NCBI GenBank assembly: GCA_016748015.1
Contig: JAAOMT010000760.1
Coordinates: forward strand, 124,001 to 188,000
Reading direction: 5' to 3'
From: Geosiphon pyriformis
Lineage: Eukaryota > Glomeromycota > Glomeromycetes > Archaeosporales > Geosiphonaceae
Length of the DNA stretch: 64,000 bases
This document shows, in pieces, positions 1-64,000 of this stretch (the first letter of the stretch is position 1; each line of letters begins with the position of its first letter). A model generated the notes under the pieces. The model saw only the letters and a program-made list of their open reading frames with translations, searched no databases and was not told the DNA's origin. The position numbers and the translations under genes are program-made.

Positions 1-37
1 ATTAAGCTCGGATGGTATTTAATAAGTATAATAATTA

Positions 38-955
38 CTAAGTTAAAGCTTCCTTTTTAATATATTCCACATCTAGATATGTGACCACAATATTTGTCAA
101 GGTATCCAAGGAACCATCAACCTTTGTGTATTCAGGTTTACTTCTCAATAAGAAATGTGCAAGTCCCCAAGGATGAAATCTACTTTTTCCAAACAGTAAA
201 AAGTATATAGTTAACAGAACACTAGTTGCGAAAGTGAGTGCCTCAGTAATTATTGAGAATGTTGTAAAAGCTTGGAATTCTTTCGTTCGTTCGATGAGGA
301 ATTGGTTTGGTCGAACTTCAATAGTGCTGGTTCCGTTTTGTGGGTTTGGATCATAGGCTTGTTCAATGAGCTGGTCTTTGAAAAAAGTCTGACTTTTGCC
401 GTTGAGATAGGTTCGTCTCTCAACTAAATAGGAAATGTGAATTTTGTTCCCAGATCCGGTGTAAATCCACGGCAAGTCCTGCATGTCTGGATTATCAAGT
501 GGTTCGAACAAGACGATGGCAAATGAAGCTTTGGGAAATATTGTCTGGTATTTTTTGTCGATAAAATAGCTGATCACAATTTCTAAGTTCCCCCACTGGG
601 GGAGATGGCCATTTTCCATGGGTTGATGTGGGTACACTATTGGATCAGTGGTATTGATGGTCCAGCAATTGTTCAAAGCCCCTGCAACTCCCAATTTGCT
701 CTCAGGCATGGAAAAGTTTGTATTGCTCTGTGGCCACATTGGGCCCGAGGTAATTTGGGCTTTGACATACGCACCGTCCAAGCATATTAGGAGTCCGGGC
801 ATTGAAAGTTTCGGTGAGTTTTCAGGTTTTAAATATTGTATAAGGGTCGGCTGGTTTTTAAACCTATCATATTTGTAGAGGATGTATTCAACTAGCACAA
901 AGGCAAGTACTCCTATGGTAATAAACTGGGCAAAAATAATTCGATTAAAGAGCAT
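38..955 (-). CDS. Two-pass membrane protein of unknown function
   Basis: A single uninterrupted frame of 305 codons, ATG at 955-953 and TAG at 40-38. I do not recognise a catalytic domain. The N terminus has a hydrophobic segment at about residues 6-25, followed by a polar domain of about 200 residues. A second hydrophobic segment (about 232-257) contains ITEALTFATSVLLTIYFLLF, and a short tail follows. The central domain holds several Trp, Pro and Cys residues and an N-glycosylation-type NTT, which suggests a loop outside the cytosol between two membrane anchors; that topology is inference. No intron is needed. The neighbouring 2.6 kb upstream is AT-rich and gene-free. Similar short membrane proteins of unknown function are common in Rhizophagus-type genomes, but I cannot name a family. 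The gene looks intact. Confidence 0.75.
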   Translation of the reverse strand: MLFNRIIFAQFITIGVLAFVLVEYILYKYDRFKNQPTLIQYLKPENSPKLSMPGLLICLDGAYVKAQITSGPMWPQSNTNFSMPESKLGVAGALNNCWTINTTDPIVYPHQPMENGHLPQWGNLEIVISYFIDKKYQTIFPKASFAIVLFEPLDNPDMQDLPWIYTGSGNKIHISYLVERRTYLNGKSQTFFKDQLIEQAYDPNPQNGTSTIEVRPNQFLIERTKEFQAFTTFSIITEALTFATSVLLTIYFLLFGKSRFHPWGLAHFLLRSKPEYTKVDGSLDTLTNIVVTYLDVEYIKKEALT

Positions 956-3849
956 CTTTTACTTTTTTTCGTTTGGGTATGATATCTTTTATACAAAATC
1001 AAAAGAATATCATGCTAATGCACCTCATAATGGTTGATCCTGTCTTAAATTTGGTAATCTTTGGCAAATAAAAGACGAAAAAGGAAATGGCTTACTAAGT
1101 ATGGCATCAAGAGGTAACGGATGCAGAAAAGCGGCCGTGAAATTGTTTTTGTTTTAGAAAATTTATCATACTAGTAATTTGCTGGTTAATAAAATTTTCT
1201 AACTTTTAAATTACCAATTTCATAATTTATTATATCTTTGTGTCGTTAAATTCAAACATTTAATTTTAAGAAATTTTAATGGTCATTATTAAAAATTTAA
1301 ATTAAATTAATTAATTCAAATATAAAAGAATCCAATTTAGGTAGGGATTATACAATTTTGTTCTGCGTTATGTAAAAACAATTATTAGAAAACTAAAGAA
1401 CAATACAAATACCTTATTTAGTCTAAAAAAGAATCTATATTTAAATTTGAATCTTAAAATATGGAAAAACATTTGATTTTAAAAGATATTAATTATATAT
1501 GTAGTTTCGTTTTCTTAATACTCTTTAATGATAGCTTGGAACATAATTCTCACTTTATTCTGGTTTTATAACCTCTTTTAAAAAATTTGGATAATAAAAA
1601 ATAATATGCAAGAAATCTTTATAAAAATAGAGTTACAAAATATAATTCCTTGGCATAAACTTTAAAAGATAGACAATGTCAATATTTTTGTATTATTTTT
1701 CCAAGAGTTAATATTCATCTTATAAAAAATTATAAGAATCTAGTGCAAGAATTCACATTTTCTTATCGGATTAATTTTTTAAATTTTTAAATTTTAATCG
1801 TTTAAGAATACATCTACTTTGTAATTATTTCACCTTCTAAATATTTGCTTAAAAGCTTAATATGAAAGAGGGGAAATCTTTATTTCGCTTAGGCTATTAA
1901 TTATAACTTATTCAGATTGTTAAAAAAAATATAAAATTGAAAAACAAAAAATCGCCACTTTAATACCTTCTGACATACCAATAACTTATCTCCATCTAAA
2001 ATTCTGGTAAAACATTCATAATTACAGCATGTTTCAGTTATTATTAAGAGAAATTTAAACATGACAAAAATATTATAAAAATAAAAATATTGAGAAACTA
2101 AAAAGAAAATCAATCTCAAATACTTTTCCAAAAAATAAAATTATTTTTTGAAATTTGAGAAAAAACATAATTTTATTATATAATAATATAAATAAGCCTT
2201 GGAGCTATTTTATAAATATAAATCATTTAAACAAAATTGTAGCAACTTTTTAAATTACACTGGTTTTTGTATTTCAATTCACCCCAAAATTAAGAAAATA
2301 AATTTTGGTTGTTATATTTTTTTAAATTAATATGAATACTTTTGTAATTAAAAATAGTTAAGTGTTATTTTTATGCACCCTTTCTTGTTAATTCTTCAGA
2401 CATTTTTACAATGTCTTTATTGCTTGTTTTATTAGAATTCAATAGTTCATAAGCTAAGTTATTCTCTAGCTGACAAAGTTAATTTTGGGGAATCAAAAAT
2501 ATTACCTTAGAATACAAAATTCGATTATTTAATGAGGTCACAGTAATCAAGCAAATTAATGTGTCCTATTTGTGGGGCAACCCCATTCTTGTTAAGAAGC
2601 AGAATAATTCTAGGTTAGATGCTTTTCGAAGCTTAAGAGCTCCGAAGGAGAAAAAATACGGTCAAATGGTGTGCAACTCTTTTTATTATCAAGCCCTTTT
2701 TGTTTCACGAAATCTTGGAATTATAAATTGATCATCTATTTTTTTATTAATAGAAAAATTTGCAACATGCTCCAAGCTAATGCTTTCTTTTATCATTATA
2801 ATATATCGCAATTAAAAGGGATTTTTTATATATCAACTCCATTAGGAATGTGTTGTAGTACCCATATAGAGCTCAAAAGTGTTAATCACAAAGAGAATGG
2901 AAATTACAATGTATACAAATGGATTAATGAGCCAGCATTTGCATGGATTCAGTACTTATTGGATGGTGAAACGTTAAGACATACCTTGTTTATAATCCTT
3001 TATTGGGGTTATCCTTTTTATCTATTTTTAATTGTTAACTTCCAAACAAAGGTTTCTGAGTAGTTTATTTCATTTATAGTAACCATGAGAATGCACATTT
3101 TATTAGTCATTAAATAACAGAAAATAACTCAAACTCCAGTAAATTATCAATTAGCTATTTGTGATCTAAAAATATTGACTTTGGCTAAATTTTTCGCTAA
3201 AGTTTCTTGCGCTCGCTATTGAAATTTCAAAAGTAGCTTGCTTTTGAAAAATAGATCCCTTTCTCTTTAAGTTTGGATATATTTTTAAATCTAAAAACTC
3301 TCCCTGTTTCATAGATTACAATAACCTCATGTCGATAGGTTAAAATATTTTATTATTCTCTTAAAATGAAAATGAAATTCTTATTCTAATAGAAAAAAAC
3401 GACTATTTGATTGGATTTAATTCCCTGCTGTTTTGCTCAATAATCATCTCAAAATTGTAAATAGTTTGTTTGTTTTCAAAAATTCTGAATTAATTCCTCA
3501 TAATAATCTTGTAAAATATATTGCCATGTATTATTTTGTTTTGTGAATGAAACTCTCGGATTTTTAATATAACAAGTTAGGAAGGGGACTATTTCGGTGA
3601 CCCAATTACTTTTCATGGATTTGAGACTATGACAAAATTAGGACAATTTTCCCAAGCCATAAAGAATTTTAAAGATTACAGCAATACTAAAGGCCTTAAA
3701 ATTGTACCCGCGTGGTTACTTTTAACAATAAAAGACATTCGTCTCTGTTTAATTTATTATTTAGTTAAAGAGCGACTTGAAAATTTGAGATGTATACAAA
3801 AATGGATAGTCAAAAAGATCTTACTAAAAATGATTGTAATTTAGTTGTC
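956..3849. other. AT-rich intergenic stretch, no gene seen
   Basis: About 2.9 kb of AT-rich DNA with stop codons in all frames. The longest open frame (2671-3063, plus) has no recognisable domain and an ordinary AT-rich amino-acid composition, so I do not call it. A short plus-strand stretch near 2552-2580 could encode C-P-I-C-G-A, a zinc-ribbon-like fragment, but nothing around it supports a gene. The 3' part merges into the degraded transposase that follows. Confidence 0.5.
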
Positions 3850-4480
3850 GAAAATCGATTATTAAAATGTTCTGAACGTCAAATTCTCAGGGAAATTCAA
3901 AAAGAAAGATGCCAAAACATCTGCTTACTGCCGAAATCACGAATTTCTATCTTCATTAGAATTTAATGAAAACTCTGAAAAAAAACAATGTTAAATCCTA
4001 TGTAATGCGCAATAAACTAATAATTAACGAATTAAACGTTTAAACCTACAAGCATTGGATCAAAGAGGAAAATCTCGCACATAGTGTCGTAAAAGTGAGC
4101 TTCACAGCCCTGATCATACACAAGCAAACGTTAAAAGTGGACGTAAATCGATAATGGTACGGGGATGTATCTCCTCACGTATGACTGGTGAAGCATATGA
4201 TTATGACCGCCAAAGAAGGAAGATAACGTTCCAATTCACAATTACAAGCTTGTGAAAGAACTCAAAGATGATCTTGGAATGGCCTTCACAATCACCCGAT
4301 CTTAGCCCAATAGAAAATATATGGAAGGAACTTAAAAATTATATTCACCAAAACCAAAAATCATGAGCAGAAGAAGACATACTGAATGGAATGCTATTCC
4401 ATTAAAGACAATTCTTTAATTTATTGACTCGATGCTAAAAACGTGTTAAAGAAATTGCAAAAAGAAATGATTATTCAACC
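3850..4480 (+). pseudogene. Degenerate Tc1/mariner-type transposase
   Basis: Only remnants in different frames can be read. At about 4134-4211 the plus strand gives GRKSIMVRGCISSRMTGEAY, matching the block in Tc1 transposases that normally reads V-M-V-W-G-C. At about 4277-4347 it gives [20 protein letters not shown], the classic C-terminal block of the DDE_3 catalytic domain, including the last acidic residue (E of PIENIW). Between them the frame is broken by indels and stops, and the stretch around the second aspartate is collapsed. A stop follows soon after the last block. Upstream (3860-3960) SERQILREIQKE is a plausible helix-turn-helix remnant, weakly supported. No intact left terminus was found. 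This is a dead copy of a cut-and-paste transposon; the family assignment is firm, the boundaries are not. Confidence 0.8.
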
Positions 4481-4574
4481 TATTAGTAGACGTTTGTTTT
4501 CCAATACTCTTTATCAGGTAAAAATAACCGTTATCATTTAGAAAATAGGATTGGGTGAATATTTGGATAAAAAC

Positions 4575-4632
4575 ATATTTTACTGGGGTAAGTTAAAAGT
4601 TACATCATTGGCAGCATTTTTTTTGAATGACA
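4575..4632. repeat. Possible right end of the Tc1/mariner element
   Basis: About 100 bases past the transposase remnant lies a segment starting ACTGGGG and ending GGCAGCATTTTTTTTG. Tc1/mariner ends are often short, with such T-runs. A similar pair of motifs (ACTGGGG, then GCTGCATTTTTTTTG) recurs at 9718-9750. No matching inverted copy was found to the left of the transposase, so the element is either truncated or the assignment is wrong. Bases 4633-4884 hold only AT-rich spacer. Confidence 0.35.
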
Positions 4633-4884
4633 AAATCCTAGATATTTGATGTGAAAATTCTTTCTACAAAGTATTAATATGATTTCATATATAATTTTTT
4701 TTTGAGCTTGGAGTTTAGTCTCAACTTATGATCTTTTATTAATATATTTATACAAGAAATATTACAAATTAAAGCTGTTATTCTCTCACGAACATAATTA
4801 TATTATATATTAATTTTTTACACATGGTCCGCAATCGGCTTTAGTTTCTGAAATTCACACTATTGGAATAAGATTCTGCAAGTG

Positions 4885-7669
4885 CTATGATCCAGGTGTA
4901 CAATGTTCAACATCTTGATTCGAATTTCCCCACCAAATGGGGAAAGATTTCTTCGGGAATCCTGTAACCGTAGCGAAAATAAACATACCACATATTGCCG
5001 TACCAGAATCTAATGCTGCTGCCAGCACATAATTATATTTTCGGAACCAGCTCACTTGATATCTCGCTGCGTAGAATTGTGATAAAGCACTAGCTATTAG
5101 ACCTGAAATTATTACGTTTGTAGGAACTTGTGGGACAATATAAGCACCAGCCGCGATGATCGGAACATTGATTAAATCAAATCCGGCATTTGGAAATTTT
5201 TTGGCCAATAGGTAAAACGGAATTGGAAGGAAGAAACCAATGGCGAATCCAAAGAGACAACTATAATATATAGATCCTGGACCGAAAAATCTAGCAGGAC
5301 CTATTAGTCCCCATACAATCGAAGCAGAATTGAAAACCGCGGGAGCTCGACCAGTCCATTGGCCAGTGGGGTCAAGCTCAGTGCCATCGAGATAGGAACG
5401 TTTGGCGTCAATGACAGCGTTAAGTACGAAATAATTAACAAATGCCCCGATCACAGTTCCATAAATCTGTGTGATGAACATGGCACGTGGTGGTATTTTC
5501 ATGTAGTGTCCAAGTTTTAGGTCTCGAACCATTACCAAACATTGTACTACTGTCATATACCCATAGGTTTTAAATATGACATTAGCGATTGGACGACCAG
5601 GTAAAATATAGCCGCATATCAATTCCGTTAAAACGTTTAATCCTATTTGAGTGTTCGAGATAGCTTGAATGATTCCGATCGGTAATACCATGATACAAGC
5701 AATGAAAATGGCCAGCGGGATACCCCACCAAGGTAAATTTACAGGATAAACCTGGCTAAGGATGATAGCGATAATTGTCATTGATATACCGATAAATCCA
5801 TACCACAAATTTGGTACTTCGGGATAAACCTCCATCAGCTTAGTATGAATATCCGGTTCGTCCTTACGTGAATCTCGAAATCGATCCAAAATCTCTTTCC
5901 CATAATAGAGATAAACGTGTGTGATGAGAGCCGTCAGTGCAGCAAATGAAATTGCATAACAGAAGGCAAAATACGGCGAGATGTACAATCTTCCGTAAGT
6001 TTCATATTTGACCGGGTCGAACTGATTATTTGTGATAATAGCATTTTGATCATACAAGGCTCCGCTTTTTTGATAAATACCGTGTCCTACTGGCGGATAA
6101 TTTTGGGCGTTCCAAAAATTACCATAATAAATAATTGGACCGATGAACCAAGCCATTAGCACTATTCCAAAATACCAATTCGCTGTAGCCCACCATGGTG
6201 AATAGAGAGGTCCAAAGGCACCCATGACGTTCCAGTCAAATGAAATGTTCAAAAATCCAAAGCCACCCCCAAGGGCTGACCCCAAAGTTGTCAAGACCAT
6301 ATTATGATTATCAAATAAGCAAAGAATCGCTAAACTACTTAAGGTAGGAAAGAAAAGTGTTGGGACAAGTTCCCAGAGAAATGTCAAAATGAGAGCTATC
6401 ACGAAAAATTTGGATTTGGAACCGGATGCCAGCCCAGTGTTTTCATGTAATGTATTGAATAGGGCCACTTGTAACAAGTTGATTGGCCAAACCATGGAAG
6501 CTGGATAGACCAAAAATTTTCTCATCGCCCCGGCCAATCCATATCCAAGTAATTGTGTTGAACATAGTAAAAGAAGACTACCGACTACCCCAATACTTTG
6601 ATGATAAAATAAAGTCTGTATTGCTAAAAAATCAGTTGCGTATGCTGAGACACCACCTGCACTTGCTGCCACACTAATGAGCACATGTTCTTTGATATTG
6701 AAGGGACCCGGATTCAGTGTCCATTGCCAACCAAAAATGGTACTTTTGATTTCAATTTCAATTATCATTTTAATTAGCTTGAAGTAAATTCAGAGTGAAA
6801 TTCAACATTATTCATAAAATAAAAACTTACAAATATCGGGTCGGTAAAATAGACGCCATAAAGTTTCCCATTGGATAGGTTGCCAATTGAACAAACGGTA
6901 TAGAAAAACTTAGCGAATTCGATCGAAACCAATAATACTGTGAAATTGCCGCACCTAAAGTAGTAAATAGTGTGCTCAAAATCCAAAATCGAAATGTCAG
7001 GGAAGGTAATGAAGAGTTATCGGTTGATGAAACAATAGCATTCACTATTGCCGTTGATGAATTCTTTCGGTTCCTTTTGTTGCCAATTGCAGATGCTCTG
7101 TCCGATAAATTAGCTGGTAAGCCTTTATCAGAAGTTCCATCATATTCAACTTCCGTGTGATCATCATCGTCGCCGTAAGATGCTGACTCACTTATCTCGT
7201 CAGGGTAAGTTTGTTTTTCTAAGTCTGAACTGCCATCATTTGAATTAAGTTCTAATTCCAATTCTGGTGTTGGTGGATATACTGGTATATCAAAGTAATC
7301 ATTGGAATAAATGTCCGAGTCAGCTGTTTCACTATTCCCTCGCAAGACTGTTTGTGTCAACTGATTTGGATTAGCTCTTGATTCACTACTTCCTTGCGAA
7401 ACCGTTTCAATTGACTTTGAATATGGTCCTCTTTGTCTTGATAATGAAGAGGATTTTATCGATGACGGTGTATCTGAAGCCTTTGAAAATCTTGATTGAT
7501 CTGGGGAAAGTATAACTTCTTCTGAAAATCTCACATGTTGTGAAAATTTTCGCTGCATTTGGGGCAGTTCAGTATTTCCATCGTCTTCAATTTCTCGCGT
7601 TCCCGATGTTGAATTGGTTAAGATTGAAATAGGTCTTGTCTCTTTTTTTCTTTGGAAATATGGGTCCAT
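4885..7669 (-). CDS. OPT family oligopeptide transporter
   Basis: Two exons, 7669-6831 and 6742-4885, are joined across an 88-nt intron (donor GTAAGT at 6830, acceptor AAAAG at 6743). The frame is kept: 839 + 1858 nt gives 898 aa. Splicing restores ILPTRYFTIFGWQW across the junction, as the family requires. Residues 1-210 form an acidic, Ser-rich cytosolic tail. The first membrane spans start near 228 (FRFWILSTLFTTLGAAIS). Family blocks include NPGPFNIKEH (290-299), KLGHYMKIPPR (689-699) and GPARFFGPGSIY (about 761-772). The yeast relatives OPT1 and OPT2 are about 800-880 aa, so the length fits. Members carry tetra- and pentapeptides, glutathione or metal chelates with protons at the plasma membrane or vacuole; the substrate here cannot be told. 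The long N-terminal tail could be a phosphorylation-regulated region (inference). The C terminus is intact. Confidence 0.95.
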
Positions 7670-9714
7670 TATTTTAATGAAATTGTCTTTGTAATGAAGA
7701 TTTTTTCCGAGAACTATATCGTTTCTTCCAAAAATTATGGATCAATAATGATAGAAAGTAGCAATATTTTCTCCTTAGATGTTGGAAATATTGAAAAAGT
7801 GGGAAATATACAGTGTAGTGGTCGATAAAGAACCAAACTCGTTAGTGGCTACAAACAGTTTTTGTTAGACCAAAAAGGACAAGTTAGTTATATGTTTGCT
7901 TTGCCAGACAAGGAGAAAGAAGAGGTAAAAAAAGGGCCGAAACAAAAATGGCCTGAAAAAGAACACGAGAGAAATCAACCAATCTTTTGGTAGTGGGTTT
8001 GAAAAGTCATGTGTTTTATTGAAGCAATTCAAAAATACGTACTTTAAAAAGCGTGCTAACAGTAAATACTTTTTGATTAATCGAGAGAATGAGGCAGAAT
8101 GGAACAACTAAATTCAAAATTAAAATGTAGGAGCTCGGCGTTATAGTGCGGTGTTTTAGTTAGCTGACAGACAAATAACAGTTGCTCTCTGAACCCTAAA
8201 AGTTTTTGTAAAAAATTAAAAAACTAGTTCTAATTTAAAAATTGAGGTGCCCTCTCCTCAGTTAATATATGATTTTGGTTTTGAGGGTAATTTTTAGTGT
8301 AACATTTTCTTTGCTTAAAATATTAAAAGTCAAATGCAATGTACGTAGAACGAAATTTATAAAGCCCGAGCTGAAACGCGATATTTTGACGATCCTATTT
8401 TTACACAATAAATGGCGGGTATTTAAACTGGAATGACTAGCTGCTGATATCCGTTAGTATTTTCGTGATACTCTGTAAGGCACTAAGCTTTTCCCCGGCC
8501 ATTGTTTTAATGAGAACTGCGGATTGACTAATAAAATTACATTTATTGTATTGTTGTTCACATTTAAAAAATGTATTGTTTTATGTACTAGTGCAACTTC
8601 AAAGTTGAAACTTGTGGATCAAAAAGAATGAAAGAAATAACGAACTTTATTATGAGTTTCAAAATATTTCCCCCAAGTTTCAAAATTATTAATATTATAT
8701 ATAATATTTTATTAAATTTAAAGTTAGATCCGGTTCTCAAAGTTTTCCTTCCCAGTGAAAAAAACTTTAAAAGATAGTTGTGTTTTCAAGACTAAGCAGG
8801 TATATTCAAAGTTCTAGAAGTTTTCATAGCAATCAACTGGTTTTAATTTCTGGTTATTCATATTTTGTGAAAGCTTGAAATATAGATTAAAGATTTTTAG
8901 TTTCAAAAAAATGAAAATTGAAAGCCTTCAAATATTTTTCAAAAATCTATAAATTTTCAATATTATCTATAGGAGAAATACGTTTTTCTGGTTTGAATAT
9001 TTTTGAACTTTCGTGCCTTACCATGAAATCAAAAAATTAGTTTCTATTATTTCAATAAATAAATGTTGAAAAAATCTTTTTTCCGATAGTTTAAAATCCC
9101 TGATTCTTAAAACTTTATATAGTGTAATAAGAAAACTCTAGCTTCAAACTTTTATAATTTCTTTGAGTTAAAATTTTGATTGCAGAGAAGGATTTGAAAT
9201 ATTCCAAATATTGGATCATATATTGGATGATGATGAAAAGATTTGCTATTTATTAACATGGATAAAGTCATGTTTTGGTTAAAACTCTAACTTGTTTTTG
9301 GACTAATATAAGTTCTATTTATTTTATAATTTTTAAATTTTTAGCAATATGTTTAAAAGATCAACTTACTTTACAAACACAATAAAAAAGGAAAATTGGT
9401 TTTTTTAATAAGAATAATAAACAAACGGGAAAAGAAGGCTTTCATCCCTACAATGATCTGCATAGACTTTCTAGGGATCTTTGTGCAACCGAATGTTTTT
9501 TTGCTTATAAAACTCTTTTTAGCTAATCTTTATAATTCAAGGCCCAACAAGTCAAACAAAAGACAATAAATTTTTTTAGCTTATTAAGAGAGATTTCCTA
9601 CTGTCACCTTTTAGTATAACAAAGTAAGTGACGTAAACTTCATTTGGGAATATTGTACAAACATCTAAAAAGATAACAATGCATAGCAGATCATATTATA
9701 ATTAATTTAATTAA

Positions 9715-9755
9715 TAAACTGGGGACACCAAATTAGCTGCATTTTTTTTGGCTAA
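9715..9755. repeat. Possible solo Tc1/mariner terminal sequence
   Basis: ACTGGGG followed about 14 bases later by GCTGCATTTTTTTTG repeats the arrangement seen at 4581-4622 next to the transposase remnant. The gap between the two motifs is shorter here and no transposase lies near it. It may be the relic of a short non-autonomous copy, or chance in AT-rich DNA. Confidence 0.25.
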
Positions 9756-10131
9756 TGAGATATAAATAGGGTAAGCCTTTTTAATCGTGCCATTAAAAGA
9801 AATTCTTTAACCAACTGGTGATGTCTAAATTAAATAATTGCATACGCAAAAAATTATTTTGAAAAAAATGGTTTTTTTTTAATATGTAGGCAACCAAAAT
9901 GTTTTTTACTTGCATGTAAAATATGAGTTTTTGAATTAATATTATCCTTCACATTTTTAAGCATTGTGTAAATACAATATTAATATAGGAAAAAAACTCA
10001 AAAATATCAATATTGTGTAAAAAATTCGAGCTCTTCAAAATGAAAGGAGAATTCTGTTCAGATGTCCCATTTTGATAAGAAAAAAAAAGGATCAGGAAAA
10101 AATTTCTTCGTGTGAATTATCTTTAAGTCAT

Positions 10132-10133
10132 AA

Positions 10134-10185
<52 letters not shown>

Positions 10186-10186
10186 A
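10132..10186. repeat. (AAT)n-(ATT)n palindromic microsatellite
   Basis: About nine AAT units run directly into about seven ATT units, so the tract is its own inverted repeat and could form a hairpin of some 20 base pairs. It lies in gene-free DNA. Confidence 0.9.
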
Positions 10187-13135
10187 GCTCTTCTGAACTT
10201 GGATAATCGAATAAAAATTATATTTACATGCAATAGTCTTTTAAATCTTAAGACGTTTAAACCATTGAAACCATGTTTAATTATTCAAGATCTCAAAGAT
10301 GACCCATTACATCATATTTAGAACCTTGAATATTTTATTTATTGATATGGTAATCCTGAATTTGTCCCTCAGATAATAAACTCTCTTAATTATTTCTTGG
10401 GGAATTGGGAAATAACTTTCTGAGGTTTACAATGAAGATGCGTTTTACTTTCAAACGCCCAATATTTTGGGTATTTACCTTTTCAAGTTTCTGGGATGAA
10501 ATAAAATCAAAAAGACATTCAAATCTTTTTATGATACTCGAAATTTTAATATAAAAATACAACAATTTACGTAGAAATGTCGATGAATTTAATAATATAA
10601 ATTTTCCATTTTGCAAATTTATTCCCTCTTACCACCACCATTACCAATATATTTTGGCGGCTGAAATTAGCGTAATTTTAATAATAATTTCAAGCTCTCG
10701 ACATAAATTAAAATTTTAAATTTCACTTATGTTTTGAAATATTAAATGAGAAAATCAAAAACCTTTTTAGCATTTATTTTGGAAAATTGCTCAATAAAAA
10801 GGATTTTTTCGAGATCCTGGGTATGTGACCTCAGAGCTCTAAGTTAATCGAAACCAAATAAGTTAATTTTCTAAACAACTATTGCAACTCAATAAACTTG
10901 ATAAGTCTTTAAGATTCGGGATCAGATTTTGAAGTTGATTCGGGCAAATAAGAGAAATAATTTAAAAAACTTTGTGCATTATTTGAAAAGATTAATTTTG
11001 AATATTTAAAAAAATCCATACTTTGGTAAAGCTCATAAAATAAAATTCTAAGTTCATGTAAGCTGAAGTTGTATGAGCTCAGTGTTCAATCATTTTTAAT
11101 AAAGATAAATTTTTTTGCAAGAATAAAGAAATCTTATTTTCTAAATCTAAAATTTTATTCTCAATTTCAAAATTTGAAAAGTATTTCCAAAGTTTATTTT
11201 CTTTACCTTATTTCCCAATATTTTTTTTATGCATTTAGTTTAAAATAACTAATTTTGAAATTAATTTAATCTTGAATTTTTAATTATTTTTATAAACATT
11301 TATTCAAACATGCTAGTAGAATCAATAAACCTTTTTCCTGAGAAATTTCTGCTAAAAATTATGGCTATAAAAATAGTATTCACTTTGAAAATATTTTACA
11401 TATGCAGACTAATTAAAAATTAATAAAAGAGAGCTCTTAGCTTGTCGTTTGTCAATAAATTTTCACCAGCCTATTATTTTTGATTGCTTTAGTCAACTTA
11501 GAAATGAGGCTCGAAGGCTTTGAAATTACTAGCCAACTGACTGAATATTTTCTTGCTTAAAGAATTTTTATGAGAGTCAATATTTAAAAATGAAATTGAC
11601 TTGAAATCGAAGAGAGGGGAATCATCAAATTCAAATTGGAAAGTGGTTTTCTTGTGTGAAAATTCTTTTTAGTACCTGCAAAGATTACATAAAACTTGCT
11701 GCAAATTCTAGGAGCAAATGGAAAGGAATAAAATTTTTATCTTGATTCTAAAATTTATTTTCAACTTGGCAACTTTTTAATTGAATTAAATATATCATCT
11801 TAAATTATAATCTGGCTCAATTGATGAATATTCAAATCTATTATTTAAAATGCAAGACCTGGAAATTAAGCACAGACCTAAAAAAATTTTGCAATTTTAA
11901 TATAATTTAGTGAGTTCTTTATACACCCAGATTTTGAATCTTGATTATTGATCAAATTTTGTGTCTTGTAGATTCAATAAACATTTTTGTCTCTAAATTC
12001 CATTTCAAATTTTATTGATTAGTGTTCTGGTTACCTTCAAAATGGTCTTGATTACTTTGAAGAGAATCCAGTGGGGTTACCTCTCTGCATTACGGAAGTC
12101 ATTTGACGGGAATAATTTGGATATTGATTTAAAGCCATATTGAAACTAGGTGTTTAAAATTATTTTTCAAAATTGCAATAGTTGAAAATAGTTTTTGTTG
12201 AAATAAAAATTTATTAAATTCATTCTCATCATTATTTGTTTGCGATGGGAAAATTGAAATTTATATAATTTAAATTACACTTTTTTATTTTTCATCAAAG
12301 CTATCTTTTCTTTAAGTAATAAAATTAATATAACCAAGAATTTTACTAAAAGTTTTATATATTCATCTATTTGTTTCTAAGAAATTATGAGGTTTTTTTT
12401 TTAATTAAAAATATTTGTAAATCTTACAATATTTAATTTATCAATTGGATTCTTTATACGATATTTTTTTTGCATTTATTTTATTAATTAGATAAATAAT
12501 AGCAAAAATTCTAGAAAATTTTCAACAAAAATGTTTATTGTACAAACTCGCTTTATGAATAACTTATATTGCATTCCAAATTTTTGTCTCAAGATTTTTA
12601 TTTTTTTAAATAATAATTTGCCATTTTCAATCTTGAACATAATTATTTTAGTCAATTATTTTTTTCAAACTGTATTATGCAAACAAAACTAATTAATCTT
12701 TTGGTTCAAATATTACCAACTTAATGTTAAGTCATATGTCCAACAATTTGCATACATTTTATTAAGCATTTTTTCTGCTTTATACATATTTTACTAATCA
12801 AAATATCTGCGACTAATTTACAAAGTTATGTTACTATTAACACTAAAAATTTTATATCTTAATGACTTACATTCAAATTTAAACAAAAAATGTTAAGAAA
12901 AAAACAGTCCTTTCGAAAATATGAAAAAATCATTGCGATACACATATATATTTTTTTCTTTGGCAAATTTAAAGATATTTGAAAAATTTATTCCTAAGGA
13001 GACAAAATTAACCTCTTTGCCTTTTCAACTTTGTTTTAAAAACAAATTTTCATATCAACTGCAGAAGAATATTATCCTCTCTGCAAGAGAAACAAGGGCA
13101 TATTTTTGATAAGTTTGTTATTGAGTTGCTAATTG

Positions 13136-13270
13136 TTTATCCTACCCAACAGACTGTTTAGGACCCGCCGGAACATAGGAGATATTTTTGTTTATATTGA
13201 TTATAAAGAAGGAGACCAATTTGAATTGTTTTCACCGAGGTATATTGAACGGAAAAAACAACATACTAAC
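13136..13270. repeat. Dispersed repeat, copy 1
   Basis: The stretch from CTACCCAACAGACTGT, through GGAACATAGGA and TTTTTGTTTATATT, to GAATTGTTTTCACC matches, with small indels, a second stretch at 21263-21400. It is an old dispersed repeat of unknown type. It lies about 0.5 kb upstream of the kinase gene. Confidence 0.6.
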
Positions 13271-13404
13271 CTTGTCATAAAAAGGGTACAGAAAAAGGAT
13301 AGGTTGAAATCAAAAAATTTCTCCTGTATCATTTGACTGGCTGCTTTGATTGATTTTTAAAGGGTAAGATTTGTTTATTTAGATTCCATTTCTCTTTGTT
13401 AAAG

Positions 13405-13548
13405 TTTAACGTTTAACGTTTATGACATTTGATCTTTGCATCATTGTTACGTTATTTCTTTGCATCATTGTTACGTTGTTTCACAATTCACAATGATGCA
13501 TTCATTCATGATTTGTGGATAAGAGGATAAGATAGCATATATAACGTA
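13405..13548 (+). promoter_or_regulatory. Putative kinase promoter with tandem TGCATCATTG motif
   Basis: Two direct 24-nt copies (13435-13458 and 13459-13482, one mismatch) begin TTTGCATCATTGTTACGTT. A third, inverted copy of the core, CAATGATGCA, is at 13491-13500. Just upstream, GTTTAACGTTTAACGTT is another small tandem repeat (13405-13421). A TATA-like CATATATAACG lies at about 13536-13546, some 140 nt before the kinase start codon. The core resembles bZIP half-sites (TGATGCA); binding is inference only. Confidence 0.45.
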
Positions 13549-13679
13549 CTCATGGTTCTATATACATATTTTCATTAGCGTTTTTTCATACGTATTATTA
13601 AAAATTATTGGATCCTTGGAAATAAACATTCCCTACTTTTAATACGCATATATTTCAAACAACAAAAAATTTTCAAAAG

Positions 13680-15231
13680 ATGCAAAATGTTTTCAAAATA
13701 TTTACCTCTCGAAAAAATGCCACTTCTTTAAAAAGTCCAATCCCAAATTGCAATGGCTGTGAAGGAAAAAATTGCCTCAACTGTGAACGAGAAAGAGTTA
13801 AAAGATATATAAAAATAGATAAACACTTTGAAACATGGACTTGCGGGGACGCCAAAATTGATCATTATCTTAGATTTCAGCTAAAATCCAGTGCGATCTC
13901 AAAAATGCATTGGATCGAATGGATTGATTGGAATGAGTTTGAAGATGTGGAAAAGTTGAAAGAAGGAGGTGAAGGGATAGTGTATAAAGGTGTTTGGAGG
14001 AAAGGACGGATAGGTTTGGGACCGATGAAGGTTATAATGAAAGGTCCTAAAGACCCTCCGTTTGATACTGAAAAATTTTTGAGAGAGGTGAGATGATTGA
14101 GAAAACTTTATTCAAGAATTTCAATATATTGTGTTCTTCAGATTCAAGTTTCAATTTAATCTAATCTATCACACTTCACTTTCACAACTTAATTAGGTAG
14201 ATCTCATGTTAAGGTTTCATTTTACAAATGTCACAGCAATCCAGGGAATTACTAAAAGACCTTCGGCTCCCGACGATCCTCATTCACCAGATTTCAATCA
14301 ATATCTAATGGTATGTGACTATGCCGAAGCGGAAGATCTCAAAAGTTATCTTGAAAAATATTCATCACAAATAAATTGGTACAAGAGATTAGTTATTGTT
14401 TACAATATCGCTTGCGCTTTAAGCTCTTTTCATAAAGTTGGATACATACATGGGGATTTGCATTATGGCAATATTTTAAGTCAGCGAGAACATGAAGGTT
14501 CTTTCTTCATTAATGATTTCGGCCTAACTAGATTAGCTGATACTGTTACGAACGGTGAAAATGAATCTGAGACTCAAAATTTACCCAAGTATTTCCTAGA
14601 AAGTGAAAACCAAGTCAAAGAGGTTGGAGAACAAATTGGATTAAAATATAATGTGAAACAATTATCTGTCAGTCAATCTTATTCGGGACCAACTGGGATT
14701 TTACCGTTTATATCGCCAGAAGTCTTAAAACAACAAAACCCAACTCTCAAGTCTGACATCTTTTGTTTTGGAATGTTAATGTGGCAAATTGCAACCGGAA
14801 AAGTCCCATTTCAGGGAGAAGATCGACAATATCAAATGATAAAATTAGTAGATGGTGGACGACCTGATTATTTGCCACCTGGAACTCCGAAATGTTATGA
14901 GATGATGATGAAACGGTGTTGGGATGATAATCCAAATCAGAGACCGACAGCCCTTGAACTTGAAGAGACATTTTTTGATTGGCGAATTAAAAAGTTATAT
15001 TTAGAATGGGACAAAGAATGCATGAAAATAGAAGAAAAGATGAAGGCGGACCCTCTGCTGTGTGAAGCCTCAAAGGATGAACCGCTTCTAAGCCATGAAA
15101 CCGTACTTATAGATAACTTGGTAAGGGATCGAAATTTAGATCGGACCATTACGTTTGAGTTTGGAACCGATTTTGACGATGCTTATGGTAATATAGTTAG
15201 TTCGATGAAAATAACGGCGCATGATGATTAG
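13680..15231 (+). CDS. Divergent protein kinase (HGDLH type)
   Basis: Two exons, 13680-14087 and 14197-15231, are separated by a 109-nt intron (GTGAGA...TTAG), giving 480 aa. The N terminus has a Cys cluster (C24, C27, C32, C35) and the stretch FETWTCGDAKIDHYL, which resembles the leader of many Rhizophagus kinases. The kinase domain follows: Gly-rich loop KEGGEGIVYKG (94-104), Lys121 in VIMK, catalytic loop IHGDLHYGNIL (Asp223, Asn228), DFG at 243-245, SPE at 309-311 and a late W-D-x-N-P-x-x-R-P motif. Essential residues are all present, so an active Ser/Thr or dual-specificity kinase of the expanded TKL-like fungal group is likely. The DFG-to-SPE segment is about 65 residues, longer than the usual 20-30, because of an acidic insert. 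After the domain there is a short tail of about 80 residues. No partner gene is adjacent. Confidence 0.9.
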
Positions 15232-17415
15232 AATTTTAATGGAAAGATTTAGATGTATATAAAGGCATATATTTACAAAAAAATTCAAAATTTTAGAATT
15301 AAAATATATTTATTTAAATATCTATGGGGCTTGGTGTAAACACAAAGTTTTTCCCTTATTTTCCTTTGGTATTTATGCAACAGATTTTTTTTGCTCACAC
15401 GATCGTTAAAATCGTACGATTTCGTTAAAGTGAAAAGAAAATTTATAAACATAAATCCAATAGCTCTCATGGCGAATTTACAATGCTACTCAAAACTTAT
15501 GTCCTAAGCCACGCAATACACCGAACCGCTTTCGTCTTTTGACAGAGACTACGGGCAAACCAAGACTTTACAGACGTAGCATACGACCATCACTCTGTCC
15601 ACAAGCCATCTATGCTCTCCTTCTCTATTATTAATATAATGCCTATGTTAAGTCTTTAATATAGATGTTGCTATTTTTGAACGGCATAAAATGATCATGC
15701 CCAAATTTTTAAATAAAAGATTGTCTTTTTTGCAAAGATATTTTTTGTTGTTTTGATAGAAATATTGTTCCGTATGTCAAATTTTGAAACAATATTATTA
15801 CATATACAATAACAGACTTTGAAAAATAAATGAGTAGAAATGGCAAAACCTCAGAGCGATTAGTGTTGACCTCTTTATTGTAAGTCTCACTCGACCACCC
15901 AAGACCTGTTTGACAGAATCTGCTTTTGTGATGCCTGTATTTTATTTTAATCGATTTTATTTTGTGGAACTGTTTTTAGGTCAATTCACAAGTTGCCATT
16001 CTTTTATAAAGTGCATAAAATTATCTGTATTAAGTATTACTATGGTTAGTTTTAAAATTGCTATGCTAGATTATCTTATGGCTGTTTTTCATTTTTTTAG
16101 CCCATAATTTAGGTCATTTTAATTAAATTAGTGAGTAGATTATTAAATTTTTTTTTAGATAAACAAAATAAATTTATAATTATATATTATCAAAAAAGAA
16201 AATAAGCAGTAATAACTTTTTATTTTGATTATAATAAATACATATTTATAAAATTTAAAATTTTTTAGCAGAGAAATAAAATATAATTTAACTTGATTTT
16301 TATTTTTAAACAGATTTTTAAATTATTAAAAAACTCATTTATGATTTTAAATTGTTATTTTTATATTGTTCATTTTTTAAAATATTTTTTATATTGATTC
16401 ATTTTAGTCTGCTTTTCTTTTTTGAAATTACTTTAATCTGTTTTATTATAATTATAATTATAATTATTATTATTATTAATATAAGTAATTTATTTTTAAT
16501 TAAATTAATTATTAACTTGAAATTAACAAAAAGTATGCTAAAATTCAAATAATATCTTAAAAGTATTAACATAATTTTATTATATTAATTAGAATCTTAA
16601 TAATACAAAATAAATTGTACAAATTCAATTTATATTTCAATTTATTGCTATTAAAATAAATTATTTATTACTTTTGAAAAAATTTATACCACTTAATTTC
16701 ATATTAAAATATATATAAAAAAACTAGTTAATAAAGTGAAATATATATGTTATTAATATTAATAAGTTGACTAATATTAATAAGTTGATTAATATTGAAA
16801 ATTTTTCATTTTGCAAGTAAAGAAAGTAATAAATTAGATCAAAATAAATTCTAAAAGTAAAGAATATTCAAAAATTTATATTATGTTCTTTAAAAATTTT
16901 CAAATATATAATATATAAATTTTTTGTATCGGACTGTATTAAAGAGCATTTCATTTAGGATATAAATTTATCACAATGAAAAATCTTAACCAAGGTCACT
17001 ATCCCACAATTAATATGGTAGGCTCCGGATTTTTCAAAGTAAAAAAAAAGAACTGCTCCTCAGGATGAATTATCAATCCGATGATTACAAAACAGCTAAT
17101 AATAATAATAATATTTTGTCAATTTGCAAGCCTCAAAGATTTCAGCCGAAAAGTTTATTTTGATTATCAATTTCACTAATTTAGGTAAATAGTCTCATAT
17201 TTTATTTTATCAGTTCCGTTTCAATGTTTCATAAATAGTCATGATAAATATATAAATGAAAAGCCTCGCGGGAATGATAATTTTAGAGAAAACTTTCATC
17301 AAATATTCTTTTAACAAGAGGTAAAGATACACGCCCCATTTCATTTCATATCATACAAATCCTTTTTCGAGCGAAAATTTTTTCAAGTTTACATTCGGAG
17401 CTAAAAGAATAAAAA
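15232..17415. other. AT-rich intergenic stretch
   Basis: No gene is supported. A less AT-rich island at about 15480-15620 and another at 15840-15920 do not translate into anything recognisable. From 16.1 to 16.9 kb the DNA is almost pure A and T with short ATT repeats, such as the (ATT)n run near 16443-16480. The last 100 bases presumably hold the promoter of the next gene. Confidence 0.5.
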
Positions 17416-18399
17416 ATGAGACATCCTATTATTGCTTCACTTATTCTCTTGGTCGCTTTTATGGCGTTCGCAAGTGCAGGTACAAGATGTGATGAATTTT
17501 TGGTTAATATTTTTGAGTTAGTGTTATTTAGAAAGTTGCAAAAAAATTTGAAGGTTGAGGAGGAAGAGTTTTCGATTTCTTGTTACTTTCTTTTTGGGGA
17601 TCTTAAGAACTTCATTAGAGATTGTTCTTCATTCGCTTAATTTTTTTTTAGAGTTTGAGGAAGTTTAGGTTTATCCAAACATAATGCATAATGCATAATG
17701 CATATGGATAATGAAAAAATATCTCGTATTTTATTTTATTATAGATTTTATAATCAATACACCTTTTAATCAACCACGTGGAAGTAGAGTGGCAATCACG
17801 TGGGAATGGGATGGCGATTCAGACTCCACAGGAACACTACTTTTAGTTAACAAAATAACCGGCGACAGCATTCAACTCTTACAAAACGTCAAGCTCTCTG
17901 AACAATCATATCAATGGATCGTTAATGCTGATGAGGGTACTTATTATTTAGTTTTACAAGGTCCTACTAGAAATATATCCTCTGGTCAATTTGATATTAC
18001 CTCGGGATCAAAGCCACCTTCATCATCCAGCAGTTCTAGAATCATTGTGTCATCTACGACCCCTAGTTTGACTGCTACTAAGCCTGTACCTACTTTGAGT
18101 GCTACTAAGCCTGTAAACACTTCTACTACTCGTTCTGGAACATCCTCATCAACTACTACCATTTCAACTTCTACCACTACTTCTGACAACGGGTAAGGTT
18201 AAAATGGTTAATATCTTGGGAATATTAATTTCCTAAAATGCTAATAATCCTTCTCACTCTTTCCTCTCTCAATAGAACCACTACTTCTAGCGATACGACT
18301 TCAACTCAGGAAAGCAATACTTCAAATTCTATTACCCTTGGTTATAGTCTAATAACTTCTCTCGTTTCACTCGTGATCGCACTCTTCTGTATTGTATAA
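17416..18399 (+). CDS. GPI-anchored Ser/Thr-rich cell-surface protein
   Basis: Three exons, 17416-17479, 17745-18192 and 18276-18399 (64 + 448 + 124 nt), give 211 aa. Intron 1 (265 nt) has a weak donor, GTACAAG; intron 2 is GTAAGG...AATAG. Exon 1 is a signal peptide (residues 1-21, cleavage after AFASA). The next 90 residues contain NQPRGSRVAITWEWDG, the start of the Kre9/KNH1-like or Ser-Thr-rich GPI family fold (PF10342-type), here with VNADEGTYYLVLQGP. A Ser/Thr/Pro stretch (about 112-185) is expected to be heavily O-mannosylated. The C terminus is a hydrophobic tail, LITSLVSLVIALFCIV, after a small-residue patch, as required for GPI attachment. Splicing at each junction restores the family pattern, which supports the model. 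It probably sits in the plasma membrane or wall; the precise role is unknown. Confidence 0.88.
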
Positions 18400-19076
18400 G
18401 TGGCAAGAAAATTGAAGGAAAGGCCCTTTAAAACTGTTTACAGCCTATCTTGATCACAGAAATCTTCTTCCAACGAAATTTTTAATGGCTCTGTAATTTT
18501 TATAAAGAAGAATTAAAAAATTCTCAGCCTTTTAAATATCATTCGGAATTTTTCTTTCAATTTGTATCAAATAATTTTATTTTTCATATTTGTTTGTGCA
18601 TATTTATTTATTAATTTGAAATAAAGAAAACTTACCCCTGCAATTATCTAATTATATTGAGTAACTGCACTGAATTTATTTTTGATTCTGAAATTTATAT
18701 CATATATCCCATCTTTTATCAACATTATTATATGAATAATATTAAATTTTAATTTGATGTATAATTATTTAAATTTGTGAGTTAAAATTTTTTTTCTATT
18801 AAAGCTTGACTTTGATTTATTAAATACGAATAAAAATAATACCTTATAAACTGCAATTTTAAAACGATAAATTGATAATTAAACCATTTTTAAAGCCAAA
18901 TAGATATATATATAGTACAATTATTTTTATCATTTTATTTGAAATTTTTTTGATTTTTGCAAATGTTTTTTATATTGAATTTAAAAAAAATTATATATTT
19001 ATATTTTATTAAGAAAAGTTTTGATATATATAGCAAAAAATATTTATAAATTTATAATTGCAATATAATAATAATG

Positions 19077-19123
<47 letters not shown>

Positions 19124-19553
19124 CTGTTTGTTTGTTTGTTAAAAATTAAAAATTTACAATTTATTACCTTTTTTTTGTTGTTGTTGTATTACAAATAAAA
19201 ATTTTCAATTTTCCAATTTTTTTTTATTAGATGAATCAAAACTTATTTAAAAAATTTTAATCTGTATTAATAAATAAAAAATTTAATACAATTTTAAAGT
19301 TTATAAAAAAGTAAAATTAAAAAAAAATATAAAAAAACTTACAAAGCTTGATTTTAAATTTAAATTTTATTTCTTTTCTCGCATATCATCGTCCTCAACT
19401 ATTAAAACTTTTTGTTGGAAGCGAATTTCTAATTTGAAAAAATTTGGCTGCTAAAGAAAACAATAATATCTATATATTTCCTCTTTACCTGCTCTTGGCT
19501 TCGTTATCCAAGTGGAGAGGGAGCCCTTGTTTGATATAGTGTAAAGTAAAAGC
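18400..19553. other. AT-rich intergenic stretch
   Basis: No gene seen. It holds the 3' ends of two convergent genes, an AAT microsatellite (19064-19124) followed by TTTG repeats, and otherwise long A and T runs. Confidence 0.6.
19064..19124. repeat. (AAT)n microsatellite
   Basis: About twenty AAT units with one GAT interruption, followed directly by four TTTG units (to about 19140). Confidence 0.95.
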
Positions 19554-20694
19554 CTACTGACAAAAATGAACCCCATTAATCTTTTTTGTCCATTCAAGTA
19601 GCCCCGCGTACTTTTTGTTGATGGGAGGTGGAGTACAGAAAAAGTTTTGTTGAACCTCAACATGGACCGAAGTGAGACAGGGAAATTCGGCCGAATAAAG
19701 TGCTTTAAGCAAATCATCATCAAAATTTAAACAAAATTTAAATGTTAACTTTTGTAATTTTTTGCATTTAGTGAGTAGTTCAAGTGAAGGGGTGTTAACA
19801 AAATTCATTTGATGGAATTCTAAGGAGCAAAGGGTCTTGTATTGTTGACTCAAAGCATAGATAATCTCTGTGTAGTCTTGTGGATAATGAAAGGGATGAA
19901 AATTAAATGACTTTAAATTTTTCTGGGCTGCAATAAATCTTGCAGTATACGCAAGCTGTTCAGGGAGAATTGCAGCTTTAATGGTGGTAGACAAGGATAC
20001 GGTCAATTTTAAATGCTCCTTGATATTAAGAGAAATTCAAGAAATTTTTAATATTGAAAATTGACAGTAAAAATAATTCAGAAAAACTTACAATATTTGT
20101 CCAGACCTCGGCAAATTTTGAAAAGTATTCTCGATGAAAAATATCCACGGAAAATTCTTTGATCTCATTAATTCGAGAGCGTAGCGAAGCAGCGTCCGGG
20201 GTAAGAAGCAATTGAGTATAAACAAACGTATTTTCATAATACAATCTATCAATTGTAGCTGATCGCATTCCAAGTGAATAGGTTGTAAACATATTCAGTA
20301 AAGCCTGAATAATTATTGTATCTTGTTTGCGATCTCGAATTACTTTGGTATCATGCTGCTTTTGACAAAACTTTTTTATCAAATGAGTAATTTTCCCAAA
20401 CTCGAGTGTTTTTAGAAAGGATGCATATTGAAAGGTAGCTGTTTTGAATATTTGTGAAAGGTTGATACCCGTTTCGATTATCTTTTGTTTTTCCACTTCT
20501 GCGAGGCAGCTAAGATAAACTTCTAAAATAATGGAAGCTTTATAGACGGAAAATTGGACATTGAATGGGTTTGACCACAAGGATTGGGCGGCAATACTAG
20601 CCCAATGGTGATTCACAAAAAGAAGTTGATAGAGTTGTTTGTCTTCGGAGTAAGAAAAAATCTCTGCCAGGACATCATATGATAAATTTGGCAT
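19554..20694 (-). CDS. F-box protein with leucine-rich C terminus
   Basis: Two exons, 20694-20092 and 20018-19554, are separated by a 73-nt intron (GTAAGT...TCAAG), giving 355 aa. I chose the ATG at 20694 because the next residues, MPNLSYDVLAEIFSYSED, are the start of an F-box as in many fungal F-box proteins; an in-frame ATG 27 codons upstream (20775) would only add a basic tail. The F-box covers about residues 1-44, with L-F-V-N-H-H-W and SLWSNPF. The rest has irregular Leu-rich motifs such as CKKLQKLTFKFCLNFDDDLL, as in the LRR-like substrate-binding half of these proteins. F-box proteins link substrates to SKP1-CUL1 ubiquitin ligases; the target is unknown. The reading stops at 19554 soon after an LRR unit. 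A further open stretch in another frame (to about 19451) may mean a late frameshift or a missed intron. Confidence 0.82.
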
Positions 20695-20873
20695 CTTATA
20701 GGAAAAAGTTGAGACAAAAAATTTAAAAGTGCTTTCTCGACCTAACTTATGTTTTGAATGAAATGTGGACAACATATTAAATCATGTGATTTCAACCCAT
20801 ATATGGATAATATGAAGTGATCTTCGGATTAAATAGACTAGTAGATGACCCCTTATAATTTATAGCAACATTT

Positions 20874-20874
20874 A

Positions 20875-20925
<51 letters not shown>
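20874..20925. repeat. (TTA)n microsatellite
   Basis: An uninterrupted run of about sixteen TTA units. Confidence 0.95.
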
Positions 20926-21039
20926 TGTAAGATTCTTTATACTTTCACGAGCACATAAACTACGGCAAACTTTTATTGGTAAAACAGCTTCCATTTTGTG
21001 GCTTAGATACGGTGTAGAGAAAAGCTCGCAGTAGAGATA

Positions 21040-21150
21040 TTAATTGGTCCGTCTAGTCCAAGGACCGCTGATCCTAGGCAGGACCAAAGATCCAAGGACT
21101 TTGGATCATTCTTGGGTAGGACTGGGTCCCATGCTTGGTCACATGGCTAA
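21040..21150. repeat. GGTCC/GATCC palindromic patch, possible transposon end
   Basis: A GC-richer island has many overlapping inverted motifs: GGTCC, GGACC, GATCCTAGG and the hairpin GATCCAAGGACTTTGGATC (21089-21107, 7-bp arms). Such clustered palindromes are typical of the subterminal regions of hAT-like or MITE elements. No transposase or second end is seen. Confidence 0.4.
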
Positions 21151-21262
21151 AAGAACCATAAGACTGACAATCTTTAAAGTTAAAGTTGGCAGATTTTAAT
21201 TGTTACACTGATTATCACGTGCATTAAAATGCTGTAAACCGATTATCGAAAATTGGGATTAC

Positions 21263-21400
21263 CGTCTACCCAAACAGATTGTGATATGTATCAATTACTT
21301 GGAACATAAATCTTTTTTGTTTATATTAAAGATAATGAAGGACAGTGAACAGAATTGTTTCTTCAAGGTGAATAAGGCCCATTTGACTTTGACAGTGAAT
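21263..21400. repeat. Dispersed repeat, copy 2
   Basis: Matches 13136-13270 in the order CTACCCAAACAGATTGT, GGAACATA, TTTTTTGTTTATATT and GAATTGTTTCTTCAAGGT. The type is unknown. Confidence 0.6.
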
Positions 21401-21888
21401 AAAGTCTCATATATAGATTGTAGTTAAATCGATGGTTTTATACTGTATCTGTAAAAGCATAATAAACCTATCCTATCTTAAGTATAAAGAATATTAAGAT
21501 TCGCTTTTTTTTTTTTTGAAAAAGTTTAATGTTGGAATTATTCAAACCAAACTATTTAAATGATTGAAAATTTTTAAAAGTAGCAAGCAAAAATTTCAAT
21601 ATATTAATGTATTTTCAAAAATTTAATTAGATTTAAAAATTCGAATTATTTCCAAATACAATTAGTTGTCAAAAATCTACAAGAGTTTTCTCTTCTTAAC
21701 GACTTTGAGTTGAAATTGTTTTACCAATTATGCCTCCCAAAACTTAAAATTCAAAATTTTATATGTTAAAATATTTTTTTCAGGATTTAAAATGAAATTT
21801 CAAATTTCAAAATATTTTCTATACGAAATTTAACTTTTTGTGTGTGCCAAATTTTAACAATTTTTCACTTGATAAAATATTTTCCCAC

Positions 21889-23197
21889 TTAAATTAAAAG
21901 TTCACCCGGATTCTCAAGACAAATTCCCATATGGAATCCAAAGTAAGGACCAAGCCGATGAATAGCTTGCATATTTCGTTTCAAACTTGCGACCATATTA
22001 CAATTCTCAAATAAAAAAACTTTTATAAACCCGGGATTATTAATCGTAAAACGATATTTAACTCTTTTCTTACCTCAGGTTCATCCATATATTTAGGTTC
22101 GGTTTCTACTCCAGAACATAAAAAAACAGTTTCGTTATCACCAGTACAATCACAATCAAATGGGGAAATCCATAATTCCATTGAGTTATGCATATATCCT
22201 AGGTATCCTTTTTTTCGTGGCATTTGTGATACCGTATCATCATCGTAAGTAACACGGTAGTACGATCGGTACATTTTCCCTTGCGGGCCGTACAACGTGA
22301 ATAGTTGATCAAGACTTTGTCCAAATTCCCAATTACCGATTCTTGGAGATCCGTATGAGAATACTTGAATTTCGAGAGGTCGTATAACCCCAGATGTTAA
22401 GAGCCCTTTTCCATTAAGCCTTTTTAATTGAATTCCCGCTAATGTTGAGAAGACTAAGTAAAATAATGATTGATGATTGATGATTGATGAGATTAAGAGG
22501 ATTTTTCACTTTTCATGTAAAAATAAAATGAATTCATAATATCTTTTTTACAAACCACCACCCAAAAAATGTCCGGTCAATCGAATCTTTTCAATCTTTG
22601 GATTCTGAGCTAAAATTTTTGTCACTCTCTGTATTAATTCTTTGTTGATTGTCAAATATTCTTCCATCAAATGACCATCAACCCAAGCATTCTTAATATT
22701 TGGGAAAGCTTTTCTTTGATTAAAGCCCGAAGAAAGCCAATCTGATCGCACCCTTCGAAAATTTATGATTAACTTTGTGAAATCTAAGTAGAATCCGGCT
22801 AAATAATTTAAATTTAACAAACATAATAAATTTTTAAAAGTTAATATTTTAATTTCCAAATATTTCTTGAATTAGGATTTGATACAATACCATAGATAAT
22901 ATTGCTAGTTGTATTCAGACTGTTTTTGATGCTGTTCAAACAATAGGCTTCACTTGCGTATCTCGCGTATTTTTTGAGTTTATTAACTAATAGTTCATTT
23001 CCTTTTCTTTTATTAATGTCTCTATGCACTAAATGTTTAAATGAATTCTTATCTTTTGGATCATTTGAAAAATGATTTTCGACGCTTTTTAACTTTGTAA
23101 ATTCATTCAACTTATTCTTGTAATCGAAATCATGAATATCGATGGTCTTCAATGGTGATGGAAAATTTAAAGAGTTACTATTTTGGGAAGCTTTATT

Positions 23198-23228
<31 letters not shown>

Positions 23229-23428
23229 TTATAATAATTAATTTCTGATATATTTGAAATAGAACTCTCTTCTGTTTGAAAATGTAATAAAGATAAATGA
23301 AGAGAAATTTTTGATAAATAGGAAATTAAAATTAAAATTAAAAAATACAATATTATTTTATATAAAAAAGATCCAAAAATTTCCTTTACTGTTCGAAAAG
23401 CCATTTTTCGAAAAAAAAAATTGCACAA
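21889..23428 (-). CDS. Class-3 lipase-like pseudoenzyme, Ser replaced by Phe
   Basis: Four exons (23428-22891, 22798-22556, 22453-22074, 22005-21889) give 425 aa with the frame kept at every junction; an ATG 8 codons on (23404) is an alternative start. Residues 21-37 form a membrane anchor, followed by a poly-Asn tract (67-78). The lipase_3 fold starts with KLKKYARYASEAYCL. The FRG oxyanion motif reads NFRRVRSDW. The nucleophile elbow reads GHFLGG, with Phe257 in place of the catalytic Ser (codon TTT). The catalytic Asp333 (YDDDTVSQMP) and His349 (GYMHNSMELW) remain. The C-terminal exon ends LGPYFGFHMGICLENPG with conserved Cys. Intron 2 has a poor donor, GTTTGT. By family knowledge such a protein cannot hydrolyse esters by the usual mechanism; lipid or protein binding is the inferred role. 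It is the first of three related genes and looks otherwise intact. Confidence 0.88.
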
Positions 23429-26400
23429 AAAAAAATTGTGATGAGGTAACGTTTGATGATCTGATTATTTGAAACATTCATTTCTTTTACTTTCAAAAAG
23501 GAAAATATCAAGAAGAATTCGGAGTAATGTAACATAATTTTTGACAATTTTTGATGTATTTCGAATAGGGAACTTATTTGAATTGAGATCATCCGCTAGT
23601 CACTTGTTTTTATCAGATTCTTGGTCGACCATCACAATGTCCATGAGATATCTGAAATACGGGTCAAATCTTTGTATTAAGTTACATTCTGGTCGTGGTT
23701 TGCTTTCTTGTTGCATTTCTAAAATCTCGAAAATTTCAAACTTGATCAATTTCATAAAAATTCAAATTCAATTAGCAATATTTTTTATCTCATTTTGATA
23801 ATTTCTTTATAACTCTTTTGATCTATCGAGGAATAATCCTCATACAAAGCTGTTTCAACCTTTTTTTCTCAACATTTGGATATGATTTGAGATATTTTCG
23901 GATCTGCCAATGCCAATCGATTCTAATTCTCCTAGAAGTAAATTATGAGAAAATTTGATTCCGCCAGATTTTATTGACCGAGTGAAACAAAGAAATAGAT
24001 TCTCTTTGATTAGCTGAGGTAATTCAGCAAATGTTCTGGCTTGATCTCATATAGCATAATTGATAGACATTTAAAAGCAGAAATGTGTTCAATGGGTCAA
24101 ATCTCATATTAACAACGATTGGACATTGATACAAGGACAAGCAGCCAGTTCATTTAAGACCCATTAAAGCCTAAACACTATTGTCTATTAATAATAAAAA
24201 CTTTTGGTGCTGAATTATTAGAAATGATGTACAAGGAAGTCATGCAAAGACTTATCATGCAAGAGACAGAGTAAGATGTTTAAATATTGATAAAGCTTAT
24301 TCAAATTATCAAGATATGCTTTATAGATCTGATACTTTCTTAGCAATTTTTGTTAATCAAAAAAAATTTAGGATCTTTTATAAAAATTGAACCTGATTTG
24401 AGTTGTTCGATTATTTGGGTGTTAATATTTTTAATAAATAGATTTCAAGTTCTTTTGCGTTTTATAAAAAATATTGAGAATCTCTTCCCATTTTTTCAAA
24501 ATTTACAGCAGCATTTATGAACTTAGAACTACTTTTATTTTAGGGATAAAAATTTTAAATGCATCAAGTAGAGAAAAACTATTTTTATCTGATTAAAACA
24601 CAAAATTAACCAACTCTTAATATCAAAGTGATACAAAATTTTAAGACCTAAATATTAAATCAGAAGAATGAACACTTGTTGGAGTAAAAAGACTTTTCAG
24701 ATTGAATTATGATTTTGAATTCCAATAAAGAATTTTTATTCACCAACTTTTTTTTAATTAATGCACTATTATTTTCATATATCTAGATCGAAAATATAAG
24801 TGGAAAATTTGATACCTAAATTCAAGTTTACAATCATAAATGAATATTTCATATTATGTGACTTTAAATTCTCGATTTATTTTATTAATTTTTTGATCTA
24901 CAATTATTTAATCTGATACCAAGTTTTTTTGTTGCAATATAAAAAGTATCTACTTTTTAAAAAATTTGTTACCAAAATTTTTTCTGCTATTTAATTGTTA
25001 TTGAATATCTTTTTTCTTTCATTTAATGTTTGCTGAAAATTTTTCAGTGTTTCATTTCCAATAATGAGAAAGAATTACTTTTGTTTTCTAATATTTGTAT
25101 TTGTAAGATTAACCAATTTCATTATTTAATTTGTTATAATGTTTTAAATTCTTTTATAGACTTGTTTTTAAATAACAACTTTCTTCTGCAAACTTTTTAT
25201 TATTATTGATATATTAGCAAAATTTTTATTCAGTATTATGATGGCTAATTAATTTTTGTTTTTAAATCACTTTTTAAAAAGTTGTAATTAGTTTAAGCTA
25301 TTTATAATAATTTTTAAAAGGTTATATTTTTGTATAAAAGTTTAATTTCAAAAATTTTAAATTAAACAACTTATACTTCTTATATGTGTTTATAAAAAAT
25401 TTTTTTTACATAGTATTTAAGAATGAATTTAATAAATTGTTTTCTTCAAATTTAAAAGATAATAAACTAATTAATTTCTTAAAAATTATTAAATTATTAA
25501 TTATTGTTAAAGTAAATTTGTTTGAAAAAAAAATTTGTTTTTAATACATTTTTAAGTAATATTATTTTTAAGTTTTAGCATTAATATTTTTATAAAAATA
25601 TTATATAATCTAATTATAGTATTCAGTTATATTTGTATTTGGTTATTAATAAAATGAAAATTATGAACAATTTGAATAAAAATAAATTATGCATTTTATT
25701 TTTTTAGAGATATACATAAAATTTTTTATTAAATTTTTTAAAGTTTTAATTACGCAAAAATAATTTAAAAAATAAGATCTTAAAATATCACTAAAACAAA
25801 AATAAAATGTAAAAATATTCAAAATATTTTTAAAACAAGTTGTTTATTTATTTAATAGTTCTAATTTTATATTATTAAAATATTTTGTAAATGCATTTTT
25901 GTTGATTTATATATATGCTAGTATTTTAGTGTAATGTGTTAAATGATTTATTATTAACTGTTTTGTTAAATATGATTTGGGAATAGAAAAAAATGTATTT
26001 TTGTTCATAAATTTACAGTAAATTGTATGTTAACAAATAGTTTGTATTTCAATAAACCAATTTTTATTATAAGAGAATGATTGTGTTTTTATTTATTGTT
26101 TTAAACTGGTTATATGTTTTTTTTTGTATTAATTATTAATTTTAATATGTTTTTTTTAGAATTTATAAACAAAAAATCAAAACAAAACAAATTATTTTAA
26201 AAAAAAGTTTAGCTATGATAGGTAGATAAATTTATTAAATATTTAATAGTTTATTGTTTTCACAACATTAATATAATTTGAAAAAAATAAATTAAAAGAC
26301 TAAATATATGTTGAACAGATTAGTATGTTAGCTTAAGACTTAATTGCATTATTTTAAATCTTTATATACTAAAAGATGTATTACATATTGAGAATTTGGA

Positions 26401-28118
26401 ACCTCTTACAGGAAAAAAGCGATCTTACAAATAAGAGCTGCCTTCAAAACCACTGAATAAGGTCAGAATATGTTTTATATTTAGTTTTTACAACCAATTT
26501 TAAACATTTTTGCTATTTTCTAAATGTGTATACAGATCAGAACTATCAGTATTAATAGTAATCTAAGTAATAAAAAATTTCTCTCTATCAATGATGTTGT
26601 GGGACTGCAATCATTAAAATTGGCAAAGGAAGAAGGTCTTTTTGTGGAAAGCCATTTACAGGAGATATTGTATCTTTTCAATTTTTCATTCTGTGTAAAC
26701 TAATTGCTATTATCTTATACTGTAGATCCTTATTTTACAAAGTTTTTGTATGAAGGAAAAACTAGCCTATTTTCTTTTCGATATTAGGTTTTACGGGGAA
26801 GAAGTGGCGTTTTCAAGAAAATAACAATCACAAGCATAAATTTCGACTTGCCGTTGTGAAGTCCGGTTCTATTGAAAATCTATAGGTGATCATTAAATTT
26901 GATTTATGATTAAGGAGTGGAATAATTTGCCAAAAAACTATGTTAATTCATTTAATAAATTCGATAAATCTTTTGCTTTCGGCCTTTTCGTGGAACTGTG
27001 ATCGATTTGTAAAAAAAAAGTTTATGATTAAAATCTTTTTTAACTTCGATTTCCCCAAAGATTCATCTTGATTATCTTGTTTAGTCATTTATTTATTTAT
27101 TGTTTGTTGAATCAAAAGTAGATACCCAATTATTTTCGCATCAACTTCAAACCGTAATAAGTCTTGGAAATTTAAAATACTCTACAGTAAGTTTTTGAAC
27201 GAGAATTTTGCGGTTCCAATTTTCGTAAATATTGTATTGGAATCCAATCCAAGTTATTGGGCTCACAAAATTTGGACAGTATTTGCTAGGAAACTATGGC
27301 TGTTTAACAATATGATAAGCTTAAGTGAATTAGATTTCTTCAATTTTTTTAGTTGTGTAAATAGGCCTTTGCTGTAGAAAGCGCAAAGATCCTCCTTTAC
27401 TTTAGAGCATTTATATGATCTATATATGTATATAGTGGTTGGACTGTACACATCTTATGATAATAAAGCAATTGAAACAAAATTCAAATTGTTGTTAATC
27501 ATTTGCGAATCTTTAGACTCTTCAAAGTTGAAAGCAAAAAAACCAAGAGGTTCAAATTTTCTAATGGCTATTAAATTACGCGCGCTTAAAATAAGCAGAA
27601 AATTTTTAGCCATTCTATTTACAAAAATGATTTTAAATAGGAAAGCCACAAGCTTGAAGAACTAAAAAATTTTCAGATCGAATATTGGTTGTCTAAATTG
27701 AATACAAAAGTTCGAGCCTCATACATGTAAATGTTGTTTTTAAATGACATTGATGATATATTTTTCATTGAAAGGAAAGCTTTTCAAGTTTAAAAGCATC
27801 AAAAATTTTTCAAAAGGTTAAACCTTAATTTTACAAAATGACTAATTCAAACAAGGTAAAAATGATAGGCATTACTGTTTTTTCTTGTCTAATAAAAGAA
27901 CCATTTTTCACCTATTTGAAAGCATCAAGTGTTCACTCTAATTGATTTGTTTTGCAAAGAATAGAAATGATAACGATTAAGCTAACGGGCTCTTTAATAT
28001 GAATTAAAAATGGTCTTTTTTCAAGAGCTAGTCGCGATTAAAATAGACTTATGTTTACTTTATATTTAATATCACAATCAACTTATATTTATCAATTTTG
28101 CTTATTTTAAAATGAAAT
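23429..28118. other. Long AT-rich intergenic stretch
   Basis: About 4.7 kb with no supported gene. From 24.3 to 26.3 kb the DNA is very AT-rich. A short open plus-strand stretch at about 26537-26710 (ending at a TAA) includes LQSLKLAKEEGLFVESHLQE and might be an exon of a decayed gene, but neither flank gives a partner. Fragments at 27195-27665 on both strands show no domain. The first 300 bases upstream of 23428 presumably hold the promoter of the lipase-like gene. Confidence 0.45.
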
Positions 28119-29739
28119 CTACCAAAAGTCTGGTTTTACAGCTGGACATTTTCTCATATCAAATCCTAAATATGGACCCATTCGTTGTTTCAAGGAACCC
28201 GTCTGCTGTTGTCTCCATTTATTGCAATCCTAGTCACAGAATTGAGATTAGTGTTTTTCATAATTTTAAAAATTTTTTGGGTCAAAATTCCCGATGAATA
28301 TTATCACTAAGTTTATCAATGACTCACCTGTGGTTCAGTGATTCGTTCAGATTGTTGGTTTAAAACTCCTAGACATTCATATATAGGTGGGAAATCGATG
28401 ACCTGATTACCTTCTCCTTCTTCTTCCCTAACCACAGAACTAGCGCAATTACAGTCATCATCAATCCAATACTCTTTTATATGATGAAAATAACCGAGCT
28501 CATCGGATGGCGTTTGAGGTATGTAATCATCAGAGAGCGTGACTCGAAAGACCATATTCGTTGATCCGGTTAACGCGGATGGATTGTTTAATTCATTATT
28601 CACGTATTGAGCAAATTCCCAGTTTCCGAAACGAGGTGCGCCATAGGTGTATACTTTCAGATCGAGTGTTGATGGGATTCGAGTATCAGATTGAAATTGT
28701 TTTATTAAGAGGGCTGTAAATATGGCTAAAACTAAAAATTATTGAGCCATTTTAAATTTAGATTAGAGGAATCAAAACGTAAAATACACTATTCAAAAAA
28801 ATTTCTATTTTAAATATCTTAAATCAACTTTGAAACTTACCACCACCAATATTAAACCCAGTCAGCCTAACTCGTGTTATTCCCGGATTATCTTTAAAAT
28901 AAATCAGAATCATCTCCATTATTCTCGCCCGAATACTTTTAAATTTCATATATATAAACTCGTTGACTTGGATATTATTTCTTTGAATTTCAAAATAAGA
29001 AATCATTTTGGGGTTTTTAGAAGGTTCTCTATTGTAATGTAACGTTAATACAAATGTTTCCGAGTTGAGTTTCGTAATTCGAGCTTCAAAAGAGAGGGTT
29101 TATGAGATTAATTAATAATTAAAAATTTTATAGTTTCAATTGTTGCCAATTAATTTTCCAAATACCATAAAGACCAGTGTCAAATCTGTCCTTTCTTGCT
29201 CGAAGGCAATTTCCAAGACTTGCAAATTGTGCAAACATTTGTAATTCAATGATACTTGGAAAATTTTCGTCCCCCATAATTAGTCTACGTTTTGTGATCG
29301 GGTTCGGGTCACCAGGTGCTACTCGTGGCAGTCCTGAATCTGGTGAATTTATTGCTATACTGGGTTTATTTCCTTGTTTTTTCATAATCAGTTCAATTTT
29401 ATTTCGTTGATGATTTAATAAATATAAATTTGTTGAATCTCTTTTGTTGCGAAGTTGATTTCTTTGAATTAACTTGTTTGGTTTTTTATATGTTTTTGTA
29501 TTTTGTAAGTTAATAAAAGTGTTTGAAAATTGGTTTTTTGAACTATCGTTTAAAGGAGAAAATATATTATTAAACTTAATTTCGTTTTTAAAAATTGGAT
29601 CAGTTTTAACATTTTCAAGTGAATATTCAATACTCAATTTTAACGATGAAAATTTGTAGGCTATAAATACAAGAAAAAAAAAGATAATTGAAACGCCGCC
29701 ATTGATTCTGCAGAAATTTGACTTCAAATTTAGGAACAT
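28119..29739 (-). CDS. Class-3 lipase-like pseudoenzyme, Ser replaced by Asn
   Basis: Four exons (29739-29166, 29083-28841, 28725-28328, 28229-28119) give 441 aa with canonical GT-AG introns of 82, 115 and 98 nt. The exon plan and intron phases (1, 1, 0) equal those of the gene at 21889, and exon 2 is 243 nt in both. An N-terminal membrane anchor (about 14-30) is followed by a basic linker. The lipase fold begins near ELQMFAQFASLGNCL. The FRG region reads LHYNREPSKNP, so the oxyanion motif is gone. The elbow reads GFNIGG (267-272), with Asn269 for Ser and Phe268 for His. Asp339 (SDDYIPQTP) and His353 (GYFHHIKEYW) are kept. The C-terminal exon contains MGPYLGFDMRKC. A C-D-C motif and an acidic loop (VREEEGEGN) follow the His block. 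No stop or frameshift is present, so I read it as a pseudoenzyme, not a pseudogene. Confidence 0.88.
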
Positions 29740-30217
29740 TTTTCTTTCTTAATCAATCAGAATTTTTTTTTCTTAAAAATTCATTATTGTGTACGTATAG
29801 TTCTCAGATCATTTATTTTGTTTCAAGAATTCAAGGATTTAAATTGCTTAATCACCATTTTAATTAGTGCCAATAAATTCTTTAACCTTTAAGCGGCTAG
29901 ACCATTCTCAAATTTGAATTTTTTTTTTTGAAAACTCTTGGAAACGAACGATTTATTAATTTTAAAAGATTAATTTGCAAGTCAAATAAAATTTTTTTAT
30001 CATTAAGTATAAAAGCTTTCTCATTTTACATGTAATATATATTTTTTTCTTTTATAAACAAAATGAAAAAAAGATATAGCTACTAAATTGGAAATTTCAG
30101 TCAATTATAAACACTTTTGACGAAAAATTTATTTATATCGAGAATTTACAGATGAAATATATATAAAAAACTCCTCCCAATGATATTTATTTTCAATATT
30201 AAGCCAAATAGTTTTGT
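29740..30217. other. Short AT-rich spacer between lipase-like genes
   Basis: 478 bases between the start of the lipase-like gene at 28119-29739 and the 3' end of the one at 30218-31733. Nothing recognisable except A and T runs. It must carry the promoter of the former. Confidence 0.6.
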
Positions 30218-31733
30218 TTAAATTAATATTAAAGTGTCCGAAATTTTAAACTTGCCACAATATCCCATACCGTATCCAAAGTATGGTCCAAGACGTTGAA
30301 ATATTTTTTCGTTGGAGTCCATTTTTTTCTGTGATTTTTTATTACAGTCCTTTTTTTTAAGTAAGAATGAAAAAATTGGTTTTAAGGATTAAAATTTTTT
30401 TAAAATTAAAAAAATTTCAAACTTTTTCAACCAACCGACCTGGGGTTCACTTAGATATCCATCAGACATCCAAGTTCCAGAACATTCATAAAGAGGTTGG
30501 GAGCCAGAAGGACAATCACAATTAAGATCTAACCAATACTCTGATGAATGATGAAATATCCCAAATTTCCAAAGCTTCTTGGAATTTGTGGGATAAAATC
30601 ATCCCGATAGGTAACTCTAAATATTCCAGGAGTGCTGAAATTTTTTTTAGAAATTGGATCTAACTTTATTGTTATAAACACCAGTTCAATATGTTTCGCC
30701 AATACGTAATTGCCGAATCGAGGTGAACCATAGGTGAAAACCTCAATGTTCAATTTTTTTTGGTTCAATATATTTAATGGTTGGAAGGCGTAAAGTTGAT
30801 CTAAGTGTTGGCTTGTTTGCAATTTTTTTGAAGGATTTAAACGACTTGAAGATTTTAATTCTAGACCTGCGAATACTGCCATGACTTTTGAAAAAGGTCA
30901 AAAGTTTTTTAAAATATTATTTAAATAAAACTTAAAAACTTAAAAACTTTTTAAATTTTTAAATTAACATACCACCACCCAAATAATGTCCAATTAATCG
31001 AATCATCTCAATTTCAGATTTATTTAAGAGAAAATCGTTCAATTTTTCCATAAATTTGTTTTTTACTGTCAAAAATTCATTATAGAGTGTCGCATCTACA
31101 GTTGCTTCAGGAATATTTGGAAAGGGTTGTAGAATTTTTGGAGCATCTTTCCAAGATGAACTTGTTCATCTGAAGTAGATTACAAGTAATTTGTCAACTT
31201 TATCGAAATCAACTAGTTTTAAAAAAATATTAAAAGATTTAAAATTTTTTCACGTTAATGTTTAGAGTAAAACGATTTGACTGATTAAAAAAAATTTAAA
31301 GTGCTACCAAATGTATTTTCATCTAATTGATTTTTAGGTTCTACCAAACAATATGCATGTTTTGCCCAAAATGCATAAGTTTCAAGCTTTGCGATTATTA
31401 GACTTGGGATTGTGATGAAACGTTTTGTGATTGACTCTGAATTATCTTGTGAATTCAGGTCTCGCTTTGTTGACTATAAAAAGAAAGTTGAGAAAAAAAA
31501 TTATACATTTTTGTTTGAAATGTGTAAATAGGAATATATTTCTTGTGATAATTTATTTTCGTTGTATTATTCACCTTAAATCCTTTAGATTTTATTGAAT
31601 AGATATTTTGATATTCATTTTTCATTTGAAGTCCTTGAAGAAATGGATATACAAAAAGTAAGCAATATACAAAGATGAAAATGGGTATTTTCAAGGTTAG
31701 GAACAAATTTAAGTTCTTTGAAAAATTGAGCAT
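30218..31733 (-). pseudogene. Lipase-like pseudogene, Ser to Tyr, stop and frameshift
   Basis: Five exons can be followed: 31733-31575, 31473-31308, 31212-30973, 30884 to about 30427, and 30349-30218. The plan matches the two neighbours, with an extra intron after the membrane anchor (residues 9-32). The lipase start LETYAFWAKHAYCL is in exon 2. In exon 3 the FRG motif is cut by TGA (31168-31166): the sequence reads V-I-Y-F-R, stop, T-S-S-S-W, so a Gly codon became a stop. The elbow reads GHYLGG, Tyr for Ser. The Asp block (YRDDFIPQIP) is kept. One base is missing at about 30555, so the His block continues in another frame as HHSSEYW and runs to a C-D-C motif. The last exon still encodes LGPYFGYGMGYC. 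The two lesions make this a recently dead paralogue, or it contains an assembly error. Confidence 0.85.
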
Positions 31734-31939
31734 ATTGAAATTTAAAGGTTAAAAAATTAATATATATATATTTATTAGATTTATATAAAGTGGATAAGCG
31801 ATCTATTCGATTTCATGAATTTTTTAAATTTTTTAAATCTAATCTCGGCAAAAATCATCACAAATGGTTAAATATAATCAGTTTCTCGATCTCTACTCAT
31901 TATTTATTTCGAGTAAGATAATTATTTGGGAAGATGATT

Positions 31940-32010
<71 letters not shown>

Positions 32011-32014
32011 AAAA

Positions 32015-32052
<38 letters not shown>

Positions 32053-32404
32053 TATTTTAAAAAAATTGCTATTAAATATAATAGATAATTAAAAAAGTTG
32101 TTTTTTGGTTATTTTGGCTTTTTTAATTATTTAAACAATAATAATAAAAAGAATAAAAAAAATAACTTGGTTATTGGCTTTTTATTAAAAACTTTAAAAC
32201 TTTTAAAAGAAATAATAATTATATTAAAATTATTTTAAATAAATTATTTTAAAAAAATTTTAAAAGAAAAAACTTTTAACTAAAAATAAAAAAAATGCTT
32301 TTAAAATAATAAAAAGCTATTTAATTATTATATTATTTAAAAAAAAACACTATTATAAAATAAATAAAAAGTTTTAAAAAAACTCTTTTTGTCTCCTTAA
32401 TTTT
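31734..32404. other. AT-rich boundary between host region and retroelement array
   Basis: Contains the poly(A) tract listed separately and otherwise A/T-only runs. No gene. To the right the composition changes to the less AT-rich retroelement sequence. Confidence 0.6.
31941..32046. repeat. Poly(A) tract of about 105 nt
   Basis: 68 uninterrupted A, then a few T and C among A up to 32046. It could be the tail of a lost plus-strand retroelement or plain slippage. Such tracts are prone to sequencing and assembly error. Confidence 0.9.
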
Positions 32405-34560
32405 ATGACCACGACCAGAGCAAAGAGTAAAAAAGCTGCACCTGATATCTGTCCTGAAATATCTAATAAAATTTCAACCAGAGGAGCTCTCTCTGTTGTA
32501 GAAGCAACTAGACAAAACGTTTTAAAAGCCTTTTCTTTACTCAGTAATCGTGATAAGCTGTCTTTGGTAACCACTGAAACAATTTTCTCATCTTTGGCTG
32601 GTTTTTCACCAGTCAAAGTTTTCTCAAAGAGACACACTTGAATTAGTTCTAGTGTTGCCTCCACCCCAACCAAGAGCCCAAAAGTTTTTAATAATAGACC
32701 AGTAAATAAGCTGGTTTTCTCCTCCATAAATTCAACACTTGGTGCTGCTAGCACTACCTCTTCAAAAAAAAAATGGTCAAAAAGACCAAAAGTTCAGAAA
32801 AGTAGGGACAGTCACTTGCCTCTGCTATTGTTACACCGAACTCCTTTGTGGTTCCCAATGAGATCTTAGATGAGATCTCCATAGCATCATCCAGCATGTT
32901 GTCTAAGATGGGCCAAGATCAACCACTGGCTGTGTTGCCAAATATGGTATCTTCCAGCAGATTATTGCTGGTTTTAGAAACAAAACAATCTTCTCCTATT
33001 GGGTTACCTATTCTTGGGAACTGGGCTGATCAAATAGAAATTGAATCATCTTCTCTTCTATTTCTGGTGCTACTTTTGATGGTGCTTGGGAAACTATTAC
33101 TAGTTGTCAAAGGTTTGCTGAATGGATGGCCTCCATTCTGGTGTTTGGTGCTACTTTTAAGATCAAATTGGCTTATGTTAAGGCTGTTTTTCAGTCTGTA
33201 CATGGTTTTTTGGGTGCTAAATCTGTTTCAAAAGACAATATAAAGCTTTTCTGTGTGGAGTTTGCTTCTCAACAGTTTTTGAAAGCTGTGTTTCTAGTTG
33301 AGCTTACAAGCTCTGTTCACTTGGCCACTTTCAAAATTACCAAGTCTTTGGTGGTTTCTGAATCTGGTTCCTCTTCTGTTACTGTTGCACTGTGTGATGT
33401 ACTTTTGGGTGTGTCAATTGCTAATATTAAGACAGCTTTTAGTATTTGGTGAAGTTGTCTGTGTTGTGCTAAAGTCTGCTGGTGTTTGGCAGTATGTGGT
33501 TGTTTACTTTAAGGAATTGGATGCTGCTACTGCTGCTCTCAATCATTGATTGATTTTGGTGGGCAAAGATAGTGTTAGGATCCTTCTAGTTATTAATCAG
33601 AATGAGGCCATTCTGTTTTGTGATAGGTTTAAGGCCAAGTTGGTCAATTTTCCTTCTGGCTGCACAGCTTTTGAAATTAGTGATATGATTTCTTGAGTTG
33701 GTGGGTAAACATGCTTCATCCCTTGGTCTCCTAATTCTGGTCATTGTTTCCAGTTTGCTTTGGTTATATTTGACTCTTAAAACGATTTGGATTCTGCTGT
33801 GGTCAAGACTAGTACTCTAAGGAAATGCCATATCTGGTGGGAAACTCCTGGCTGCCAGCACTGCTTTAGGTGTCAAAAAGTAGGCCATCTGGCTGCAAAT
33901 TGTAAGGTTTTTCTGCCTCTCTCTTCTAAGGCTCCTAAGATGTTTAATACACATTTTGTGAGTGGTGTTTCTTATACAAAAGCTTTTGTCTCTCTAAATG
34001 TTTCTGAATTTCTTCTTTTGGTGGCTTCTGATCTGCTAGCTCCTCCGCTTGCTGCATCTTTTGTTGCTCCTGTTGCTGACTCTACTGTTGAACTTAGATT
34101 GAATTCTATGGAAAAACAGATTTTAGATCTGACTGCTTTGGTTAAGTCTGTCATTAAGCCAATTAGTTCTTTGGTTATGTTGGTTACTACTCTTTTGAAT
34201 AATAATGTGGTCAAGGCTCTAAAGGTTGAGAAAGATCTCCTGACTATATGTAATGCCTCCAAGGGCTTTGTTGATTTTTTGGTTGGTGTGTCTAAGGATT
34301 TTGCCAGTCTTAAGGCTGAGGTGGAGTTTAGTAATCTTGATAATAATGATATTGATGCTGCTAAGGCTTCTCTATTGAGTGAGGACACAATTGATCATGC
34401 AGTTGCCTTGTGGCAAATGTGTGGTCCTAAAGTTAAAGGTAACAGTGAAAAAACTAGATTGTTTTTTAGTGAGTTTATTTTTGATTCTAGAAATTTGAAT
34501 GGTATTATTAAGAGACTTGGTGAGCTGGGTTTTCTCCCGGCTTTTTTTGATTCAGCTTAG
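32405..34560 (+). pseudogene. ORF1-type RNA-binding protein with CCHC knuckle, broken
   Basis: The frame begins MTTTRAKSKKAAPDICPEIS and is broken by stops (for example 32638, 33547, 33694) and frameshifts (about 32780, 33050, 33440). Recognisable parts in order: a Ser/Lys-rich leader, FGATFKIKLAYVKAVFQSVH, an RRM-like unit (VSIANIKTAFSIFGEV, then VVVYFKELDAATAALNH and LILVGKDSVRI), the zinc knuckle CFRCQKVGHLAANC (about 33861-33902), and a coiled-coil-like region with LVKSVIKPISSLVMLVTTLL. The last 258 codons, 33787-34560, are fully open. The C terminus ends LGELGFLPAFFDSA. The GKDSV after the RRM is shared with ORF1 of the long LINEs, so the two are related. The usual role of such proteins is RNA binding and packaging during retrotransposition. 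It is inactive unless the stops are read through. Confidence 0.7.
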
Positions 34561-34680
34561 TTGGTACTTTGACTAATTCAGGTGGTTGGTCATATGTAGA
34601 AAGAGTATGAAACACATCTAATTTGTAATTCCATAGTGACACAGTATATTAGATAGTATTTGGGCACACTTTTTTAAAAC
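32405..34680 (+). mobile_element. ORF1-only retroelement, plus strand
   Basis: Contains a degraded ORF1-type gene (RRM-like fold plus CCHC knuckle) followed at once by a version of the 3' tail of the long LINEs: GGTGGTTGGTCATATGTAGAAA at 34580-34601. There is no endonuclease or reverse transcriptase between the two. It is therefore a non-autonomous element or an internal-deletion derivative that could use the LINE machinery (inference). It lies tail to tail with LINE A. The 5' boundary is not clear. Confidence 0.65.
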
Positions 34681-35555
34681 ATTAATAAATAAAAAAATTA
34701 TAAAATATTATCAAATAGTTTTAATAGCTATTAGTATTTTATTAATAAAAAAACCACCAATTATTTTATGTAATAAAAAAAGTAAAAAAATATAGCTTTT
34801 TTATTTTTTGTTTTAATTATAATTATAAAAAATGAGAAAAAACAATTTTTTTTTAAATATTTATATGTAAAAACTAATAAATTTTAATTGTAATTAATAT
34901 AAAAATACTTATTAGTTATTTTTTATTGTATTTTTTATTTTTTAAATATTGTAAAATTATTAAATATAAATTTAATATGCTTTTTTAGTTATATTATTAA
35001 TTATTATTTAATAAAATATAATTTAATTACAATTTATTTTTAAAATTTAAAAATCTAAAATAAGATTAAAAATTTAATAAATTACTTTGTTATTTTTGTT
35101 TAATAAATTAAATATTAAAATTATACATAACAATATTTATCAATATAAATTATTTAAAAAAATTTTTAATTTTAAGAAAATTATTAAAATATCTATTTTT
35201 TAAATTAAAATTATTTTTTTTATATTTAAAAACTATTACTTATAAGCTAAAAAAACTTTTTTAAATTAACTTAATACAATTAAAAACATATTAAAAAAAC
35301 AATTTATACAGTTTTTAATTAGTATTTATTAAAATAAATATTATTAAACATAATATGCACAAAAAATATATAAAATTTTATTAATTAATTATTAATTTAT
35401 TTAAAAAAAAAGTTTAACAAATATTTTAACAATAGTTTTATTTAATTTTTAATAAATTCTGAATTTTTTTAATTGTTTTTGTTAAAAAAAAAGAAAATTA
35501 AATTTGTATTAATTATAAAAAATTTAATAATATTATAAAAAATGCTTAAAATTAA
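34681..35555. other. Extremely AT-rich spacer between two element tails
   Basis: Almost only A and T. No gene. It ends at a TTTTACTATA motif (minus strand) that touches the end of LINE A, so it may be the decayed 5' end of a further element or the original target. Confidence 0.5.
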
Positions 35556-35568
35556 TAATATAGTAAAA
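35556..35568 (-). repeat. Junction motif TTTTACTATA after LINE A
   Basis: On the minus strand TTTTACTATA follows the 3' end of LINE A (GCACTTGTTAAA and a short spacer). The same motif follows LINE B, C and D. Confidence 0.6.
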
Positions 35569-35691
35569 TTATTAGATTTAACAAGTGCAGCCCAACCACT
35601 ACTTAATTACATAAAATTAACAGATCTTATATTAAGTATGGCTCATACATTTTCCACACGTGACCAGCCACTTAAGCCAGTTAAGGCAATA

Positions 35692-38600
35692 CTATACACC
35701 AAGAATACCAGCCATAAGAAAATCACATAGAAAACCAAACTGCACACTATTTAAGTAAGGATGGAAACCAAAACATGTATGTATACCTAACTTAATCCCA
35801 AAATTATGAACTATGTCACAGGACCAAACCAAAAACAAACCAGTCACTAACAGAACAATGGATCTATCACGTGGCAAAAGGCCATGTTTCTTATAATGGG
35901 CCCTCAGTTTGGCCCTTGGCAGCCATATACTAGACCTGTAATTCTCAGCAAAACGACAAACCAGGTCAACCATCAGGGATCCACTATTTGATTCAATCTT
36001 CAAAAACCACTTTGTTTCAGCCACCCAGTCTTTAAACACGAAACCTTTGGACAAAGACATGTACAGACTATTTAAGTCTGTAGCCTCATAAAGTGAGCAA
36101 ACCACTACATCACAGGTGGCACGCACATCTACTAAAATTGTTTAATCTTTGATGGCTTCTGATATTAAGTCATTACAAATATTGATATTGAAAACACAAA
36201 CAAATGTGTGATCTGAATCTTCTAAAAGTCCATAATAAATGCACAATACACTAGGATAACTTAGATTATATAATTTTTTTCTCTTGGCCACAGGCAACTG
36301 ATGGTGCAAGGCCTTTATAAAGTACAAACGGAGCATCACAGAAGCAAAACTTGTGTAACCAGACTTAACCAGACCATCTGCGTACCACACGTTAAAAGTA
36401 TGATGCTTGTCTATCAAACCACTGAGAGATTTATTAACTATGCCACTTGCATACCTGGATTCCCACCCAACAAGATTAACAGCTTCATAAAGTCTCCTAA
36501 CCACGTAACAAGTGTTGCCAAAAAGAATTCTGTCTTTTATACTAAGAAAGTGGTGCAACATTTTGACAGGAAAAATAAAACTAGAACCAGCAGCACTGGC
36601 AAAAAAGTCAGCATGTTTGTTGCCAATGACACCAGCATGGCCTTTTACCTTATTTGATGTACCAAAAAATTTTTTGACAGAATAGTATCACAAATAAATT
36701 CACATTCCATCCAGCATTTTCTTCTGAAGTCCAGTTTGGTGCTTACTAAGGTAGTCACACATAAGTCCAACAAAGCCTAACTATCAGTAAACAACACTAC
36801 TGAGCTATGACTAGGAACACAGTCCAAGGCTAGAGTAATTGTCTGTATTTTCACAAGTGTAGAAGACAGTAAACCAGAAACTTTAACACTAACACCAATG
36901 TCAGCACTAGGGAAATAAGCGGCAGCGCTACCACTAGCACCAAAGAAACCAAAATCTCTAACTGAACTGTCAGTATAAACAGGTATAACATCAGAACCCA
37001 TCCGTCTTAGATGATCCTTAACATAACCAGTGTTGTATGAGAAAAATTTGGAAAAGGGGAGATACGATAAGTTGCTACTACCAACCAGACCACCAGACTC
37101 AATAAATTCCACAAGAAAAACAAACCAACCAGGTATTAGTCTTCTAGAATTCAACTTTTTCCATCTATGAAACGTATTCCATGTAAAACACCTGTCACAA
37201 CAGTTTAAAAACTGGTTCACATAGATTATCCCAAATCTTCTGAGCAAACCTACCACTTTCATGTAAATGTCCAGTCCAAAGACATTAGCAGCAGCGACTT
37301 CACTGCTTGCATGAAACACATTAGTCACACTACTTCCTAAGGACAGACCACAAGATGAAAGTGTGTTTGTTATGCCAGCTAAAAAACAGTCTACAGGATC
37401 ACCCGGAAGCATCATTGGAAAATTGAAAGGGTTTCAGGACAGCCAACTAACGGCCTGCAGATCTATTGTATGGTGTTTGAACAAGTTGCCAAGTATGCCC
37501 ACAGAATTGGCAAAGAACACAAAATTGGCCAGTGAATTTTTGACTAGGAGCTGCCTAAATAGCACCATGTTATATAAATCTGGATAATAAAAAGCCTCTG
37601 TGGGAAAATTTTTAGGCAGATTAGCCTTGAGTTTCAGATCTTTTCTCAACAACTTGTTCCATTTTTCATACACACTAATAGGAACATGACTAAATTAGAG
37701 CCTATAATTAATGATAGGCTGTAAAACAGCAGAAACTAAATACAGAAATTGTTTATCAGAAACTGTTTTCCTTAGAACCAAGTTCGTAAAAAACTTCAAG
37801 TCCAAATATGCCTTAACAATACTAGGGTGAGAAAGTCCCTCAATTGATAAAAAAATGCCCAAGTATCTATGAGCCTCACATTTTTTCGCTATTGTAATGT
37901 TCAATTTACTGATTACCAATTGAAAATTGGCAGCTTTTTTGTTGATTGGTATCTACATTGATCGAAATGTCATTGACACAAAAAAACTTATTAGCAATAT
38001 TTAAAATACTTTAAATAGCAGTCAAGCTGTTCCCAATTCAGATTGTATCATCCACAAAGGCTCCAGCAGCCATAAAGAACACCTTGCTAGACCCAAAATC
38101 TAGTTTGCCAGTGCATGTAAAGAATCTGGATTCCATTCTATAACCATATGCATATCCAAACTTCTTGACCTCGCAAAGCAAAGGATCATAAAAGATTCTC
38201 TACAGTAATGGAGAGAAAACTTCTCCCTGGTTAAGTCCATCATAGACTGTGTATCCTGATGTCAACCCAAAATCTGTCATAACATGGTTTATCCAACCAT
38301 TGTGAATATTTTCAAAAAACTTAACAAAACGAGGACACATTTTGATCCTGTTCAGACTATTTTTCAAGTAATACCATCCAACAGAATTATATGCTTTTTG
38401 CATGTCCTGCAGCACCAATCACACTTCTCTGCTCTTTTTCAGAGCATCTTTGACCACCAAGCCAACAGCAAAAATTAGAGAAAAAGTAGACATGCCCCTC
38501 AAGACTAAAAAGTTGTCACCTTGGAGAACATCAAACTTGCTATATGCTAAAAAGATCTTATCTGAGAGCAGCTTAAAAAGCACTTTGCAAGCAGTCTTGA

Positions 38601-40360
38601 TCAGAGCAATAGGTCTTGTGTTGGTCAAAGTACCTTCCCATTCATACAGTTTGGGTATCATGGAAACTCAGGCTCTCTTTCATAGCATAGAAACTATTGT
38701 TAGAGTCAGACATGTTACAAATATCCAATAAACCACTCAAAACTCTCTTGTCACAATGTTTCCACAGTTAATTGGTAATACCAGAAAATCCAGCTGCTTT
38801 GCCATCTGGCAGGTTACTAACCACCACCCACAATTCATCCAAATTGAAATTGCTCATAACATTTGCAAAGACACTAGAGTCAACATGAACCAAGAGAGCA
38901 TATTGAGCTGACCAGCAATCTGGCAGAACTTTGGGCACCATATGTTTTTTTGTCCATCCTTCCATAATTGTATCAATGTTTGACTTGACATTACAAGGAT
39001 CCAGAATTAAATTATCATCTACTATCAGATGGTTGAGCACTACCTTTCGAACTGGCTGGTCTAACACATTTTGAATCATGCGCCTTTTATCAGAGCTAAA
39101 GTTCTCTATATGCTTGTTGATTGCTTTCCTGATGGAGTTGTCTCTTGCCATTCTGAATTCATAATACTTAGATTTGCAGTATTTTTTCCTCACACCTGCC
39201 AGATGCCAAAGAGCCATTTCGGTCCCAACATTGTTATTAATTAGGGCTTCAAACTCGGAAGCTTCTGTTTCATCAAGACCATACCAAGTGTGTAAAAAAC
39301 AAACAAAGTCAACAGTGCAATCCAAACTCAGACTCTTCACAATCTTTGCCACCAGAAGCTCTAACCTAAAAAACTTGGAAAAATATTTGTTCCTTATACA
39401 CTCAAAGTCACTGAACCAACATTTGGAGAAAATCTTATCAGCTGACATCACTACTGCTTCTCTTAGAATGTCCCACATTGTATCCAAATTCCCAAGGTCT
39501 TTTGTCATGTTGAATTTAGGCAAACTTATAGCAAATCTATCAGACAAGCATTTTCTAAAATGTAGCTATTTACCAGCATCAGCATCTTTGATCTTGAATT
39601 TCCACTTGTTCCTATTGGCTTGCTTACATAAACTATTTAGATTGGAATCCACAAGACCTCTCAACCCAATCAAAACTGAAACTGCTTGATGATTAGTGTT
39701 GAAAAATTCCACAATAGAGCCAACCTTGTGACCAGTAACAGTGAAAGACAAATTGCAACTAACAAAGATAAAATCAATAGTTCTCTCAATCTCTCACGAG
39801 TTGGACTATGTAGAAGCTTCAACTAGTACACAGCCAACAAATAAATTTATTAAACCCAAATCAGAACAAAACTTGACATTCGCACTCTTCCTTTTTCCAT
39901 TTTTATTGAAATTCCCATCCAAAACCACAAATGTGCTAGAATTAACTGCTTTGGCAATGAGAAAATTAATGGTAGAAGCTTGATTAAATCTTGATTCAAT
40001 AAAAGCACTGGCATACAACCCCATAATAGATATTGAAATCTTGCCCTTAAAAAGAAGTCTAATTGAAATAACCTGCCCAGGAATCTCTTCTACCTTAGAA
40101 ACGTGCCAAACCAGATATTCATTCATGATAACTGCCACACCAACTCCTAAAAAACTCTCCTTCAGCCCAGAAGTGAATATCCGCACACCATTAAATTTCT
40201 TTATAATTCATGGTCTTATGCTAGACCTTAATTTAATTTCAGTGATAAAGGAAACCATGTTACCCGAACTCATGTGCTACCATATGACATCATTCTACTT
40301 AGCTGGAACATTAAGGTCTCTAATATTGCATGTACCAAATTTCCAAATCAAGTTACTCAT
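35692..40360 (-). pseudogene. LINE A ORF2 (endonuclease, RT, RNase H), broken
   Basis: Starts MSNLIWKFGTCNIRDLN at 40360, overlapping the ORF1 stop. Endonuclease part: VAVIMNEYLVWHVSKVEEIP; the GDFN motif is changed to DGNFN and the last motif to NTNHQAVS, so two catalytic Asp are now Asn. The RT part has LPDGKAAGFSGITN and AAGAFVDDTI, with stops and shifts between them. The RNase H part keeps VYTDSS, but the catalytic Glu is Lys (LVKIQTITLAL). The C-terminal knuckle is SVLCIYYGLLEDSDHTFVC. Length (4669 nt) is close to the other copies. No activity can remain. Confidence 0.8.
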
Positions 40361-42211
40361 TAAGAAGTGAAGATACCCAAAAGCCTGAGTTAGCACACAA
40401 TTGATCTAACTTCACCAAAACTGAACCAATAGAGACCTCAAGAGCCACCAACTTAGACTCTAACAGCCCACCTTAGTTATCAAAATCTTTGAACTACTGG
40501 GTTCCAAAGCTGAAACAACAGGGGAATGTACAGACACCACTACAGAACTTTCCAGGACCATATCTGAATTTAAATCCAATTTGACATTTATCAATGTAAC
40601 TGGACTGTTAGAAGAAGATGGGGAAACTAAAGGCACCAAATCTATGCTGTCAAGTTTGTGCAAAATGCCAGACACTTGATCACCTAAGAGCTCCAAGGAG
40701 CATTCCAAAGATGACAAACAAGCATTTAAAGACAAATTATTAGTCAAAGCGAAAGGAGAACCACCACCCATATCTGAGGCACCAGAAGAAAAGGAACCAG
40801 AACCAAAACCAGACTCGAATAAAAGACCACCAGAAGAAGAGGCAGAAGAAACTATTTGAGCCCAAGATTTGCTGCCAAATGCAGCAGGGCAAAAAATAGG
40901 AACATTTTTTTTGGCATACAACCTAGCCAACTGAACATAAACCTCTTCAGAAGCAGTTTTTTTATAGGTTTTTTTAGATAGAACAGACACCAGAGTGTCA
41001 AAAGCATCACACTTCAAAGCTGAATGTTCAAACTTTCCATATTTCTCACACTAAACTAAGTCCAACCTAGCCCAAGAAAGTCTTATACCACCAAAAATCG
41101 GCTCTGTGTGAAACACACATTCAAGCTCATTTTCAGACTCAAAATTAACAATGGTGCAATGGGTCCAATTGCCAGTTTTCAGAGAATAATTGATTACACA
41201 AGTTTTCTTACCAGCTCTTTCTAAAAGAGCACCAAAATCATGAGCTGTTGTTCCTACTGGCAAAGTGCCTTAAAGCAATTTCTAGACATCCAAGTATTAC
41301 AATCTCCTACAGCCATAGCCACATGTACTGAATCCTTCTCAATGAGGAATGACCATCTTGATGCCAGTTGTTTAGCCTGTTCCAATTTGGCAAATTCCAC
41401 CACAGCCTTCTACCACATACCAATCAGTTGAATCTTGATTGACTTAATATTACCAAACTCAGATACTACAGCGACAATCATTTCCTTTGGCGTATTCATG
41501 GAAATTTTTTTGATTACTACAGTCCAATCTGAATGAATTTCTTGTTTTTTGAGATTGCTATTTACGATAATTACCTTCTCTCTGGCCAATGATGTAGTCT
41601 TAATTAAGCTTTCTTCAGAAGTAAACGTTGATTGGATGATCTCTTCAAATTTTGAAGAGGTGGTGACCCCCTCAAAACCATTGACTGTTGAAAAAATTTT
41701 CCTAATTAATTGAGTCTTTGCCGTTGCTGATTTACCTTCCACAGCTGAGAGATTAATATCCAAAGCAAATGACTTTCTAATTGACACTTCCACAGAAGTC
41801 TTGACAATTTTAAGATCAATCCACTTTTTTTTTAAAGAGATAGGCAATTGAGAAGAGAGCACAACTTCATTATCATCCATATGAAAATTAGGAGAGCTGA
41901 GTGAAGAACCAAAACCAGCACCAGTGTTGACTCATTTTGTCTTGGGTGTAATAGCAGCTGAACCCAAAAGAGACCCACCATTTGTTTCAGACATGCTAAC
42001 ATCTTCATCCTCATTAGATAGACTCTCCACATCAGAATAAACACTGCCATTAGATCCAAATTTGCTCAAGAATAAATTTTTTTCATTACCAGAATGTTTT
42101 ACATTACCAAGAACAACTTTTTTCTTCTGAGAAAAGAAGCCACCAGCAAGACCACAAAAGGCGCTTAGGAGCCTTCTTCTTAGGTGCAGTGCTACTAGCA
42201 GTAGCCTCCAT
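40357..42211 (-). pseudogene. LINE A ORF1 (RNA-binding protein), broken
   Basis: Starts MEATASSTAPKKKAPKRL at 42211, then shifts frame within 60 nt. Identifiable parts: DLKIVKTSVEVSIRKSFALD, an RRM-like unit with VVIKKISMNTPKEMIVAVVS and FGNIKSIKIQLIGMW, then a stop where the other copies have Gln (W-Q-K). FLIEKDSVHVA follows, then VGTTAHDFGALLERAGKKTC. The knuckle is damaged (CEKYGKFEHSALKC). KSWAQIV keeps the Trp that is a stop in copies C and D. The last codon before the overlap changed from CAA to TAA. Confidence 0.75.
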
Positions 42212-42340
42212 ATTCACAAAAAATGGGTTACTATTAGGTAAAGAAATATTGATATAGACTAAAAAAAACAAAAAAACTTCTTTTTCAGAAAATGCACTTT
42301 TTTGGGGATTTGTGGAGGTAAGAGAGAAAGAAGTTTTTTA

Positions 42341-42375
42341 TAGTAAAATTTTTTTATTATTACATTTAACGAGTA
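42341..42375 (-). repeat. Junction: end of LINE B against head of LINE A
   Basis: Read on the minus strand, TTACTCGTTAAATG and a few A/T bases are followed directly by TTTTACTATA and the AACTTCTTTC leader of LINE A. No other sequence lies between the two elements. Confidence 0.8.
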
Positions 42376-42481
42376 AGGTTCAAATGCGATCTAGGACTAT
42401 ACATCATATAAATGATCTAAACTAGAAGTGAATCATGTTTTTTCTACACGTGACCAGCCACTCAGGCCAATCAGAACAATA

Positions 42482-45400
42482 CTATGCATCTATCTTAACA
42501 GAGACAAAATTCCCTATACCTAAGAAAAACAAACAAGGTTTACGAAAACTGAAACCAACACCAAAAGCCTTAACAACACCCAACAACCTGATCATACCAG
42601 CCAAAAGCACCATAGGTAAACCAGAAACCAGAGCAGGAATGGAACCATCATGAGGAATAAGTCTATTCCTCTCCATAAAAGCTTGGTGTTTGGCATGGAC
42701 CAGCCAAAATTTATCATAAAATGTGAAACAAAACTCATGCACAAAACACACAATATTTGAAGCTGCAACCTTAGCATCCTTAAAGACCAAAAAGAATTCA
42801 TAGTATCAATCATTGAAAACAAAACCCTTACACAGAGTAGTACTAATTGTAGCATTGGAAAAACAAGAGGCCAACAACTGCAAGACACATGAAGTAGATC
42901 AAGAGAAACCAGACTGCATTTTCCAAAAAAACACATGAGCATTCAACAACTGAGCATGACCAGCAGCATCAAAAGGACAAATGAAAACATGGTCTGAGAA
43001 TTCTACATCACCACAGAACAAACACACCACACTCAGGTAGCACTTATCATACAAATGCTTATGCACAGTAACAGAAAGCTAATGATGGAGAGATTTCATA
43101 AAGTATGTCTGAAGGCCAACAGTACATGCACTAGTAAAACCAGCAGCCAAGTGAGAATTAGGGTGCCAAACCAAAGTAGACTTAGACCAGTTAACACCAT
43201 TGTGCAAACCAGCTGCCAAGATCTGAGAACCAGAACCAACCTTTCAACGTGCACAAAGAATAGACTGAAACATATTACAAACAAAGTGCCTAGAATTTCC
43301 AGAAACCACATTGCTTTCAGCCTTCAAAAAACGTTTACTGACCAAATGTGGCAAATGCCAAGTAGAGAGCGCCACATCTTTAGCAAGCTCATCCACATGC
43401 TCATTGTCTGAAATGCCCAAATGACTCTTAACTTTAATCCAATTCACAGTTAAGTTCTTATGACAAATTACATTAGCAATATGATAACACTCTATTCAAC
43501 AATAATTCCTGAAGTCTGGACGAGCCAATAATGATTCTAACTTGCACACATCCAAAGCAACTTGGCTATCTAAGAACAAATCAACTGCACAAGAAGAAGG
43601 AACACACTCAAGAGCCAAAGCAATGGCCTGCAATTCAGACATAGTAGAAGAAACCAAACCAGATACCCCCACACCTAAACCAGAATTAATGTCTTCAAAA
43701 AAGACCACAGCCCCAGCTTTCATGACAACAATTCCCAAACCACTCAGAGACCCATCCGTGTACACAGAAAAGTGGGCAGTGTTAGTAGCCAACAGATTGT
43801 CACAGATAACACTAAAATCATAAGATTGATGAACATCAGACAAAATGGAATTTTTCACAAGAGAGGAGCATGCAAAAAAAGAAGCAACACCACCAAGAAA
43901 ACACACAGAAAGATCAAACCAGAAAGGAATCAGGCCATGGGGATCCAACCTCTTCCAATGCTTGAATGTCTGCCAACTAAAAACAACACCATTTCAATTA
44001 CGTAATTGTTCCACAAAAGCGATACCATATCACTTGAGTGAAGAAACACATTTTAGAAAATTGATTTTACCAAGAACAAGAGACATAGGAATACCACTTT
44101 AATGATGGAAAACACAGACCAGAGACCCACCCAGAGACAGATCACATCTGGAGAAAATACAAACCACATCTGCTAAGAAATTATTTGAAGAACTGATACT
44201 AACACGAGCCAGAAACAGCAAGAGGTGATGAGGATGCCAGCTGAGAACCTGGAGATCGTGAGATCTGTAAGAAAATAAGTGGCCCAAAATACCAACTGAA
44301 TTTGCAAAAGCAATGATGGAGACCAATTTGCTTTCTGCCTGAATTTGTTCAAAAGTCTTCAAACCATACAAAGAAGGATGATGAAGTGCATCATTGGAAA
44401 AATCAAGCAGCAGCTCAGACTTAGACTTCAAGCTTTTGTGAATCAGAGCATCCCATTTATTACATACACTAATAGGAACAAAACTGAACTGAGTCCTGTA
44501 GCTGACAATAAGAAACAGAACAGCAAAAACCAAATAACTGAATTGTTTATCCGAGATGGTCTTTTTCAGAACAAGATTGACAAAAAATTGGATGTCCGAG
44601 TGAGTCTTGGCCAAGCTGGACACCGAAAGACTATTAAAAGACAAAAGAATACCAAGATAATAATAAGGTTTACCCTTTTTGGCTATAGAAATAGATAAGC
44701 CACTGACAGTTAGGTAAGAGGTCTCAACCCGGCAGTTGATGGGAATAGCCACAGTTTTGTTATTGTTAATCGAAATGTCATTAATCCTGAAGAACTCACT
44801 AGCAATGTCCAAAATGTGTTGTGTAGTAGCCTGGCTGCTACCAACCCAGATGGTATCATCAACAAAAACACCAGCAGCAAAAAACAATGTCAACTCAGCC
44901 TAAGATTCCACACAGCCAGTATTGGAAATGAAATGTGAATTCAATCTGTAATCACACATCTCTCCTTGCCTCTTGACCTCACACATAAGCAAATCATAAA
45001 ATATGCACCAGAAAAGTGGTGAGAAAACTTCACCCTAATCCAAACCATCATAAACCACATACCTACTAGTTAAGCCAAAATCTGTTATTATTCTGTTCCT
45101 GCAATTATTGTGGATGCTACCAAAAAATTTAATGAATCTGGTACACATTTTAATCCTGATCAAACTTCTCTTGAGATGTTCCCAACCAACTGAATCATAT
45201 GCTTTGTGTATGTTCTATAAAACCAGCTACAGCTCTCTGTTTTTTTCTAAAGCATTCTTGACCACAGAACCAATGGCAAAAATGGGCGACTGCATTGTCG
45301 TACCCTTTAAAACAGAAAAATTGTCCTCTTGTAAAATGTTAAACTCACTGTAAGCTGAAGATATTCTGTCCAATAAGATTTTGGAAAGAATCTTGCAGGC

Positions 45401-47170
45401 TGTTTTAATCAAAGTGATAGGACAGGTGTTCATGAGAACACCCTTCTATTCATAGAGTTTAGGAATCATCGAAACCCAGGCTTCTCTCCAAGGTCCAAAC
45501 ACCGACTCACAAACCAGGCAGAGATTCAAAAGCACCAAAAGCATATCCAGAACCACTCTGTTGCAATGCTTCTATAATTCATTAGAGATGCCAGAAAGAC
45601 CAGCTGCTTTTTTATCAGGCAAGCTTGAAATGACACTGAACATCTTATCAAAACTAATTGATTTCATGACACCAGAGAAAACACCATCAAAAATGTAATC
45701 CAAAAGCCAAAATTGGCATTTCCAATTATCAGAAAAGTCCGAACCCACCAATCATCTCCTAGTCCATCCCTCTATAATTCCGTTCACTTTAGATTTAACC
45801 AGCTCAAGTTCCAAAACCAACTCACCATTTACTACCAAATGATCCAATACTACCTTGTGAAATGAATGCTCCAAAACACTTCTGATAGTACAACTCTTAT
45901 CCAACTCAAAACTCTCTATTCTATTCTCAATGGCCTGTCTTATATGAGATTCCTCAGCACACTTAGATTCCAGCATCTTAGAAGAGTGGTAAGACTTCCT
46001 TACCTTAGCCAGTTCAGAGCAAATACCATCAAAACCAGATCCTGAAAGGAAAAAAGACTTCACTAATGAAGTACCAACAGAGTCAAGTCTGTTCTACATA
46101 TCCAACAACAGAGCAAAATTACCCCCAAAAATCAAACAGGAGGCCTTTACCAGCTTAAAAACCAGCAACTCCAGCTTATGAAACCTAGAAGACACCTTAT
46201 TGAAAACATTGTTAAAATCTTTGAACCACTTTTTCATGAAAGTTCCACCTGCTGAAAGAATCATAATTTTGCGAATAATATTCCACATCACATCCAAATC
46301 TGAAAATTTCTCAGCCACAACAAATGCATCTGAGAACATAAAGGCATTGGCAGCCATATCATCCCTGAACTCAGCCCACTTCAACTCATTTGCATCCTTG
46401 ACATCAAACTTCCAGTAATCTTTGTTGGCCTGCTTATGTATCAAAGAAAGTCTTGTGTTCAACAAACCACCCAGACCCACAGAAATAGAAACAGCCTTAT
46501 GATCAGTGTCAAAAAAATTATCAACATTTAACACGCCACAATCCATGATTGCATTAATCAAGTTAGAAGAAATAAACACATAATTAATTGTCTTAGCAAC
46601 ACCATGAGAATTGTACCAAGTTGGTAACTTAGCAAGAGAGCTCCCACCCAAAGAGTTGACCAAACCCAAATCAAAGCACTTCTTGAAACTGGTGCACTTG
46701 TAAGATCCGTCTTCATTAAAGTTACCACCAAGAATAACAAAGGAAGATTCATTTACAGCTCTAGCAATGAGAGAATTAATTTCATTAGCCTAAAAAAAAC
46801 AAACTGTCAAAGAGGCACCAGCATACAGCCCCAAAATGGAAACAGAGAGTCTGTTCCTGAAAAGCAATTTTACTAACAGAAGCTAACCAGGCACCTCTAG
46901 AATCTTGCACACATGTTTCGCCAGAGATGAGTCCATAATAATTGCAACACTAGATCCCATGTGACCAAAATCCAGATCTGAAGTAAAAACACGAACACCA
47001 GCAAACCTATCCACAATCCAGGAGCAGATCTTTCCCTTCAATTTTGTTTCAGTAACAACAGAAATCAGATTGTTCATATTATTATGCCAACATACAATGT
47101 CTGCCTGTTTCACACAATTGTTCATTCTTCTAATATTGCATGTAGCAATCTTTCAAGTAAACTCACTCAT
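42482..47170 (-). pseudogene. LINE B ORF2 (endonuclease, RT, RNase H), broken
   Basis: 1563 codons from ATG (47170) to TAG (42484-42482). The endonuclease part includes CNIRRMNNCVKQADIV, ETKLKG, VILGGNFNEDG (GDFN changed to GNFN) and FFDTDHKAVSISVGL (the Asp-His pair kept). The linker has KCAEESHIRQAIENRIESFE. The RT part includes KAAGLSGISNEL, TCPITLIKTACKILSKIL, KGTTMQSPIFAIGSVV and FVDDTIWVGSSQATTQ, the YxDD-type box. The RNase H part has SVYTDGSLSGLG, SELQAIALALECV, FLDSQVAL and NEHVDELAK, so all four acidic residues are present. The C-terminal knuckle is CLFCGDVEFSDHVF-like. Trp codons changed to TAG or TGA, plus a frameshift near 45240, inactivate it. Confidence 0.85.
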
Positions 47171-49089
47171 TGAGAAGGAGATTGTGGAAGTATATCAGCA
47201 GCCAGAGCCAAACTGTCAAAACGAGCAGACAAATTCAGCACTGAAGCAGCAAGACCTTCTAACATATTTTTCAACTTGACAACATGGAGGGACATAGAAG
47301 AGTCCTTCGCAGTATAAGTAGCAGTAGCAGTAGCAGTAGTAGTCTCATTACAAGCAGACTCACCCGAACCCACTCCCATCACTATATCCTCCCCTTAATT
47401 CTGTGATAAGAGGGTCACTGGCAGCTGACATCTAGGGCTAGGCTGGGAAACTGCTGGCATAAGTAACTCCAATCTCTTAGCCAACTCACCAATTTGTCCC
47501 ATAAGGCTGACAAGACTGCTTTTAATGCTGACCAACTGTTTTTCCAAATTATTCACAACAAGAAAAAGAGGTTTACCATTATCAATGGAACCAGAAGAAA
47601 GAACCTGTCAATGAGAAGAAACATCAAGAGGAGTACCAACTACTGACACCCAAGTTCTTCCACCAAACGAAGCCAAGTGAGAGACAGGAGCTGATTTCCT
47701 CTTATAAATTACAGCCAAACAAACACAATTCTGATCAGAAACCACTCATCTCCTATGAACTCCAGAACTCCCATCCACAGAGCAATTGGCAGTGATATGA
47801 CCAAATTGTATATACTGTGTACAATATGCCAAGCAAAAACCAGCCCAGCACAAATTCACACTCTTGAAAACTGGAATCAAACCAACAGCAGCCAACTTGG
47901 ATGCCTCATTCTCAAAACAGATTACAGCACATTGATTATAAACATATGAGAAAGGATTATGGCCAATAAAACAAGTCTTCCCACCATATGATTCAAGTAA
48001 ACCAGAGAGATCATAAGCTGTAGTGTCAACAGGTAAAGTATACAACAATGCCCAATATTAATCCCTCAATACCCATGTTTGTTTATCCTCCACAGCCAAA
48101 GCCACATGCACAGAATCTTTTCCCACCAGAACAGACTACTTGGAAGCAACCTGGTTGGCAATTTCAGCTGACTCAAACTTTACTAGGGCCTTTTGCCAAA
48201 AACCAATTAACTACATCCTAACTGATTTGATTGCACCAAACTTGGAAAACACTGCCACAATTGCCGATTTGAAAAAATCTACTGAAATCTCCTTGATGAT
48301 CACTTCTTGATCTGATTGGTTGTTTATCTTTCTAAAATTATCATTCACCACAATATTTTCACAAATCACCAAATTTCTAGCCTTTTTTAGACTTGATTCA
48401 GATGTAAAAAAAGATCTGATGATCCCAAGAAATTTTGAGGGAGTAGAAGCTCCCCCAAAACCATCAATTTGATAGAAGATTTTTTTTATTGAAATTAACT
48501 TGTCACTAATTAATTTGCCAGGCACCACAGAAAGCTCAATATCAAGTGTGAAAAACTTTGTTGAATCAAAACTTTGCGTTTCCAGAGCACATGACATGAG
48601 TGGCAGCAATTGATTGAAACCACTAAGCATGTGAAAAGGGAGCTCCAGTGCACTATTATTGTCACTCACATTGTTGAAAAGGAGTTGCTTCATTGGGTTG
48701 CCTAAAGCATACGTTCTGGTGTATGTTTTTCTTGGCATAGCTTCATTCATGTCATCGTCCTCACCAGATTCTGCGTAGCTTGTTTCTTCAGTAACCAAGT
48801 TTGTCATATTTTCTATATTCAAAAGACTGCTCACACTGCTCGCTATATTACCGACATCACTACCCCAGAACACTGCAGGTTTGGCATCAGCTTTACCCAA
48901 ATCTTCCAAGCTGAGAGGACCAGCAAATGTATTGATCACACCGCTAATAGCAGCAGGCTTCTTAGGTTTTTTGTAAGATGCACCATATGAGTGAGCACTC
49001 GCCAAACGTTTAGATTTAACACTAGAATGAGTTCCCAAACCTGCCAAAACAGAACCTGAACCACCAGCAGAAAAGCCTGTCAGTTCTAT
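47167..49089 (-). pseudogene. LINE B ORF1 (RNA-binding protein), broken
   Basis: The start codon position of copy A holds ATA here (49089-49087), that is, ATG lost by G to A. The frame then runs through GGSGSVLAGLGTHSSV and an N-terminal acidic Ser-rich part. The RRM-like unit follows (EVIIKEISVDFFKSAIVAVF, then FGAIKSVRM) and a stop where Gln is expected. VGKDSVHVALAV and DTTAYDLSGLLESYGGKTC come next. The zinc knuckle is only partly recognisable (CTQYIQFGHITANC). Three of the six in-frame stops align with Gln codons and one with a Trp codon of the sister copies; the two others (TGA after HRR and SSH) have no clear counterpart. The Ala/Thr repeat TTTATATATYTAK is unique to this copy. It ends S-P-S-Q and TGA inside the overlap. 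Confidence 0.8.
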
Positions 49090-49234
49090 ATTAACAAAAA
49101 GAGGTGTACTGAGAGAAATAACTTTAAGACAAAAGGGGAAAAAGGAAAAAAGAAAAAGCTATTTTATCAATTTACTTCTTGCTCTTGCTATGATCAGAGG
49201 ATTAACAACAGAAAAAGTTTTTTTTTTTTTTTTT

Positions 49235-49272
49235 TATAGTAAAATTTTTTTTTTTTTAATTTAACGAATGAG
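49235..49272 (-). repeat. Junction: end of LINE C against head of LINE B
   Basis: Minus strand: CATTCGTTAAATT, an A run, then TTTTACTATA and an A run leading into copy B. The arrangement is the same as at 42341-42375. Confidence 0.8.
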
Positions 49273-49376
49273 ATCTACACACAACCTAGCACTATACATC
49301 AAAGAAATGATCTAAACTAGGTGTGAATCATGCATTTTCTACATGTAACCAGCCACTCAGGCTAGTCAGAACAATA

Positions 49377-52300
49377 CTACACAGCTATATAGATAGAAAC
49401 TGAATTACCAATGCTGAAGAAAAACATGCAAAACTTGCAAAAACCAAAATGCATACCAAAAGCTTCATCGATACCAAGCAAATCAATTACACCAGCAAAA
49501 AAACGCAAAGTCAAACCAGAGACCAAAGTAGGAGACAAGCCATCTAAAGGAATCAGTTCATGCTTTTCCATATAGGCACAATGTTTGGCATGAACCAACC
49601 ATATCTCATCTCTAAAAGCGAGGCCAAAAGAACGTGCAAAATTAACGATTTTCAAACATGCCACCTTGGGACAATGGAAGACGGAGACAGCTTCACAAAA
49701 CCAATTATCAAAAACAAAACTCTTATGAAGAGCCATGGACACTGAGGAACCTAAAACACAAGATGACAACAACTACAACAAACATAAAGAAGAGACAGAA
49801 GAACCAGAAAGCGTTTTCCAAGTGTCCATGTGAGAATCTAACAACCGATGCCAAGCAGAATCATTGACTTTACAAGAAAAAACATGATCCGACACCTCCA
49901 CATCACCACAATATAGACACAACACACTGGGATAAAGTCTATTATAAAGCCGTTTTTGAACAGCCACAGGCAACCGATGATGCAAAGCTTTCATAAAATA
50001 AGAGTGTGCATTAGCCGAAATCCTGCTAGTGAAACTGGTGGTCATATGCAAATTAGGATGCCACACCAAAGAAGAGTGAGACCAATCAACATCAGCCTGC
50101 AAGTTGTCAGGCAAAAACTTAGAACCAGACCCCACTTCCCAACATGCACAACACATGGCATGAAAAGTGTCATGGACAAAGTGCCTTGAATTGCCAGAGA
50201 CAATGTTGCCATCAGCCATCAAAAAGTGTTCGTCCAGGCAAAAAGGAAGAAACCAGTCAAAAACAGAATCAGTACTGGCAATCACATCAATATGCTTGTT
50301 TCCCAAAACCCCAGAATGACTTTTGACTTTGTGCCAAGCAACATTTAGAATCTTACTGGAAATGACATTGGCAATGTGTTGATGCTCAATCTAACATCAA
50401 TTCCAGAAATCAGGAGCCATCATACCCAATTCTGATTTGTAAGCATCCAAAGCAGACTGACTATCCAAAAACAAATAGACATTACTAAAAACAGGAACAC
50501 ACTCGAGAGCCAATGCAATTGCCTGTAACTCAGCCATGGTAGATGACATCAAGCCAGACACACCAACACCCAAACCCATACCAATGTTCTTGAAAAAAGC
50601 CACAGCACCTGCTTTACAGCCAACTGTACCCAAATTTCTCAATGACCTATTAGTATAGACAGACAACACTCTTGCATTGACCCGCGAAAGATGATCACAG
50701 ATAGACACAAAACCAGAAAAACCCAGAATGTCCAAAAGACCCATATTAGCAAGAACTGGGATGCAAGCAGGAGAGAAGTTCTTACCAGCAAGAAACACAG
50801 CAGAAAGCCTGAACCACTTAGGAATAAGGCCACGGGAGTCCAGTTTCTTTTATTACTTAAATGTGGACCAATCAAAGACTGTACCATAACGATCACAAAT
50901 TTGGTTTACAAAGGCCACACCATACCACTAAAGTGAGGAGAGACATTTGGAGAAAACTGATTTACCCAAAACAGTTGACATGGACATCCCACTATTGACA
51001 CAAAAGGAATTGGCAAAGGATCCACCCAGAGACAATTTGCAATTATAAAGCACATGAATCATACCTACCAAAAAATTATTAGAGGCACTAACACAAATGC
51101 GAACAGGAGAACTCAACAGATGAATAGGGCGCCAACACAAAACCTACAGATCATGAGACTTATGAAAGAACAAACATCCCACAATCCTACCAGAGTTGGC
51201 AAAATTAATAAGAGAAGCAATCTTGTTTTCAGATTGAATCTGCAGAAAAGATTTCAAACCATAAAAGGAGGAGTGGTGAATTGAATTACTAGAAAAGTTG
51301 AGTGGAAGTCCAGATTTGAGCTTCAGGCCCTTACGAATCATAGCATCCTACTTGTTGCAAATGCCAATAAGAACAAAGCTAAATTGTGTCCTGTAGCTAA
51401 TAATAGGCTGGAAAACCACTGAAACCAAATATAAGAACTGCTTATCTGAGATAGCCTTTTTTAGAACCAAATTTGTAAAGAAACAAATGTCCGAATGCAC
51501 TTTAACTAAATTAGGTCTGGAAAGACCCTCAGTTGACAGAAATATGCCCAGATACTAATAGGATTCACCTTTTTTGGCAACAGAGATAGGTGAACCACTA
51601 ATAAAAAGAGCGGAATTTCCAACTCTACAATTGATGGGAATAGCTACAGTCTTGTTATTGTTTATTGAAATGTTATTAATCCGGAAAAACTCACTAGCAA
51701 CATCCAAAATGTGTTGAGTAGTGTTCTGACTACTGCCAACCCAAATTGTATTATCAATAAAGGCGCCAGCAGCAAAACAGGAAGAAAGCCCAGCCTGCGA
51801 CTCGACATGACCACTCTTGGAAACGAAATGAGAAATTAGCCTGTACTCACACATACTCTCCTAACACTTGACTTCACACAAAAGGGGATCATAAAAAATG
51901 CACCACAGAAGAGGGAAAAAGACCTTTCCTTGATCTAAACCATCATGAATCCGATAACCATCTGTCAAACCAAAATCTGTCATGACTCGATTAGTGCAAT
52001 CTTTGTGAATGCTGCCAAAAAACCGAATGAACCTGTTGCACATTTTAATTCTGACCAGACACTTTTCCAAATGCTCCCAGCCAACCGAATCATATGCTTT
52101 CCTTATATCCTACAAGACCAGCCAAAGTTCTTAGTTCTTTTTCAGAGCATCCTCAACAACTGAACCAACTGCAAAAATAGGGAACTGTGTCGTCATATCT
52201 TTCAAAACCAAAAAATTGTCATCACGAAGGACATTATGAGTGCTGCATGCTGAAAAAATCTTGTCTGAGAGTATTTTGGAGAGAATTTTACAAGCCATCT

Positions 52301-54060
52301 CAATCAGTGCAATAGAATGAGTATTTGTAAGAACACTCTCCCATTCATATGGTTTGGGAATTATTGAAACCCAAGCTTCCCTCTAGGGGCCAAGGACAGA
52401 TTCTTCAGATAAGCAAGAGTTCAAAAGCACCAAGAGCATATTAAAGACCGAAATATTGCAATGTTTCCAAAGCTTATTTGAGATACCTGAAAGGCCAGCA
52501 GCTTTGCCATCTGGCAGGTTGGAGACAACCCCAAACAGTTCGTCAAAGTCAATCAAACTCATTACACCAGAAAAAGCTTCATTGAAAACATAACTTAGAG
52601 AATGATACTGGTGACTCATCATTAACGTCAAGCACCACCTTTCGCTTTCTAGTCCAACCTTCCATAATCTCATCCACCTTGGACTTTACTGGAGCAGGAT
52701 CTAACACCAGCTCATCTCCTACCACCAAATAGTCTAAAACCATCTTGCAGAAGGGTCATTCCAAAACACTACATACAATATGACTTTTGTTCAACTCAAA
52801 ACTCTTCATTCTTTTGTCAATCACCAACTTAATCTGGGATTCTTTGGCACAATTTGATTCTGACAACTTAAATGAATGGTAGGATTTCCTGATCTTGGCC
52901 AAAGCTGAATGAATGGTATCAAAATGGGAACCTGAAAGAAAAAGAGAATCTACAACAGAAGCGTTAGCAGAATCAATTCCTTTCCATGTATCAAGTAGAG
53001 AAACAAACTCCTCATGAGAAACCAGATAAGAGGCTTTGACAATTTTCGACACCAAAAGTTCTAATTTGTGAAATCTGGATAATACTTTATTATAGACACT
53101 ATCAAAATCTTTAAACTACTTTTTTTTGAAAACATTCTCAGCCGACAAACACACCACTTGGTGAAGGTGACCCCACATTGTGTTCAGGTCCAGACTCATC
53201 TTGGCAGCATAAAATTTATCATGGAACATGGCAGCATTCGCTGATGTATCTTCTTTAAACTTGATCTATTCAGTATCACCAGCATTCACAAAATTGTACT
53301 TCTAATGATCCTTATTTACTTGTTTGCGCAATGTGTTCAACTGCACATCCAGCAAACCACCAAGACCCACAGAAACAGAAACAGCTTTATGATCAGTATC
53401 AAAATACTCTTCAACACCAGACACATCATGATCCAGAATTGTATTAACTAGACTCGACAACACAAACACATAATCAATAATTTTAGCCACTCCATAAGAA
53501 TTGGCCCATGTAGCTTCCTTTCCAAACAAGCTTCCATTCAAGGAGTTGACCAAACCCAAATCAAAACATTTTCTGAAGCTGACACTTTTATGAGAACCAT
53601 CTTCATTGAAATCTCCACCCAAGATGATGAAAGAAGACTCATTTACTGCCCTCGCAACCAAAGAATTGACATCATTCACCTAAGAGAACCATACTGCTAA
53701 AGATGATCCAGCATACAGCCCCAAAACTAACACAGACAGTTTATTTTTGAAAAGAAGCTTGATAGAAAGAAACCGGCCAGGAATGTCCGAAACCTTACAC
53801 ACATGCTGAGCTAAGAAATTGTTCATAATGATTGTGATCCCAGAACCCATGTGACCAGAATTCAAACCAGAAGTAAAAACCCGAACACCAACAAACTTGT
53901 TCATGATCCAAGGGCGAATCCTATCTTTCAACTTAGTCTCAGTAATAATTGAAATCATATTGTTTATTTCTTTATGCCAATGAATAATATCCTCCTGTTT
54001 TGCAAGATTGTTTATTCTCCTAACATTGCACATAGCAATTTTCCAAATATAACTGGTCAT
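49377..54060 (-). pseudogene. LINE C ORF2 (endonuclease, RT, RNase H), broken
   Basis: Starts MTSYIWKIAMCNVRRINN at 54060. Endonuclease motifs are kept: ETKLKD, IILGGDFNEDGSHKS and YFDTDHKAVSVSVGL. The RT box is changed from FVDD to FIDN (AGAFIDNTIWVGSSQ), so the second catalytic Asp is Asn. In RNase H the first motif YTDGS reads YTNRS, again with Asp lost; AELQAIALALECV and FLDSQSAL remain. The C-terminal knuckle is SVLCLYCGDVEVSDHVFSC. Several TGG codons are TAG (for example C-N-K-stop-D-A) and one CAG is TAG near 49773; the same two positions are stops in copy D. Confidence 0.85.
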
Positions 54061-55896
54061 TGAGACGAGGAGAGGACCTGAGGACCCGAACCAGCACACA
54101 TCTGCTCTAACTTCGCCAAAATCGAGCCAATGGAGGCATTGAGGGCAACCAACTTTAACTCTAAAATGCCAATTTTAGAAGTTAGCACCTTGGAACTACT
54201 CAGACCCAATTGAGAATTGTCATTGCTAGAAGAGAGAGAAATGGACTGAATTAAAGGAACATCTAACACCATGTTGGAACCCAAGTCAGAGTCATCAACT
54301 ATAAGAGAATCAGAAATGGATGGGTGAGGAGTATTCACAGAAGGAATTACACTAGAAGGAGGAGTTAAAGGCACCAAACTGAGATTGTTAAGACGAAGAA
54401 GAATGTTCGAAATTTAATTAGATAAAAGCTCTACAGAGTACTTAAGGGGGAATCAACCATAGAAAGAGGGGGAAGAGTACCACCTGAACTTGAAGCACCA
54501 AAGAACAGAGAACCAGAACCAGAGCCATCACGAAAACCATAAGAGACTGAAGCAACTGAGACCACTTGGGCTCAGGATTTGCCTCCAAAAGCAATAGGAC
54601 AAGAGATCGGAACTTTCTTTTTAGCATATAATTTGGCCAGTTGGAGATAAGTATTTAAGTTAGCAGGCCTTTTAAATGACTTGGGTGACTGAGAAGCTGA
54701 TGCAACCTCAGCATCACATTCCAAAGCAGAATAACCAAATTTCTCACACCATTCACAGCGAACTAAATCCAACCTAGCCCATAAGAGTTTCATACTACCA
54801 AAGATTGGCTCCATGCAAAAAGCTGACTCCATAGCTTCATTAGATTCAAAACAGACTACAGCACAGTGAGTTCTATTGCCAGTCTTTAATGAATGATTGA
54901 TAACACAAGTTTTCTCACCAGTCCCTTCCAAAAGAGTTCCAAAATCATGAGCTGTTGTTCCTACTGGCAATGTGAACAGAAGTGCCCTGAATTGATCCCT
55001 AAAAGCCCATGTCTCATGATCTCCCATGACTTTTGCCACATGCACAGAATCTTTTCCAATTAAGAAGAACCATTTTGAAGCCAATTGCTCTGCCTGTTCT
55101 GGTTCGGCAAATTCCACTACAGCTTTTTGCCACATGCTGATCAGCTGAATTTTGATTGATTTAATTTCCCCAAATTCAGACACTGCGGTGATGATCATAT
55201 CTTTTGGCGTGTCCATGGGAATTTTTTTGATCATCACAGCCCGATCTGACCTAATTTCTTGTTTCTTAAGATTGCTGTTTACTGTGATGTCATTTTTCTT
55301 GGCCAATAAAACAGTCTTTTCCATGCTTGCTTCAAAGGTGAAGGTAGATCTGATGATCCCTTCAAATTTTGAAAGAGTAGTGGCCCCCCAAAACCATTGA
55401 TTCTTGAAAATAATTTTCTTATGGTGTGAGTTTTGGCCATTGCCAATTTCTCTTCTATAGCCAAAAGATTGATGTCCAAAGCAAAAGATTTTTTTACAGC
55501 CACTTCCACCTGAGTTTTAATGATTTTGGGATCAATCAACACCTTATCCAAAGAAAAAAACTTATGGAGGGGAAGAGAAACCTCCTCTTCCTCCTCCATG
55601 TTGAAATTAATAGAGCCAAGAAGGGAGCCAACAATCGCACTATTATTGAAATGCTTGGCTTGAGGTGTATTCATCTTGGAATCAGATACTTTTTCACCTT
55701 CAGAAGCCTCTCCATCAGTATCCATGTTATTAAACTGCCTGACCACTTGACCAGATCCACTACCTTTGAGAGCCATATCACTACTTGATAGCTTAGCACC
55801 ACCAGGAGGTTTCTTGACCTTATGACTTGAATCACTACTAACTGAACCAGAAGTTAGAACTCTGGTCGACCTTTTTTTAGCACTAATACCACTCAT
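54057..55896 (-). pseudogene. LINE C ORF1 (RNA-binding protein), broken
   Basis: I take the ATG at 55896 (MSGISAKKRSTRVLTSG). The frame shifts near 55390. The RRM-like unit is well kept (AVMIKKIPMDTPKDMIITAV, FGEIKSIKIQLISMWQKAVV), followed by FLIGKDSVHVAKVMGDHETW and VGTTAHDFGTLLEGTGEKTC. The knuckle reads CEWCEKFGYSALEC, with Tyr where the third ligand His stands in copy D. A TGA replaces Trp after FGGKS. The C-terminal helix contains LELKLVALNASIGSILAKLE, a coiled-coil candidate. It ends SSSQ and TGA inside the overlap. Confidence 0.82.
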
Positions 55897-56034
55897 AGGA
55901 GCAGTCAAGTCAACAACAAAAGGATTTGTTTCTTGTAAAATGATGGAAGACAGTATGAAATAGCAGAAAAAACTTCTTTCAAAATATGCTTTTTGAGGAT
56001 TTTAGGAGGTAAGAGAGAAAAAAGTTTTAATTTA

Positions 56035-56185
56035 TATAGTAAAATCTAAATAATTTTAATTTTAAACTTAATTAATAGTTATTTATAAATTAAAATAAAT
56101 TGAAAAAAACAGTATTTACTATGTAAAAAAATTATTGTGTTTTTTGTATTTTTATTTTTTTATTTTTTTATTTTATTTTAACGAG
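56035..56185 (-). repeat. Junction: A-rich end of LINE D against head of LINE C
   Basis: Minus strand: TTACTCGTTAAAATAAAATA, then TAAAAAAA repeats and about 100 bases of A/T, then TTTTACTATA and the leader of copy C. The tail here is longer than at the two other junctions. Confidence 0.75.
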
Positions 56186-56293
56186 TAAAGTCCAAATGCA
56201 ACCTAGTGCTATACATTATACAAATGATCTAAACTAGGTGCGAATCATGCGCTTTCTACACATGACCAGCCACTTGGGCCAGTCAGAACTACA

Positions 56294-59200
56294 CTATACA
56301 CCTATATGCACAGAAACTGGATCTCCAATACTTGAAAAAAATGGACAGAACTTATAAAACCTGAAACTAACTCCGAAAGCCTCAGCCACCCCCAGCAATC
56401 TGACCACACCAGCCAAAAACACCATAGGCAAACCAGAAACTGAAGCAGGAGCGGAGCCATCATGTGAAATCAAACCGTGTCTTTCTATAAACGCTTGATG
56501 TCTGGCCTGAACCAACCAAACATCATCCCGAAATGCTAGACAAAACTCACGCACAAAGCTCACAATCCTCCTAACACCCTCCTTAGAATCTTTAAAGACC
56601 AAAACAGACTCACAAAACCATTCATCAAAAACAAAGCCCTTACACAGAGCAACACCAACTCCAATCTCAGAAACACAAGAAGCCAAGGCCTATAAGACAC
56701 ATGAAGAAGAGTGAGAAAGACCAGAAAGAGCCTCCCAAGCTGAAGCATGTGCACCCAACAAACGAGCATGGCCAACGGCATCCTGAGGACACAAAAAGAC
56801 ATGATTCGAGGTCTCAACATTACCACAAAACAGACAGACCACACTGGGGTATCTCCTATCATATAAACGCTTGTGCACAGCAACAGGAAGCTGATGATGG
56901 AGAGCCTTCATAAAGTGAGTACGACAGCCTGCCGTGTGCATGCTGGTAAAACTGGATGCCAAGTGAAAATCAGGGTGCTACACCATAGAAGACTTAGACC
57001 AATTGATATCAGCACGTAAACTATCATCCACAACACAAGAACCAACTCCAATCTCCTAACGAGCTTGATGAACTGACTGGAAAACATTACAAACAAAGTG
57101 TCTAGAGTTACCAGAAATTGCCGTACCACCAGCACATAGAAAACGTTCACTGACTAAATGAGGTAGGCGCCAAGCAGAGAGAGCAGCACCTTTGGCAAGT
57201 GTATCAGCATGCTCATTGCCTAAGACACTTGAATGACCTTTCACCTTAACCCAATTCACATCCAAATTCTTTTGATGAATGATGGTGGCAATGTGACGAC
57301 GCTCAATCCAACAGTGGTTCCTGAAATCCGGATGAACCAGCAAAGACTCCGACCTACATGCATTCAAAGCAGCCTGGCTATCCGAGAACAAGTCAATTGA
57401 ACGAGAAAAAAGAACACACTCAAGGGCCAAAGCTATGGCTTGTAGTTCTGTCAGAGTAGAAGAAACCAAACCAGACACCCCAACACTCAAACCCAAATTA
57501 ATGTCCTTAAAAAAAACAGCAGTACCTGCTCTCATGTCAATAGTGCCCAGACCAGAAAGAGATCCATCCGTATACACAGAAAGGCAGGCAGCATCAATGG
57601 TTGGCAAAGTGTCATAAATCACACCAAAATCATGAGAAAGACGAATATCAGACACAGCATGACCATCCACCAAAGAAGAACTTGAGGAGAGAGGCACAAT
57701 GCTACCAAGAAAGCGAATGGAAAGATTAAACCAGAAAGGGACTGGGCCACAAGGGTCCAGTCTCTTCCAATGCTTGAAGGTCCCCCAACTGAAAACATCC
57801 CTATTATGGTCACAAAGCTGTTCCACGAAAGCAATTCCATAACACCTGAGTGAAGAAATGCACTTGAAAAAACAGGATTCACCAAGAACCAAAGACATAA
57901 GAGTACCGTACTGATGACGAAAAGCACAAGCTAGAGGGCTTTCCAAAGACAAATCACACCCAGAAAAAATGTGAACCACACCCACCAAAAAATTATCCGA
58001 GGGACTGATAACAACACAAGCCGGAAACAGCAAGGGATGACGAGGATGCCAGCTGAGAACCTGGAGGTCATGAGACCTATGAGAAAACAAGTGACCCAAG
58101 ACACCAGTAGAATTTGCAAAAGCAACAACGGAGGCCGATTTACTCTCAGCCTGGATCTGTTCGAAAGTTTTTAAATTGTACAAAGAGGGGTGATGAAATG
58201 CATCACTGGAGAAATCACGTGGCAATCCAGACTTGGACTTTAAGACCTTGCATACCAAAGCATCCTATTTATTACAAATACCAACAGAAACGAAACTGAA
58301 TTGAGTCCTGTAGCTAATGATAGAGAAAAGAACTGCAGACACCAAATATGCACACTGTTTGTCCAAAATTGCCTTTCTCAAAACAAGATTCACAAAAAAC
58401 CATACATCAGCCTGAGCTTTAGCCAAGCTAGGCTTCGAAAGACTCTCAGAAGACAAAAAAATACCCAAATAGTGATGAGATTCCCCTCTCTTGGCAATGG
58501 AAATAGGTGCACCACTGATAGTTAAATGAGGATCCAGCACCCGGCAATTAATGGGGATGGCCACTGTTTTGTCATTGTTAACAAAAATATTTTTAAACCT
58601 AAAAAACTCACTAGCAACATCAAGGATGCATTGTGTAGCAGCCTGGCTGCTACCAACCCAAATAGTATCATCGACAAAAGCGCCGGCAGCAAGAAACAAA
58701 GACAGCCCAGCTTGAGGATCCACCCAGCCAGTTCTTGATATGAAATGAGAATTCAACCTGTAGTCATACACACTATCCTGTCTCTTGACCTTGCACAAAA
58801 GTGAATCATAAAAAATATGCCAGAGAAAAGGCGAGAAGACTTCTCCCTGATCCAGCTCATTGTAGACACAATACCCATCAGTCAAGCCAAAGTCAGTCAT
58901 CACTTTATTGACGTGACCATTGTGAATACTGCCAAAAAATCTAATAAATCTGTCACATATTTTGATCCTGACTAGACTCTTCTTAAGATGTTCTCAACCA
59001 ACCGAGTCATAAGCCTTGCGCATGTCCTGTAAAACCAGCCAAAGTTCACGGTTCTTCTCCAAGACATCCTCAACCACAGAACCAATAGCAAAAATAGGAG
59101 ATTGCATCGTCGTACCCTTCAAAACCGAAAAATTATTCCCACAAAGAACATCAAAAGTGCTGCAAGCCAGAGAGATCCTATCTGAAAGGATCTTAGAGAG

Positions 59201-60980
59201 AATCTTGCGGGCCATTTCAATTAAAGCTATAAGACGGGTGTTTGTGAAAACACCTTCCTATTTATATGGTTTAGGAATTATTGAAACCCAAGCTTCTTTC
59301 CAAGGCCCAGAGACTGACTCGCCAACCAAACAGAAATTCAAGAGCACCAAAAGCATATTCAAAACAAATTTGTCACAATGTTTCCATAATTCATTGAAGA
59401 TACCAGAAAGACCAGCTGCTTTTCCATCAGGAAGATCCTTAACAACAGCTGACAATTCATCAAAACTAATCGAACACATGACATCAGAAAAAGCACCATC
59501 GAACACATAATCCAGAGGCCAATATTAACGAGCCCAATCCTCAGACAAGTTAGACACCATCTCACGTTTTCTGGTCCATCCCTCTATAATTTTGTCCACC
59601 TTAGACTTAACCAAAACAGGCTCTAAAATCAACTCATTATCTACAACCAAATGATCCAGGACCATCTTGTGAAAAAGATGCTCCAAAACACTCCTAATGG
59701 TGTGACTCTTGTTCAGCTCAAAACTTTCCATCTTCTTACCAATAGCCTGCTTGATCGAGGATTCCTCAGCGCACTTGGATTTCACTAATTTGAAGGAGCA
59801 GTATGATTTTCTTGCTTTGGCCAGCGCAGAACAAATAAGATTAAAATTAGAACCTGAAAGAAACAGAGACTTAACCACTGATGCACCAGGAGAGTCGAGT
59901 CTGTGCCACACCTCCAACAAAGAAGCAAAACCATCACTAGAAGCCTAACGCAAAGCCTTGACCAACTTAGAAACCAGCAGCTCCAGTTTGTGAAACCTAG
60001 AAGAGGTCTTGGTAAACACGCCATCAAAACCTTTGAACCATTTTTTCTTAAATGTACCACCTGCTAAAAGAACCATAATCTTGCGAACAATGTCCCACAT
60101 AGCGTCCAAATCTGAAAATCTTACTGCCACACCAAAAGCATCCGAGAACATAGAGACATTAGCAGCTGAGGCATCCCTGAACTCCAACCACTTAGCTTCA
60201 TTGGCATTTTTAACATCAAACTTCCAATGGTCTTTATTCGCTTGCTTGCAAAGAGAATTCAAACACGTATTCAAGAGCCCGCCCAAACCCAAATCCACTG
60301 AAACAGCTTGATGGTCTGTGTCAAAATGCTTACTGACATTCAAAACTTTATGATACACTATTGCATTGACAAGACTTGAGGAGACAAACATGTAATCAAT
60401 TGTTTTTTTAACACCCCTAAAATTTTTCCAAGTGGACATTTTTGCAGCCGAGCTACCAACTAAAGAATTAACTAAACCCAAATCAAAGCATCTTTTGAAA
60501 CTTGCACTTTTATGAGAGCCGTTTTCATTAAAATCGCCACTGAGAATGATGAAAGAAGATTCGTTGACAGTCTTCACAATGAGAGAATTGATTTCATTAG
60601 CCTGAGAAAACCAAATCACCGAAGAAGCACCAGCATAAAGCCCCAAAATTGACACAGAAAGTTTGCTCTTGAAAAGTAATTTAATGGAAAAGAGCCGACC
60701 AGGCACCTCAGAAACCTTGCACACATGATGAGCCAGAAATGTCTATGATAACAGCAACACCTGCACCCAAGTGACCGGAGTTCAAACCAGAAGAGAACAC
60801 TCGGACACCATCAAACTTGTTTGCAATCCATGGACGAACCCTACTTTTTAATTTCATTTCAGTAACAATAGAAACCAAATTGTTCATTTCCTTATGCCAC
60901 CTAATAATGTCCTCTTGCTTAGTGGGAATGTTCATGCTCCTGATGTTGCACATAGCAACTTTCCAGACTAAACTGCTCAT
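56294..60980 (-). pseudogene. LINE D ORF2 (endonuclease, RT, RNase H), broken
   Basis: About 1562 codons from ATG (60980) to TAG (56296-56294). Endonuclease (first 230 residues): CNIRSMNIPTKQEDI, IILSGDFNENGSHKS, HFDTDHQAVSVDLGL. RT: KAAGLSGIFNELWKHC, KGTTMQSPIFAIGSVV, VLQDMRKAYDSVG and the FVDD box AAGAFVDDTIWVGSSQ (about 58645-58692). RNase H: SVYTDGSLSGLG (about 57560-57595), LTELQAIALALECV, LFSDSQAAL and GNEHADTLAKGA, all four acidic positions kept. C-terminal knuckle: VVCLFCGNVETSNHVFLC. Damage: a one-base deletion near 60745 and stops where sister copies have Trp (K-stop-E-G, G-stop-E-H, K-stop-D-A, R-stop-E-I, V-stop-H-P) or Gln (R-stop-Y-W and the CVL-stop site). RT, endonuclease and RNase H together place it among APE-type LINEs of the Tad/I group. 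Confidence 0.88.
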
Positions 60981-62770
60981 TGAGTGAGGGGTAGAGACAC
61001 CGAAAGCACACCTATACTATTCACTTTGGCCGAAAGGCCCAGAACCATCTCCATTAGACACTTCATGCTGTCTTCCAGCTTAGACACCGAAGACATATCA
61101 AAAGACACTGCTCCTGCGACATTCCCACCACTAGTGGACACATCTGAACCCTCACTCATCACTACATCTGCCCCTTGATCCTGTGATGAAGGAGTCACCA
61201 ATGGCTGACATCCAGGGCTAGGCTGGGGAACCGTTGGCCCGAGTGCATCCAATCTCTTAGCCAGCTTACCAACTTGCTCCGCAAGGCTGGTGAGACTGCA
61301 CTCAAGAGCGGCGAACCTATTGTTGACTTCTATCACAACCGGTTGGGATGGCTTCATCTCCGAAGAGGAACCATTATTCACCACAATGTTTTGACCAGAA
61401 AGGGGGGGCGAAAAAGATCCGCGAGCAACCTCTGCTTAAGAGAGACCACCAAAAGAGACCGGATGGGCAACTGGAGCCAAGCGTTTGGCATAGATGGTTG
61501 CTAGCCTGCTTTTATTTGTATCTGAGAAAACTCTACACAGCAAACTACCAAAAAATAATTTCCCACCAACTGCACAACCCAATGACGTGTGACCCAATTT
61601 CTCACACTTGGCGCATTTAGCAGAAATGAGGCGAGACCAGTGAAGATTGGTGTTCCTGAGTACTGGCGTGGTTCCCACAGCAGCATCCAATGATTCAGCA
61701 GAGTCGAAACAAACAACAACACACCTGGCCTGAGCATACGTAACTGAATAACGATCAATGACACACGTTTTCCCACTCACAGATCTAACAAAGTCCCAGA
61801 TATCATGAGCGTTGGTCCCCATCAGCAATGTGTATAGCAGTGCCTTATGTTGGTCCCTTACATCCCATGCTTTCTTGTCTGAATCAGCCCTAGCCACATG
61901 CACAGCATCTTTCCCGATTAAGATGGACCACTCAGCTGCGACCAAATCAGCCTGATCCAATTGTTCGAATTCTACCATCGCCTTCTGCCACAGCCCGATT
62001 AACTGCATCTTAATTGCCTTAATAACTCCAAACTCGGATAGTGCAGTGCGCACAGCCTCAGCCGATGTTCCAATTGGAATTTTTTTCACGACCACAGCCT
62101 GATCTGATCGCCCAGATGATCTCTTAAGATCGGTGTTTACCATAATATTCGCACCAGTAGCCTTTTCAGTGGCCTTTATTAGACCCGATTCGGAAGTGAA
62201 TGTCACTCTGATGATCCCTGAGAATTTTGAGGGGGTAGATGCCCCCCCAAAACCATTAATTCCAGAAAATAATTTTCTCACCACCACAAGCTTTTCCTGA
62301 GAAGATTTGCCGGCCACTTTATCCAAGCCAATATTCAATGCAAATGACTTCCTGACTGGAATGTTGACCAAATTTTTCATAGAAGGAGGGAGCTCAAGAG
62401 GAGCATCCGAGAGAACACCATCATCACTACCATCTTTTGAGAAGTCAATCTTTCCCAACGGCTTGCCCAATGTCTTTTTGGTTCTAACCTTCGAACTCAT
62501 GGGCATCCAATCATAATTTCCACCAGCCAGAGCTCCACCTTCATCATAATCAAAGCTGGTTTTCTCTACCAGACACTCCTCTTCCATATTGACACTTTCA
62601 GACTCAGTAGTGTTCCCAGTCTCTGAACCCCATGAACAAACACCAGGAACTCCAGCAGCAACCTCTCCATTATCAACACCCTCTGCCAACGCACTTCTCT
62701 TCCTCTTCTTCTTTGATGCAACTGCCTTAAAACCACTCTCAGAACCAGAAACTTTAGCAGTTTTTTTCAT
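60977..62770 (-). pseudogene. LINE D ORF1 (RNA-binding protein), one stop
   Basis: 598 codons from ATG (62770) to TGA (60979-60977), with a single internal stop, TAA at 61438-61436 after FGGLS, where copies A and B have Trp. Order: basic leader MKKTAKVSGSESGFKAVASK, an acidic region, NIPVRKSFALNIGLDKVAGK, the RRM-like unit (AVVVKKIPIGTSAEAVRTAL, FGVIKAIKMQLIGLWQKAMV, ILIGKDAVHVARADS), a second conserved block (MGTNAHDIWDFVRSVSGKTC), and the CCHC knuckle CAKCEKLGHTSLGC. The C-terminal part has a helical stretch, FAALECSLTSLAEQVGKLAK, a probable coiled coil. Such proteins bind the element RNA. Codon and base use are richer in G and C than the host genes. Confidence 0.88.
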
Positions 62771-62920
62771 AACAGCAATAACGGAGCCAACAGTAGCCTC
62801 GTAATCGAAGAATAGTTTTGATTTATCGTACTGAATAGTAAAAAACTTCTTTCAAAAAAACTTTTGACTCTTTTTTTGGGAATTTTGAACGAAGGAAAGA
62901 AAGAAGTTTTTTTTTTTGTA

Positions 62921-63119
62921 TTTATTATTATACCAATAATATTATAATTATTAATAAATATTACATATTTAAAACTTTTATAAAAATTAGTTGTTTTTTA
63001 TTTAGACAATATTAATATTTATTCATTTATTTTAAAACTTATTTTTACTATTTGTAAAAATTAAAATTTAATATTAAAAAAATTATTTAACAAAAAAAAT
63101 TTAATATTTTTATTTATTT
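62921..63119. other. AT-rich spacer between LINE D and element E
   Basis: Only A/T-rich sequence without a gene. No TTTTACTATA motif is seen here, unlike at the other junctions. Confidence 0.55.
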
Positions 63120-64000
63120 ATTAAAGTTTAATAAATATGGTCTAACTATTACTTAGTACTTTAGAAAAAACTAAGTTTCAAACTAAATAAAGTTTATGTG
63201 TTTTCTATATATAACTAGCTACTTAAGTCAGTTTAAATTATACTATGCTGTTATTTTATAAGAAAACTTGTCCAAAGTAGATATTTTTTGAACAATATCA
63301 AACAAAATAAGACTATTAAAAAACCAATTTAATAAACCATTCAGCTGTTTTCATAAAACAGAATTTAACTTTAAAAGATTTAAATTCTTAGACTGCCATT
63401 AACTCATTAAATACTTTATCACTTATTTTAACTAGAATTTTAGAAACATCAGACATATCAATATTTTTTATGTTATACTCTGTTTTTAATACTACTATTT
63501 TTTTTCAGCTTATTAACAAATTTGCTAAAAGCACCCAAATACATTATAAGCTTATTGATCTTGTTTTTAAGCTTGTTGCTTAACACAAAATTACCCTTAA
63601 CAAATTGTTTAAAAGTAGTTACCAATGCACCAATAAACTTAATAATAAATTCAACCAAAGTTAACAACTTGGCCAAATTAGATACCAACTAAAACAGAAT
63701 CAAAAAATTATTTTTAACTTCAGAAAAAAAAATAAAAGTCACTAATAAAAAGAAATCAGAATAGCCCAAAGGAACAAACAATTTAACATAAAACAAACAT
63801 CTTAAAAGTTTTAAAAAAAAGAAGTAAAAAAATCATATAATCTACAGCCAAATAGTCTATTTTTTAACATCTGAAACAGCATCAACAACTGGAAGTTTTT
63901 TATTAAATATAACATTTTTTCAGTATACTAGTCTTAATAATAGCAGCATCCAAATTGACTGGAATCCAAACATAACCAAAACAAACCAGAAATAATAACC
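63120..64000 (-). mobile_element. Element E: hypermutated ORF1-only element, cut by window edge
   Basis: The minus strand from 64000 downwards aligns, with few gaps, to the ORF1-only element at 33.74-34.2 kb: both include ATTAAGACTAGTA/GTCAAGACTAGTA and then the zinc-knuckle region, here destroyed. An open stretch at 63688-63473 (LTLVEFIIKFIGALVTTFKQ) corresponds to the coiled coil of that element. The tail at 63184-63245 is a mutated form of the LINE tail: AAGTAGCTAGTTATATATAG for AAGTGGCTGGTCATGTGTAG. Nearly all differences are C to T or G to A. No coding capacity is left. Confidence 0.7.

Follow-up and report, generated by a model that had tools for sequence, protein, structure and literature searches.

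Roughly three hundred copies of a Lipase_3-type gene are found in the genome of Geosiphon pyriformis, and in most of them glycine stands at the position of the catalytic nucleophile serine. The loss of the serine characterises most of the family genome-wide, and this, not the cluster of three genes described below, is the new element. We consider it probable (about 0.6) that the genes encode a large family of secreted or N-terminally anchored pseudolipases whose Asp-His pair binds lipid or ester ligands, and that the three genes in the window (the stretch of 64,000 nucleotides analysed here) belong to a side branch that has changed further.

The features concerned are the following:

Gene A: 21889..23404, minus strand; exons 23404-22891, 22798-22556, 22453-22074 and 22005-21889; 417 amino acids
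Possible solo relic of the family's exon 4 (PECNLIQRFDPYFRYLMDIVM...): 23603..23698, minus strand; recognised by eye only
Gene B: 28119..29739, minus strand; exons 29739-29166, 29083-28841, 28731-28328 and 28229-28119; 443 amino acids
Gene C, probable pseudogene: 30220..31733 (lower end about 30220), minus strand; elbow GHYLGG

A sequence-only reading of this DNA had described three neighbouring lipase-like genes of the same strand and exon plan, each with the catalytic serine replaced differently, and the gene models agree with it. All three genes follow one four-exon plan in which the nucleophile elbow closes exon 2 (GG-G before the junction, V after it). The elbow reads GHFLGG in gene A, GFNIGG in gene B and GHYLGG in gene C, and the nucleophile codon is TTT (Phe, 22568-22566), AAT (Asn, 28853-28851) and TAT (Tyr, 30985-30983), respectively. 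Splicing that brings in a serine is not favoured, given the position of the elbow at the end of its exon and a donor that is mostly GT and only in a few rows GC.

Membership in the Lipase_3 fold is carried by exon 3, which scores 32.0 (A), 39.8 (B) and 31.1 bits (C) against the Pfam profile PF01764, all above the curated cut-off of 22 bits. Exon 2 falls below this cut-off in A (20.6 bits) and C (15.3 bits), and in gene B it gave no Lipase_3 match in the Pfam profile search. Against solved lipases, the best E values are 8.2e-11 for gene A and 4.4e-12 for gene B, with alignments that cover exons 2 and 3 in both cases. In the phmmer alignments, the serine of Thermomyces lipase (GHSLGG) faces the Phe of gene A, and that of feruloyl esterase A faces the Asn of gene B. 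The Ser of G-x-S-x-G expected of an active enzyme is absent from all three genes, and none of them shows the oxyanion Thr/Ser of RG[TS]. The oxyanion motif of gene A is FRRV (RRV instead of RG[TS]), an FRGT motif is not recognisable in the sequence of gene B, and the FRG motif of gene C is interrupted by an in-frame TGA at 31168-31166.

Genes A and B keep both the Asp block and the His block, as the earlier reading had said of the first two genes. Each has four open exons, without stops and with GT..AG introns, and to judge from their sequences both look functional as proteins. In gene C the catalytic Asp is present, a frameshift (at about 30561-30541) precedes the His just 5' of its block, and exon 1 is apparently divided between reading frames. 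With this frameshift and the TGA in the FRG motif, lesions that the earlier reading does not mention, gene C can probably be regarded as a plain pseudogene. The membrane anchor proposed in the earlier reading finds its counterpart in hydrophobic segments at the N-termini of A, B and C (19-residue hydropathy 2.46, 2.05 and 2.48), which would suit an anchor or a cleaved signal alike. Such a segment occurs in 42 of 57 family genes versus 1 of 57 antisense controls, as expected of a membrane-anchored or secreted protein.

A count across the genome gave 327 elbows that match this exon type exactly: 224 with Gly at the nucleophile position, 39 with Ala, 38 with Ser and 26 with other residues (reversed-pattern controls gave 0, 2 and 0). 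The cluster had been taken for a special case of serine loss, a view that finds no support, since 289 of these 327 strict elbows lack Ser. Nor is there support for the further supposition that the position is simply free to diverge: Gly dominates despite a variable third codon base (all four bases occur among 100 listed elbows of the 224), and Asp and His are kept.

In a family tree rooted with the solved lipases, genes with Ser are basal and the window genes lie within a large, mostly non-Ser clade. The loss of Ser is therefore old, older than the cluster, and to this extent the supposition of a loss before or during duplication is supported. Six Ser genes also fall within this large clade, and the rooted tree requires at least nine changes between Ser and non-Ser, so some members of the family may be active enzymes. 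Genes A, B and C form a group with four others, two each on contigs C28 and C177, which likewise carry Phe or Tyr (support 97/78 and 84/88 in two trees) and are at most 45% identical to the window genes; the rooted tree additionally places in this Phe/Asn/Tyr group the gene L072 and two Arg genes. A pure Phe clade and a pure Tyr clade are neither recovered nor rejected (AU 0.158 and 0.171).

According to the explanation we favour, the genes are members of a large, fast-evolving Lipase_3 family akin to the Thermomyces/Rhizomucor lipases and feruloyl esterase A. The N-terminal hydrophobic segment would direct the protein into the secretory route, to be anchored or secreted. Early in the history of the family, the nucleophile Ser may have given way to Gly, with the oxyanion Thr/Ser mostly lost too, while the fold motifs, the catalytic Asp-His pair and the conserved Cys have been retained under selection. 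The proteins would no longer form an acyl-enzyme, and their role would be the non-hydrolytic binding of lipids or esters; perhaps the His-Asp pair grips the ligand's polar head, for which Gly provides the space. The Phe/Asn/Tyr genes of the window would then be a side branch, with Phe, Asn or Tyr now at the nucleophile site and the Gly of FRG lost as well. A more specific version, in which the invariant Asp-His pair and the nucleophile-site Gly of more than 200 Ser-less lipase-fold proteins make up a new active or ligand-gripping site for lipids or esters that operates without an acyl-enzyme, is possible but less likely than not.

A pseudoenzyme family combines the loss of a catalytic residue with maintenance of the protein by selection, and this combination is found here, with the exception of 6 of 16 Gly pairs. 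Among Gly pairs with at least 45% identity and dS < 1, dN/dS ranges from 0.36 to 0.88. Of the 16 Gly pairs analysed by exon, 10 have a dN significantly lower than dS (p < 0.05), as has the one Arg pair. The remaining six Gly pairs (five in the C96 cluster, plus the L020 pair) are not significantly different from neutral expectation (w 0.72-0.88), and for two of them exon 2 alone gives w of 1.63 and 1.23 (not significant). For the Phe/Asn/Tyr clade only pN and pS are given, because synonymous sites are near saturation; each of the 21 pairs among seven genes (A, B, C and the four on C28 and C177) has a pN lower than its pS, although these pairs, like the others compared, share genes and are not independent. 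The Gly genes, then, are under purifying selection, weak for young pairs.

The raised dN/dS of the young pairs is what might be expected if the family served in recognition at the cell surface or as effectors, with the lipase fold as a diversifying scaffold and any lipid function secondary. The hundreds of diverged copies, the N-terminal hydrophobic segment and the conserved Cys are in keeping with such a role. However, an invariant Asp-His pair is not something that diversification by itself would call for, and whole-stretch w above 1 was found in none of the pairs tested. The idea, which is compatible with lipid binding by a pseudolipase, seems to us possible but doubtful.

The Asp-His pair itself calls for an explanation. 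The catalytic Asp is present in 81 of 81 genes and the His in 78 of 81, in a sample found mostly by exon-3 score and biased towards genes that keep them. When genes were picked by the elbow only, 18 of 20 with Gly (the first 20 from a list of 21 places, one already in the set) had open frames and kept both residues; of the genes with neither Gly nor Ser, both were kept by 4 of 8 (hand-chosen from 65; Fisher p 0.038). In 68 aligned Gly rows (51 from the biased exon-3 set; excluded were two that are degraded and one that is identical to another), Asp and His are each found 68 times and rank with the best-conserved positions of the alignment, which has 159 columns and a mean frequency of 0.44 for the commonest residue of a column. 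Constancy of this kind, in proteins that otherwise diverge, and its greater extent in the elbow-picked Gly sample, might point to an enzyme without Ser, in which the Asp-His pair activates water or substrate in the space vacated at Gly (which could accommodate water) for ester-related or cofactor-free catalysis. Yet among ungapped rows only 1 of 42 with Gly has the oxyanion Thr/Ser, compared with 6 of 13 with Ser, and no natural lipase of the Lipase_3 class is known to work in this way. Also, the Phe/Tyr/Asn rows retain Asp in 8 of 8 cases and His in 7 of 8 (the exception is the broken gene C) although a side chain occupies the site, so there may be other reasons for keeping the two residues. 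A Ser-less enzyme is thus unlikely, even if the conserved pair, taken by itself, fits residual catalysis no less well than binding.

Somewhat less likely still is a family of decaying relics, expanded by duplication, with most copies drifting towards pseudogenes and their conservation reflecting recent origin. The two or three lesions in gene C fit such a history, as do the degraded genes L082, L085, L093 and L096 and the six less diverged pairs near neutrality. Against it, paralogues at 45-60% identity retain open exons, Asp, His and Cys, dN (or pN) is reduced in the pairs cited above (with the reservation that they overlap), and only 2 of the 20 elbow-picked Gly genes are degraded. An assembly or sequencing artefact at the three elbows is very improbable: the frameshift in gene C could be an assembly error, but Phe and Tyr recur on contigs C28 and C177 in genes of low identity to those of the window, and Gly occurs 224 times across the genome.

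The pseudolipases envisaged here share with the Thermomyces/Rhizomucor-type lipases and feruloyl esterase A the homology of the catalytic domain, the Asp and His blocks and the motifs YGxPRxGN and E-x-W; they differ from them in the frequent absence of Ser, the loss of most oxyanion Thr/Ser and the hundreds of copies. The plant immune regulators EDS1, PAD4 and SAG101 have a Lipase_3-type fold and a signalling role independent of hydrolysis. PAD4 was matched in the homology search at a non-significant E of about 0.6, and unlike these regulators, the present family has a nearly invariant Asp and His, hundreds of copies and an N-terminal hydrophobic segment. Neuroligins and Drosophila yolk proteins, which are pseudoenzymes among the alpha/beta-hydrolases, show the same exchange of the elbow Ser for Gly, but they belong to other hydrolase families of few genes each. 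No account of the Ser loss described here was found among the listed matches in the open-access literature, as represented by titles, abstract openings and passages.

Fungal lipases are counted by annotation in comparative genomics. One such study from 2025 reports that Glomeromycotina genomes have on average 189 lipases of all kinds, and it uses numbers of this sort to compare lifestyles (PMC12574304). If the present genome is typical of Glomeromycotina, many annotated 'lipases' cannot be classical hydrolases, and the counts would reflect something other than the capacity to digest fat. An invariant Asp-His pair without Ser is a biochemical puzzle in its own right. And if, as the earlier reading supposes, the fungus is arbuscular and lives on lipids from its host, a large family of lipid-binding or recognition proteins in the secretory route would offer a direct handle on how these lipids are captured or sensed.

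Three neighbouring lipase-like genes, A (23404-21889), B (29739-28119) and C (31733 to about 30220), lie on the minus strand of the window, just where the sequence-only reading had placed them. Genes A and B, of 417 and 443 residues, are free of stops after GT..AG splicing, and in each the second of four exons terminates with the nucleophile elbow, the site of the catalytic Ser in Lipase_3 enzymes. Searched against solved structures, gene A aligns to Thermomyces lipase and places its Phe (GHFLGG) opposite that Ser; gene B does likewise with feruloyl esterase A and its Asn (GFNIGG). The catalytic Asp and His blocks, claimed earlier for both genes, are present. Gene C (GHYLGG) has the same exon plan and is probably a pseudogene, because a TGA interrupts its FRG (oxyanion) motif at 31168-31166, the frame shifts at about 30561-30541, ahead of the His block, and exon 1 seems to be divided between frames. 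By eye, a possible solo relic of the family's exon 4 lies between genes A and B (23603-23761, minus). Other features were noted beside these genes and in other regions of the genome (L-numbers; C28, C177 and C96 are contigs):

Window 14197-15231 (plus): kinase-like frame, by eye
Window 20026-20781 (minus): F-box-like frame, by eye
Window 31940-32050 (minus): long poly-T tract immediately upstream of gene C
Window 33000-40400: non-LTR retrotransposon-like frames beyond gene C (reverse-transcriptase-like and RNase H-like stretches), by eye
L024 2897-3044 and L068 562-709 (minus): distinct lipase-like frame within a long open frame, weakly similar to the family; YLFGTPAIGDADFAAH
L069 6413-6908 (minus-strand reading): further alpha/beta-hydrolase-like gene (GFSLGAN) beside the C28 Phe/Tyr cluster, by eye
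L072 3072-3393 (minus-strand reading): transposase-like piece (SPELNPIENMW) beside the C177 Asn member, by eye

A profile search of the genome (124.7 Mb, 406 contigs), tallied exon by exon, gave at least 163 Lipase_3 matches, a lower bound since 150 of 748 candidates were scored. Because a splice donor stands at a fixed place after the elbow, elbows can also be counted by an exact DNA pattern, GH-x-[TN codon]-GG-G|GT. This census, whose unit is the elbow and not a proven working gene, found 224 strict elbows with Gly at the nucleophile position and 103 with any other residue (Ala 39, Ser 38, Asp 7, Arg 4, Phe 3, Tyr 3, Glu 3, Cys 2, Asn 2, Ile 1, Leu 1); genes with a different residue before the nucleophile, such as gene B, or with other deviations fall outside it. 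Reversed patterns, used as a control, matched 0, 2 and 0 times. The Phe elbows are found one each in the window, C28 and C177, as are the Tyr elbows. The literature searched, partial in coverage and judged by titles and abstract openings, held no account of this loss of Ser. Glomeromycotina genomes carry 189 lipases on average according to a 2025 paper, which in the portion available does not comment on activity (PMC12574304); nor is the loss mentioned in the available portions of PMC8778642, PMC4771724, PMC7550596 and PMC11426481.

Genes were read from 40 regions around profile matches, 20 shorter regions and the C28 and C177 clusters, and from further regions chosen by Gly elbow alone (20) or by other elbows (8). 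Apart from the two elbow-chosen sets, these regions and the window contain 86 elbow exons, 83 with exon 3; removal of five (three region overlaps, one without exon 3, one incomplete) left 81 genes: Gly 51, Ser 17, Tyr 3, Phe 3, Ala 2, Arg 2, Asn 2 and Cys 1. Asp is present in all 81 and His in 78 (one Ser and one Arg gene are without it, as is gene C, which is cut off), a retention that is biased, since most of the genes were found through the exon holding both residues. The Gly sample picked by elbow, the first 21 places listed minus one already sampled, is free of this bias. Judged by eye in translated frames, 18 of its 20 genes retain both residues; L082 and L085 are degraded, with Asn replacing Asp, and L087 and L088 are identical. 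Among eight genes hand-chosen from the 65 elbows with neither Gly nor Ser, four retain both (L094, L095, L098, L100), L093 and L096 are degraded and partly alike, and L097 and L099 lack Asp. The comparison (Fisher p 0.038) is suggestive, given its small numbers, of higher retention in the Gly genes.

Asp and His never vary across 68 Gly rows, of which 51 belong to the biased set and 17 were picked by elbow (L082 and L085, both degraded, and L088, an identical copy, were excluded), whereas the top residue of a column has a mean frequency of 0.44 across 159 columns. The Gly itself seems to be held, since its codon varies over all four bases at the third position among the 100 elbows listed (of 224), which speaks against a position free to diverge, as had been proposed. 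Of the ungapped rows, 1 of 42 with Gly and 6 of 13 with Ser have an oxyanion Thr/Ser. In pairs sharing at least 45% identity, dN/dS at dS <1 is 0.36-0.88 for Gly pairs and 0.27 for the single Ser pair; beyond that dS the ratios are uncertain (Gly 0.14-0.44, Ser 0.13-0.27), and for six pairs (five Ser, one Gly) none could be computed. The case for faster evolution of the Gly genes thus rests mainly on young Gly pairs. Of 16 Gly pairs that were also examined exon by exon, dN is below dS at p < 0.05 in 10; the other six (the L020 pair and five pairs of the C96 cluster) have w of 0.72-0.88, and in two of them exon 2 alone gives 1.63 and 1.23, neither significant. The Phe/Tyr/Asn clade yields 21 pairs, which share genes and are not independent; every one has pN below pS (p at most 0.0055).

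Thermomyces lipase and feruloyl esterase A served to root the family tree, which was built with the trait column left out. Its resolution is weak (46 of 97 forks open), and it requires at least nine Ser/non-Ser changes. Ser genes are basal, and 62 of the 68 Gly genes fall in a single clade of 81 rows (SH-aLRT 92) that also contains six Ser genes and the Phe/Tyr/Asn genes. Genes A, B and C group with two C28 and two C177 genes (support 97/78 and 84/88 in two trees), a group of ten in the rooted tree, with L072 and two Arg genes added. Given the basal Ser genes and this grouping inside the Gly-rich clade, the loss of Ser most likely predates the window cluster, in keeping with the suggestion that activity was lost before or during duplication. 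The Phe, Asn and Tyr states would be later steps in a subfamily that has lost the FRG Gly too (four of its seven rows align at that position, reading R, R, R and H); a single Phe clade and a single Tyr clade were neither recovered nor rejected (AU 0.158, 0.171). The six Ser genes of the large, mostly non-Ser clade (L030, L018, L034, L049, L063, L032) are candidates for regained or retained activity.

All three window genes have a hydrophobic start (19-residue means 2.46, 2.05 and 2.48). Upstream, 54 of 57 family genes have a Met-initiated frame of 80 codons or more, and in 42 it holds a hydrophobic segment; on the antisense strand, the control, the figures are 7 and 1. The segment behind the term "membrane-anchored" is therefore there, and it may be either an anchor or a cleaved signal. 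Dibasic sites further down, seen by eye, would even allow release of the protein. Two Cys columns, conserved in 44 and 47 of 48 ungapped Gly rows and to a lesser degree in Ser rows (12 and 8), fit an oxidising compartment.

Without the Ser and the oxyanion hydroxyl, the standard acyl-enzyme route would be closed. The copy number and divergence of the family leave room for a role in recognition. Asp and His are presumably in use, since they are kept while most of the protein drifts. A bolder alternative to the holding of a ligand is an Asp-His enzyme that activates water; the Phe/Tyr/Asn branch, which retains both residues though another side chain fills the site, weighs somewhat against it. 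Ligand holding would be the simplest use: in the old active site, Asp and His may grip a fatty acid, monoacylglycerol or ester by its polar end.
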